From Eledone cirrhosa (lineage: Eukaryota > Mollusca > Cephalopoda > Octopoda > Eledonidae): a stretch of DNA of 64,000 nucleotides. The position numbers were made by a program, and so were the translations under genes. The stretch covers positions 189,881,904 to 189,945,903 of the forward strand of contig OZ024743.1 of the NCBI GenBank assembly GCA_964016885.1, given 5' to 3'. Of this stretch, positions 1 to 64,000 are shown one piece after another. The notes under the pieces are model-generated. The model did not search any database. It saw only the letters and a program-made list of their open reading frames with translations, and was not told the origin of the DNA. Positions within the stretch are counted from its first letter, which is position 1. The number at the start of each line of letters is the position of its first letter.

Positions 1-244
1 AATACAATAGTAAATACAGAGTAATGTAAATGCTAAAGGGTTAAAACATAGGTATGGAATGTGGCTGTTTATTGTTAGTTATGAATGTTTTTAAAAATGC
101 TATCTGTAGAGGTTATACTAGTGAGTCAACCCATAACCTGTTACACAGTTTCTCATTTTTATATTAATATTCTTTGCTGAAATATATTTTGCATGTTTAG
201 CTATTTTTAATACTGATCAATAGAGCTCATACCAGAAAAATTCC
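1..244. other. AT-rich sequence, nothing recognised
   Basis: AT-rich DNA with no readable coding frame, repeat or structured RNA that I could identify. Confidence 0.5.
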
Positions 245-284
245 TACTCAGCTAAGGTTTATTAAGTAAGCAGGATAAAATACC

Positions 285-1199
285 TTACATTAAAATATCC
301 TCTTTGGAACAACACACAATAGCTGTAAGATTATTTGAACTCATGGTTTGTGGTTTGTAACTTGCATGTTTCAACCACACTAAGGTGTGCTATCATCATC
401 ATCACCACCATTGTTTAATGTCTATTTTCGACACTCTGAAAATAAAACACTAAAATACTAACAACAGTATGATTTCGAATTAAATTTGATAGATTTGTAA
501 TTGAATTTTTATGTATAAACTATTCATTTACATTACTCAGTTTATGATGAAAAAGCTATTGTAACTTTAGTAAAGTCTCTAGGAAAGTAACTTCTACTTT
601 TTCTTTCAATCGACATGAGAAATAATTTTATATGAAAAATAATAACAATATATACTTTCCAATATTGTACTCGATAGAGTGCATAGCTCAGAGATCAGAG
701 AGTCACTTCAGGTAGAGCAGCTATTTCTCTGAATTGAGAGATCACAGCTCTGATACTATGGGCATATGGTTAGAATGTCTCAGGAAAGAATCATAGGACA
801 GATTTTATGAGCCAAACCAACCGGCAGAAGACCCAGGTTTTGACTCCGAGCAAGATGGTTGGATAACATCCATGAGCTTGTCTGGTCTCATTTGAGAATC
901 TACCTGAATCAGTTGGAGATGGTTGCATCTGTCAGGACTCTGCTCCTACGAATCTCTCAGGCATAAGTGGACAATGAAGAAGAAGAAGAAGAAGAAGAAG
1001 AAGAAGAAGAAGAAGAAGAAGAAGAAGAAGAAGAAGAAGAAGAAGAAGAAGAAGAAGAGTGTTTGAGGACTCAGCCCACAACAGTCTCTCATGAATAAGT
1101 GTGCAAAAAAGATTATATTAGTTGGATACTATTTTATTTCAGTGTAGATGATTTAAACTGCAAATTAAAATTCTTAATTTACATGATGAAACTGGTATA
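285..1199 (+). repeat. left arm of a long diverged inverted repeat
   Basis: Read in reverse complement, 1864-2290 matches this arm in three blocks: about 290-390, 437-665 and 1147-1199. Shared landmarks include CATGTTTCAACCACACTAA, TCAATCGACATGAGAAATAA and AAATTAAAATTCTTAATTTA. The arms look roughly 80-90 percent identical by eye. Two insertions interrupt this arm only: a short piece near 388-436 resembling the cephalopod CATCATCATC-GTTTAATGTC repeat, and the LINE fragment at about 670-1058. The arms are too diverged for an assembly hairpin, so this is probably an old foldback element or an inverted duplication. Confidence 0.75.
670..1058 (+). mobile_element. 5'-truncated LINE 3' end with (GAA)n tail
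   Basis: One frame from 757 to 966 reads GHMVRMSQERIIGQ, then stop, then AKPTGRRPRF, stop, then RARWLDNIHELVWSHLRIYL. This is the usual C-terminal pattern of cephalopod non-LTR reverse transcriptases (GHVxRM, GRPRxRWLDN). Two in-frame stops make it dead. A terminal stop at 964-966 is followed by a GAAGAA tail at 975-1058, which I take as the retrotransposon's own simple 3' tail. It interrupts the left inverted-repeat arm, so it arrived after the inverted repeat formed. The 5' limit near 670 is approximate. Confidence 0.7.
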
Positions 1200-1488
1200 T
1201 AACCTTAAGGGAAATATTTTTCAACCCAAATTGAAGCCACAATAAAAATGAAAATGTCTCCAAGAACCACATAAGCTCTAGGTTAATGGTATTAGATAGA
1301 TGAGAGATAAACCTCAACAGACAAACTACTAATTTAATGCAGTTAATATTCACAAGGCAGGTTACTATTGATTCAAAACAGATTGAGATTTAAAGCAGTT
1401 GTTTTTAGCCAAACTTAAGTTGAACACATGTCCTAATATTTGGTTGTGTAATATTTTATACATTTGACCATATACTTTTTACAAGGAA

Positions 1489-1491
<3 letters not shown>

Positions 1492-1581
<90 letters not shown>

Positions 1582-1620
1582 ATGTGTGTGTGTGTGTGTG
1601 TGTGAGTGTGTGTGTGTGTT
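1492..1620. repeat. compound (TC)n(TA)n(TG)n microsatellite
   Basis: Uninterrupted CT, then TA, then TG dinucleotides. It lies in the loop between the two arms of the long inverted repeat. Confidence 0.95.
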
Positions 1621-1863
1621 AAAATACTATACTTGGAAACAAATTAGTGAGTAATACACAATTTAACATGTATAGTGCAAGCAGTAATACAACAAAACCA
1701 GTAGATTCAATATTATTTAAGGTTATTCAATTGCAGTCAATCTATATTATTTGAAAGACAATTCCTTGTCATTATGCTTGATGTAAAGAATTTATGTTGT
1801 TTAAAGTAATATCATATATGTTCTTTGTGTAAAATAAACTATGTAAAGACATTTAAAAAATAT

Positions 1864-2290
1864 CATATACCAGTTTCTTCATGTAAATTAAGAATTTTAA
1901 TTTGTAGTTTAAATCATCGATACTGCTTTTAAAGAAATAAAAGCATATAATATTGCAAAATATATACTATTATTTTTTCTTCTAAAATTATTTCTCATGT
2001 CGATTGAAAGAAAAAGTAAAAGTTACTTTCCTGGAGACTTTACTAAAGTTACAATAGCTTTTTCATCATAAACTGAATAATGTAAATGAATAGTCTATAC
2101 AGAAAAATTCAATTATAAATCAATCAGATATAATTCGAAATCTTACTGTTGTTAGTATTTTAGTGTTTTATTTTCAGATAGCACACTTTAGTGTGGTTGA
2201 AACATGCTAGTTACAAACCGCAAAGCATGAGTTTAAATAATTTTGCAGCTATTGTTAGCTGTTCCAATGAAGACCTTTTAATGTCTAACA
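1864..2290 (-). repeat. right arm of the long inverted repeat
   Basis: Reverse complement of the left arm and uninterrupted. It shows what the left arm looked like before the LINE fragment went in: ATCGATGATTTAAACT here corresponds to the two sides of the 670-1058 insertion. Weak similarity may extend to about 2330. Confidence 0.75.
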
Positions 2291-2459
2291 CAGTATGTAG
2301 CAGTAAGCCCATTTATGATACTGCAGGTTTCCATATGAGTGATATATATATACAGTATATAGAGGTATATATAACATGTAATAATGAATTTAAATACTGT
2401 AAAGATAATGACTATAAATTGTTAAAGAAAAAATTAATTTTCAAAAATTACTCCTCACA

Positions 2460-3560
2460 TTACTCCTCTCATTTCTCTTCTTTCCAGTCTTCTCTGCTGC
2501 TTCATGTTCATCACTCATGTCTCACTCTCATAAATCTTGACACTCTCATAAATCTTGACACATATTTGCCTTTAGTTTCAATGGCAACATTCTTCTTATA
2601 GTTCCTATAACTTCTTCCATGCACTTCTTATAGTTCCTATAACTTCTTCCAAGCACATCTTCTTATAGATATTCTCACGGAGTTGCACCATCCTCTCCAT
2701 TCAACATTTTCTCCATCTGTCATCCCTCTCCAATACACACTTTACACATGTATTTTTCACATTATTTAATTATCTCTGCATACCACAACATATTTCATGT
2801 ACCTACCCAGTGCCTAACATACATTTCATTGAGTTCTCTCCAACACCCTTCCTGTATATTCCACACAGCCACATTCCTGTCATTTTCATCTCAACAAGTG
2901 CTTAACCACTTGCCATTACCTTTGTCGTTAGGATTTTCGCCTTCATAACTTTTGCTGACATACATTCCTTCCATTGACATATTTTCTCACTTTTTCCACT
3001 TATTACTCTTCACACATGTCATTGCCACACAGCATCTCTAATAGTAAACCTTCTTTTAAACTTAGGGCCCATACATCCATCACAACTACAAATAAAAGTA
3101 GGTTTAACCCTGATCCCTGATGCGCTCCAGCTTTCCCTTCAAATTCATCACTGTTCCCATCTTCATATTTACAACTTTACATATCTTCTCATACAATGTC
3201 ATCACCACTCTAACAAACAATGTCTTCACTAACTCTTTCCACACCCATATCATATATGTGAAAACTTTTATCAGATAACTCTCCCTACACACACAAAAAT
3301 CCTTCTTCTTGTCCTTGTACTTACACTATTTCCAGTGTCTTCAATCCATATTGCATTAGTTTAATTGTTCTATACAAGCCTCAGTCTAGAGGATTGCCTT
3401 TCCCCTTGTACCACCAACCTATACATTTCTGACATTTTCACACTTTAACTTCTCGCTGCCTTTAAAATATATTCTACAGTTCATGTCACCCTTCCTGCCC
3501 ATCCACATTTCCTTAATACCATTCATGATAATCCAGGTTAGAATAGGTACATTGTATCAA
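2460..3560 (-). pseudogene. decayed LINE reverse transcriptase
   Basis: The minus strand holds a strongly decayed non-LTR RT. Near 3060-3130 it reads GAHQGSGLNLLLFVVVMDV, matching the family pattern GVHQGSxLSPLLFxxVLEAL (RT motif B). It continues as EGLLLEMLCGNDMCEE, matching EGLPWELLYADDLVLxE with the catalytic YADD eroded. Upstream, RVVMTLYEKICKVVNMKMG matches the VRxVxxMYxNARSxVRV segment, one frameshift away. Further downstream, near 2820-2860, AGGAAGGGTGTTGGAGAGAA corresponds to the CRKGVGxNS zinc-knuckle region after the RT. No frame stays open. Two short tandem duplications lie in it: CTCATAAATCTTGACA units at 2524-2560 and CTTCTTATAGTTCCTATAAC units at 2591-2650. The 5' limit is approximate. 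Confidence 0.6.
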
Positions 3561-3594
3561 TGCATGTTTTAAGAGCTAACTGAGTCTGACCAAA

Positions 3595-3712
3595 AAACTA
3601 TGCCCCCAAAAGATTCTCAAGATGAGAGCATTCACACTGACACACACATACACATGCAAACACACACACATACATTCATATGTATACACACACACACACA
3701 TATATATATGTT
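3595..3712. repeat. CA/TA-rich microsatellites
   Basis: Imperfect CA runs with intervening TACATTCATATG and a short TA run. A similar (CA)n(TA)n tract follows at 3893-3922. Confidence 0.85.
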
Positions 3713-3717
3713 TATAT

Positions 3718-4335
3718 TGTAGGTTGGTTGTTACCATCAATCTGTAATTGGATTCTTTCTATTGATATAGAAAATAATATTCACTTTAGAACACATTTTT
3801 TTATACAGGAATCATTAAATTCAAAATCGATATATATATATATCATGACATCTTCATTATCGTCTCCATTTTAGGACTATTCTATATGCCTGCACACACA
3901 CACACACATATATATATATATAACTCTATCTATCAACAATATATATAATCATCATCTTCAAGTGTGTGTGTGCATGTTGTCTGTTGTATACAGTCCTATG
4001 CAGTTCAATCTGTAATACTGTTCTGATAACTTACCTACTGTACTTGCTCTATGATACTCTATACCATTACAATTTGGTTTCTCATTATATAATACATAGT
4101 TAATTCAGTTAGTTAGATATTCCAAGTACCAATTATATTCAAAGACCGAACATTATAACAAATTTGTTCCACAGTTTAGTAAATTGGAACTCATCTTGCA
4201 ATTCATGATTCTATATTGGTTGCTTATTACCTGTCAATCTGTAATTGGGTTCTACATATGAATATAGAAAATTATATTCACTTCAGAACTTTTTTCTATT
4301 AAACAGAACTTATCAAATTCAAAATCAATACTCTC
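3718..4335 (+). repeat. pair of diverged direct repeats
   Basis: 3718-3830 and 4211-4335 share GTCAATCTGTAATTGG, then TATTCACTT-AGAAC, then AAATTCAAAATC in the same order. This is a direct duplication of about 110 bp with roughly 490 bp spacing. The sequence between them is AT-rich and unrecognised. Confidence 0.65.
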
Positions 4336-4807
4336 ATGAAATAACTATGCCTACCACTTAAATATAGCCTCATATTTGCAATATGATATATTGCAAATAT
4401 AATGATAATGATATATTATAACATTCATCCTTTTCCAAAGAACAATAGTAACCCACTTCAAAAGGTCAAAATTAGAGATTTCAAACAAAAACATATACTT
4501 GAAATTGTTATAGAATTTATCATTTGCATCAGTGAGTCAGCATCAAAATAAAGTTAGGATTTCTTATATTGTACAAGGTGAAAAGTTAATAGGGCTTTGG
4601 TTGGGAGTAATATTGATTGAATGAATTCTAGAACATATCTGCTATTTACTGTATCCCTGAGTCGAAGGCAAGGGTATTAAATCAACCTTAGTAGGATTTA
4701 AACTCAGAATGCTGACAAAAAACATTACATATGTACTCTATGGAATTTAGTGTGACCATATCAATTAGAGAGTGCTGAGCAGTATTTGTAGTTAATAATA
4801 ATTTCTT

Positions 4808-5000
4808 ACGTGGGTACAAGGCCAAAGAATTTGGGTGGAGGGACTCATTAATTAAACTGACACTATTTTGTTATGGGTACTATTTTATTGAGCCTGGAAG
4901 AATGAAATGCAAAGCTAAACATAGCAGTATCTATATTCAGAATGTAAAGAATTATAACAAATACTGTGAAACATTTGTCCAATATTAATAATTCTGTTAA
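4808..5000 (-). mobile_element. degenerate cephalopod tRNA-SINE
   Basis: The plus strand reads as the reverse of the common cephalopod SINE: GGTACAAGGCCAA, then GGTACTATTTTATTGAG, then GAATGAAATGCAAAG, then ATTCAGAATGTAAAGAATTA, then CATTTGTCCAATATTAATAATTCTGTTAATAG. These correspond in order to the SINE 3' body, B-box region and A-box head. Many substitutions show it is old. A shorter remnant of the same type (GGATTTAAACTCAGAATG) lies at about 4683-4725. Confidence 0.7.
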
Positions 5001-6236
5001 TAGTATCTTTTGCTTTAAATAGCTTAATTGTAGTGATTTCTGCAACTTTTAAAATTATTTAGCTCAAGGAGTAGATGCAAGTTGCATGGCCATTTCTTAT
5101 ACTTGGTGTTGAACTTGAACCACTACATGTTGAAATAAGAAAGAGTTAATTTTGGAAAGTTGTAGTTAAACATACACTTATTAGGAATTCAATTACTTGC
5201 TTCTGATTACATTTTTGTTTTAATTATAGCATTAAGGTCATTAATTATATGAATAGTTCCGTGCCTTAGAATTGTTGAAGTAGCTAATGCACAAAATTAG
5301 AGAATCTAACAATGGTTCTACATCTCAACTTGTCTAGTGTAGAACCATTATCTTATACCATTTAGTATTTGCTTTCCTCCTGATGATAGTGAGGAATGTT
5401 TTAAAGAGTATTTGGGAATTATATTGAGCAAATGCATACATAGAAATTCTCTTATTGGTTCATTGATTATGAGAGAAAGAATCATTCAAATATTGTTTTC
5501 TTTTTGTATTTTTCCTATTCTTATTTTATAGTTAAAACATATTATGGCTGTCACTTTTCTTAAAACTGTCACTAGTTTATGGGGAAGTGCAACGTGGCAA
5601 TGTTTAAGTAACTTTGAGCAAGACATTTGTGCTGAATTCAATGAAACATTTTGTCAATTAAAATTATTTTCACATTCATACTTTATTGATTCAAATTTAG
5701 CTAGGTAAATCAGACATTCAAAGAGAAAATAAACAAATTTAGAAAACAGATTTTCTATAATCTAATTGACATTTTAATAACATTTGTGGATTGTTATGAG
5801 AAATATAAATGTTAGCCTTTATTTACTAGTTGAATTTGTATCTTTTAATTTTACCCCTTAATTTTCTTAGTCAGAATGAGTTATAATAGTTGCTTCTGAA
5901 TGTATTTCAAGACAGACTTTCACTTAAAAGAATAAATACATTGAATTTAACAAATATGAATGGGAAATTATCAAAAGACTTTTTGACCAAAATATGATAT
6001 ATCAATGAAGAAACAAATTTAAATACAAATTAAAAGAAACGAATTATAAATTAAACATAAAAGTATGAATAAGATAAAAACAATGTGTACATTGATGAAA
6101 TTATGTTTTATGTGTCGAAATTAGAAATTTGTTTTTCACAAGTAAGAATTACTTGATATCTGTAATTAATAAGCTTTTACTCTGCATCTAGGCTTCTAAA
6201 TTCTGATGAATTATACAAAACTAAATAATATTTACG
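5001..6236. other. unique AT-rich sequence
   Basis: About 1.2 kb of AT-rich sequence with no coding frame, repeat or structure that I could support. Confidence 0.5.
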
Positions 6237-6345
6237 AAATCATCATCATTATCATCGTTTAACGTCCATTTTCCACACTTGCATGGGTTAGACTGGTTGT
6301 CCCATTATGAGACAAGTGACGTTGAGAGACCATGTGTTGCTCATA
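6237..6345 (+). repeat. cephalopod CATCATCATC-type interspersed repeat fragment
   Basis: ATCATCATCATTATCATCG is followed by TTTAACGTCCATTTTCCAC and TTGCATGGGTTAGACTGG. I recognise this as the start of a very abundant cephalopod interspersed repeat. The fragment fades out after about 110 bp. Confidence 0.5.
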
Positions 6346-6606
6346 CGGATCTGAATTTTTTAATCAAAATAAAAGATACATGTAAACAGAAGTCACATAT
6401 CTTAACTGATGTTTATATCTAACATAAATATCTAGTTGAAGTAATTAAACTTATAATTGTTTGTGTAGTTTATATATTATAATATAATTTCATTATTGGC
6501 CACACAGGGCTTATGTATAGTATGTAATATATTGTTTGCAAAATGTTATCAACCCAGGAGTGATAAAAAGCATTGACAAGATTTTATCTAAGAATATTAG
6601 AGATAA

Positions 6607-6833
6607 CAATGGTTTCTGATTTAAGCACAAGGCCAGCAATTTTTGTGGGGGAGGGGAAAGTCGATTAAATTGACACCAGTGCATGAGTGGTACTTTATTT
6701 TATCAACCCCCGTAAGGATGAAAGGCAAAGATAACCTATGTGGGATTTGGATTCAGAATTTAAAGGGCCATAAATCTATGCTGCAAAGTAGGTTGTCTGG
6801 CGCTCTACCGATTCTGCCAATCCACTGCCTTCT
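6607..6833 (-). mobile_element. full-length cephalopod tRNA-SINE
   Basis: On the minus strand it starts with GAAGGCAGTGGATTGGCAGA, containing an A-box-like TGGCAGAATCGG. It continues through a B-box region (GATTTGGATTCAGAAT on plus) and ends in the conserved GGCCTTGTGC body. Head, body and tail are all present. Divergence is moderate compared with the copies at 40.9 and 56.4 kb. Confidence 0.85.
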
Positions 6834-6835
6834 AC

Positions 6836-8500
6836 ATTAGAGTTAATAATAACATATATAATTGTTCCAGTCATAATTTTTACCCCACTAACATAGCATT
6901 ACAATGATATAGAAACTAGTCAAGAGGTATTTAAAAATCACTTGACCTACTCAACAATTTTCCTACAGTCCTTGAAGAGCTCGAAATGGATTCCCTATAG
7001 TTAACATAGATTCGAAAGGATTGAAAATACCAGCTGAAGAGTGAAACTTGTTCCAACTTCTTTTGGCATCTCAGGAACATTAGACGTATAGTTAAAGTTT
7101 AATAGCTATATGAATAGCTACTGGAGTTAGTAAACAACAACAACAATAAAATGATAAATGAGAATTTACCATGAAAAATATTATATTGTTTCAATATAGT
7201 TATAACTTTCCAGTATTAATTTTGAATTATTTTTCTAATATTAAGATACTGTTGATTTAATAATTATACATTATTAATGTGTCATACACATTGAATTTTA
7301 ATATCGGCAGACTAGCTGCAATATATTTCATATGGTAATATGAAATATATTGAGAAAGCTCAAAACCGATCAGATTGTTCTCATTAACCATAAATAAATC
7401 CATTCTGAAATATAATCATATGAATGTAGAGCCCTTGTTGGCACAGCAAGAATTCCACATTTAAATCATTTCTACTATTAATATTGCATCAATAAATATT
7501 ACAGCATCAAGTATCATTATTTCCTAAAGCCAGCAACCAATGCAATAATATAGTACAATTATTGTTAAGTCAGAATTTGAGATAGATAAAATCCTTTAGG
7601 ATGAGGAGAAACCTAGAAAGAGTCATGTCATTTATTTTCAGATGGATATATAAAGGGGCAAATGTTGCTTCACTAATAAATACAATATGATATATATCCA
7701 TTGGACACAAGGAAAGATATAATAATAATAACTAATGATTAGTTAGTTCCAAGATACTATATCGTATGAGAAAAGAAAATTCAAATATTTTAGATTTTGC
7801 ATTTAATATCATCCGGAGATATATGGAAAATGTGCAATATGCAAGTATGATCAGATAATTGGATATACTATTAGCTAAACCCAAAATAGAGAACATACAA
7901 GAATGCCAAGGGTGCAACTGGATGGCCCTACCACCAATTTTTCAATGGTGCACCTTCAGATTTAGAAAACAGAGTTTATACAAAATGTCTTGAATTATGT
8001 TTCTTGCAAAAGAGTGCCTAATCAGAATATTCTGAAGCCAACCTCAGGACCGATTCCCGAGGACCGATGCCTGACAACTGGCCTGCAAGGATAGACATTC
8101 ATAAATATATATTTAAGAGTTTTGAAATAGCTACATGTGTGGGAGCATGTGATATTAAACAGGTTATCAGTCATCATTCTCTGATAAGTGATATAAGTAC
8201 TCAAAATTTCTCCTCATCAATAATGAAAAACAAATTTACTTCTGATATGCACCTTTAGAGTTTTTTTTTCTTGTTATATATTAAACTCTTGTGTGATATT
8301 TAAAAGCCTTGGTGTAAATATGCTTATTTTCAGACTTCCAGTTCTCTTTTCATATTCATAGGCTGCAAGGCATTTAAGTCACAGAATAGAAACCATTCCA
8401 ATTTCCTGTCATGATTTAACTGAAAACACAGGAACTAAATATCCAAAGACCATTCATTAACATGCAATATCGTCAATAGGGAATAACTCCATTGCCTGTC
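6836..8500. other. unique AT-rich sequence with one small hairpin
   Basis: No coding frame or interspersed repeat recognised. At 7319-7352 a perfect 15-bp stem (CAATATATTTCATAT and its reverse complement) has a 4-nt loop, GGTA. It is AT-rich and may be chance or a small cruciform. Confidence 0.5.
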
Positions 8501-8524
8501 TCACGACAAAAGCTTTTACGGTGT

Positions 8525-9229
8525 CCTCCTTACCTGTTTGATGAAGACAGTTAATGGACATTTATGAGAGAAGTAGGCAGGACTCAGGAATAGAAGAACA
8601 GGCAGTGAACAAATCTTCCTGCCATACAATATTATTGAGCTGAGTCATGAGTTGCAGCAGCTCCTTGGGAACAATTTCATTGACTTCAACAGTATTCATA
8701 GGGAACATACATGAAATATTGTGATACTGTATGGTTTACCTACCTAATGCATCAACATTGTGCAATCACTTTACCAAAAGATAAGCTGCTGTGTCTGAAC
8801 CAGAGATGGAATATAGAGTATTTTATATTGTTATAGAGGTGCTCCTTTTTGTGGTGGATTTCATCATGAGGAAGTCTACGATGGATCTAGAATATGGCAT
8901 TAAATTGGTGACAGGGAAGGCTCTTAGACTTTGAATTTCCCGATGATCTGTGACTATTTAGTACCATATCCACAGTAATGCAAGACACGACCAGCAGTCT
9001 TAGCAACAGCAGCATTATTTATAAGACAAAAGTGATGCTTATTAGGTAGTTTCCATAGCAGCCGGTCCTGCTGGAGAGTCAGATTTTGGTAATCATTGAG
9101 ACCTTCGCAAATACAGGCAGTGTCATCATAAAAGAAAGTGCAAAGTTGCAGCTGTCTTTCAGCACCATAAGCCAGTATGGTCAAACCCCAACACCAATCA
9201 AAACACAAAACTCTAACTGTATACATCAA
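8525..9229 (-). pseudogene. unrecognised possible coding remnant
   Basis: The minus strand is open for 91 codons at 8954-9229, with non-repetitive composition (for example LAYGAERQLQLCTFFYDD and LLWKLPNKHHFCLINNAAV). Downstream on the same strand a second open stretch reads NTVEVNEIVPKELLQLMTQL, followed by a consensus-like 5' splice site CAG|GTAAGG near 8530. Stops separate the pieces. I do not recognise the protein. It may be a decayed host exon or retrocopy, or a coincidence. Confidence 0.2.
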
Positions 9230-9230
9230 T

Positions 9231-9615
9231 AGTTATGCTAATGGTGAATTTCTATAGATGGGAAAAGGCAAGGAGAATCTACAGAACAGAAGATGTCTTG
9301 CATATACAGTACTCTAGGATTCTTGGTGTGATCACATCTATAAAAAAGAGGTCAAGAAAAGTGCTAATCTGAGCATTCCACGCAAATCCAAGTGTTGAAT
9401 TTCACATCGGTTTTATTGTTATTCAGGCAAGTGTTTCCTTGTTTAGATCAGTACACAGATAGTTATATTTCCCTATCCTTTCCTTCCTTTTGTTTTCCCC
9501 TCCTTTTTATTATTTCTATATTGAAAATAAACATGTATATTTGGTATACATTTTCAAAATGTAGGAAATATACAAAATAAAAATATATAATCAAATAAGT
9601 GTTATTTAATTGTTT
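9231..9615. other. nothing recognised
   Basis: AT-rich sequence without a supported feature. Confidence 0.45.
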
Positions 9616-9722
9616 AAGCATTTTCGTCACATATTCTGTGACATTCTCAATAAGAATGAAGAAAAAACATAGAGGAGCAAGAAAAATCATTGAAAAAATC
9701 ACAGAATGTGTGATGAAAGTGC
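9616..9722. mobile_element. short terminal-inverted-repeat element, copy 1
   Basis: The left end AGCATTTTCGTCACAT-A and the right end TGTGTGATGAAAGTGCTT are inverted. Both are related to the ends of the element at 11108-11425. The sequence to the right (CATCTGGCTA, then GTGAAAACCAACA) also matches the flank of the second copy, so both belong to a larger repeat family. Identity is unknown. Confidence 0.5.
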
Positions 9723-11107
9723 TTTGACAATGAAATATCCATCTGGCTAAGGGACTAACTGAGGAATTAATTAGTTATCTAATTAATAAAGCAACTAAAG
9801 TGAAAACCAACAATATCTTTCAACACATGGTTTCACTCAAAGAATCTTTCAAAGAAACATGGAGTATATATATATATCAATTCAAAAGGAATTCAGTAGT
9901 TATTCAATTACAATCATTTATTTCTACAATCGTTCCAATATCAATAGATGTAGTACCAGTCACCTGAACTAAATAGTCAATCAATTAATTAATTATTTAC
10001 ATGACACATAGAACATCTGCCCTCATACCATCAGGAAGTATAGATAACAAAAAAAAAATGATTTACTTAGTCCTGTTAAGATACATAGGCAAGTATTCAA
10101 AGTGTGAAAGAAAACATGGAAAAAACAAAAGAAGGTGAGTTGCTTAGTTAAAGAACAACGCTTTAATTTAAGCATTTTGCTGAAAAGTATAATGTAAGAA
10201 GTAAAATGTTGTTAGATAGAAACTTAAACGAATTGAAAATTTCTACACATAGTGACAATAATAATATTTAAACTTCTGTACGGATAAACATTTTGGTGTA
10301 AAGCACCTCTAATATTATTGTTTGTGGTAGCATACATCTGAAATAGTTATGTACTAACTCAGAATAGAATGAAAGGTTAGAATGCTTATATGATCATTTT
10401 CTGTCTAAAAGAGCGAATACATGTTGGTACACAAAAAATGCTGTTTATGTAATTAGCAGGGTGGTTAACTTTAAGTCACCATGTTTACTATGGTGTCCCA
10501 TCGAACATATGTTTATGTTAGACACATGGTAAGCTAATCAGGCTTGTATAAAGTCTTACAGTGGCAAGATTCTAAATACAAGCATGCAGATATGACCAAA
10601 TCAAAAGTAGATGTACATAATTAAAATATACACTGTATCAGTCTCAGTAAAATCAATCAACAATAATAATTAATCTCCAGCGGGGCATAAAAGGAACATA
10701 TGAGAAAGGCTATGTAGGTAGTTACATTAAGATTGTTAATCTCTTATTACGAATTTAAGTGAAACAGTTTGACATTTGTTTAAGTCTAATTCTTACCCAA
10801 TACATGTATGAGTAGGTAAAGGCAACTATATAGGGGAAAGCACTGAATAGGTTACGATAATATATCAAATGAGGCTATATTTACAATAATAGAAAGAACA
10901 GGAATTCATGTGTAAGCAAGTAGAAGAGTTTAAGATTTATGGTTTAGGATTGGTAAATCAGATTTAATTGTTAAGAGACGTTCTGTGAGACACAGATTAC
11001 ATTTACGGTTGCCTGGATTATAGGGGTGGGATACCCTTAGTATATTCCAGTTAAGGGGGTATTCAATATTAGAACTGTTTAACTCCCATATGAAATGGAT
11101 GAGCGAA
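9723..11107. other. unique AT-rich sequence
   Basis: Apart from the repeat flank at 9735-9820 mentioned for the neighbouring element, I see no coding frame, repeat or structured RNA here. Confidence 0.45.
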
Positions 11108-11550
11108 GTAAAGCTCTTTCGTCACACATTGTGTGACCTCTTCAGTGACCAATTTGTTATTTTTAGACCCTCCTTTGTTTTGTTTTACACCATCTTATTT
11201 TTGCGAGCTGTGTACTTGGACTGCACATGCATTATATCCACGTTTGTGTGTGTTTATTTATTCATTAATGCGTTTATTGACTTGCCATATGTTGGTCGCT
11301 TTTTCTATCTGTGGGTGTCTGGCTTGTTTTATTAGTTTGGTTCCTGTGTATCTCTGTATGTCTTTATCTTTTCTTTATAACTTAAGAGGTCACAGAATGT
11401 GTAACCAAAGAGCTTTGACAATAAACAAACAGCCATCTGGTTATTAAACGAACCAACTGGAAATTTATAATAAATTGAAATGAAAACCAACAGGTGCGTG
11501 TGTCCTTGTTGGAAGCATGTCCCTCCAAAATTATAACAACATCTGTTTTA
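11108..11550. mobile_element. terminal-inverted-repeat element, copy 2, with flank
   Basis: AAGCTCTTTCGTCACACA at 11111 is mirrored by TGTGTAACCAAAGAGCTTT ending near 11421. Each end also folds on itself (GTCACACA with TGTGTGAC). The 260 bp between them show no convincing coding signal. The right flank (CATCTGG-TTATTAAACGA, then GAAATGAAAACCAACAGG) is shared with the copy at 9.6 kb. A non-autonomous element is likely; the family is unknown. Confidence 0.5.
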
Positions 11551-11624
11551 ACACACGTTTTCCGATAATAAATTTTGTAAAAGAGATACTAAAACGAAAT
11601 GTATATATATACTAAAGGTAAAGT

Positions 11625-11950
11625 CCCCATTCAGTCACGAATGAGCATGGGATTTGCACCTAGAAAGTTTCCTTCCAAAGCACAAGTCCTGGCAAGGTTG
11701 TTTATGGAAGACCAGCAGTTGCCCATGCATACCAGTCTCCCCTCTCCAACCCACCGATGATGTCCAAGGGAAAGGCAATGGCTGAAATAGCTTGGCACCA
11801 GTGACGTAGCAAATCATTTCTACAGCTGAGTAAACTGGAACAACGTGTCTTGCTTAAGGACACAACGCATCACCCGGTCCGAGAATCGAACACACAACTT
11901 TACGATTGAAAGCCCAATGCTCTAACCACTAAGCCATGCGCCTTCATTTA
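11625..11950 (-). mobile_element. OR-type octopus SINE
   Basis: On the minus strand the head reads GGCGCATGGCTTAGTGGTTA, with a perfect A box TGGCTTAGTGG, followed by the B-box-like TGTTCGATTCTCGG. The body follows with GTGTCCTTAAGCAAGACAC, then CTCAGCTGTAGAAATG. This is the layout of a tRNA-derived SINE of the type described from octopus (OR1/OR2), with head, central part and tail present. It is a different family from the GGCGGTGGATTGGCAG SINE found elsewhere in the window. Confidence 0.85.
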
Positions 11951-12130
11951 TATATATATTTTATTTAGAAAGTGAACAACACAAAATATAACTACTCCAT
12001 TACGAAAGGTTTCTGGATCACATACTATAATAATATAGACGTCTGGATCGGTCGTCAGATAGAGATGTTATTTTGTGTTCACTTTCTAATTAAATATTTC
12101 TGTTTTTACTTTGCTTTTCTTTGGAATTAC

Positions 12131-12250
<120 letters not shown>

Positions 12251-12616
12251 TATATCGGTATGTTGTTGATGGCTGAGAGAAAAGTGTACTCAACACCGAA
12301 GTAGCATTTTAATACTAATTTTATGACTTTTTAATTTATTTCATAAATACATTACAAATCGTTTGCAATTCTTTCAGAATGAAAATATAAACAGAACATA
12401 TAAATAAATTTACAGTAGAATAACATAACAAATGTGTTTTAAATATATACATAAATAACATTACAAATGCTTAGACAACATTATAAATAGCTCGCGATTC
12501 TTTCAGAAAAATATATTCTTTTAATGTTACAATATTAAAGAAAATGTAAAGGAAGGGGTGAACAACGGAGCCAACACCAGAGCGAAAGACAGCAACGTCG
12601 CGAGTACTGGGCAACC

Positions 12617-13915
12617 TCTCTAATGATTTTCGAGGCAAGCCAGCACACTCGCAGCGTTGCCTCGGGTGATAGCGAGGCTGATGCGCTGAAACAGCCAAGC
12701 GCCCTCGCGAGATACGCCAGTTACCTCTATTAGGCGAGCCGCTAGTGAAGAGAGGAACCTTGTAGTCAGCGGCCCGACTCCCCCCAAACGTCTCGAAAGC
12801 CACAGGCTGAAAAATGTAGCTGGCCGACAGATCAGAGTATTTGAGCTCGGCTGCAGGAGCTGTGGCTCTCGTCCTAACCGCAGCATCTAGGATGTGGGAA
12901 AGAGCAAAAGAGTCACTAACAGTGACGTCCCAGACAAGGCACCTGCCTCTCGATCAGGGGCACAGGGTAAGACCGTTAGGTTTTTTGCCGCCACTTCTGG
13001 ACAACCCAGAGGGTTCCAAGACTGAGGGGATATACGCCCGGGCCAAATTTCTCTTCAGAATGAGGTTTAGCTCCGTGTGACGCGCGAAGCGGCTGGCATT
13101 CAGGCGGCAAGAAAGACCGTGGAGGCACCTCAAACCCATGCAGACGTCAGCTCCCACTCTGAGGGCGATGGAGACACAAAGCTCGTCCAGGCTGAGTAGG
13201 CCACCAACGTTGGCCACGGGTAGGGCATCAACCCAGTCGCCTGAGTATTTGGCGCTGGCAGATAGTAAGCGGGACCTGGCAAACTGATCTGACTGGACGA
13301 AGCGGGAGTCGAAGGTGGCCTTCAACCTTATGCTGCCCCAAGTTCTCTGACTTCGACTGTCCTCCACCTTCTCAGGAAGAGACAAGCCCAACTCACTCCA
13401 TTGCAGGAGAGCTTCACACAACTCCCTGTTGGAACTAGTCCAAGTGGATAGGAGAGGATGCTGCTCACCATGTTGGAGCAAGCGTGGGTGGAGGTAAGGA
13501 GGCAGGGGAGAGAAGAGGACGAACACTTACGAAGACCAAGACCTCCAAATCGCTTGGGCAACGCAGCCTGATCGCGGGAGTCTGGAGAGAGTCTAACATT
13601 GACCAGGCACTCGAGTCGTCGAAGCGTTGGAGGCAGGACGGAAATCTGTGAGAGGGGCTGACTCTGAGCAGATACAGAAGCTTAGGAATAGATAGGTAGT
13701 TCCTGGATATGAAGAAACCTTCATGGGGTTCGATAACTTCGATATTCCTCAGCAGCTGCTCAAAGCCAACCACCTTCGTTTGGAATTGTTGACTCGAAGG
13801 CCAGGTCAGTGATTGGGCTCCTAAGGAGTACCAAGTCGACGGGGAGGGACCGCGATGGAAGGGAAGGACTCTGCAAACAGGTCGATTAGCTGTTGGTGTA
13901 AAGCTAAATATCTAG
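12617..13915 (-). pseudogene. RT C-terminal region with KRPDG-type domain, 5'-truncated element
   Basis: GC-rich against its surroundings. In order along the minus strand: VLLRSPITDLAFESTIPNEG (RT thumb entry), a frameshift near 13770, ISRNYLSIPKLLYLLRVSP, another shift, FGGLGLRKCSSSSLPCLLTS, then WVDALPVANVGGLLSLDELC, GADVCMGLRCLHGLSCRLNA, SRFARHTELNLILKRNLARA, LEPSGLSRSGGKKPNGLTLC, and finally VAFETFGGVGPLTTRFLSSL through RGNAASVLACLENH-stop at 12617. In related elements that I know from invertebrate genomes, this C-terminal block carries KRPDG followed by WDATC, which could be a PD-(D/E)XK nuclease. Here that lysine-proline motif reads KKPNG, so it is probably dead. The RT catalytic motifs are missing, which fits 5' truncation near 13915. 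Same family as 28.4 kb (plus) and 40.6 kb (plus). Confidence 0.8.
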
Positions 13916-15365
13916 AATTTTGCTTGTTTATCCCATAGTTATCAGACAACACTCTTGTCTGATACCTTGTTATAAGTAGGCAAATCTTCAAGGTAACAAG
14001 ACTATCTACTTACACTATTTAGCCTTAATAAAATTAATAATTTAATAAAATGAATATTTTTTCCGTTTACCGTTTTCTGTACCCCGGCCGATTAACCCAC
14101 ACGATATGCAAATTAGGCTGCTCAGCCGTTAATATGCAAAAGGAAGTATATACTTTCAGACGTTCAATCAAATGACAAGAAGGTATACGTTACTGACGAT
14201 AGCTAATAAGCTTGAATCTAGTACAGCGTTCCTTTGTCAGTGTTGTACAAATGAGCAACGATGGTTGCTAGACACTGTACGGCTTAATACGGGATGTTTG
14301 TTTACAAACACACCGAGCATTATAATAAATGTTCGTTGAAACCATACGTACATATATATATGTGTGCATGTATGTATATATACATACTACTGTACGTCTG
14401 TATACATATTTGTATGTACGTGTACATACTTATATTTAAGTAACAGCTGTACTAAGAGTGAGAAATGAAATTTCGTTTCATTCTTTCCGTTTATCGTTCG
14501 GTACCCCGGCCGATTAACTCACTCGATATGCAAATTAGGCTGCTCAGCCGTTAATATGCATAAGGAAAGTATATACTTTCAGATGTTCAATCATCTGACA
14601 GGAAGGTATACGTTGCTGACGATAGCTAATAAGCTTGAATCTAGTACAGCGTTCCTTTGTCAGTGTTGTACAAATGAGCAACGATGGTTGCTAGACACTG
14701 TACGGCTTAATACGGGATGTTTGTTTACAAACACACCGAGCATTATAATAAATGTTCGTTGAAACCATACGTACATATATATATGTGTGCATGTATGTAT
14801 ATATATATACATACTACTGTACGTCTGTATACATATTTGTATGTACGTGTACATACTTATATTTAATTAACAGCCGTACTAAGAGTGGGAAATGAAATTT
14901 CGTTTCATTTTTTCCGTTTATCGATTTCGGTGAACCCGGCCGATTAACCCAGTCGATATGCAAATTGGGCTACTCAGCCGTTAATATTATGTATAAGGCA
15001 AGTATATACGTTCAACAATCTGGCAGGAAGGTATATTGCTGACGATAGCTAATAAGCTTGAAACTAGTACAGCGTTTCTTTAACAGTGTTGAACAAATAA
15101 GCAACGATGGTTGATTAATTCGGGTTGTTTGTTTACAAACACACCGAGCATTATATTAAATGTTCGTTGAATCCATACGTACATATATATATCTGTGTAT
15201 GTATGTATATATATATACATACTACTGTACATCTGTATACATATATGTATGTACGTATCCATACTCATATTTAAGTAACAGCCGTACTAAGAGTGAGAAA
15301 TGAAATTTCGTTTCATTTTTTCCGTTTATAGTTTTCGGTATGCCCATCCGATTAACTCACTCGAT

Positions 15366-15373
15366 ATGCAAAT
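15366..15373 (+). promoter_or_regulatory. POU octamer ATGCAAAT in satellite monomer (representative)
   Basis: A perfect ATGCAAAT lies at the same place in 30 of the 31 monomers (26434 reads GGTTTGCAAAT) and in most isolated copies (61650 reads ATTCAAAT). It sits about 90-100 bp upstream of the ribozyme. A second POU-like word, ATGCATAA, follows 30 bp later. Octamers are distal elements of snRNA-type promoters, and amphibian hammerhead satellite 2 is transcribed from such a promoter. Promoter function here is inferred. Confidence 0.4.
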
Positions 15374-15858
15374 TAGGCTGCTCAGCCGTTAATATGCATA
15401 AGGAAAGTATATACTTTCAGATGTTCAATCATCTGGCAGGAAGGTATACGTTACTGACGATAGCTAATAAGCTTGAATCTAGTACAGCGTTCCTTTGTCA
15501 GTGTTGTACAAATGAGCAACGATGGTTGCTAGACACTGTACGGCTTAATACGGGATGTTTGTTTACAAACACACCGAGCATTATAATAAATGTTCGGTGA
15601 ATCCATACGTACATATATATATGTGTGCATGTATGTATATATACATACTACTGTACGTCTGTATACATATATGTATGTACGTATACATACTTATATTTAA
15701 GTAACAGCCGTACTAACAGTGAGAAATGAAATTTCGTTTCATTTTTTCCGTTTATCGTTTTCTGTGCACCCGGCCGAATAACCCACACCATATGCAAATT
15801 GGGCTACTCAGCCGTTAATATGCATAAGGTAAGTATATACGTTCAACAATCTGGCAGG

Positions 15859-15913
15859 ATGGTATACGTTGCTGACGATAGCTAATAAGCTTGAAACTAG
15901 TACAGCGTTCCTT
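15859..15913 (+). ncRNA. hammerhead ribozyme, type I, monomer 5
   Basis: Core CTGACGA at 15872-15878, stem II TAGCT-AATA-AGCTT, GAAA at 15893, self-complementary stem III ACTAGT, predicted cleavage after GTA at 15902. Inner stem I ACGTTG pairs with CAGCGT (6 bp, one G.U). The outer stem reads ATGG against CCTT, losing one pair. Confidence 0.7.
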
Positions 15914-16345
15914 TGTCAGTGTTGAACAAACGAGCAACGATGGTTGCTAGACACTACGGCTTAATACGGGATGTTTGTTTACAAACACACCGAGCATTAT
16001 AATAAATGTTCGGTGAAACCATACGTACATATATATATGTGTGGATGTATGCATATATACATACTACTGTACGTATGAATGTAGTATGTACATATATATA
16101 TATATGTGTGCCTGTATGTATATATATATACATACTACTGTACGTCTGTATACATATATGTATGTACGTATACATACTTATATTTAAGTAACAGCCGTAC
16201 TAACAGTGAGAAATGAAATTTCGTTTCATTTTTTCCGTCTATCGTTGTCTGTGCACCCGGCCGAATAACCCACACCATATGCAAATTGGGCTACTCAGCC
16301 GTTAATATGCATAAGGTAAGTATATACGTTCAACAATCTGGCAGG

Positions 16346-16400
16346 ATGGTATACGTTGCTGACGATAGCTAATAAGCTTGAAACTAGTACAGCGTTCCTT
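16346..16400 (+). ncRNA. hammerhead ribozyme, monomer 6
   Basis: Copy of the monomer-5 ribozyme displaced by 487 bp. Core at 16359-16365, predicted cleavage after 16389, with the same ATGG outer-stem variant. Confidence 0.7.
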
Positions 16401-16832
16401 TGTCAGTGTTGAACAAACGAGCAACGATGGTTGCTAGACACTACGGCTTAATACGGGATGTTTGTTTACAAACACACCGAGCATTATAATAAATGTTCGG
16501 TGAAACCATACGTACAAATATATATGTGTGGATGTATGCATATATACATACTACTGTACGTATGAATGTAGTATGTACATATATATATATATGTGTGCCT
16601 GTATGTATATATATATACATACTACTGTACGTCTGTATACATATATGTATGTACGTATACATACTTATATTTAAGTAACAGCCGTACTAAGATTGGGAAA
16701 TGAAATTTCGTTTCATTTTTTCCGTTTATCGTTTTCGGTGCACCCGGCCAATTAACCCAGTCGATATGCAAATTGGGCTACTTAGCCGTTAATATGCATA
16801 AGGTAAGTATATACGTTCAACAATCTGGCCGG

Positions 16833-16887
16833 AAGGTATATGTTGCTGACGATAGCTAATAAGCTTGAAACTAGTACAGCGTTCCTT
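16833..16887 (+). ncRNA. hammerhead ribozyme, monomer 7
   Basis: Core 16846-16852, predicted cleavage after 16876. Inner stem ATGTTG with CAGCGT uses two G.U pairs. Outer stem AAGG with CCTT is intact. Confidence 0.7.
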
Positions 16888-18085
16888 TGTCAATGTTGAA
16901 CAAACGAGAAACGATCGTTGCTGGACATTACGGCTTAATACGGGATGTTTGCTTACAAACACACCGAGGATTATCATAAGTCTTCGTTGACGCCATACGT
17001 ACATATATATATGTGTGCCTGTATGTATATATATATACATTCTACTGTACGTCTGTATACATATTTGTATGTACGTGTACATACATATATTTAAGTAACA
17101 GCCGTACTAAGAGTGGGAAATGAAATTTCGTTTCATTTCTTCCGTTTATCGATTTCGGTGAACCGGCCGATTAACCCAGTCGATATGCAAATTGGGCTAC
17201 TCAGCCGTTAATATGCATAAGGTAAGTATATACGTTCAACAATCTGGCAGGAAGGTATATTGCTGACGATAGCTAATAAGCTTGAAACTAGTACAGCGTT
17301 TCTTTAACAGTGTTGAACAAATGAGCAACGATGGTTGCTTAATTCGGGTTGTTTGTTTACAAACACACCGAGCATTATATTAAATGTTCGGTGAATCCAT
17401 ACGTACATATATATATCTGTGCATGTATGTATATATATATACATACTACTGTACATCTGTATACATATATGTATGTACGTATACATACTCATATTTAAGT
17501 AACAGCCGTACTAAGAGTGAGAAATGAAATTTCGTTTCATTTTTTCGTTTATAGTTTTCGGTATGTCCATCATAATAACTCACTCGATATGCAAATTAGG
17601 CTGCTCAGCCGTTAATATGCATAAGGAAAGTATATACTTTCAGATGTTCAATCATCTGGCAGGAAGGTATACGTTGCTGACGATAGCTCATAAGCCTAAA
17701 ACTAGTACAGCGTTCCTTGGTCAGTGTTGTACAAATGAGCAACGATGGTTGCTAGACACTGTACGGCTTAATACGTGATGTTTGTTTACAAACACACCGA
17801 GCATTATAATAAATGTTCAGTGCATCCATACGTAGATATATACACGTGTGCATGTATGTATATATATATACATACTACTGTACGTCTGTATACATATATC
17901 TATGTACGTGTACGTACTTATATTTAAGTAACAGCCGTAGTAAGATTGGGAAATGAAATTTCGTTTCATTTTTTCCGTTTACCGTTTTCTGTGCACCCGG
18001 CCGATTAACCCACCGGATATGCAAATTGGACTACTCAGCCGTTAATATGCATAAGGTAAGTATATACGTTCAACAATCTGGCAGG

Positions 18086-18140
18086 AAGGTATACGTTGCT
18101 GACGATAGCTAATAAGCTTGAAACTAGTACAGTGTTCCTT
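18086..18140 (+). ncRNA. hammerhead ribozyme, monomer 10
   Basis: Core 18099-18105, predicted cleavage after 18129. Inner stem ACGTTG with CAGTGT keeps pairing through a G.U at the fourth pair. Confidence 0.7.
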
Positions 18141-18159
18141 TGTAACTGTTGAACAAACG

Positions 18160-19837
18160 AGCAACGATGGTTGCTAGACACTACGGTTTAATAGGGGATG
18201 TTTGTTTACAAATACACCGAGCATTATAATAAATATTCGGTGAAACCATACGTATATATATATATGTGTGCATGTATGTATATATATATACACATACTAC
18301 TGTACGCCTGTATACATATTTGTATGTACGTGTACATACTTATATTTAAGTAACAGCCGTACTAAGAGTGGGAAATGAAATTTCGTTTCATTTTTTCCGT
18401 TTATCGATTTCGGTGAACCGGGCCGATTAACCCAGTCGATATGCAAATTGGGCTACTCAGCCGTTAATATGCATAAGGTAAGTATATACGTTCAACAATC
18501 TGGCAGGGAGGTATATTGCTGACGATAGCTAATAAGCTTGAAACTAGTACAGCGTTTCTTTAACAGTGTTGAACAAATGAGCAACGATGGTTGCTTAATT
18601 CGGGTTGTTTGTTTACAAACACACCGAGCATTATAATAAATGTTCAGTGAATCCATACGTACATATATATATGTGTGCATGTATGTATATATATATACAT
18701 ACTACTGTACGTCTGTATACATATATGGATGTACGTATACATACTCATATTTAGGTAACAGCCGTACTAAGAGTGAGAAATGAAATTTCGTTTCATTTTT
18801 TCCGTTTAAAGTTTTCGGTATGCCCGACCGTTTAACCCACTCGATATGCAAATTAGGCTGCTCAGCCGTTAATATGCATAAGGAAAGTATATACTTTCAG
18901 ACGTTCAATCATCTGGCAGGAAGTTATAAGTTGCTGACGATAGCTAATAAGCCTGAAACTAGTACAGTGTTCCTTTGTCAGTGTTGAATAAATGAGCAAC
19001 GATGGTTGCTAGACACTACGGTTTAATAGGGGATGTTTGTTTACAAATACACCGAGCATTATAATAAATATTCGGTGAAACCATACGTATATATATATAT
19101 GTGTGCATGTATGTATATATATATACACATACTACTGTACGCCTGTATACATATTTGTATGTACGTGTACATACTTATATTTAAGTAACAGCCGTACTAA
19201 GAGTGGGAAATGAAATTTCGTTTCATTTTTTCCGTTTATCGATTTCGGTGAACCGGGCCGATTAACCCAGTCGATATGCAAATTGGGCTACTCAGCCGTT
19301 AATATGCATAAGGTAAGTATATACGTTCAACAATCTGGCAGGGAGGTATATTGCTGACGATAGCTAATAAGCTTGAAACTAGTACAGCGTTTCTTTAACA
19401 GTGTTGAACAAATGAGCAACGATGGTTGCTTAATTCGGGTTGTTTGTTTACAAACACACCGAGCATTATAATAAATGTTCAGTGAATCCATACGTACATA
19501 TATATATGTGTGCATGTATGTATATATATATACATACTACTGTACGTCTGTATACATATATGTATGTACGTATACATACTCATATTTAGGTAACAGCCGT
19601 ACTAAGAGTGAGAAATGAAATTTCGTTTCATTTTTTCCGTTTAAAGTTTTCGGTATGCCCGACCGATTAACCCACTCGATATGCAAATTAGGCTGCTCAG
19701 CCGTTAATATGCATAAGGAAAGTATATACTTTCAGACGTTCAATCATCTGGCAGGAAGTTATAAGTTGCTGACTATAGCTAATAAGCCTGAAACTAGTAC
19801 AGTGTTCCTTTGTCAGTGTTGAATAAATGAGCAACGA
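18160..19837 (+). repeat. 835-bp dimer duplicated in tandem
   Basis: A two-monomer block (B then A) repeats at an offset of 834-835 bp. Both copies carry rare variants such as GGTTTAATAGGGGATG, AATACACCGAGC and GTACGCCTGTATAC, so they arose by duplicating a dimer rather than single monomers. Confidence 0.8.
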
Positions 19838-20176
19838 TGGTTGCTAGACACTGTACGGCTTAATTCGGGATGTTTGTTTACAAACACACCGAGCATTATA
19901 AAAAATGTTCGGTGAATCCATACATACATATATATATGTATGTATATATATATATACATACTACTGTACGTCTGTATACTTATATGTATGTACGTATATA
20001 TACATATATTTAATTAACAGCCGTACTAAGAGTGAGAAATGAAATTCGTTTCATTTTTTCCGTTTATCGTATCCGTACCCCGGCCGATTAACTCTCTCGG
20101 TATGCAAATTAGGCTGCTCAGCCGTTTATATGCATTAGCAAAATATATACTTTCAGACGTTCAATCATCTAGCAGG

Positions 20177-20231
20177 AAGGTATATGTTGCTGACGATAGC
20201 TAATAAGCTTGAAACTAGTACAGCGTTCCTT
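20177..20231 (+). ncRNA. hammerhead ribozyme, monomer 15
   Basis: Core 20190-20196, predicted cleavage after 20220. Inner stem ATGTTG with CAGCGT, outer AAGG with CCTT. Confidence 0.7.
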
Positions 20232-22277
20232 TATCAGTGTTGAACAAATGAGCAACGATGGTTGCTAGACACTGTACGGTCTAATACGGGATGTTTGTTT
20301 ACAAACACACCGTGCATTATAATAAATGTTCGGTGAATCCATACGTACATATATATATGTGTGTGCCTGTATGTATATATATATACATACTACTGTACGT
20401 ATGAATACATATAAGTATGTACGTATACATACTTATATTTAAGTAACAGCCGTACTAAGAGTGGGAAAGGAAATTTCGTTTCATTTTTTCCGTTTATCGT
20501 TTTCGGTGCACGCGGCCGATTAACTCACTCGATATGCAAATTGGGCTACTCAGCCGTTAATATGCATAAGGTAAGTATATACGTTCAACAATCTGGCAGG
20601 AAGGTATGTTGCTGACGATAGCTAATAAGCTTGAATCTAGTACAGAGTTCCTTTGACAGTGTTGAACAAATAAGCAACGATGGTTGCTTAATTCGGGTTG
20701 TTTGTTTACAAACACACCGAGCATTATAATAAATCTTCGTTGAAACCATACATACATATATACATGTGTGCATGTATGTATATATATATACATACTACTG
20801 TACGTCTGTATACATATATGTATGTACGTATACATATTTATATTTAAGTAACAGCCGTACTAAGAGTGAGAAATGAAATTTCGGTTCATACTTTCCGTTT
20901 ATCGTTTTCGGTATGCCCGTCCGATTAACTCACTCGATATGCAAATTAGGCTGCTCAGCCGTTAATATGCATAGGGAAAGTATATACTTTCAGACGTTCA
21001 ATCATCTGGCAGGAAGGTATAATTTGCTGACGATAGCTAATAAGCTTGAAACTAGTACAGCGTTCCTTTGTCAGTGTTGAATAAATGAGCAACGATGGTT
21101 GCTAAACACTGTACGGCTTAATTCGGGATGTTTGTTTACAAACACACCGAGCATTATAATAAATGTTCAGTGAATCCATACGTAGATATATACACGTGTG
21201 CATGTATGTATATATATATACATACTACTGTACGCCTGTATACATATTTGTATGTACGTGTACATACTTATATTTAAGTAACAGCCGTACTAAGAATGGG
21301 AAATGAAATTTCGTTTCATTTTTAACGTTTATAGATTTCGGTGAGCCCGGCCGATTAACACACTCGATATGCAAATTGGGCTACTCAGCCGTTAATATGC
21401 ATAAGGTAAGTATATACGTTCAACAATCCGGCAAGAAGGTATGTTGCTGACGATAGCTACTAAGCTTGTATCTAGTACAGCGTTTCTTTAACAGTGTTGA
21501 ACAAATGAGCAACGATGGTTGCTTAATTCGGGTTGTTTGTTTACAAACACACCGAGCATTATAATAAATGTTCAGTGAATCCATACGTAGATATATACAC
21601 GTGTGCATGTATGTATATATATATACATACTACTGTACGTCTGTATACATATATGTATGTACGTATACATACTCATATTTAAGTAACAGCCGTACTAAGA
21701 GTGAGAAATGAAATTTCGTTTCATTTTTTCCGTTTAAAGTTTTCGGTATGCCCGTCCGATTAACCCACTCGATATGCAAATTAGGCTGCTCAGCCGTTAA
21801 TATGCATAAGGAAAGTATATACTTTCAGACGTTCAATCATCTGGCAGGAAGTTATAAGTTGCTGACGATAGCTAATAAGCCTGAAACTAGTACAGTGTTC
21901 CTTTGTCAGTGTTGAATAAATGAGCAACGATGGTTGCTAAACACTGTACGGCTTAATTCGGGATGTTTGTTTACAAACACACCGAGCATTATAAAAAATG
22001 TTCGGTGAATCCATACATACATATATATATGTGTGCATGTATGTATATATATATATACATACTACTGTACGTCTGTATACTTATATGTATGTACGTATAC
22101 ATACATATATTTAATTAACAGCCGTACTAAGAGTGAGAAATGAAATTCGTTTCATTTTTTCCGTTTATCGTATCCGTACCCCGGCCGATTAACTCTCTCG
22201 GTATGCAAATTAGGCTGCTCAGCCGTTTATATGCATAAGCAAAATATATACTTTGAGACGTTCAATCATCTAGCAGG

Positions 22278-22332
22278 AAGGTATACGTTGCTGACGATAG
22301 CTAATAAGCTTGAAACTAGTACAGCGTTCCTT
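22278..22332 (+). ncRNA. hammerhead ribozyme, monomer 20
   Basis: Core 22291-22297, stem III ACTAGT at 22315-22320, predicted cleavage after A22321. Matches the consensus at every core and stem position. Confidence 0.75.
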
Positions 22333-23548
22333 TATCAGTGTTGAACAAATGAGCAACGATGGTTGCTAGACACTGTACGGTCTAATACGGGTTGTTTGTT
22401 TACAAACACACCGTGCATTATAATAAATGTTCGTTGAATCCATACGTACATATATATATGTGTGTGCCTGTATGTATAGATATATACATACTACTGTACG
22501 TCTGAATACATATATGTATGTACGTATACATACTTATATTTAAGTAACAGCCGTACTAAGAGTGGGAAAGGAAATTTCGTTTCATTTTTTCCGTTTATCG
22601 TTTTTTGGTGCACGCGGCCGATTAACTCACTCGATATGCAAATTGGGCTACTCAGCCGTTAATATGCATAAGGTAGTATATACGTTCAACAATCTGGCAG
22701 GAAGGTATGTTGCTGATGATAGCTAATAAGCTTGAATCTAGTACAGAGTTCCTTTGACAGTGTTGAACAAATGAGCAACGATGGTTGCTTACTTCGGGTT
22801 CTTTGTTTACAAACACACCGAGCATTATATTAAATCTTCGTTGAAACCATACATACATATATACATGTGTGCATGTATGTATATATATATACATACTACT
22901 GTACGTCTGTATACATATATGTATGTACGTATACATATTTATATTTAAGTAACAGCCGTACTAAGAGTGAGAAATGAAATTTCGGTTCATACTTTCCGTT
23001 TATCGTTTTCGGTATGCCCGTCCGATTAACACACTCGATATGCAAATTAGGCTGCTCAGCAGGTAATATGCATAAGGAAAGTATATACTTTCAGACGTTC
23101 AATCATCTGGCAGGAAGGTATAATTTGCTGACGATAGCTAATAAGCTTGACACTAGTACAGCGTTCCTTTGTCAGTGTTGAATAAATGAACAACGATGGT
23201 TGCTATACACTGTACGGCTTAATTCGGGATGTTAGTTTACAAATACACCGAGCATTATAAAAAAAATGTTCTGTGAATCCATACGTATATATATATATAT
23301 GTGTGCCTGTATGTATATATATATATACATACTACTGTACGTCTGTATACTTATATGTATGTAGGTATACATACTTTTATTTAAGTAACAGCCGTACTAA
23401 GAGTGAGAAATGAAATTTCGTTTCATTTTTTCCGTATATCGTTTCCGTACCCCGGCCGATTAACTCACTCGGTATGCAAATTAGGCTGCTCAGACGTTAA
23501 TATGCATAGGGAAAGTATATACTTTCAGACGTTCAATCATCTGGCAGG

Positions 23549-23603
23549 AAGGTATACGTTGCTGACGATAGCTAATAAGCTTGAAACTAGTACAGCGTTC
23601 CTT
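23549..23603 (+). ncRNA. hammerhead ribozyme, monomer 23
   Basis: Core 23562-23568, predicted cleavage after 23592. Consensus in all stems. Confidence 0.75.
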
Positions 23604-24812
23604 TATGAGTGTTGAACGAATGAGCAACGATGGTTGCTAGACACTGTACGGCTTAATACGGGATGTTTGTTTACAAATACACCGAGCATTATTAAAAAAT
23701 GTTCTGTGAATCCATACGTATATATATATATGTGTGCATGTATGTATATATATATACATACTATTGTACGCCTGTATACATATTTGTATGTACGTGTACA
23801 TATTTATATTTAAGTAACAGCCGTACTAAGAGTGGGATATGAAATTTCGTTTCATTTTTAACGTTTATAGATTTCGTTGAGCCCGGCCGATTAACACACT
23901 CGATATGCAAATTGGGCTACTCGACCGTTAATATGCATAAGGTAAGTATATACGTTCAACAATCCGGCAAGAAGGTATGTTGTTGACGATAGCTAATAAG
24001 CTTGTATCTAGTACAGCGTTTCTTTAACAGTGTTGAACAAATGAGCAACGATGGTTGCTTAATTCGGGTTGTTTGTTTACAAGGACACCGAGCATTATAT
24101 TAATTGTTCGTTGAATCCATACGTACATATATATATGTGTGCATGTATGTATATATATATACATACTACTGTACGTCTGTATACATATATGTATGTACGT
24201 ATACATATTTATATTTAAGTAACAGCCGTACTAAGAGTGAGAAATGAAATTTTGGTTCATACTTTCCGTTTATCGTTTCGGTATGCCCGTCCGATTAACT
24301 CACTCGATATGCAAATTAGGCTGCTCATCCGTTAATATGCATAAGGAAAGTATATACTTTCAGACGTTCAATCATCTGGCAGGAAGGTATAATTTGCTGA
24401 CGATAGCTAATAAGCTTGAAACTAGTACAGCGTTCCTTTGTCAGTGTTGAATAAATGAGCAACGATGGTTGCTAAACACTGTACGGCTTAATTCGGGATG
24501 TTTGTTTACAAACACACCGAGCATTATAAAAAATGTTCGGTGAATCCATACGTATACATATATATATGTGTGCATGTATGTATATATATATACATACTAC
24601 TGTACGTCTGTATACTTATATGTATGTACGTATACATACATATATTTAATTAACAGCCGTACTAAGAGTGAGAAATGAAATTCGTTTCATTTTTTCCGTT
24701 TATCGTATCCGTACCCCGGCCGATTAACTCTCTCGGTATGCAAATTAGGCTGCTCAGCCGTTTATATGCATAAGCAAAATATATACTTTCAGACGTTCAA
24801 TCATCTAGCAGG

Positions 24813-24867
24813 AAGGTATACGTTGCTGACGATAGCTAATAAGCTTGAAACTAGTACAGCGTTCCTT
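24813..24867 (+). ncRNA. hammerhead ribozyme, monomer 26
   Basis: Core 24826-24832, predicted cleavage after 24856. Consensus. It is the higher-order counterpart of the monomer 20 ribozyme. Confidence 0.75.
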
Positions 24868-26082
24868 TATCAGTGTTGAACAAATGAGCAACGATGGTTC
24901 CTAGACACTGTACGGTCTAATACGGGATGTTTGTTTACAAACACACCGTGCATTATAATAAATGTTCGTTGAATCCATACGTACATATATATATGTGTGT
25001 GCCTGTATGTATATATATATACATACTACTGTACGTCTGAATACATATATGTATGTACGTATACATACTTATATTTAAGTAACAGCCGTACTAAGAGTGG
25101 GAAAGGAAATTTCGTTTCATTTTTAACGTTTATCGTATTTGGTGCACGCGGCCGATTAACTCACTCGATATGCAAATTGGGCTACTCAGCCATTAATATG
25201 CATAAGGTAGTATATACGTTCAACAATCTGGCAGGAAGGTATGTTGCTGATGATAGCTAATAAGCTTGAATCTAGTACAGAGTTCCTTTGACAGTGTTGA
25301 ACAAATGAGCAACGATGGTTGCTTAATTCGGGTTGTTTGTTTACAAACACACCGAGCATTATATTAAATCTTCGTTGAAACCATACATACATATATACAT
25401 GTGTGCATGTATGTATATATATATTCATACTACTGTACGTCTGTATACATATATGTATGTACGTATACATATTTATATTTAAGTAACAGCCGTACTAAGA
25501 GTGAGAAATGAAATTTCGGTTCATACTTTCCGTTTATCGTTTTCGGTATGCCCGTCCGATTAACACACTCGATATGCAAATTAGGCTGCTCAGCCGGTAA
25601 TATGCATAAGGAAAGTATATACTTTCAGACGTTCAATCATCTGGCAGGAAGGTATAATTTGCTGACGATAGCTAATAAGCTTGACACTAGTACAGCGTTC
25701 CTTTGTCAGTGTTGAATAAATGAACAACGATGGTTGCTATACACTGTACGGCTTAATTCGGGATGTTAGTTTACAAATACACCGAGCATTATAAAAAAAA
25801 TGTTCTGTGAATCCATACGTATATATATATATATGTGTGCCTGTATGTATATATATATATACATACTACTGTACGTCTGTATACTTATATGTATGTAGGT
25901 ATACATACTTTTATTTAAGTAACAGCCGTACTAAGAGTGAGAAATGAAATTTCGTTTCATTTTTTCCGTATATCGTTTCCGTACCCCGGCCGATTAACTC
26001 ACTCGGTATGCAAATTAGGCTGCTCAGACGTTAATATGCATAGGGAAAGTATATACTTTCAGACGTTCAATCATCTGGCAGG

Positions 26083-26137
26083 AAGGTATACGTTGCTGAC
26101 GATAGCTAATAAGCTTGAAACTAGTACAGCGTTCCTT
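26083..26137 (+). ncRNA. hammerhead ribozyme, monomer 29
   Basis: Core 26096-26102, predicted cleavage after 26126. Consensus. It is the higher-order counterpart of monomer 23. Confidence 0.75.
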
Positions 26138-26511
26138 TATGAGTGTTGAACGAATGAGCAACGATGGTTGCTAGACACTGTACGGCTTAATACGGGATGT
26201 TTGTTTACAAATACACCGAGCATTATAAAAAAATGTTCTGTGAATCCATACGTATATATATATATGTGTGCATGTATGTATATATATATACATACTACTG
26301 TACGTCTGTATAGTTATATGTATGTACGTATACATACTTATATTTAAGTAACAGCCGTACTAAGAGTGAGAAATGAAATTTCGTTTCATTTTTTTCGTAT
26401 ATCGTTTCCGTACCCCGGCCGATTAACTCACTCGGTTTGCAAATTAGGCTGCTCAGACGTTAATATGCATAAGGAAAGTATATACTTTCAGACGTTCAAT
26501 CAACTGGCAGG

Positions 26512-26566
26512 AAGGTATACGTTGCTGACGATAGCTAATAAGCTTGAAACTAGTACAGCGTTCCTT
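26512..26566 (+). ncRNA. hammerhead ribozyme, monomer 30
   Basis: Core 26525-26531, predicted cleavage after 26555. The ribozyme is consensus although this monomer has lost the octamer (GGTTTGCAAAT). Confidence 0.75.
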
Positions 26567-26930
26567 TATGAGTGTTGAACGAATGATCAACGATGGTTGC
26601 TAGACACTGTACGGCTTAATACGGGATTTTTGTTTACAAACACACCGAGCATTATAATAAATGATCGGTGAATCCATACGTACATATATATGTGTGCATG
26701 TATGTATATATATATACATACTACTCTACGTCTGTATACATATATGTATGTACGTATACATACTTATATTTAAGTAACAGCCATACTAAGAGTGAGAAAT
26801 GAAATTTCGTTTCATTCTTTCCGTTTATCGTTTTCGGTACCCCGGCCGATTAACTCACTCGATATGCAAATTAGGCTGCTCATCCGTTAATATGCATAAG
26901 GTAAGTATATACGTTCAACAATCTGGCAGG

Positions 26931-26985
26931 AAGGTATACGTTGCTGACGATAGCTAATAAGCTTGAAACTAGTACAGCGTTCCTT
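26931..26985 (+). ncRNA. hammerhead ribozyme, monomer 31
   Basis: Core 26944-26950, predicted cleavage after 26974. The last monomer is chimeric: it starts as subtype A (ATTAGGCTGCTC) and continues as subtype B (GGTAAGTATATACGTTCAAC). Confidence 0.75.
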
Positions 26986-27250
26986 TGTCAGTGTTGAACA
27001 AACGAGCAACTATGGTTGCTGGACACTACGGCTTAATACGGGATGTTTGTTCACAAACACACCGAGCATTATAATAAATGTTCGTTGAAACCTTACATAC
27101 ATATATATATGTGTGCCTGTATGTATATATATATATATATACATACTACTGTACGTCTGTATACATATATGTATGTACGTGTACATACTTATATTTAAGT
27201 CACAGCCGTACTAAGTGTGGCAAATGAAATTTCTTTTTATTTTTCCGTTT

Positions 27251-27989
27251 ATATATATATATATATACAGGGTGTGTCTTATTGTGTATGAGTGTCTTTT
27301 TCTATGAGTAAGAGTTCATCGTTTCATCGTGCAATTAACTTGGCAATCCAATAAGAACAATTATCATAGAAAGCAGCTGTTTAATTCCCACTCGTACATT
27401 GTTTAATGAGTAATACCACGAAGAATCATCAACGTGAAGCTATAAAAGAACAAGAGACATTTATCATGAAGTTTTGTATAAAAATCAATGGCGAACTTGT
27501 GTTGTATTCCACTATTATATTTACTCATTATAATTCCACTATTATATATACTCATTATAAATAGACTGCTTCCTATCAAGAGAAGTTTTCAGATTTACTT
27601 CTGCTAATTATGTTCAACACGAATATCGTGTCTAGCATGTTAAATAATTATAATACAACCTTGTCCAATTGTAAGCTGTTTCAATTACATGATGTTTAAC
27701 GTGTCAATTATTGGTTTGTCAATTGATACACCTGAGTGCAATCATCAGCAAACAGTTTCTAATGGGAGAAAGAATACACAAGCACTAACATCCTGGAATT
27801 ACATGTCATATAATATTCAATTTCTTTTATCTTGATTATGAGCTTCAGCCCTGTTAATTGTAATATAAATTTTATCCTTCCAAATGTAACATACTATTGT
27901 GAATTTAATCGACAGAAGATCTTGCCTGCAACGGCAGGATCGTGCTAATAGCAGCCCCACACACACACAGATAAAGATATATATACAGA
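27251..27989. other. array flank, no gene seen
   Basis: Starts with a TATATA tract and TACAGGGTGTGTCTTATTG, which resembles a DNA-transposon end, but I find no partner end. A 28-bp segment (TTCCACTATTATAT-ACTCATTATAA) is tandemly duplicated at 27507-27565. The rest is unrecognised. Confidence 0.45.
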
Positions 27990-28135
27990 TATAATTGTTT
28001 CCACTTATGGAACAAGGCCAGCAATTTATTTTATCGAAGGCAAAGTTAACCTCGGCGGGATTTGAACTCAGGGCCGTAACTCTATGCGTCAAAGCATGGC
28101 GTCCAACCTTCTACCGATACTGCCAATCCACCGCC
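27990..28135 (-). mobile_element. cephalopod tRNA-SINE with internal deletion
   Basis: The plus strand reads GGAACAAGGCCAGCAATT, ATTTTATCG, then AACCTCGGCGGGATTTGAAC, and ends ACTGCCAATCCACCGCC. About 40 bp of the usual central body, including GTACTGGT, are missing compared with the copy at 59.7 kb. Confidence 0.85.
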
Positions 28136-28429
28136 TATATATCTATATATTATATTATATATAGAAAGAGATTCATGTTTTGTGAATATAAGTTTAAAAT
28201 TTGAGCGAGATACGTCTCATTTCAAAACCGAAGACTGGTAAATACAACACTCCATGAGCAACTGAAGTCCTTTAATGGTTGACTCGTTTTTATTATTGGA
28301 TGATTCGTGTAAAGGAAGAAAACATTAACATTATTATTATTACTTATAATTGAATGATTAACAATTATTCTATTACGGTAGCTATAGATTCAAGATAAAT
28401 ATACGTGATATGAGTTAAAAGAAAAAAGA
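28136..28429. other. AT-rich, nothing recognised
   Basis: No coding frame or repeat supported. Confidence 0.4.
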
Positions 28430-29560
28430 CATTGAGACAATTGAGTCCCACCAAGATGTATCTATCATTGTTAAGAATTACCTATCGATTTCTAAATGAT
28501 TATATATGCTTAGAGTCAGTTTCTTCTATAGATTCTCGTCTTCTCTCCAACGTTTTGATGACCCAATCCTTGGTAAATTCGAATGCGGTGTCAACGTTAG
28601 ACTCTCTCCAGTGTCTCGTGACATGGTTGCGTTGCCTAAACGATTTAGGGACCTAGGACTGTGTAAATTCTTGTTTCTGTCTCTTCCCTGTTGTTTTACT
28701 TCATCCATACTTGTTGCCCTCTGGTGGGTAACAACTTTTCCTTTCTAAAATGGGCTAGTTTCAAAAGAGCAGTGGATGAAGCTCTACTATATTTGAGGGA
28801 GCTAGGTTTGCCAGTCCTAATAGAGAGTAGAATAAACTGAAGCAGAGAGTTTAGGACAATTTACGTTCGTGAAAAATCTTCAAAACTCACTTTGATCAAT
28901 CTGATCAATTTTCAAGGTGTCACTTAATTTCCGCGAGTGCACATTTCTCTGGAGACTAAAATTGGTGGCTACTCAGTATGGATGAGCCCCACATCTCTAT
29001 TGCACACAGAATGAGAGTTGATATCTGTGGGGTATTGAAATGTCGCTGTTGTAGATCCCTTGATTCTACAAGTCGCCATAGCTTGTCTAATCGCTTGAAT
29101 GCAGATTGCTTCTCTCGTAATAACTTAATTACTAATCAGGCATACGCTTGGGTAAATATCCACTTAAAAGAGCCGGTTGGGGTGACCGGAGTTGATGGAA
29201 AGAGACCAGATGATCTCAAGCTTTGTCCCTTATTTGGGACACCACACTCAGCGTCTGTTTAGTGTCTTCACACATACTGGATGCTGCAGTAAAATCAGGG
29301 GTCACTGCTCCTGTAGCCGAACGGAATAAAGTCCTAAATAACCCAGAATTACTGGCAAACTATTTATTCCAATCTGTGGCATTCGAGACGTTTAGGGAAG
29401 CTGGATCACTGACAACGAAGTTCTTATCATTGGTGCCTTATCAAGGCATCCGGTGATCTCCCTGGTGATGCTTGGTTGTTCTAGCACCCCAACCTCGGTA
29501 ATATTACGAGAGCATCAGCGTGATCTGATATATATTAGAGGGAGACCCCTGCGCCTTTTA
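28430..29560 (+). pseudogene. second copy of the KRPDG-type RT element
   Basis: Broken into several frames. Order: IVKNYLSIS-LYMLRVSFFYR, RFDDPILGKFECGVNVRLSP, LPKRFRDLGLCKFLFLSLPC, FKRAVDEALLYLRELGLPVL, MDEPHISIAHRMRVDICGVL, RHSLSNRLNADCFSRNNLIT, LKEPVGVTGVDGKRPDDLKL, SLIWDTTLSVCLVSSHILDA, LFQSVAFETFREAGSLTTKF. Each block has a counterpart in the minus-strand copy at 12.6-13.9 kb. KRPDD followed by WDTT is closer to the family KRPDG...WDATC than the 13 kb copy. At least four frame changes and many stops make it dead. It is 5'-truncated at nearly the same RT position as the other copy. Confidence 0.75.
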
Positions 29561-30004
29561 TTGTGTGTGACCGATTGCCACATATTTCGTAATTCTCTTT
29601 CGTTTTGAATTTATATTTTTACGTATTGTATATATTATTTGTAAAGTTAAGTTACAATGTAAATAGCTGAATAAATATTAAACTACAAGGAAAAAATATT
29701 TTGCGTCACTTTATTATGATAAGTAACGGAAATAAATTTAATAAATTTTAGAGGCTTTCTTTCCTTTGACGAAATGTATATATAATATGATTCAATAAAT
29801 ATATTATTTGTATAAAGGAATAAAATTGTGTCGTGAAACAATGCGTGAATATATGTACAATTACTTCTCACACACTTATACAAATATATTTTCTCAATTT
29901 TACTTTTGAAAAGCATAAGAACTGTGAAACCGGTAAAGGAAATAAATAAATATTCTTAAAAATACTCCACTTGCATTTTCAATTTCTTTTCCTTTTACTT
30001 TCTC
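29561..30004. other. AT-rich, nothing recognised
   Basis: No feature supported. Confidence 0.4.
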
Positions 30005-30067
30005 CCATGTAGGATATCTCGTTTTTTTTTCGTTTTTTTTTCGTTTTTTTATTAAAAAAAAACATGT

Positions 30068-30106
<39 letters not shown>

Positions 30107-30108
30107 GA

Positions 30109-30152
<44 letters not shown>
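30005..30152. repeat. T-rich, CT, CA and TA low-complexity tracts
   Basis: T runs separated by CG, then A runs, (CT)n, (CA)n and (TA)n in immediate succession. Confidence 0.9.
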
Positions 30153-30154
<2 letters not shown>

Positions 30155-30230
30155 CGAAAGAGGTGTGGTAAGGAGCCAGATGGACCATAACGCACCAGAG
30201 TACTCAATATTTAGGGTTTTAGAGTGGGTA

Positions 30231-30344
30231 ATAGGAAAATGTCTGACCCCGACGGCAGAACTCAAGCCGTTTCGACGGCTATTTCTGGACTCCAGATATA
30301 GCTGTCGAAACGGCTTGAGCTCTGCCGTCGGGGTCATACATTTT

Positions 30345-30349
<5 letters not shown>
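30231..30349. repeat. 119-bp near-perfect palindrome
   Basis: Arms 30231-30282 and 30298-30349 are reverse complements over 52 bp with three mismatches. The spacer TTCTGGACTCCAGAT is itself palindromic (TCTGGA/TCCAGA), so almost the whole element folds into one hairpin. TA microsatellites follow on the right. Each arm contains GTCGAAACGGC, and a related half-arm, TAGCTGTCGAAACG in reverse complement, occurs at 55270-55290. Confidence 0.9.
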
Positions 30350-30385
<36 letters not shown>

Positions 30386-30639
30386 GTGTGTGTATGTGTG
30401 TGTATATATATAAATATATATGTTTATTTATTAAGGGCAGTTACTACAATGGAGTCATACCAAGTACGTATGTTTTGTTGGTCCGGTGCACCAGCAGCTT
30501 GTTCCACCTGTGCCGCTGAAAACAAACTGGAAATATAAATCTAATTATATTAGAACTTGCCCTAGTGTGTTGAATTGCACTCTAACTTTGATATATTTAC
30601 CAAACTATTAGTTATGAATAGACCTATATTTTTTCTAAA

Positions 30640-30845
30640 AACCTGTTTTCCAATTCCACCCCGCCCGGCCCTTCAATCTTTCTAATTTCTCATTCTTTCT
30701 TCTGATGAAGGACTAACCTGCTATTTCAAGCGTTAACCTAATATTCCTTCCGTATACTGTATTGATTGTGTTGTTATTTCTGTTTACCTTTTACACACAC
30801 ACACACACATTTCTCCCCCCCCCCCCCTCTCTCTCTCTCTCTCTT
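30640..30845 (+). repeat. interspersed repeat, copy 1, ending in (CA)n C-run (CT)n
   Basis: Shares CCCTTCAATCTTTCTAATTT, TCTCATTCTTT, GATGAAGGAC, CTATTTCAAGCGTTAACCTA and TTGTGTTGTTATTTCTG with 32885-33080. This copy lacks the CAAGCTTTCGAAACGTTAAG segment that the second copy has after GATGAAGGA. Both run into a CA tract. The CTGATGAAGG...GAAAC pattern recalls Penelope pseudo-LTRs. Confidence 0.75.
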
Positions 30846-30889
30846 TAAAAATATATATATTTATAAAATTTTCCCATGTTCTATATCAT

Positions 30890-31320
30890 GAAGATCAAAG
30901 GTGTGAAACGTTCTGGATTGCGGGGAAGTGTGCTAGAGAAAATCTCTATATGGCTGGAGTAAAATATGTCAGATATGATTGGGGTGCACCTGCTCTGACT
31001 GATGCAGAGTAGAGCGAGGCATGGAAGTCTTACCACGATAGACTGTTGAACGAAAGGTTTAAATGGCACAGTGAGGAACTTCCCTGCGAATACGCATCTG
31101 ATGGACTAGTCATAAAAGTTCAAAGCCTTGTGATAGTCAAATCAATTTAGTATATGAAAGCAAGGAAGTCAGCTTGAGAAATTGTTGTAGTTGCCGAATT
31201 GCTAAAGATATCGAGCATGGTAGGTTACGAACTACAAATACACAATTAATCAAGTAATTCTGGATGATATCATACGTAATGAAAATGCAGTGGTTGTATC
31301 ATTACAGACTGCTACAATCG
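30890..31320 (+). pseudogene. LINE fragment between endonuclease and RT
   Basis: Reads CETFWIAGKCARENLYMAGV, then WGAPALTDAE, stop, SEAWKSYHDRLLNERFKWHS, EELPCEYASDGLVIKVQSLV. After frame changes it continues as MKARKSA, EIVVVAELLKISSMVGYEL. This matches the linker of cephalopod LINEs between the apurinic-type endonuclease and RT (EAWxxYHxRLLNxEFxW, MKxGKAAGPSxIVxEMLK). No complete domain remains. What follows at 31321-31740 is unrecognised. Confidence 0.65.
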
Positions 31321-31747
31321 AGGAAATTCACGCCAGATAGATTGGTTTCAACGTGAATGGAAATGTAGCCTTTAAAGAAAGTGATAAGCTCTTTTCTAAG
31401 CCTCTCAATAGGTCGGGCTCCACACTTAGTCATAGTCAAAAGAACATCATCGGTACAGACCCCCGCCTACATTAGGGAATCCATCCTTGATGGAAAAGAG
31501 TAAAAATAAAGCAATAAGGTCTGTGACTACCGCTGAATCGCTGGTACACATGCTCACGTCAAATGAGGTACTATTTGATTTCTTAAGTCAAATAGAGTTG
31601 CCGAAATTATCAGAGATTTATTTAAGTGGAGAGCAACTTCGGAATCCTCCGTGAGGGTTTTGGGGGAAATTAATATCTCTAAGAAGGAGTGGTAAGTTGA
31701 TGGAAAAATAGTAGTTATTGACGTTGAATTAGATAGAAAGGGGCCAC

Positions 31748-31990
31748 ATCTCTAATTTTGGGTATAATCCTAATTAAAAATCTTTTACTAAACCTACTTA
31801 AATTAGACATAGTGGGGTTAATGAGCCGAATAGATGCGCTTTTTAAATTGAAATTTAGTTTATGATCCTTCAGAGTAAAATGAACAGAAATAGTGTCCAG
31901 AGATTCAGTCAGGTCCTGGATATTAAGTTCCGAAGTGATTTTTAAACCAGCGTTGTTGATGTCGTTAATAACATTCCGATCGATTTTCCC
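31748..31990 (-). pseudogene. Penelope-type RT fragment
   Basis: One open minus frame of about 80 codons reads GKIDRNVINDINNAGLKITS, then ISVHFTLKDHKLNFNLKS, ASIRLINPTMSNLSRFSKRF, LIRIIPKI. The order LKDHKxxF, RLIxPxxS, SKxxL is the same as in the elements at 43.9 kb (FIKDHKPDFESKLPVRLIAP) and 49.4 kb (NLKDHKSNFN). This part lies upstream of the catalytic aspartates. A (CA)n tract lies directly beyond, at 32027-32080. Confidence 0.75.
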
Positions 31991-32024
31991 TTAATCTTTG
32001 GTCACGCCATTATGTAGCAAATTA

Positions 32025-32026
<2 letters not shown>

Positions 32027-32086
<60 letters not shown>

Positions 32087-32088
32087 TC
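32027..32088. repeat. (CA)n(TA)n microsatellite
   Basis: Pure CA dinucleotides ending in a short TA run. Confidence 0.97.
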
Positions 32089-32884
32089 ACGTGTGTGTAT
32101 GTATGTACGTGTCTACTATTACATCTCACAGCATAACTCAGTATTCCGTGCAACAGCTGCAGTCCGTATTTTGAAACGCACTAAATAGGATGTTGATGAC
32201 TTGCAGAACTGACTAGTAGTCATCGGTTTTAGTATCTGAAATGTGATTACTTATGCATATAAATGTATTCAGTCTTAAAGTAATGTTACATTTACTGTTA
32301 TCTTTATTGTTAAATTATGCAGTAGAATTAGTGTCGGTAGATGTGATAGTCGTTAACAAATTGCAAAAATAGTATTGGCGAATTTAATCAGACCATATAT
32401 ATACAACACACACATACATGAATAAAACATGCATTTGGGCGCGCACTCGTGCTCATGAGCACGCACATGCGCACACATGCACATACATATATGATAACTC
32501 TATATCTCTATATACACGGAATAGAATTAGATAAGACTGCGTAAAGGTGTATATAAATTTATACCCTTTTGGTGTATAGATATATAATCATGCCAAATAT
32601 ACGTATCCCCTTGTAAATTGATAAATGGTAACCATCTTGAATTGATTAACGAATCTAGTTGCGTTCCATACCAGAGGGGGAACGAGGGAAATACAGTTAA
32701 CTAACGCACTCAGTACATTAATAGAAAAAGGTTATATTCATTTTATATAGAAATGACTTCTACGGGACTAGAACTCTTCCTTTCATTTCTATATGAAACG
32801 AATAAACAAATAAGTAAGGAAATAATACACACACAGACACACGCATTTATATATATAAAGAGATGGGAACTTGTATGGACCTGT
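32089..32884. other. no gene seen
   Basis: AT-rich sequence with CA/TG-rich patches around 32400-32490. No coding frame or repeat recognised. Confidence 0.45.
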
Positions 32885-33184
<300 letters not shown>

Positions 33185-33219
33185 GCATGCAGTCAAAAAA
33201 AAAAAAAAAAATCTATATA

Positions 33220-34120
33220 CGAGGTGTGTTAGAAAAGTTGAAGGACTGATGTCACAAAGATTTATTTCAAACCCAAACTTCACACTAAGAGTTTTCTCCT
33301 TCAAAGTAATCCCCCTGGAGTATGTGACTGTAATCTTAGCTCTCTGCAGCGATCAAACTTTTTTCTTCATAATTTTATATACATATCCTCTGTTTCAGGT
33401 CATCAAGCAATGAGCACAGAGCAACGAACAAACTTGAAAACTCCGTCAGAAGCACTGGGATTGCTGCGGCAAGTGTATGGAGATGAGACGATGTCACGCT
33501 CATGTGTTCTTGAGTGGTGCAAGAGGTTTAAAGAAGAACGCGAGGACGTGGAAGATGATCCCAGGAGCGGAAGGCCCTTAACAACTAGGACTGAGGTCAA
33601 CGTTGAGCGCATCAGGCAGATTGTGCGTAGCGATCGTCGGCTGACTGTTCGACTGATGGCAAATGAGCTGGGCATGAATCGGGACAGCGTCTGGAAGATT
33701 CTCACTGAAGATTTGGACATGCGGAAAGTCTTCGCGAAGATGGTGCCAAAACTGCTGAACGATAACCAGAAGGGTCGACGCATGCAAGTGTGCCAGGACA
33801 TCCTCTGCGTCATGAAACCGAACCAGACTTGCTAGGGACAGTCATCACCGGTGATGATTCATGGATCTTCGAGTACGACCCGGAGGGGGCCCGTTTTGAA
33901 GACGAGGACGACATCAAAAATCAAAAAGGCCCTGACGACGGAACTGCGGAGGATCCCGGAAGAATCCTTCCAGGAGTGCATGCAAGCGTGGCAGAAAAGG
34001 GTGGAAAAGTGCATTAGACTCCAGGGGGATTACTTTGAAGGAGAAAACTTTTAGTGCGAAGTATGGGTTTGAAATAAATCTTTTGTGACATCAGTCCTGG
34101 AACTTTTCTGACACACCTCG
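33220..34120 (+). mobile_element. internally deleted mariner transposon
   Basis: The element is bounded by TA at 33218-33219 and 34121-34122, the expected mariner target duplication. Terminal inverted repeats are about 100 bp long, starting CGAGGTGTGTTAGAAAAG on the left with CTTTTCTGACACACCTCG on the right. They continue through GACTGATGTCACAAA and the AGTAATCCCCCTGGAG block, with a few mismatches. The total length of 901 bp is below the roughly 1.3 kb usual for mariner, because the middle of the transposase is gone. Confidence 0.93.
33410..34054 (+). pseudogene. mariner transposase, frameshifted and internally deleted
   Basis: Starts MSTEQRTNLK, then skips the usual segment of about eight residues before ALGLLRQVYGDETMSR. 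The paired helix-turn-helix region follows: CKRFKEEREDVEDDPRSGRP and LTVRLMANELGMNRDSVWKI. After AKMVPKLLNDNQKGRRMQVC a one-base shift near 33800 moves the reading to RHETEPDLLGTVITGDDSWI, keeping the first catalytic aspartate (TGDDSWIFEYD). The protein then jumps near 33890-33920 straight to the C-terminal ELRRIPEESFQECMQAWQKR and QGDYFEGENF-stop. The second and third catalytic aspartates are therefore absent and no active enzyme is possible. Confidence 0.9.
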
Positions 34121-34279
34121 TATGTTTTAGAAAATGTGTGAAATCCTTTGTATAGTTAGGTATGTTTGAAAAAATGAAAAAGACTTCACTTGTAGTTCTA
34201 AACAATTTAACCTTATAATATTACAATTTTACAATTGAACAGATACGTATGAATATATACAGTTTCGTATAGATAGAGA

Positions 34280-34846
34280 CATGCTCCTGCACACGTATTC
34301 ACGCGTGTGTGGGTGAATGTAGACGTCTATGCATATGTGTATCTATATGTCAAATGAGATATCCATGTGCGTATATGTATGTATGTGGGTACATATGTGT
34401 ACATATGTATGAATCTACATACATATGTGTGTATGTGGATATAGACGTGGGCCGCGTGTTCATATATGTGCATATGAATATACATGCTGTTAAAAATGTG
34501 TATATAAATTTACTTCTGCATATATGTATATATATATGTGTTCACATGCATATATGTAAATGTATGTATGGGTCTATGTGCACGTATATGTGTATGCTTG
34601 TTTGTATGGACATACATGTGTGCATGTATGTTTATAGGAGTGGTGACACGTAGCTTGGTGACTTGGGTATTCTACTCACGACTGCAAGATCATGATTATT
34701 TCACGTTTCCCCTCAGTTGTACCTATAACTCAGGAGGGTCAGCCTTGTCACACACTGTAGCACACTGAATCTCCCTGAGATACATGCCAAGGATACTTGT
34801 GTTTGTGGAATGTGTACATGGGGGTATATGTAGGTGTGTTTGTATG

Positions 34847-34907
<61 letters not shown>

Positions 34908-35070
34908 CTTGCGCGTACGGGTGCATGTATGTGTATGCATGTTTATATATGTGTGTATGTTTATGCATATGTGTGTAGAGGTGTAGCTATGCATATATGT
35001 GTATGTATATGTGTGTGTATGTATGCGTGTATGTGTATGCATGTGTGTGTGCATGTATGTACATATGCGA
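34280..35070. repeat. degenerate TATG/TGTA-rich tract with (TA)n core
   Basis: Long imperfect repeats of GTATATG/CATATGTG type with a pure TA core at 34852-34900. About 170 bp of less repetitive sequence (34640-34800) lie in the middle. No coding meaning: the translated frames are only YIYICVYM-like. Confidence 0.8.
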
Positions 35071-35094
35071 TGACAGTGGGAGTTCGGTTCTTCC

Positions 35095-35235
35095 ACGTTC
35101 GGTCCATATCGTTGAAATAGTTGTTGATGTGCTTGTTGACGTTCTCTTCGTCACTGACGTTGTTACGGTCGTTATCGTCTACGTCGTTGTTATAGATGTC
35201 GTTATAGCCGTTGTTGTTGTCATCGTCGTTAAAAA
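35095..35235. repeat. degenerate GTT/GTC/GAC trinucleotide tract
   Basis: A trinucleotide-phased run (GTTGTTGATGTG, GACGTTGTTACGGTCG, GTTGTTGTTGTCATCG). On the minus strand it translates as an Asn/Asp-rich string (NDDDNNNGYNDIYNNDVDDN). I read it as a decayed microsatellite. Confidence 0.7.
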
Positions 35236-35285
35236 GCATTTGGCCATTATAATTCACTAGTATTTTATTCACCAAAGGGCATCTA

Positions 35286-35770
35286 TTGAAATGGAACCAG
35301 CAGGGGAACCTTTACAACCCTTTTCTAAAACACTCATTAACTTTGCCTCTAGGGACCAAATCTGACCATCACATCCGGTTCCCTGAAACCCAACACCTCT
35401 CAACTCCACTCTCAATCAATAAACTTGCTTTTACTATTTTCTGTCGTCTTTTTGAATATATATTCTTTAATTCCTTTAAATCTTCATCAACACTCCTTCA
35501 CTTCCATCGTCATTACCCCCCTCCCCCCAAACAAACACACACCAATATCTCATATATAAAGTCACACATTGCAACGCAACTTTAGATCAGTTTGACAATA
35601 ACCACCGACGAATGCGACAAAGTTCCACAGGAAAGTTAACCAGGAACCTTAAAAAAACCTTCACACCGAAGTTAACAAAGAACTTACTAGATTTACATAC
35701 CAAAATTGTAAAATTGTAATATTATAAAATTAAATTGCTTAGAACTACAAGTGAATTCATTCTTTTCTTT

Positions 35771-35776
<6 letters not shown>
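35286..35776. other. no gene seen
   Basis: Moderate-complexity sequence with no recognised coding or repeat content. A TA tract runs from 35777 to 35812. Confidence 0.4.
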
Positions 35777-35819
<43 letters not shown>

Positions 35820-35857
35820 AATAACAGGAGGCTGGACTGGTGTATATCCTTGAAAGG

Positions 35858-35926
35858 TTTATTATACTATGATCATTTCAATGACCGGGTTCAGTATGAA
35901 TCCGGTGACATCATCAGGTATTCAAA
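35858..35926 (-). ncRNA. hammerhead-like ribozyme, left arm
   Basis: On minus: core CTGATGA (plus 35911-35917), a long stem II with an ACCGG...CCGGT hairpin, GAAA (plus 35876-35879), and self-complementary stem III ATGATCAT. Triplet ATA gives predicted cleavage between 35868 and 35867. Inner stem I ATAC pairs with GTAT, followed by TTT/AAA. The core is canonical; position 10.1/11.1 is U.U and the next pair is G.U. Confidence 0.6.
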
Positions 35927-36006
35927 ATATAACAAGCTGCTAAACAGTCGGTCGTCCTCTGATTTTCAGCCCCATGGATTTTATCTGTTATATTCCTTTG
36001 TTATAT

Positions 36007-36075
36007 TTTGAATACCCGATGATGTCACCGGGTTCATACTGAACCCGGTCATTGAAATGATCATAGTATAATAAA
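36007..36075 (+). ncRNA. hammerhead-like ribozyme, right arm, core mutated
   Basis: Mirror of the left-arm fold. Its core reads CCGATGA (U4 to C) at 36016-36022, which should inactivate it. Stem II here is better paired (ACCGGGTTCA with TGAACCCGGT). GAAA is at 36054-36057. Confidence 0.5.
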
Positions 36076-36120
36076 CCTTTTAGGGATTTACACCAGTCCA
36101 ACCTCCTGTTATTTTATAAT

Positions 36121-36379
<259 letters not shown>

Positions 36380-36478
36380 AGAGAGAGAAAGAGAAATAGA
36401 GAGAGGTCCCTCCCAGTCAACACTGCTTTAGTGCAATCTAACAGGGAGATTCCAAGTCTATATAAAAGAGAGATGTAC

Positions 36479-36640
36479 CTCATAGATAGACAGCTTAGCT
36501 AGAAGATTATCATACCAGACATCGGAAAACGCTTTGTTGATATCAAGTTCAATGACATTGCTTTCACTGAATATCAACGTCGAATGGCCACTCTAGAATG
36601 GCATAGGAGAGTCGATGCAGAAGTAGATCTGGCCCGAGAG
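36479..36640 (-). pseudogene. jockey-like LINE RT motif A fragment
   Basis: The minus frame LIFSESNVIELDINKAFSDV, WYDNLLAKLSIYEV matches the jockey/CR1-type pattern ALDISKAFDRVWHxxLLxKL around the first catalytic aspartate. It ends in a stop soon after. A 69-codon minus frame at 36749-36958 lies upstream but I could not match it to RT. Confidence 0.6.
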
Positions 36641-39216
36641 AGGGTGTGCTGTGTTACTGTGTAGATAATCGTTTATTGTTTCGGGCATTTCTCACTAACT
36701 ACAATAGTCACGTACTTTTTCTGGTGGTAGATTTATCACTCCTCTGTTTTATACTGTTGGAGGAGAGATGAAGAATATGACATAAAACATTTGGGATGCC
36801 TCAAATAAGAACGACAAGTTGATAACTAACTGGGCCAGAATGATTGTATTTCTTTGGAAACATAAATGTTGTAGCATGTTTAGCAGATCAGAGTAGTTCT
36901 CTATAGAGTGAGAGAAATATTTCAGATATTGTCCAGAATACAGGAGAGTAATGGACAAGGAGTTATCGGAATTGATGGCAGCCTTATTGATTTGAAGTGG
37001 TTTCGGATTAGGTGTTGATGTGTATGTGCTTGTAGAACCTATAGAAGGAGAGCAATTTTAGACGAGTCTTGTTGAAATAGAGGCAAAGGAGACAGAAAAT
37101 ATTCTCCACTAGAGTGCTATTCATGAAGTCTAATTGAAGTGGATAGGGTTTTTTCTCAAATGAATAGAGTTCCTTTTTTTAAATGACTAATAACAGTCTG
37201 CAGTTTGGGAGATGGGAGTGTTTTCAGGCTACGAAATGTGCACAAGCTACCTTTACATCTTGGTTGGTTCGTAGTCTAAGGACTTCAAAGGTAGATAAAA
37301 TATGCCTTTTGATAGAGAAGAATTAGCTTCTCCAAATATTTCATGCCGTTTTCGTTATCGTATGACAAGTGATAAACATGTGATAAACTACCGGAAAGGG
37401 TACCGCTATATATCAGGAGCTTGACGTATCTCGATGAATACTTCATTAATTTTGTAATGCAGTTATTCCTTAAAATCATGTATTATATTGTCTTTTCGCT
37501 TTTGTTTTGCCCTAGGTGAACTGGTTGCAGTACGTTAGTATAGTACAACATCTAGTAATGTGTTTATATTAAAACAAAAAGATTTATTATAAAATTAAAT
37601 ATCATATACTTTACTAAATGGAAAATAATCTTTGGATAAACAATATCTTAATTAATCTTTAAGATATAGTAAAATCACCTAGTGAATTCTGTTTCAATAT
37701 GACATTCACTCTTTTGTTTTTATCAAAAGCATACAAAATGTATAAAAATAAATGAAACAATGTTGATGATTCCTATTAACTGCATATATGTGATAGGCCT
37801 GTCATTTGTTATAAGAATAGAAAGTTAAATATAAAAATAGAAAGTTAAGAAATTCATAAATGAAAATGCTCTAACAATCTTAGACTTTTGGCACCAAATC
37901 TTGCTATGCATTTCACTAATTAGTTTCATGTTACCTGAACAAAAACTTTGAAGGAGACAATTCTAAAAAGTAACAGACATCTTCAGATTTCAGTCTTATA
38001 TTATTTTATTGATATTTGGTTGAGATTTGTAGTATGACATATTTCTGTAAAATACATATTACTTGCCAATGTGCCTGATAGTTTTCTTATAGATTAACAT
38101 TTTACTAACGGTTACTCATTTTATAGCAATCACGTGTAAAATAAAATTCATAGTTTCTAAACAAGCGATGAAAATGATTGAAATTTCTAAGTGATAAATT
38201 TTGTTTGTATTAATATATTTGCAGTAAACATAAAAGTTGAAACCTGCACTTGATCAGTAAATATAAAACATGCGTTACGCTTACTCCTGGTATTTTAGAA
38301 TTAATTAGGATGAATCCCAAGACGACTGAATTTAGAACAAATTAATATATGACATCAATTCTATCTTAAAACCGATTAACATTGATGATTAAGAAGATAG
38401 GTTCAGGCCTTCCAAAAGAAAAAAAAAAAGAAAAGAAAGAGACGTTTTGAAAAGATAGATTGAAATTCAAATTCGACAATTTTATGCCTGATATGTTTAG
38501 AAGAAAATATAGAAAATAATATGTTTATTATATATGTAATTGCATAAGTATTTAAATAGAGATTTACAGAATAAATAGTTTAAATAAAATTCTCTTACGT
38601 ATCTCTCACAGTTATTCTATTTATGTTTTTTACTCTCAATTCGGTTTTGAAGGGTTAACGGACATACACAATTATCTATTTGAGTTGGTAAATTCTCTTT
38701 GCGTGGAGTGGCTGTCAGTAATAACAAAAATGTGTAGATAATCAGGTGTAGCTGAGTCACAAAAGAGCAGAAACTGTCTCAGTCCGCCTCTCATAGTACA
38801 CCATATGTTGAACAATTCGCTCGGTGGATAACGAAATTTGTGGTGTGCTCAAAACGTAAGTGAAGAAGCACTATGCCTTTGCCAGATGATTTCGAGCCAC
38901 AAATTAAAGATTTTGTTCAAAATATTTGGCTTCCTGCTATCACTGGCAAAGTTACTATCAATTAAAAGTGATATTTTAAAGCATGTGTATATATGTAATG
39001 AGTAATGGAAACATGTGCTGTTCTCAGGACATGGGTGGCAGTAGAAATAAGCTACACAGGCATGGAAAGATAGTTCATCATGCGGCGCGTTTGGGATAGG
39101 AGGTGAATGGATATTCCCCATTCCTACGTCGACAACTAGCCTCTCAATAGGGATTTATCGAAATGTGATTTGCTAGTAATTCTCGTTTATTCCTATCATT
39201 ATTATGATCAGATTAA
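36641..39216. other. no gene seen
   Basis: About 2.5 kb of AT-rich sequence with no recognisable coding, repeat or RNA feature. It may include further decayed LINE sequence up to about 37290. Confidence 0.4.
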
Positions 39217-39540
39217 AGGTGGTAGATTGCCTGTGTCGTTAGAACATCGGGCAAATGCTTAGCGTTATTTGTTCTAGCTCTTTACAGTCTGGTTTCAAAT
39301 CCCGCTGAGGTTAACTATGCCTTTCATCATTCCAAGGTTGATACAGGATAGTACCACTTACGTACAAGGATCAATGTGTTGGCATTATGACTAAATTAGA
39401 CACCTTGGCAGAATCATTACAGAGTTGGACAAATGCTTAGTAGCATTTGATCCGGATCTTTACGATTTGAGTTCAACTCAAGATGAGGTTGGTTTTGTCT
39501 TTTATCTTTCGAAACAATGATGTACCAGTCAAGTACAGTC
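39217..39540 (+). mobile_element. two degenerate tRNA-SINE units in tandem
   Basis: The first unit reads AAAGGTGGTAGATTGCC, GGTTTCAAATCCCGCTGAGG, TGCCTTTCATCATTCC. The second, starting near 39400, reads CACCTTGGCAGAATCATTA, GATTTGAGTTCAACTC, GAGGTTGGTTTTGTCTTTTA, GATGTACCAGTCAAGTACAG. They are in the same direction and differ in subtype, so this is either two insertions or a dimeric SINE. Confidence 0.7.
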
Positions 39541-40555
39541 GTCGAAACAATCGACTTTCCCTTCTACCCCAAATCTTATGCCCAAAGTAAAAATCATTGT
39601 TATGAGCAAGCTAACCATAAATATTTCAGTAGAAAATGTATCACAGCAAAAGTGCTTTATTTCAGCAGTAAAATGAGAATAGAGTATCAAAATAAATAGA
39701 ACGTATAACTATTTCTTAACCAGCTACCAGAGTTCAATTCTTGCTCTGGTCAGTTTAGCTATTCATCTCACTGTGAATCAAGAAAACAAATAGCAACTAA
39801 ATAGTCATTGAAACCTGTTGTCAAAACTCTGAAGAATGAAACTAATATGTGAATATTTTAAATATTCCGATATCTAATCGTAGGCAGGGTACATAAATAC
39901 TTTAGCGATGTTCCTATCTATTTACTACTGCAATACACTTTCCACTTTTATTAGTTGCTATTCTATTTAATTCACAATAGTATAAATACTTAATAACATT
40001 TCGAGAACCACCCTTCTAGGCGTCCATCCTCCTCAAATAATTTGAAGCTCTATAGAACAGAAAAGAAAAAAGTAAAGAACTATTGTTTGGAAATTTTAAT
40101 TCGAGAGTTTTTAACAAAGATATATTCCATATGACGTAATGCAATTTGCGTTCAATTGAATACGTATATAACATTTAAATAGACAAATGCGATTCTCTTA
40201 CAGGGAAACAAATTGTGGCTTTACTCTTTTGAAATTTAGTACAGTTACATCAATTGGCGACATTTTCTTCACAAACCCCGATTGTGTTTTCTTTTATTTC
40301 CTAAATTCAATGCGTCAGTAGACATGAACATTCGAATTATACTGACTTATCTATGAAATGCAGTGTGGCATTAAGTTATTTCGCCGTCCGTTTTCACACG
40401 ACGCAGTTGGTTTAAATTTTCCGAAAATAGTTTAGGGATTCTATATTCTCGAAATGCAACGGAATTTTCATGACTAAATCATGTGATATCTACGGTTTTT
40501 CTTATAGCTTATATATACAACTGGCACTCCGTGGTCTCTACGACTAAATGTCTAG
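39541..40555. other. no gene seen
   Basis: AT-rich unique sequence without a supported feature. Confidence 0.4.
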
Positions 40556-40882
40556 TACGCGGACGACGCAACACTGGGTAGCTTGGTCAAATCTATCGTA
40601 TAGGGCTTCAAGCTAGTCATCCTAGCTATATCTCACTTTAGACTTGAGATCAACTCCTACAAGTCCGAGGGGATAAATGGTAGCTACGATGAAGCTGAAA
40701 TGCAAGACACCGTACTCAGCATACAATCTGTTCTGACTGGGACATGGCTAACACTGAAATGTGGTGCATACACACCCGGAGCCCCAAACCTCTCGAAAAC
40801 CATAACAGAGTGACTGGAGATCATGCAATCAGATCTGACGAGGATGACAGAGAGAGATTGTGACACTTTGACGTGGTGCTGA
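40556..40882 (+). pseudogene. RT fragment with YADD motif (KRPDG-type family)
   Basis: One frame, with two in-frame stops before its terminal stop, reads YADDATLGSLVKSIV, stop, GFKLVILAISHFRLEINSYK, then VLSIQSVLTGTWLTLKCGAY, TPGAPNLSKTITE, stop, RMTERDCDTLTW. This corresponds to the catalytic motif C (YLDDGTLGG) and following segment of the element family at 13 and 28.4 kb. It covers the part that those two copies lack. The fragment is isolated, with no RT sequence on either side. Confidence 0.7.
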
Positions 40883-40946
40883 CCTGCTTTTGATGTCCCC
40901 CACTTCCCCTTTTTTGTTGCATTATTTTATTTATGTCTTATGTCTA

Positions 40947-41138
40947 GGGCGGTGGATTGGCAGTATCGGTAGAGGGTCGGACGCCATGCTTTCCAGCATA
41001 GTTACGTCCCTTTACGATCTGAGTTCAAATCCCGCCTAGGTTGACTTTGCCTTTCATCCTTACGGGGTCGATAAAATAAAGTACCAGTAATGCACTGGGT
41101 AATTGCTGGCCTTGTGCCTAAAGTAGAAACAATTATTT
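40947..41138 (+). mobile_element. young cephalopod tRNA-SINE
   Basis: Starts GGGCGGTGGATTGGCAGTAT, followed by a B-box-like GAGTTCAAATCCCGC, GATAAAATAAAGTACCAG, and ends GGCCTTGTGCCTAAAGTAG. It differs from the copy at 56.4 kb at only two positions over about 185 bp. Slippage-prone ATTATTTCATTTATC follows. Confidence 0.93.
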
Positions 41139-41371
41139 CATTTATCTCTTCCTTCTCTTCCCTTTTCTCTGTCTGTCTCCTTTCGTTATTGTAAACCATA
41201 AATATGAAAATAAATTGAAAAATATTTTTCATATATGAAATAAAAACATATATTATACGTAAATATCTAAAACAAATGTAAGATATTATTGAAGGTGAGA
41301 AAGGGAAGTAATTCTTTGAATATAGGTATAGAGATAGATTAGATAGAATGAATTCTACGTCATTTTATGTG

Positions 41372-41374
<3 letters not shown>
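41139..41374. other. AT-rich spacer
   Basis: No feature recognised. A TA tract follows at 41375-41410. Confidence 0.4.
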
Positions 41375-41409
<35 letters not shown>

Positions 41410-41415
<6 letters not shown>

Positions 41416-41704
41416 AGGGAGTGTAACTTGGAGTTACTGTAGGTTCACCCGATTGAGCACTCGATGTTTAGGTTCACTTCTGTGTCGAGGTGGAGAGCTA
41501 GACAGAGTGTATTATAGTGAAAAGACAACAAGGACGATTGGTTACTCCTTCATTACATTTATTGTTTGGTGACGCGTGTTTCGCCACTTACCAGCTCAAG
41601 GTTCGATCTGCATCGCTCTTACCCGACTCTATAATCTGCGGCTCGTCGGACCCCTTGTAATGCTAGTAGAAAATGAATACATGCTGTATGATAAAGTCAG
41701 AAGT
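41410..41704 (-). repeat. Penelope pseudo-LTR, distal direct copy
   Basis: 295 bp beginning ATATCCAGGGAGTGTAAC and repeated in the same orientation at 44494-44786. The two copies differ at roughly 15-20 positions. A partial inverted third copy lies at about 45540-45708. In element orientation (minus) this is the 3' copy. Confidence 0.85.
41571..41594 (-). ncRNA. decayed hammerhead motif in pseudo-LTR
   Basis: The minus strand reads CTGGTAAGTGGCGAAAC followed by ACGCGTC. GAAAC-(ACGC)-GTC fits the 3' half of a minimal type I hammerhead with a two-pair stem III. The 5' core CTGGTAA departs from CTGANGA at two positions. Confidence 0.35.
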
Positions 41705-42412
41705 TCATATGTTGGTCAATAAAGTTTGTTTTGATTGGTGGATTAGTTCAGAGGGATGTTTTTGCCTGTAGTGTATGTGAGATGGGTGGGTGTGGTGATA
41801 AGATGGTGGTGACAGTCACAGGCTGGAGTGGGCGGTAGTGTGGGGGTGCTGGTTGTCGGTAGACAGATTGGCATGTAGCTGTGGTGTGGGTGTGGTGTTG
41901 TTGTTTGTGGTAAAGATGTGGTAGCGGTGTGCATGGTGATGTGATGAATGTGTTGGTGGTGTGATGAATGTGTTGGTGGTGTCAATTTCAATAAGGAGAT
42001 ACATACATAGACACACTTAGTCTGATAAATACGTTGTATACATACACATGTGTATATATATATATAGAGAGAGAGGTCCAGTGGAGACGGCGTTGTACAA
42101 ATAAATATACTTACACACACACACACACATGCGTTGTTTAGGGAGATGAGACAGGGTTGGTGATGTTGATGATTGTTGAAGTATGGAGATGTGCCTGGTA
42201 GTGGCGGTGGTAGTGGGAGCGACAAAATATTTACAGGATCGAATTTTACTATGGATTGCAGGTTAAAAAATGACATAGGGAACACAGGGAAAACAAGGTT
42301 GTGAATGAGGGATGGTGGACGTATAGCGATGTGTATGGTGGTGGTGGTGGTAGTGGTGGTGATGGAGTGATATGTTCGACATTATATTTACAGGATCGGA
42401 TGTTACGATGGT
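41705..42412 (-). other. Penelope element 3' region, GT-rich
   Basis: GGT/GTG-rich sequence repeated in inverted orientation at 44790-45540. It includes two related words about 160 bp apart, GGATCGAATTTTACTATGG and GGATCGGATGTTACGATGG. No GIY-YIG nuclease domain is recognisable here, although related elements carry one after the RT. Confidence 0.6.
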
Positions 42413-44455
42413 TTACAAGGTAAAACCAGACTGAGAGGACAGATAGAAAACAATGGTACTGTGATGAGGGATGTATGGCGATGTGTCTGCTGTCCTATTA
42501 GTGTGTGCTATCGTGTCGTCTAGATTTGGTGCTGTGGAGAAAGAGAATTTGACAGTGTGTCTATTGAAGTGCTTGTGGTATTTATGTGTGTGTGGGAAGG
42601 ATTGTTCCAGGGCTCTGAAGAAGGTTCCCCGTATATTGGTGGCTACGTGTATAGAGTACGGGGCGTTGTACCATGTCACAGGTCTACTTCGGGCTTTACG
42701 GTGTTTAGTGTGGTTGTGGTTTGGTTGTTGGGTGGGTGCGTTTTGGCCAGGCGTATTTGTCATAGGGTTTCCTACTATTCTATTGGCGTTGTGTCTCGGG
42801 TCTCTAATACTACGTATTCGCGTGCGATATTCAGAGTCCTTAATGGGTTGGAGAGTATAGCTTTATCTCGTGGGCAGTTGTGTGTAACGCTGCCTGTCGT
42901 GCCGGCTAAGGTGGGCCTTAGGTTAGTATTTGTTCTAGGTGTGGTGTCCTTGTTTATGTGCGTTTCTAAGGGTCTGAATAGGTTTAGCAGCGTTGCGGTT
43001 CTCGTTGGGTCATTGTAAGATATCTTCTCAATGTAACCAACCTTTTCAAGTGCGGAGTTATAGTATTCCGCGTGCTGGTTGAAGATAGTTCTATTTGCCG
43101 ACAGGGTGGACAGTCTATAGGAAACGCTTTTCACTATTGAGTTACTTATGCTCCTAGGGTGGTTGGAGTGTCTGTTGACATATCTGAGGTTTTCATTTGG
43201 TTTATGGTAAGGGCGGTAGAGACCTGTGTCTAATTCTAAAGTGACACCTAAGAAGTTTACTGTCCTACTGTTGGGTTCTATTTCTACCGCTAATCCTTGG
43301 GTCATAAAGATATATCTAAGGCGTTTGTGTAGTCTATCTAATTGGCTATTATTGAGTCCACGGGCCATGAGTAGGGCGTCGTCACGGTACAAGCCACCGC
43401 CCATGGTGGGGATCTCATCTATTAATATATTTAGGAGGTATAGGCCTACTATATCGGTAACCTGTGCGGAGTCGGTCGAGCCCCCTTTTAATGTCGAAGC
43501 TATCTGGTCTATTCTGTCATTCCCATAATTTACCGTCAAATTCTAGTAAAGTTTTCCTACTTACTAGTATGATGTCCACCTCCTTTCTGGTGAGGATTGA
43601 TCTGTTTATGGCTGAGATCAGTGCCTTGTTAAGGATGACTGGAGATATAGAGGCGTAGTAGTTCACAATGTCCATTTGGACTAATCGAATGTCCGACTTG
43701 GTTTCAATGCCGGAGAACCAGTCGATTACCTCTTTTGTACACAACCAGAGGCTGAGTTTAGTCCTATTTCTAAGTTCTGGTATAACTCGGTCAATGATAG
43801 ATTTGCTTAGTCTACCTAGGTCTGATTTAGAGGGAGCTATGAGTCTGACCGGTAGTTTGGACTCGAAGTCCGGTTTGTGGTCTTTAATAAATATCCTCGG
43901 TGTCCCAGTTTTGTAGGATTGAGACCTGTCATCTATGCTCAGTTCCGTCATTATTGTTTTCGCCTGTTTGTTTATGTGTGCTAGATTTTCCCGTGTTGAT
44001 GTTTTGTATATTTTAGCTATTTCGTTTGTGATGCATTTCTTGTATGTTTTGTACTCCAAATTATAGATGTTTCCTGTTTTATCGGCCGGAACAATGATGC
44101 CAGGGCTTTTCCTGACCTCTTTTACAGTAGATGCAAGCCCAGACAAGAATGCAGTTCTGTCAGGGTTTCGTGGTGGTTTTCTGAATTTAATAGTCCGGAC
44201 CATGGTAATAATCCTGTCCTCAAACTCCTGTAGGAGTGGGTTGTGCGGTGGGTTTTTTCTCGATTTGAATAGTTTTTTCATGTGGTTGGTGGAATTGTCG
44301 TCGGATCCAGGGGCCCTCCTGTTGTTGTAGTGGTAGGCCCTCCAACATATCCTTCTAATGAAATTGTTGGTCTGCATTAGTAAAAGGTTCATGTATACAT
44401 CATCCGAAGGTATAGGTATGTCTTTTAGGGAGGAAATGTTGTAGAACAATTCCAT
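42413..44455 (-). pseudogene. Penelope-like reverse transcriptase, nearly full length, frameshifted
   Basis: Starts 39 bp inside the upstream pseudo-LTR. Frame 1 (44455-43517, 312 residues): SLKDIPIPSDDVYMNLLLMQ, CWRAYHYNN, FKSRKNPPHNPLL, GIIVPADKTGNIY, IFIKDHKPDFESKLPVRLIA, PSKSDLGRLSKSIIDRVIPE, then motif A LVQMDIVNYYASISPVILNK, ending KTLLEFDGKLWE. Frame 2 (43539-42775) carries GGSTDSAQVTDIVGLYLLNI, catalytic GLYRDDALLM, VNFLGVTLELDTGLYRPYHK, NRHSNHPRSISNSIVKSVSY. Frame 3 (42763-42413) gives VTWYNAPYSIHVATNIRGTF and KHFNRHTVKFSFSTAPNL. One frameshift at about 43530 and another near 42770 break the protein. Key aspartates (MD in motif A, RDD in motif C) are intact. Related families continue into a GIY-YIG nuclease, which I do not see here. 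Confidence 0.85.
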
Positions 44456-44493
44456 GGTGTTCCAGGTAAGCGCTCGACTAAGTAAGGTGCTAA

Positions 44494-44786
44494 ATATCCA
44501 GGGAGTGTAACTTGGAGTTACTGTAGGTTCACCCGGGTGAGCACTCGATGTTTAGGTTCACTTCAGTGTCGAGGTGTAGAGCTAGACAGAGTGTATTATA
44601 GTGAAAAGATAACAAGGACGATTGGTTGCGCCTTCATTACATTTATTGGTTGATGACGCGTGTTTCGCCACTGATCAGCTCAAGGTTCGACCTGTATCGA
44701 TCTTATCCAACTCTGTAATCTGCAGCTCGTCGGACCTCTTGTAATGCTAGTAGAACATTAACATGCTGTATGATAAAGTCAGAAGT
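44494..44786 (-). repeat. Penelope pseudo-LTR, proximal direct copy
   Basis: Same-direction copy of 41410-41704 and upstream of the RT in element orientation. Begins ATATCCAGGGAGTGTAAC and ends TAAAGTCAGAAGT, as does the distal copy. Confidence 0.85.
44655..44678 (-). ncRNA. hammerhead-like motif in pseudo-LTR
   Basis: The minus strand reads CTGATCAGTGGCGAAAC, then ACGCGTC. One core change (G8 to C) separates it from CTGATGA. TTGA before the core can pair with TCAA after the GTC, giving a short stem I. Probably inactive but ancestral to an active form. Confidence 0.45.
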
Positions 44787-44789
44787 ACC

Positions 44790-45708
44790 ATTGTGTTCTA
44801 TCTGTCATCTCTTTCAGGTTTTACCTTGTAAAACCATCGTAACATCCGATCCTTTAAATATAATGTCGAGCATATCACTCCATCGCCACCACCACCACCA
44901 CCACCATCACCACCATCATACACATTGCTATACGTCCACCATCCCTCATTCACAACCTTGTTTTTCCCGTGTAATCAAATCGTAAAATTCGATCCTGTAA
45001 ATATTTTGTCGCTCCCACCACCACCGCTTCCACCAGCCATATCTCCATACTTCAACAATCATCAACATCACTAACACATATCATCCCTCCCTAAACAACG
45101 CATCTGTGTGTGTCTGTGTGTAAGTATATTTATTTGTACAACACCATCTCCACTGGTTTTCTCTCTATATTTATATATACACATGTGTATGTATACAACG
45201 TATTTGTCAGACTAAGTGTGTCTATATATGTATCTCCTTATTGAAATTGACACCAACAATACATTCATCACATCACCATGCACACCGCTAGCTCATCTTT
45301 ACCACAAACACCACCACCACACCCACACCACACACAAAAATCAGCCTCAGCTACATGCCAATCTGTCTACCAACAACCAGCACCCTGCCACCCACGCCCA
45401 TTTTAGCCTGCGGCCGTCACCACCATCTTATCACCATACCCACCCCCACATGCTCTACAGGCAAAAACATCCCTATGAACTAATCCACCAATCAAAACAA
45501 ACTTTATTGACCAACATATGAACTTCTGACTTTATCATACAGCATGTATTCATTTTCTACTAGCATTACATGGGGTCCGACGAGCCGCAGATTAAAGAGT
45601 CGGGTAAGATCGATACAGATCGGAGCTGATCAGTGGAGAAACACGCGTCACCAACCAATAAATATAAGGAAGGAGTAACCAATCGTCATTGTTATCTTTT
45701 TACTATAA
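44790..45708 (+). repeat. inverted partial Penelope copy (3' region plus truncated pseudo-LTR)
   Basis: Reverse complement of 41512-42450 with indels. It starts with CTATCTGTC-TCTTTCAGGTT, passes through a (CAC)n tract at 44888-44925, and ends in a truncated pseudo-LTR (45540-45708) just before a TA run. Head-to-head arrangement with the main element is characteristic of Penelope-like insertions. Confidence 0.8.
45626..45649 (+). ncRNA. hammerhead-like motif in inverted pseudo-LTR
   Basis: Reads CTGATCAGTGGAGAAAC followed by ACGCGTC. Same decayed core as the 44.66 kb copy, with an extra C-to-A change before GAAA. Confidence 0.4.
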
Positions 45709-46149
45709 ATATATATATATATATATATATATAAGCAGTAAACGGAAACATATACAGACACGCGCACGCACACTCATTCGCACATGCATCTATATTAATA
45801 AAGCTGACGACCGTATGTATGTAACAAACTTTTCGCCACCAAACGTCTGTACCAAACGGCACCAAATTTGCACCATAGACGTAACTTTTTCTAAGTAAGA
45901 AAGTGAGGGTAATTTTATCAACTAAATTTCGTTAAAAGATTAAATATATTTTATTGTTAATTTAAATATTCACCTCTTTAAAATTCTCAAATGTCAACAC
46001 TTCCGGTTAACGATAACTTATACGACATTCCTCTCTCTTAGTCTGTCGTTTTAGATAGATACATAGCTATAACGTCGCGCCGTTATAATATGTCTCTGTA
46101 TGTTTGGCTGTCTGCATTATGAAAACCGTTCTGTACATTGACTTTGCTA

Positions 46150-46181
<32 letters not shown>

Positions 46182-46347
46182 TATATATATATATATAGTG
46201 TGTATATATATATATATATAATGTGTATATATATATAGTGTTAGTATCATGAATCAGAGACAGTTTAATTTGTAGATTTTATTACAGCATTCCTTTATAC
46301 GTATATATACATACATAAACATGTTATTTACAGTTGTATAAAAAAGA

Positions 46348-46414
46348 AGGATAATTGTTTCTACTTTTGGCACAAGGCCAGCAATTATACTAGTACATTA
46401 CTGGTATTTTATTA
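46348..46414 (-). mobile_element. truncated tRNA-SINE inside Helitron
   Basis: The plus strand reads ATAATTGTTTCTACTTTTGG, CACAAGGCCAGCAATTATAC, CATTACTGGTATTTTATTA, the 3' body of the common SINE. It then breaks off into TA-rich sequence. Confidence 0.8.
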
Positions 46415-46593
46415 TATATAATATATATAATACGACATTCCTCTCTCTTTCTTACTCTGTCTTTTTAGAAAGATACATAGCTATAACGTCGTGCCCTTAA
46501 AGTTTTTCTCTGTCTGGCTGCCTGTCTGCATTAATTTCGCTTCTAACCAACTTTTAATTAATTATACATATATAATTATATATTCGTGTACAC

Positions 46594-46735
46594 ATTTTCA
46601 ACAGTAATACTGTACTATATATTTTCAACAGTAATACTATACTATATATTTTCAATAGTAGTACTGTACTATATCTTTTCAACAGTAATACTGTACTACA
46701 TATTTTCAACATTAATACTATACTATAATATATCC
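46594..46735. repeat. 27-28-bp minisatellite, about 5 units
   Basis: Units of TTTTCAACAGTAATACTGTA followed by CTATATA. About two and a half further units occur at 47173-47245 near the Helitron 3' end. Confidence 0.85.
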
Positions 46736-47008
46736 GAAATAAATTTAGTTAATTAAATTAAATTAAAGGAGTCATGTCCGAGACATGCGCCATATATCCA
46801 CTGTAGAATAAGCTCAAAGATTCCACTGAATAGATCCGAGCATTTTATATCAACTAGAAATTGATTGACATATATATATATATTTTAAATAAACACATGA
46901 AACAATCACAGGGGATAATTTGTAAAGTGTGTAATCACACACAGCTAGGTAGGTAACTAATTTAAGTTTAACTAGATCTTCAAATATTACCTTTTAAAAG
47001 ATGATTAA

Positions 47009-47099
47009 TCCTCCTTGTATATATTTCATTAAAGAAATATATTTCACTAAAAATCCGTAAAGTCACAGTGGTTAAATCTTAGATCATCAGCAAGGAGGA
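47009..47099 (-). ncRNA. hammerhead ribozyme with three well-formed stems, inside Helitron
   Basis: On minus: stem I TCCTCCTTG pairs with CAAGGAGGA over 9 bp without mismatch. Core CTGATGA corresponds to plus 47084-47090. Stem II begins with U.U, then CTAAGA pairs with TTTTTAG. GAAA is plus 47042-47045. Stem III ATATATTTC pairs with GAAATATAT (9 bp) around loop TTTAAT. Cleavage triplet ATA predicts cutting between 47018 and 47017. Both outer stems and the core are perfect, so of the non-satellite folds this is the strongest candidate. Confidence 0.7.
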
Positions 47100-47362
47100 A
47101 GAAATAACTGTCTGTGTTTACGCATCAAAATCATTTTTTAAAAGGTAATATTTGAAGACCTATTATATATTTGTGTACATATTTCCAACAGTAATACTAT
47201 ACTATATATTTTCAACAGTAATACTAAACTACATATTTTCAACAGACGGCTTATGGTCTGTTTATCCACGCGAGGCTAGGTACGTCAGCTATATATATCT
47301 GGATGTCGTAGAACACGTCAATGGTAGCCGGGCCCAAGCCGGACGGGCCAGCTAGTATATTA

Positions 47363-47421
<59 letters not shown>

Positions 47422-47425
<4 letters not shown>

Positions 47426-47790
47426 AGTCTTTTGGAAGCCTCGACAATGCAAATGGGTAAATCTCCGGGTAACAAGGTCCGGTGGTGGAGAGAGAGATGT
47501 AAGTGGGTGTACGTTGAGATGCGTGGTGTGTATAAGATGTGTGAGATGTGTAGAATGAAGGGAAGAGTATAAAGGGTAAAATAAAAATAACAACACAAGA
47601 GAGAGTTACCTTGGGAGAGATTTAATAGTCCCTATATATTTCGGATCCACATCCATCAACTGGGGTTTTTTTCCGGGGTGGGGAAAAGGTTGTCTGTCGG
47701 ACAAGTCCGGAACGCGTCCTTCGCGTCCACCGGACCTTGTTACCCGGAGATTTATCCATTTGCATTGTCGAGGCTTCCAAACGACTTAAA
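47422..47790. mobile_element. 369-bp foldback element between TA microsatellites
   Basis: Arms 47422-47485 and 47727-47790 (64 bp each) are reverse complements with about four mismatches (GGAAGCCTCGACAATGCAAA, CTCCGGGTAACAAGGTCCGG). Pure TA tracts lie on the left at 47362-47421 and, after about 50 bp, on the right at 47840-47890. The spacer of about 240 bp has no recognised content. Confidence 0.85.
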
Positions 47791-47836
47791 GATATTTACT
47801 TATTGTTCCACAATGCTTCAAGCAAACTTCAATACT

Positions 47837-47892
<56 letters not shown>

Positions 47893-47895
47893 TAC

Positions 47896-48164
47896 AATAT
47901 ATTAATAAATGGAAACTATATTTATAAAACCATAACTATTTTATTATATATATTTCAAGGGCAACCAAGGGAAATTATGGTGTGCTTTCATCAGATAAAA
48001 TACAGATTTGTTTTATAAATAAATATTGACATGCCCGGAAAAAAGACAACCTTAACGGTTGAAGCTTCTTCGATAGTCACCATAATTTGCCTTGGTTGCC
48101 CTTGAAATATATATAATAAAATAATTATGGTTTTATAAATATAGTTTCCATTTATTAATATATT
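47896..48164. mobile_element. 269-bp foldback element with hammerhead
   Basis: Arms 47896-47982 and 48078-48164 (87 bp each) are reverse complements with very few mismatches, including AATATATTAATAAATGGAAA and TTCAAGGGCAACCAAGG. A ribozyme-like fold spans the left arm and part of the spacer. The left flank is a TA tract. Confidence 0.88.
47937..48002 (-). ncRNA. hammerhead-like ribozyme in foldback
   Basis: On minus: stem I TATTTTAT pairs perfectly with ATAAAATA (8 bp). Core CTGATGA corresponds to plus 47988-47994, GAAA to plus 47953-47956. Stem III is the self-complementary ATATATAT, and ATA is the cleavage triplet. Stem II (AAGCACACC against GGTTGCCCTT) is only partly paired, so activity is uncertain. 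Much of the fold is AT-only and could arise more easily by chance. Confidence 0.5.
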
Positions 48165-48257
48165 GAATATTTACTCCACTAACTTGTTGAGTGCTTTATA
48201 TCAGTTATAAAAATGTTTAAGCTTGTTGAATCCCAACAAATTAAATATAACCTCTGC

Positions 48258-48276
48258 ATATATATATATATGTATA

Positions 48277-48320
<44 letters not shown>

Positions 48321-48675
48321 ATACATATATATATATATATGTGTGTGTGTGTGTATACATATATATATGTTTGTGTGTGTATGTATATATATATCCACCC
48401 TCTACCTGTTGTGCTCGATTTGTGGTCCCACCACGCTTTAATATCTACTCTCTCCTTCTCTCTCTCTCCTTTTTGCTCTCTCTCGTTCTCTCCCTCCCCT
48501 CTCTCTATCCATCTGCTCGTTTTCGATCATTTACGACATGTTTCACACATGCGTATTCCATTGTCCTGTCTCCGCCCCACTTCATTCGGTTTGTTTACTT
48601 CTTTTTTTCCTCCCTCTTCCTCTCTCCTCACTATTTTTTCTTTTCTTCCCCTCTTCTTCTTCTTTTCTTTCCCTA
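48258..48675. repeat. TA/TG microsatellites followed by CT-rich tract
   Basis: Alternating TA and TG runs at 48258-48395, then CT-rich sequence (TCTCTCTCT, TTCCTCCC) to about 48675. No coding meaning. Confidence 0.85.
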
Positions 48676-49269
48676 TGATCTGCCGTTAACAGCTGACCAA
48701 GGGATCCTTCTCTTGTTTCGTCCACATTACCATCTTAAACTTTGTTTACAGTAACCACATAGCTCGCTTCGTTTATTGTAATTTGGTATATATATATATA
48801 TAAATTAATAAAAACAATGAATAAAAACAAAGAACAAGTTCCTTATATTAAAAAATTCATCATTTTACGATCGTTTCTAGGATATATATGTGTGTTGGTA
48901 GGTATATCATATGTAAACATTTTACAAACTATCAGAGGAAATATACATACCTTCACATATATATGCTGTCTTCAGAAATAATGATATTTGTTTATTCAAT
49001 AAAACCAACAAAGATTTAATATAATAGGTCTGTTTGGGAACAGGTTTTGAATTGACCAATAGAAAAGTAGTAAGAGGTCAAGTTGATAGAATAGTAGTAG
49101 TAGAAATTTAATTTAGGGGTAGAGGAATGCAGACTTAAGTTTTGAATGGAAAGAATACTTTGAATGAAAAGAATACTTTGGGGATGAAAAGAGGTCAAGC
49201 CGGTGAAAGGTACACGAAAATTTGATGCTATTAAAGAATAATGGTAATGTTAAAACCGAAGGAGAATAA
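48676..49269. other. no gene seen
   Basis: AT-rich sequence with a short TA run at 48788. GAAAAGAATACTTTG is tandemly duplicated near 49149-49180. Confidence 0.45.
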
Positions 49270-49273
49270 AATT

Positions 49274-49925
49274 TTAGGGTAAAGGTGTTAGTGAGAAATA
49301 TATTTTTTTACTAATGATGCCAATGTCAGATTTGGAAGGGCATATAAGTCTTATAGAAGGATTAGAGTTAAAGTTAGATTTGTGATCTTTCAGGTTAAAG
49401 TGTGGTTTTTTCAGTGCCAAAGGTTCAGTTCTGTCTTCAATATTGATTTTATTTACTATGTTGTGTGTTTTGTTGTTGATATTGGTAAGAGCCGCATTAT
49501 TTGTTATTTTATAATTTTTCCTGAGTTCTTTATAAATGAACTTATTGTAATTATCAATATCCATGTGGTATAGATTTCCAGTTTTGTCAGAGTGGACGTG
49601 GACTTTGTTAGATTTTTTTAGATCCAATAGGGTAGAGTCAAGATCCTTTGGAAAATTAGATTTATATTTCTTAAATTTGAGGTGTTTGATTAAGTTAAAT
49701 AGGTCTTTCTCGGAGTTTTCAAGCAAGGAGTTGTGTGGTGGGTTCTTATAAATATTTCTTATCCGTACATTTTTTTTTTTTTATCAAAGTGGTAGGCCCA
49801 CCATCTGACCCTTTTGATGAATTGGTTGGTTTTTTGTATCATAAGAAGTAAGAATTCATCCCTAGAAGGTATTGGTATATTCTTTAAAGAAGTTCCCAAG
49901 TATTGTGTTTCCATTGTAATATGGA
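49274..49925 (-). pseudogene. Penelope-type RT, N-terminal half
   Basis: Starts METQYLGTSLKNIPIPSRDE, FLLLMIQKTNQFIKRVRWWA, YHFDKKKK. After slippage in an A/T run at 49771-49783 it continues through NPPHNSLLENSEKDLFNLIK, VHVHSDKTGNLYHMDIDNYN, FNLKDHKSNFNSNPSIRLIC, PSKSDIGIISKKIYFSL, and stops at 49274. It is colinear with the element at 42.4-44.5 kb but divergent, so it is a different subfamily. Catalytic motifs A and C are missing. Confidence 0.8.
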
Positions 49926-49974
49926 TAATGGAGAAGAAAGAGAGCTCAACTACATATATAGGGAGTTATAAAAT

Positions 49975-50005
<31 letters not shown>

Positions 50006-50059
50006 TATTAAAATATGAATACCTGTATAAAATTAGGAGCAAAGTATGTAGATGTATCT

Positions 50060-50104
<45 letters not shown>

Positions 50105-50721
50105 GTTTCGGTATTAAACTGTAGCTGATACAAAACATCGGTGTCAGTTTCAATCCACTACTCCAAGACTTTAATCCATAGGCCAAAGCTTACAGTAGAT
50201 GTTCCAATATCACATCTATCACATTTGAAAACAAGTTTATCGAAGTGCCGTAAAACGGTGGGGCTACACTGGTAGAAGCAAGAAATAGTTCGTTATATTT
50301 ACTATCTGACTTTTAAGTGGGAATTATGGATAAAATATAAAAGGCTCGTTTTTTTTAGATATGCATAAAAAAGAACAAACATTTCGATATATTATATACT
50401 TGGAAAGTTAGTCTATCGAATTCCTTTGATTGGCACCAGAGAAGTAAGATCATTTCTGTATTGTTTCTATGTCCGCAACTAGGTTACCTGGGTGGTAATA
50501 GGGAAGTGTATGATGCTACCTAAGCTACTACGGTTCTAATGATATACTGGAGGCAAATCCATCACAAATATTTCAGAAAAGTTGTACCTTGGCAAATAAT
50601 CGTCCTTATGAAAATATGAATTAACAATGAAAATATCTGGAAATTTCATTACAACTTGTGTATCGATGGATGCGTATCACAAGTGAAAGAACACCTGATT
50701 TTGACATTTATTTATTTTTCT
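49926..50721. other. no gene seen, two TA runs
   Basis: TA tracts at 49975-50000 and 50068-50100. The rest is AT-rich and unrecognised. Confidence 0.45.
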
Positions 50722-52085
50722 GTGTAGAGGAAACACGGGTGAAGTCCCAGAAGACTGGAGAAAAGGAGCGGTTGTCTGTATGTCCAAGAAGGGCAACCTT
50801 GTCGATTGTGACAACTGGAGGGGAGTGACACTTCTCTCCATACCAGGGAAGGTCTATTGTCTAGTGATCCTGAACCGCATGCGTGGCATGGTAGACCGGC
50901 AACTGCGAGAACAACAGGCAGGGTTCCGACCAAAACGTTCCTGTGCAGAGCAGATCTTTACGCTACGCCGCATCATTGAGAGGTACAACGAATTCCAGAG
51001 ACCCCTCGCCATCAGCTTCATCGATTTCTCCAAAGCATTCGATAGCATTCATCGACCGTCGCTCTGGAGCATCATGCATGAGTATAGTCTGCGCCAGAAA
51101 GTCATTTCGGCAATCAAACAGATTTACGCTAACTCCAAGAGCTGCATACGGACAGAGGATAGTTACAGTGACTGGTTTGAGGTGGTTACTGGCGTGCGTC
51201 AAGGTTGCTCGCTCTCTCCATTTCTCTTTGCCATAGCCATTGGCTGGGTACTGAGAAGAGCGTCTAAAGACCAGGGTATATCTTGGGTGGGAGAGCAAAT
51301 GTTGTCTGACCTGGACTTTGCGGACGATACTGCTGCACTTGCAGAGAGCAAAGCTGACCTGCAAATCATTGTGAACAATATCAATGTCGAAGCAGGAAGC
51401 TTAGGTCTCAATATCAGTGCCAAGAAGACCAAAAGCATGTTATCTGAGACACACCCACCACCAACCAGTGTCTTCATTGAACAGGGGGAGGTGGAGATAG
51501 TGGACAACTTCACCTACCTAGGAAGCTCCATTAACAATGAGGGCACCATGGACAGTGAACTGCATTTAACCAGCTTGACAAGATCTGGAAGAGCAGGAAG
51601 TTCACCCTCAAAACAAAGATGTGATTCTACAACAGCAATGTGCTGTCCACACTCTTGTACGGAAGTGAAACATGGCACCTTAAGACCAGCCAAGAGAAGA
51701 AGTTGGACGCATTCGATTCCAGATGTGCGAAAGATCCTGGAGATTAAATGGAGTGACCATGTAACAGACCAGGAAGTCAGGAACCGCACCAACCAGCAGC
51801 TAGTCTCTTCCACCATCTGCAAGCGACGCCTGGGCTGGTTTGGACACGCTTTGAGACTTCCCCCGGAGAGACTGGCGAACCAAGTACTTAAATGGAGCCC
51901 GCAGGGAAGCAGGCGGAGAGGGTGACCCAAAATGAACTGGCGCCAGACAGTTGAGTGGGACCTGCTAGCGACAAAGCGACAATGGCGGGACGCTGTGCAA
52001 CTGGCTGCGTACCGAACGCGATGGAACACTATGATTGCCTCATGCGTCGCAAGACGCAGGAGCTTCTGAGTCTGAGTCTGAGTAG
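50722..52085 (+). mobile_element. 5'-truncated RTE-like LINE
   Basis: Begins inside the linker before RT (RGNTGEVPEDWRKGAVVCMS). It carries the whole RT, runs to the C-terminal RRSF-stop at about 52067, and ends in a short (GAGTCT)n tail at 52066-52085. Short tandem 3' tails and 5' truncation are usual for RTE-type LINEs. Confidence 0.85.
50780..51925 (+). pseudogene. RTE-like reverse transcriptase, open but internally frameshifted
   Basis: Open for 381 codons. RT motifs: QQAGFRPKRSCAEQIFTLRR at 46-65, motif A FIDFSKAFDSIH at 80-91 with D82 and D88, motif B GVRQGCSLSPFLFA at 138-151, motif C FADD at 180-183, motif D LGLNISAKKTKSM at 208-220, and FTYLGSSINNEG at 244-255. From about residue 262 to 316 the frame is wrong: the proper sequence (LDKIWKSRKFTLKTKM, stop, FYNSNVLSTLLYGSETWHLK) sits in another frame, and a two-base loss near 51730 restores the original one. 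Residues 330-381 match the usual WxGHxLRxPPExL...GSRRRG end. The stop at 51923 looks like CGA to TGA, because the same frame continues as PKMNWRQTVEWDLLATKRQW to 52067. The openness is therefore misleading; the gene is dead. The ATG is internal. Confidence 0.88.
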
Positions 52086-52784
<699 letters not shown>

Positions 52785-52789
52785 TAAAA

Positions 52790-52865
52790 TATTGTCAGTT
52801 TGTCCTGAAACAACGACGACATTTCGCCATTAATCATCACAAGGTTTGGTACGGATATCACTGAT
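52790..52865 (-). repeat. possible Penelope pseudo-LTR remnant
   Basis: The minus strand contains TGTGATGATTAATGGCGAAA followed by TGTCGTC. It has a similar layout to the pseudo-LTR motif CTGATcAG-TGGCGAAAC at 44.66 kb. The first core base and the stems do not fit a hammerhead, so this is only suggestive. Confidence 0.25.
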
Positions 52866-53124
52866 ATCGAGATGTATCTAAGAATAATACTACATGAAGT
52901 ATATTTTAAATCGGGTATCTCAATTACAGGAAATAAGGATTTTCTTTAGTAGGGAGAGAGAAAGAATTAACGTTCTGTTAAAGAGAAGTTGATATGGAGA
53001 AAAGAAAGAAGACAAATCAAACACCATTTCCAGATACATGCATGCCTTTTTTGTCTTTCTCTTCAACTCAAGTTATCTCTCCGTGTCTCGATTCATTTCT
53101 CCCACTCTCTCTCCCTCTCTTGCA

Positions 53125-53141
53125 CCCCCCCCCCCCCCCAC
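53125..53141. repeat. poly(C) run
   Basis: Fifteen or more consecutive C within a CT-rich tract; prone to sequencing error. Confidence 0.9.
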
Positions 53142-53309
53142 ACAATCATCTCATTCAGACAACAATATTGATTTGGTTGTAAAAACGAGAAAAATAAAAC
53201 TGGTATATAATATTTTTTCATTATAGCCATCAATTTAGTATAAAGGACTTATCAAACTCGATAAGAGTTTTAATGTAACTATCTTTCTATCTATCCCCCT
53301 CCCTATATA

Positions 53310-53570
53310 TATATGTGTGTGTATAACGTCTTCGTCATCCACTTATTATTGGGATAGTCGTGGGTGCAGAGTCCTCAGACACGCTTTCCAGAACGTCCTA
53401 TCGGAATCAACTGTTTCTAACTCATCCTGCTTATCTCCATGTGAGACCATATGAGCTCTTTGTCTACCTCTAATTTTCCTACTGGTTGGCTTTGCCTGTA
53501 AAATATGTCTAGCGATTCTTTCCTTAAACATTCTAAATATATGTCAGAAATATCGGAATTATGATCACTT
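53310..53570 (-). pseudogene. LINE 3' end
   Basis: The minus frame MFKERIARHILQAKPTSRKI, RGRQRAHMVSHGDKQDELET, VDSDRTFWKACLRTLHPRLS corresponds to the C terminus of cephalopod LINEs (RIPxxxLxAKPTGxRxRGRP, DRxxWRxxL). Double stops follow. Confidence 0.65.
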
Positions 53571-53859
53571 GATTCAGAGAAGTAGCGGCTCTCTAGCCTA
53601 CAAGCAGATACAGTAGAAAGCGCTGAATGATGAGCAGGTCAGGGTTAGGTATGCATATACTATTACATCCAAATTCGAATGCAAGCGGCCGAAATGGGAT
53701 TCCTGTGAAGGGGTTTTGGAGTAATGTTACTCCATCGAATAACATTACGCTAAAGATCCTTCACTTTTGTGGGTTTTCTGAACTTTATTTAGTCTCAGGC
53801 TGCAGATAACTTGATGATGCTTGATTGACAGCTCAACTCCTCACTTAATATGAACATCC

Positions 53860-54340
53860 AGCCCAGAATCGAAGAGATCAGCGACAACAAAATAAAATAC
53901 TGATATCTGTCATCGATTTCCTTTACACCATGTATACTTATAGATGTCTTTGTGCTAGAAAAATGTCTTCATAATAAAAAAGCATATTATTAGAACAGAA
54001 GTATAGTAGGATCTCCCCTTTCGCATTTAGATCAAGATAACCGTTCCTTCCAATCACTCCATTCTGTGTCAAGTGATCAGTGCCAATATGTCTATTTAAG
54101 TCTCCCATTAGTATATATGACTCAGTTTAACTATATCCAATGCTGCAGTGACTTCATTAAGGAAGGATCTAAATTCGAATACTCTGTTTGGCACATAAAC
54201 TTGCACAATCCACAGAGACCTATCTTTCAGCTTAAGCTCCAAGAGGTAAATCCTGCCTCCGAATGAGATCCATTCCATAACATATGTCAAGTGTCAGGAA
54301 ATTGTGAGTGATTTCTGGCCACGTACCTGAGAGCTAACCC
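53860..54340 (-). pseudogene. LINE apurinic-type endonuclease remnant
   Basis: Minus-strand frames give GGRIYLLELKLKDRSLWIVQ, VYVPNRVFEFRSFLNEVTAA, LDIVKLSHIY, then LMGDLNRHIGTDHLTQNGVI, GRNGYLDLNAKGEILLYFCS, NNMLF. This is the LINE endonuclease pattern VVQVYAPT...LMGDFNAxVGxD...GxxGxxxxNxNGxxLLEFC. One frameshift lies between the two halves. It shares strand and order with the LINE 3' end at 53.3 kb, so both may come from one element whose RT has been lost. Confidence 0.65.
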
Positions 54341-54431
54341 ATTTCACCATCTCTTCGAGTAGCTTATCGGTGGTTGGTCAAGTGTTGATTATTTGATCGG
54401 AACAAATTCACTTATCTGATGACCGAAAAAC

Positions 54432-54766
54432 AGAAAAAAGAAAAAAGAAAAAAGAAAAAAGAAAAAAAGAAAAAAGAAAAAAGAAAAAAGAAAAAAGAAA
54501 AAAGAAAAAAAGAAAAAAGAAAAAAGAAAAAAAGAAAAAAAGAAAAAGGAAAAAGAAAAAAGAAAAAAAAAGAAAAAAGAAAAAAGAAAAAAGAAAAAAG
54601 AAAAAAAGAAAAGAAAAAAAGAAAAAAAGAAAAAAGAAAAAAGAAAAAAAGAAAAAAAGAAAAAAGAAAAAAGAAAAAAGAAAAAAGAAAAAAGAAAAAA
54701 GAAAAAAAGAAAAAAGAAAAAAGAAAAAAGAAAAAAGAAAAAAGAAAAAAGAAAAAAGAAAAGAAA
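54432..54766 (+). repeat. 335-bp pure polypurine tract
   Basis: Only A and G on the plus strand with no pyrimidine interruption. Mostly (AAAAAAG)n with length variants AAAAAG and AAAAAAAG. A candidate for triplex or H-DNA formation. Confidence 0.97.
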
Positions 54767-55250
54767 TGTGTATATAGAAATATACTAGAGTAAAACATGT
54801 CCAGAGAATCAATTGATAATATATATACATCATCTCTATTCCCAATCAGCATAATTAACCACACAAAAAATCAATTAGACCAGGCTATAAGAATAAAAGG
54901 CATCTATGAAGAAATAGTAAATAAATATACCATTGCGGCGTCTTAGCGCACAACCGCTATAGAATATTTACCCAACATTTCAACAGCACGTGGAAATTAA
55001 TTAAATATACGGTCAACCATACATAATTAGGTAAAAATTAATGTTAGAAATGCTTATATACATACCAGGATTAAATCACTAAATCCCGACCCTCAGGTTT
55101 CGTTCACTTTTGAGATACCTTATTAAGGAAATACTCGAGTGTTAGAGCTCTTCAGGGGACAAACTCGCTATTATTTTCCGAAGTGGCCCCCGCCAAATAT
55201 ATTTATCTATATTTACATATATATATATTCCTATGAAAAGAGCCAGGGCC
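54767..55250. other. no gene seen
   Basis: AT-rich, unrecognised. Confidence 0.4.
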
Positions 55251-55345
55251 CCTCGGATAACCTCCGGACGTTTCGACAGCTAGATCCGTATTCATATATA
55301 TATATATACACACACACTTATGTGTGTGTGTGTGTGTGTGTGTAT
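55251..55345. repeat. half-arm of palindrome family plus TA/CA/TG microsatellite
   Basis: CGGACGTTTCGACAGCTAGATC at 55265-55286 resembles CCGTTTCGACGGCTAT of the 30.2 kb palindrome. It then runs into (TA)n(CA)n(TG)n, continuing the pattern of such elements beside TA tracts. Confidence 0.5.
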
Positions 55346-56365
55346 GTATTTGTTTTGCAAGATTCCTGATATGAATTCGTGTGTTGAAAACAGATATTGT
55401 TATATTTGGGGATGGTCCTGTTGCCAGTATTGCCAATAAAATACACACACGCACCATATGATTTACAGGTTCTCACTTTACTTTTATTACTAGTTATTGG
55501 TTACTTCGTCTACCTCTGCGTGCTCATGCATCTGTGTATATTTCTTCGTAAATTTATGTTATGTATAAACTGTGATAAAAGCCTTACATAGTTATCACAT
55601 AATTTAATCATTTCGGTTTTGATGAATTTACAATGTGTAGAATGTCTAAACGGATTTGGTAATTGTAGAAAATCGTTGTTTATTTGCAGACATTGAAATA
55701 TCTTAATGCTGAGTCACATTTAATTGAGGAGACAAGTCAGTATAATTCCAATGCTTATGTCTATTGAATTACTGAGTTTATGAAATAAAAGAAAACACTG
55801 TCACGTTTTCTTAAGAAAATGTCACCAATTAATGCGTCATAATAGAAACATTTCTAGAGAAAAGTCACAATTTGTTTTCCATTAAGTTAGTCTTATTTGT
55901 CTATTTAAATGATAAATAAGTATTAAAATGAAAACAAATTACTTTGTCATACAGAAATATTTGTCTGAAAAGTTTTGAACGTAACTTTCCGAACAATCAG
56001 TCAATAACTTTTTATAGGAAAGGAAAGAATCTCGAAATGATAGGTTTACAAATGAGATTAAATGTTCATCCTTTTGTGAATTAAACACAGAAGCAACAGG
56101 CATGAGAGAAGCTAGGGTTCATTGCGAGATGATAAGAACAACTCTCAAATTTTCCCCTGTTTTCGTTAAGATAGAATATTCAAAATATTCGTTGATATTG
56201 ATTTCATACTTCAGCATCTGGCTGATTGCTTTTTATGAAATAATTATAATGCTTAGCTCAAGGAAAAATGTGAGGCTAAATCGACTACAATCAGAATAGA
56301 ACTTAGATAGATGGTTAAAAAATAAATGTTCATTTTTTTTTTTATGAAACAAATTTCAATTAAAT
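55346..56365. other. no gene seen
   Basis: AT-rich. TTATATTTGGGGATGGTCCT and the following bases near 55400 may be an interspersed repeat, but I cannot confirm it. Confidence 0.35.
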
Positions 56366-56560
56366 TATGTGGATTGGCAGTATCGGTAGAGGGTCGGACG
56401 CCATGCTTTCCAGCATAGTTACGTCCCTTTACGATCTGAGTTCAAATCCCGCCGAGGTTGACTTTGCCTTTCATCCTTACGTGGTCGATAAAATAAAGTA
56501 CCAGTAATGCACTGGGTAATTGCTGGCCTTGTGCCTAAAGTAGAAACAATTATTTATTGT
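56366..56560 (+). mobile_element. young cephalopod tRNA-SINE
   Basis: GTGGATTGGCAGTATCGGTA through GGCCTTGTGCCTAAAGTAG. It matches the 40.95 kb copy except CCGAGG for CCTAGG and GTGG for GGGG. The first four bases of the head are missing. Confidence 0.93.
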
Positions 56561-56851
56561 TTGCAACACAAAAGAAAAAATAAAGAAATTAAATATCGAA
56601 ATTATAGGGAAGGTAGGAGAGAGCAGCAGATTCCACATCCGGTCTAAGTAGTATATCTAAGCTGTGCCCTACTGGCAGATTTGTGAAGGCATTGACACCC
56701 GCTTCGAATGTGATATTCAAGTAAAAGCTTTATCCACAGATGGTGTTCTGTGAACACTACTAACTGACCCAATATACAATAGGATATCTGCAATAACAAG
56801 TACATCTAGAAACATAGTTATAAAAGCAATGCAATGAAAATTTAATAGTTC

Positions 56852-57085
56852 TTGGTATCCAATCCTAACGTTTGGGGACTTGAACGACCACTTTATTTTC
56901 ATTCTGGCTGCCGTATAGAGCTCCTGTGTCCTATGTCACCAAACTGCCCCTTTCCATCGCAAAATTGGGCGGAGTATACCCCGCTTGAAGAAGGAACACC
57001 GGAGGTGAAGTGGTTGCTGCAGCAGGTGTCACAGGCTGTTCTCCACGGCAATGACATTGTTATTTGGCCTGCGGGATGCAGCTGA
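56852..57085 (+). other. short unrecognised open frame
   Basis: A 77-codon frame with non-simple composition (CPMSPNCPFPSQNWAEYTPL, EVKWLLQQVSQAVLHGNDIV). GC content rises locally. No family recognised; it may be part of an unknown repeat. Confidence 0.2.
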
Positions 57086-58159
57086 GTGACACCACCTAGT
57101 TTGGGGGTGTAGAGTATGCTGCTTACTCCCGTTTTCCCTTACTTTCCATATCTATTTTTTTGTCTGTTTCCATCTCTGTTTTATTGCAAACATTATATAA
57201 TTCCATTGAAATTCATGATGTAATATTAGCATATCATTTAATAAGCTGTAATAAAACATTCGAAAAAATGATAATATAAATGAAGAATTTGGGATGGATC
57301 CATTCAGCAAATACAAATATAAGATTTTTATCTTCTTTTCACAATATTCATCAAAGAGTAGCGCACTCCATATATCAGTAGGAATAAATTAGGTGACTCA
57401 CTGTTATGGCAAGGAATCTGACCCATTCAAAATTCTCACATGTACTCTGCAGGACTGTGTTTTATCCCAAACCTTTTAATTTTAGCATGTAGATACACAT
57501 CTACACACTAGCTTTCCAAAAAGAAAAAAGTGGGCACATCACATTTCAATGCACACAATAACTTCACACAAACGACCTCACACATGTTTCATCTTCCAAT
57601 GATTATCTTTTCTTGGCCCTCTCCCACCTGAAGCAATCCATTATAGCATTTAATTCTGAAAATAGATTTTGTTTGAATTTATGCAATTGATTAATTAAAA
57701 ATAAAAAAAAATCGTAAACAAATCTATTTCAAATAACATTATAGATATTTAAAAACGGAAAATAAAGGAAAAGGCAAGGGCTTTAGGGTCACAGAATATT
57801 AGGAGGGGAAAAGGGAGAGTGATGGGCTCAAGGCCTAGCATGTGGTGATGTTGGGACTGTGCTCCACGGACAAGACTGCAAAAGTATTTCCACGGAATCA
57901 ATTAAACGAAGAATTTGAAAAGAGTTAAACATTAAAAAATGGACATTTACAACTACAACTTATTTTATTGACGGGAATTAATATATACTCCATTATAGCA
58001 TTTCTATGTATTAATTAAACCAAAATTTCTTCTATCATTTAATTTGTGGAAATAAATTTATTGAACAACCATCTTAAGTGAACTTTTAAGATATTTTGTT
58101 TAGATTCTGTTTCCGAATAAGAAAGTTTATTTTATATTAGATTTTATTTCAGAAAAGGC
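57086..58159. other. no gene seen
   Basis: AT-rich unique sequence. Confidence 0.4.
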
Positions 58160-58330
58160 TGCGAATTGGCAAAGTCATTAGAATGTTGGATAGAATAATT
58201 TGCAGAATTCGTTCCGGCTCTATTTTCTTTGAATTCAAATTCTGCTGGGGTCAATTTTGCGTTTCATCCTTGCGAGGTCAATAACAAAAGTAAAAGTCCA
58301 GTAGTAGGGTTGAATCTTCCTTTATATCGC
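58160..58330 (+). mobile_element. degenerate tRNA-SINE
   Basis: AAAGGCTGCGAATTGGCAAA, then GAATTCAAATTCTGCTGGGG, TCAATTTTGCGTTTCATCCT, GAGGTCAATAA, AGTCCAGTAG, in the order of the older SINE subtype whose head is GGCGGCGAGCTGGCAGA. Confidence 0.75.
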
Positions 58331-58643
58331 TTTTTCCCTTCCCCACTCTCAATCCTTCTCTGGAAGAAATTTGATGTGTTGATACTTGGAGAGGGATGGG
58401 TTCCACCAGGTTTTAAATGCCCCCAAAACGCTGTATGCCACTACAGCATCTCTAGGACTCCACCAGGATTTACAGGACTATAGCTTACCAATTTCAGAAA
58501 ACGCACGAAGGTTTCGGAGTGTATTTCATCTGAAACATTTTTTTCTCTTCCATTGTACACTTCATGATTGGTCAAAGGATTTTCCTAAGTTAATTCATGG
58601 AGCATTTACTGGTATTTAACACACACATATATCGGCATGCATT

Positions 58644-58647
<4 letters not shown>
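58331..58647. other. no gene seen
   Basis: Unrecognised sequence. A TA run at 58648-58677 precedes the satellite copy. Confidence 0.4.
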
Positions 58648-59270
<623 letters not shown>

Positions 59271-59334
59271 GCAAAAAATAAACAAAACTAACAAACCAAA
59301 AGACAATGAAGAAATAACGCTTGATATAGTAAGA

Positions 59335-59385
59335 AAAGAATCTTTCCATTTCAGAAACTAGTCCTTCATCAGAAGATAGAATGAT
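59335..59385 (-). repeat. CTGATGA...GAAA motif, weak hammerhead resemblance
   Basis: The minus strand reads CTTCTGATGAAGGACTAG, TTTCTGAAATGG. AGGA can pair with TTCT as a stem II, but no stem I partner is found after any cleavage triplet. Related to the repeat at 32.95 kb. Confidence 0.25.
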
Positions 59386-59748
59386 TGCAAATGCCACTTC
59401 TTAACCACGTTGCATCAAAATAAATAAAAGAAGAGTAATATAGTATATATTGAATATTTTAACAAATCTATTAATATCGTTTCCAATGTGTAAAATGTTG
59501 TGTTGTTTTTATTCAATTTTTAAAGAAAGTCTTCATTATATAAAACACTTATTTTAGTTAAGTCTTGAAGTATTTTCCTAAATGCATCATTGATTGCAGA
59601 TATAGCTGTCAAACTTGATTTAAGTGGTCCATCCTCAGTTTGGACTATAAATTTTGTAAATTGGAAAAAAAACCATATCCTAAAAGATAAATATTCTAAC
59701 TTTACACTTAGATGAACTGGCTATCAAAACTGAATGTGATAATATAAA
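59386..59748. other. no gene seen
   Basis: AT-rich, unrecognised. Confidence 0.4.
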
Positions 59749-59932
59749 TAATTGTTTCTACATTTGGCACAAGGCCAGCAATTATCCAAGTGCATTACTG
59801 GTGCTTTATTTTATCGACCCCGTAAAGTTAACCTCGGCGGGATTTGAACTCAGAATGGCAAGGGCCGTAACTCTATGCGTCAAAGTATGGCGTCCGACCC
59901 TCTACCGATACTGCCAATCCACCGCCCTAATG
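59749..59932 (-). mobile_element. cephalopod tRNA-SINE, full length
   Basis: The plus strand reads TTGTTTCTACATTTGGCACA, AGGCCAGCAATTATCC, ATCGACCCCGTAAAGTTAAC, CTCGGCGGGATTTGAACTC, ending ACTGCCAATCCACCGCCC. Same subfamily as the 40.9 and 56.4 kb copies but more diverged. Confidence 0.9.
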
Positions 59933-60904
59933 ATTAGAAATTAATGTAGGAAAATAAGTTGCATTTAAATTTCTAAATAATTTTGATACCTGAAATATTA
60001 AGCCATAGCTCTACAATTTCCAAATATATAGAATAGCTAATTAAATCATGTATGCATATATTTTATAATGAATTTAACTACAACAACACCTGATGATCTC
60101 TTAAATTTCCTTCTCATTGACTCTAGCAATCTGTCATGAATTGTTGCAGTTGTATATAGATGAGAACTATGTTCAGAAAGTAAGGATATATAGAATGTTT
60201 ACATTTTTATATTAATATTATTCTATCATTTCGCTACTCTGATAATTCTAATTGATGATTTATTATTTAGATTTTACTTTCAGTATGTAAATATCCTTTC
60301 CATGACTTCAGGCACAATGAAGGAAGAAGAGCATCATGTAAAATAAGCTAGTAAGACAAAGTTAACAAAGTAAATATTTCAATTTCTTTCATGTAACTAA
60401 GTTACCAATTGAGATGATTACTGTATTTCCCAGCGTCAAAGAAGCTACTTTTTTCCTAAAATAAGTCTCAAAATCTACCATGCGTCCGGAAGGCCAAAGG
60501 TTGTTTATCATTTATTCTTTTTCAAATTTTGGGTTGTCAAAATTAGGGTGCGTCCTCGAGGACGAACCATCTTCAGTATCGATCTGCTCGTCAGACTGGT
60601 GATCCAACAAAAGATATATTTTTGTTGTGGTATGTGAGCCGAGAAGGTATATATATATATATATAGGCATTGGCCCTATTATTTTGTGCGTTGGCGTTTG
60701 TGTGAATTTTGGTGTAATTGGTGATGCAGCAATGCGGGTGTGTATTCACCGATATTCATGAGCACACGAGCAATTAAGGATTTGTGTGCGCATGTGTGGG
60801 CACGTTTTGGAATGTATATCGGTTAGTCAAAGACTTGTTTTGGTGTAAATAGGAAGCAGAGGTTTGTAAGATGTGTCATGCTTGTGTCGGTGCTAGTTTT
60901 AGCT
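59933..60904. other. no gene seen
   Basis: AT-rich, with a GT-rich stretch at 60660-60830 and a TA run at 60646. AAATTTTGGGTTGTCAAAAT, then TAGGGTGCGTCCTCGAGGAC, near 60530-60565 resembles a DNA-transposon end, unconfirmed. Confidence 0.35.
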
Positions 60905-61102
60905 AGGTATTTCCCCTGCATTTGCTTCCACTGATCTAGAAGCAGTCAAGTGATTGTCTTGTTTTTTGAAGAATGAGCTACAGATAGATAAATCATTGAC
61001 ATCATAGAATTCCAGAAGCCTGAAAACCTCCTCATATCTAGCACCGAATCCACAACCCCCATGGATCCCCTCAAAGCAATCACAGTATTGCCCAACATGC
61101 CC

Positions 61103-61105
<3 letters not shown>
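60905..61105 (-). pseudogene. LINE endonuclease fragment
   Basis: The minus frame reads NGHVGQYCDCFEGIHGGCGF, GARYEEVFRLLEFYDVNDLS, ICSSFFKKQDNHLTA. It matches the endonuclease segment GDFNGHVGxxxxGFxGVHGG, ERNxEGxRxLEFAxAxxL, CNTxFKKxDxxLxT. It starts directly at a TA microsatellite, so the 5' part is lost. Confidence 0.75.
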
Positions 61106-61154
<49 letters not shown>

Positions 61155-61718
61155 GAGTGGGAAATGAAATTTTGTTTCATTTTTTCCGTTTATTGTTTTC
61201 GGTGCACCCGGCTGATTAACCCATTCGATATGCAAATTGGGCTACTCAGCCGTTAATATGCATAAGGTAAGTATATACGTTCAACAATCTGGCAGGAAGG
61301 TATACGTTGACGACGATAGCTAATAAGCTTGAAACTAGTACAGCGTTCCTTTGTCAGTGTTGAACAAACGAGCAACGATGGTTGCTAGACACTACGGCTT
61401 AATACGGGATTTTTGTTTACAAACACACCGAGCATTATAATAAATGTTCGGTGAATCCATACGTACATATATATATATGTGTGCATGTATGTATATACAT
61501 ATACATACTACTGTACGTCTGTATGCATATATGTATGTACGTGTACATATTTATATTTAAGTAACAGCCGTACTAAGAGTGGGAAATGAAATATCGTTTC
61601 ATTTTTTCCGTTTATCGTTTTCGCTGCACCCGGCCGATTAACCCACTCGATATTCAAATTGAGCTACTCAGCCGTTAATATGCATAAGGTAAGTATATAC
61701 GTTCAACAATCTGGCAGG

Positions 61719-61773
61719 AAGGTATACGTTGCTGACGATAGCTAATAAGCTTGAAACTAGTACAGCATTCCTT
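61719..61773 (+). ncRNA. hammerhead ribozyme, one stem I mismatch
   Basis: Core 61732-61738, predicted cleavage after 61762. Inner stem ACGTTG faces CAGCAT, giving one C.A mismatch. Confidence 0.55.
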
Positions 61774-62148
61774 TGTCAGTGTTGAACAAACGAGCAACGA
61801 TGGTTGCTAGACACTGTACGGCTTAATACGCGATGTTTGTTTACAAACACACCGAGCATTATAATAAATGTTTGTTGAATCCATACGTACATGTATATAT
61901 GTGTGCATGTATGTATATATATATACATACTAATGTACGTCTGTATACATATATTTATATACGTGTACATACTTATATTTAAGTAACAGCCGTACTAAGA
62001 GTGGGAAATGAAATTTCGTTTCAATTTTTCCGTTTATCGTTTTCGGTGCACCCGGCCGATTAACCCACTCGATATGCAAATTGGGCTACTCAGCCGTTAA
62101 TATGCATAAGTTAAGTATATACTTTCAGACGTTCAACAATCTGGCAGC

Positions 62149-62203
62149 AAGGTATACGTTGCTGACGATAGCTAATAAGCTTGAAACTAGTACAGCGTTC
62201 CTT
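62149..62203 (+). ncRNA. hammerhead ribozyme, last isolated monomer
   Basis: Core 62162-62168, predicted cleavage after 62192. Consensus stems. Confidence 0.7.
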
Positions 62204-62334
62204 TGTCAGTGTTCAATAAACGAGCAACGATAGTTGCTAGATACTGCGGCTTAATACGCGATGTTTGTTTACAAACACACCGAGCATTATAATAAATGTT
62301 TGGTGAATCCATACGTACATATATATATGTGTGT

Positions 62335-62793
62335 GTAGCGGTTGTCTCCCTTGTTTTGATTGGGATCCTGACGGGAGGTGGAACCCTTTCTGCGACTTCC
62401 GGTCAGAGCCCTATAAAACTAACAACTTTAAGCTTCCTCCCTCTCTTTGCCTTTTCGGCACCAGGTCGAAGAGCCTCTCATTTGGCTCTGCCATTAATTT
62501 GGCCAACTTGCTACATATTTTCATTTCGATTTTTATACACTAAAATTCTGGCGGGAGGTTATGTAGCGGTTGTCTCCCTTGTTTTGATTGGGATCCTGAC
62601 GGGAGGTGGAACCCTTTCTGCGACTTCCGGTCAGAGCCCTATAAAACTAACAACTTTAAGCTTCCTCCCTCTCTTTGCCTTTTCGGCACCAGGTCGAAGA
62701 GCCTCTCATTTGGCTCTGCCATTAATTTGGCCAACAGGCGCCTGGCCTTCGCCAGGCGCCCTCTGCCAGCCGCGTTTGCCTGGCAATCAAAAC
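62335..62793 (+). repeat. LTR-like repeat, partial tandem duplication
   Basis: The unit TGTAGCGGTTGTCTCCCTTG, containing a TATA-like CCTATAAAACTAAC and ending TTAATTTGGCCAAC, occurs at 62335-62508 and 62562-62735. TTGCTACATATTTTCATTTC, followed by CTGGCGGGAGGTTA, lies between them. The second copy continues into a GGCGCCTGGC/GCCAGGCGCC hairpin and ends AATCAAAACG. Confidence 0.8.
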
Positions 62794-63618
62794 GTTCACA
62801 CCAATAATTATGCTGATTGAAGCCTTTCTTTTTCATCATTGTCACTTTCAAAATTGCACTATCATTTTCTCGCGCGTTAGAAATATTATTTTTTTTCAAC
62901 CTTGTATTGGCACGTGTAGGCAGCACAAATTCTCGATTCACAGTGATGTCTCTACTCACAGACAGCCGCACGCCAGAGATATCATTTATCACCAGGGATT
63001 CTTCAGCCTTAAGCTATATCCTTCTATTTGCCGGTTTATAAATTTACAATGTAAATTTACAGTTGATAACCGCGCATTTATTAGGAATGCTTATTTCTCT
63101 GGTCGCTGGCCTCTTGACCCTTCCAGGTCAACGCATTCTCAACATCGACTGCTATTTCTAGCACTTTGCGCAACTCATTTTTTCTAAAAAAAATTTTTTT
63201 ACTGTGAATTTAAACACCGAATACGCTCACTCAGCGAGACAACAGCAGCAGCAACAGCAATACATCAATACAGCTTCACCAAAGCCAGAGAATTCATTTT
63301 TGCAGCACTCTTCCTGTGAGAAAATCCATTCGGAGGTTGGAAATTTGACGATATACCACAGAACAGAAACCACCTGCATTCATTCTCTGGAACACACTTT
63401 CTTTCCTGCTGTCATGTGATTGCACACCTGTGAACTATATTTTGAACTTTGAGCTCTTCTATTACTTTTACTTTATTACATTGTATCTTTGGGTGATGGA
63501 TAGATGGATGTCCAGTCGTTCTCTGGCCAAGAGCGGTTGGCTACCTTGATATCTATCATTGATTTTTCCAGACATTCTTTTGTCGTAATTTTCATGCCTG
63601 TTACAACATTCTCGCCAA
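62794..63618. other. region between LTR-like repeats, no coding recognised
   Basis: 825 bp containing a short CAGCAGCAACAGCAA run at 63240-63262. A 125-codon frame at 62810-63187 has no recognisable similarity and I treat it as chance. If the flanks are LTRs this would be a miniature LTR element (TRIM-like). No primer-binding site or polypurine tract is evident. Confidence 0.4.
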
Positions 63619-63908
63619 CTTGCTACATATTTTCATTTCGATTTTTATACACTAAAATTCTGGCGGGAGGTTATGTAGCGGTTGTCTCCCTTGTTTTGAT
63701 TAGGATCTAGACGGGAAGTGGAACCCTTTCTGCAACTTCCGGTCAGAGCCCTATAAAACTAACAACTTTAAGCTTCCTTTCTCTCTCTTTGCCTTTTCGG
63801 CACCAGGACAAGAGCCTCTCATTTGGCTCTGCCATTAATTTGGCCAACAGGCGCCTGGCCTTAGCCAGGCGCCCTCTGCCAGCCGCGTTTGCCTGGCAAT
63901 CAAAACGG
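63619..63908 (+). repeat. LTR-like repeat, third copy
   Basis: CTTGCTACATATTTTCATTT through TGTAGCGGTTG, TATAAAACTAAC, the GGCGCCTGGC hairpin (loop CTTA) and AATCAAAACG. About 290 bp and nearly identical to 62509-62793, differing at several positions and one small indel. Confidence 0.8.
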
Positions 63909-64000
63909 TAACTACTAACTTTGTTTCATTCTAACATCTATCTTTGACATGTCAAGTATTCTATCTACCGTTAATTAAATATTATATACACAAACCATGT

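What the first reader, a model, noticed from the sequence alone, without database searches (positions are those of the whole stretch)
14045..27250. Tandem satellite whose monomer encodes a hammerhead ribozyme
Seen: across the array a 55-nt block repeats with AAGG-TAT-ACGTTG, core CTGACGA, TAGCT-AATA-AGCTT, GAAA, CTAGTA, then CAGCGT-T-CCTT. It folds as a type I hammerhead: 6-bp inner and 4-bp outer stem I around an internal loop, 4-bp stem II, 3-bp self-complementary stem III, and a GTA cleavage triplet. Eleven of 31 monomers keep the core and inner stem by eye. Known: hammerhead satellites exist in newts, schistosomes and cave crickets, and metazoan retrozymes carry minimal type I hammerheads. 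Inference: this is a cephalopod retrozyme-like satellite whose transcripts self-cleave into units of about 425 nt.
Basis: partly seen in the sequence, partly recalled or inferred. Interest (0 to 1): 0.95.

Follow-up and report, generated by a model that had tools for sequence, protein, structure and literature searches.

The report
Ribozyme repeat inserted like Penelope elements

Summary
Confirmed: 31 copies of a hammerhead-like block in 14056-27252 and 4 more downstream. Given alone, the block's best Rfam match is a hammerhead (E 0.0037, below the gathering score). A second repeat family in the same genome keeps the core but changes five base pairs on both sides and scores 38.6 bits. Stem III is the palindrome ACTAGT, so the ribozyme should act as a dimer. 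It is a metazoan-type retrozyme, not just a satellite.

Beyond the finding: copies elsewhere show how it inserts. 3' ends fall at two sites, A and B, 58-69 nt apart, mostly next to (TA)n: 35 of 40 for family 1. Of 40 family-2 loci 26 are head-to-head, none tail-to-tail. Of 22 head-to-head loci with both ends readable, 20 have one end at A and one at B, none A/A or B/B (one by eye). A target duplication of about 8 bp is seen. This is the published insertion anatomy of Penelope-like elements and suggests one cDNA per DNA strand, each from its own start site. No RNA data; the partner element was not identified.

The parts
14056..27252 (+). main array, 31 blocks, units of 412-434 bp (two of 487)
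   Evidence: left end AATGAAT|ATTTTTTCCG, right end TTTTTCCGTTTAT|(AT)n
22278..22333 (+). representative hammerhead block: outer stem I AAGG/CCTT, inner stem I ACGTTG/CAGCGT, core CTGACGA, stem II, GAAA, palindromic stem III ACTAGT, cleavage predicted after 22321
58678..59122 (+). single-unit insertion in (TA)n, 3' end at site A (59122), hammerhead at 58804-58859
61162..62333 (+). three-block insertion next to (TA)n, 3' part interrupted at about 62333 by another tandem element; hammerheads at 61297, 61719, 62149
61557..61615 (+). one example of the stretch between the two 3'-end sites B and A ('tail'), with a weak hairpin
42775..44551 (-). reverse-transcriptase-like ORFs (two frames) of what I take for a Penelope-like element; relatives of the same family carry a GIY-YIG-like C-terminus
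   Evidence: (no Pfam match); class assigned by recalled motifs
49274..49780 (-). fragment of a second such ORF
   Evidence: no Pfam match; by recalled motifs only
27253..27267 (.). (AT)n directly after the 3' end of the main array (target side)

Best explanation
The repeat is a non-autonomous retroelement of the metazoan retrozyme kind. Its RNA carries a type I hammerhead that cleaves as a dimer through the palindrome ACTAGT and makes unit-length RNA, probably circularised. A Penelope-like element (PLE) supplies the endonuclease and reverse transcriptase in trans. The protein cuts both strands of an AT-rich target, usually (TA)n, about 8 bp apart. Each freed 3' end primes one cDNA on the repeat RNA, one starting at site A and the other at site B, 58-69 nt apart. 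The two cDNAs are joined, often by short microhomology, which gives a head-to-head insertion with a target duplication; running more than once round the RNA gives several units. Shown: hammerhead conservation and covariation, two 3' ends, head-to-head form, A/B pairing, target, and duplication at two loci. Inferred: cleavage, circular template, which PLE does it.
For: Hammerhead: non-CpG divergence, weighted by region and with gaps counted as differences, 0.0115 in the core and 0.0234 in the block against 0.0945 upstream and 0.0511 downstream; 242 monomers, 33 regions; 5 pairs changed on both sides, 0 of 500 shuffles; 17 of 20 family-2 blocks identical, 3 with one substitution; 150 of 242 family-1 monomers intact. 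Insertion: 35 of 40 family-1 3' ends at A or B; family 2: 26 head-to-head, 0 tail-to-tail, 14 single orientation, of 40 loci; A/B in 20 of 22 complete family-2 pairs, 19 by script and 1 by eye; duplication AAATAAAG in a SINE. PLE anatomy: PMC3846280 passages, PMC11167929 parts 1-2 of 4.
Against: No PLE was found that shares the hammerhead or the A-B stretch: 21 PLE-like loci and three further stretches gave only short or AT-rich matches, none below E 1e-4. PLE identity of those ORFs rests on motifs that I recalled; Pfam and PDB gave nothing useful. Five of 40 family-1 3' ends and 2 of 22 family-2 pairs do not fit; in family 1 one pair is A/A, one B/B and one B/other of 11. Family 1 has T.T at 10.1-11.1, which may weaken cleavage. 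In the covariation test the slide by +1 still shows 3 two-sided changes, and the five two-sided changes are five single cells, by my reading all in the one row of family 2. The circular template is only weakly supported: variants private to a locus and shared by all its units occur in 6 of 20 loci, and the units of L030 differ by 5-10%. The PLE paper found no strand difference in start site in vitro and no need for the ribozyme in vitro. No RNA data.
Confidence: 0.74

Rival explanations
1. Moved by a LINE (L1- or RTE-like): head-to-head copies come from twin priming and the fixed 3' ends are LINE tail recognition sites.
For: 5'-inverted L1 copies are known (PMC2912911, start of abstract in a search listing only). 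A LINE-like RT (RVT_1) is in the window at 50705-51925.
Against: In twin priming the second primer starts at an internal, variable site (recalled), so the flank end of the inverted arm should vary. Here both outer ends are at A or B in 20 of 22 complete family-2 pairs and 10 of 11 complete family-1 pairs.
Confidence: 0.12
2. An ordinary satellite spread by unequal crossing-over and extrachromosomal circles; the hammerhead is a relic.
For: Long arrays exist (main array; C28:45.65-45.69 Mb). Many family-1 blocks in the window are broken (14 of 35 intact by the strict rule).
Against: Dispersed insertions of few units with fixed ends, a one-sided orientation pattern and a target duplication; in the best-scoring family-2 copies, 96-100% identical in all but one of the 150 listed matches, the hammerhead is intact in 17 of 20 loci and has one substitution in 3.
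Confidence: 0.06
3. The units are pLTRs cut loose from one particular autonomous PLE, so there is no separate retrozyme; the hammerhead is the PLE's own. (Overlaps with the best explanation: same enzyme and mechanism, other origin; the odds are not exclusive.)
For: PLE pLTRs carry hammerheads, tails and head-to-head ends, and pLTRs alone sufficed in trans in a rotifer (PMC3846280, PMC11167929).
Against: No PLE locus examined shares the sequence. The predicted cut lies 217 and 275 nt before B and A in family 1 (unit positions 187, 404, 32 of 430), against about 85-92 nt in the anole element (from the numbers).
Confidence: 0.3

Closest known systems
Metazoan non-LTR retrozymes (Cervera and de la Pena 2020, PMC7229834: abstract, discussion, first of three parts of the results and passages seen)
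   Same: type I hammerhead in short non-coding tandem repeats of low GC, dimers to large multimers
   Different: what I saw of that paper gives no defined 3' ends, target or helper, and calls PLEs a strong candidate; the review PMC7761336 (its section 7 and passages seen) says these repeats show no motif that could tell the helper. Here two 3' ends, (TA)n targets and paired insertions are visible. Family 2 is 467 bp, slightly over the 150-450 bp quoted.
Penelope-like elements with GIY-YIG endonuclease: Adineta vaga Pen2a (PMC3846280, passages seen) and Anolis Poseidon PAc (PMC11167929, parts 1-2 of 4 seen)
   Same: inverted pLTR at the 5' side, 8-10 bp target duplications, 'tail' on one of the inverted ends, microhomology at a junction, AT-rich target, two RT start sites inside the RNA, both strands cut and extended, hammerhead present
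   Different: no ORF in the repeat; the 3' ends share a few letters with the (TA)n target, whereas PAc starts without homology; tail 58-69 nt instead of 30-40; within one insertion the two sides end at different sites
Newt and axolotl dimeric hammerheads (passages in PMC7229834; newt structure recalled)
   Same: helix III too short for a single molecule, so expected to act as dimer
   Different: palindrome ACTAGT conserved in two families; insertion anatomy not described in what I saw
Rfam Hammerhead_HH9 (RF02275)
   Same: stem I with internal loop and outer stem; best match of both families
   Different: below the gathering score of 52 (20.1 and 38.6 bits); stem III of the model has a loop

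Membership tests
Hammerhead ribozyme, type I | core CUGANGA ... GAAA ... NUH with three stems, open at stem I | tested here: met
   stem III only between two molecules
Hammerhead ribozyme, type I | covariation of stems I and II | tested here: met
   5 pairs changed on both sides, but 7 rows only, picked by me, six of family 1 and one of family 2
Hammerhead ribozyme, type I | Rfam gathering score | tested here: not met
   best hit is a hammerhead but 20.1 and 38.6 bits against 52
Hammerhead ribozyme, type I | self-cleavage | not testable with these tools
   needs transcription of a dimer
Metazoan retrozyme | type I hammerhead inside a non-coding tandem repeat of about 150-450 bp, GC under 50% | tested here: met
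   430 bp, GC 0.367 (family 2: 467 bp, 0.373; slightly long); no stop-to-stop frame of 110 aa or more overlaps the main array
Metazoan retrozyme | no LTR, primer binding site or polypurine tract | not tested
   not searched for
Metazoan retrozyme | target duplication longer than 4 bp when present | tested here: met
   two family-2 loci: AAATAAAG (8 bp; up to 12 if end letters are given to the target) and TATAGAT (about 7, up to 13); unreadable in pure (TA)n
Metazoan retrozyme | linear and circular RNA of unit length | not testable with these tools
   no RNA data
Penelope-like element | ORF with RT and GIY-YIG | tested here: not met
   the repeat is non-coding, so it is not itself an autonomous PLE
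Penelope-like element | insertion anatomy: head-to-head inverted ends, tail on one end, 8-10 bp duplication | tested here: met
   searches compared with the passages
Penelope-like element | pLTR sequence shared with an autonomous copy | tested here: inconclusive
   none in 21 PLE-like loci plus three stretches; most such loci of the genome were not examined (one search scored 117 of 23619 candidates)

The most novel reading that the evidence does not exclude
Animal retrozymes are stand-alone Penelope pLTRs, and Penelope-type insertion is a paired reaction in which the two enzyme subunits use two different start sites on the RNA, one for each cut DNA strand, on a ribozyme-made RNA circle. This would explain tandem, inverted and 'tailed' forms with one mechanism.
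Probability: 0.4. Interest if true: 0.88.

Novelty: new variant of a known kind. Interest (0 to 1): 0.74.

Why it matters
Which machinery spreads animal retrozymes is open in the papers seen: PLEs are named as a strong candidate without a motif to prove it. Here the insertion record points to it. The A/B pairing is a constraint on how Penelope reverse transcriptases work that I did not find in what I read, and it can be tested with a purified protein. Family 2, nearly uniform among its best copies and mostly with an intact ribozyme, is a good living test case.

Tried and rejected
Rfam over the whole array with E-value threshold was swamped by AT-rich microRNA models, so short slices were used. 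A second hammerhead-like fold at window 47090 (-) was found by descriptor but Rfam gives no hammerhead there: rejected. A 13-base match between the family-2 hammerhead and 11 of the PLE-like loci lies, by my reading of the frame, in coding sequence of the GIY-YIG part and was taken as chance. Clustering of 5' ends near site A as proof of a circle: 5' ends are scattered, dropped. Whether units of one insertion share private variants: 6 of 20 loci, mixed.

Counts. One search lists 50 runs; 10 set aside (7 cut by the fetched edge, 1 at N, 1 of family 2, 1 interrupted by another element), 40 counted. The windows for A (25-37) and B (403-409) were drawn after seeing the ends. Of the 12 head-to-head family-1 loci 11 were flagged by the script and L029 was added by eye. 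In family 2, 26 head-to-head loci, 4 set aside because an end reads N; the script counted 19 A/B in the other 22 and I moved L108 to A by eye because a small deletion stands before an intact A end. Three C25 loci look like copies of one segment; with one of them kept the count is 18 of 20. The 40 family-2 loci come from the 40 scored of 643 candidates, and 150 of 206 matches were listed, so short inverted arms may be missing among the 14 single-orientation loci, and the uniformity holds for the best copies only. Family-1 regions are the places listed (40 scored of 2222 candidates) and two extensions; L010/L033 and L025/L039 overlap slightly, and L026, L027, L038 and L040 lie in one array zone, so regions are not independent.
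Full report
What is there. The window lies in a 2.98-Gb genome of 1582 contigs. The array at 14056-27252 holds 31 copies of a 55-56 nt block, spacing 412-434 bp with two of 487, all on the + strand; four more copies lie at 58804, 61297, 61719 and 62149.

Is it a hammerhead? A structural descriptor, written after seeing the block, fits 18 of 35 window copies, none of 5000 shuffled monomers, nothing in the rest of the window and nothing in 30 shuffles of 47000 bases of that rest. Rfam's gathering thresholds find nothing, but when one block is given alone the best of 4227 families is Hammerhead_HH9 with E 0.0037. In 242 monomers of 33 regions (window included), weighted by region and with gaps counted as differences, non-CpG divergence from the commonest letter is 0.0115 at core and cleavage letters, 0.0234 in the whole block, 0.0945 upstream and 0.0511 downstream; subfamily differences add to the flank values. 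The strongest evidence is a second family found next to one of the arrays (L039 3250-3975): core CTGATGA, GAAA and ACTAGT kept, stems I and II rewritten. Family 2 scores 38.6 bits, E 4.1e-9, with the same Rfam model. On seven rows, six of family 1 and one of family 2, five pairs change on both sides and no shuffle of 500 reaches that; the slide by +1 shows three. The two families also align over about 210 nt around the 3' ends (67% identity, E 1e-13) and over 54 ungapped letters of the block (68.5%, E 0.34).

How it would cleave. Stem III is the palindrome ACTAGT. Inside one molecule it leaves no room for a loop. Two molecules can pair through it; for family 2 the predicted minimum-energy dimer is the double hammerhead (-31.6 kcal/mol), for family 1 the double hammerhead (-26.2) is 0.2 from the minimum (-26.4). 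The family-1 dimer energy is not unusual (0.28 of 200 shuffles as low), so energy alone proves nothing. Family 1 has T.T at 10.1-11.1, family 2 has G-C. I therefore expect family 2 to be the better ribozyme. Intact blocks: family 2, 17 of 20 loci identical and 3 with one substitution; family 1, 150 of 242 monomers, with at least one in 30 of 33 regions.

How it inserts. I fetched 32 regions: the places listed and two extensions, and mapped the ends of each run of units. Of 50 runs, 40 have a readable family-1 3' end. Twenty lie at site A (unit position 25-37, 18 of them at exactly 31-32...CCGTTTAT|), 15 at site B (403-409...CATACTTAT|), five elsewhere. For uniform ends the chance of 35 or more in those 20 of 430 positions is about 1e-41 (windows drawn after seeing the ends). 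By eye 33 of the 35 run into an AT-repeat-like flank; L015 and L030 do not. Twelve loci are head-to-head (L011, L012, L013, L014, L017, L018, L020, L021, L022, L024, L029, L035), with 3' ends outward; at 7 of the 11 junctions placed by the script the arms share 2-6 letters. Of 11 with both ends read, 8 are A/B, one A/A, one B/B, one B/other.

Family 2 gives a cleaner view. A genome search scored 40 of 643 candidates and listed 150 of 206 matches, all but one at 96-100% identity, at 40 loci: 26 head-to-head, none tail-to-tail, 14 in one orientation. I fetched both outer ends of all 26. Four have an end that reads N. Of the other 22, 20 have one end at A (312-313) and one at B (239-247), two have A and an end elsewhere, none has A/A or B/B (with L108 assigned by eye). 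Three loci on C25 share flanks; counting them once gives 18 of 20. If the two sites were chosen independently and equally, 18 of 18 unlike pairs has a chance of 4e-6. Where the target is not pure (TA)n a duplication is seen: AAATAAAG in a SINE (L072/L073), about TATAGAT in L070/L071. With the flanks joined over one AAATAAAG, 15 matches to SINE copies in the window and fetched loci are listed; 14 run from the left flank through the site and two letters beyond, and one (L017) spans both flanks at 75% identity.

What it means. A 3' end on each DNA strand, each extended into cDNA, gives exactly the head-to-head form with 3' ends outward, and staggered cuts give the duplication. [quoted passage not shown] The Anolis PLE protein cuts and extends both strands, prefers AT-rich DNA, starts inside the RNA at two sites that bound the tail, and its RNA has a hammerhead (PMC11167929, parts 1 and 2 of 4). 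So these repeats insert like PLEs. The pairing of A with B in single insertions goes beyond what I read: in vitro the start sites did not seem to differ between strands, though the rotifer paper's 'one of the inverted pLTRs' agrees with it. I propose that the two subunits of a PLE dimer each take one site; a dimer is only predicted for the anole protein.

What does not fit or is missing. RT-like ORFs of the kind in the window are abundant (117 matches, the number scored) and one 916-aa frame has a GIY-YIG-like C-terminus, as do frames in L009 and L024, which hold retrozyme copies. But this naming is from recalled motifs: Pfam gives nothing useful and PDB nothing, and the protein database was switched off. 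None of the PLE-like loci examined shares the repeat's sequence. The circular template is inferred; units within a locus are only a little more alike (0.050 same arm, 0.048 opposite arms) than between loci (0.066), and locus-private variants shared by all units occur in 6 of 20 loci, in L035 across both arms. The hairpin between B and A is strong in family 2 (z -3.8) and not in family 1 (z -0.7 and 0.3).

Known or new. Searches of the open library for retrozyme or hammerhead with octopus, cephalopod, squid, dimer or Penelope showed, among the titles listed, no paper on cephalopod retrozymes or on retrozyme insertion ends; each showed only the top 10-20 of 12 to 331 papers, and most subscription papers are not held. 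The giant squid genome paper counts 235 hammerhead 1 ribozymes (PMC6962438, one passage), so hammerheads in cephalopods are not new. The review states that animal retrozymes show no motif telling their helper (PMC7761336, its section 7), while the 2020 paper calls PLEs a strong candidate (PMC7229834, discussion). The element is thus a member of a known kind, with an insertion record that I have not seen described.

Noticed in passing
L061 4615 (+), genome C1 about 360.5476 Mb: A different type I hammerhead-like block with a short stem III and long stem II (descriptor) stands upstream of a 916-aa PLE-like ORF, on the other strand; no Rfam gathering hit.
   Followed up: partly
window 62333-62760: A tandem element of about 226 bp (TAGCGGTTGTCTCCC...) interrupts the third retrozyme insertion.
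   Followed up: no
L021, L024, L032 flanks: Three retrozyme loci lie at or near the same repeat beginning (TA)n-TTTATTAAAATAACAGATT, in L024 followed by a GIY-YIG-like frame; perhaps the end of a PLE that also uses (TA)n.
   Followed up: partly
genome C28:45.646-45.691 Mb (L040, L026, L027, L038): Long family-1 arrays, 19-25 unit segments in each of four fetched stretches.
   Followed up: no
window 50705-51925 and 33242-33835: LINE-type reverse transcriptase (RVT_1, above cut-off) and a mariner-like helix-turn-helix frame (HTH_32 and HTH_48, just below cut-off).
   Followed up: no
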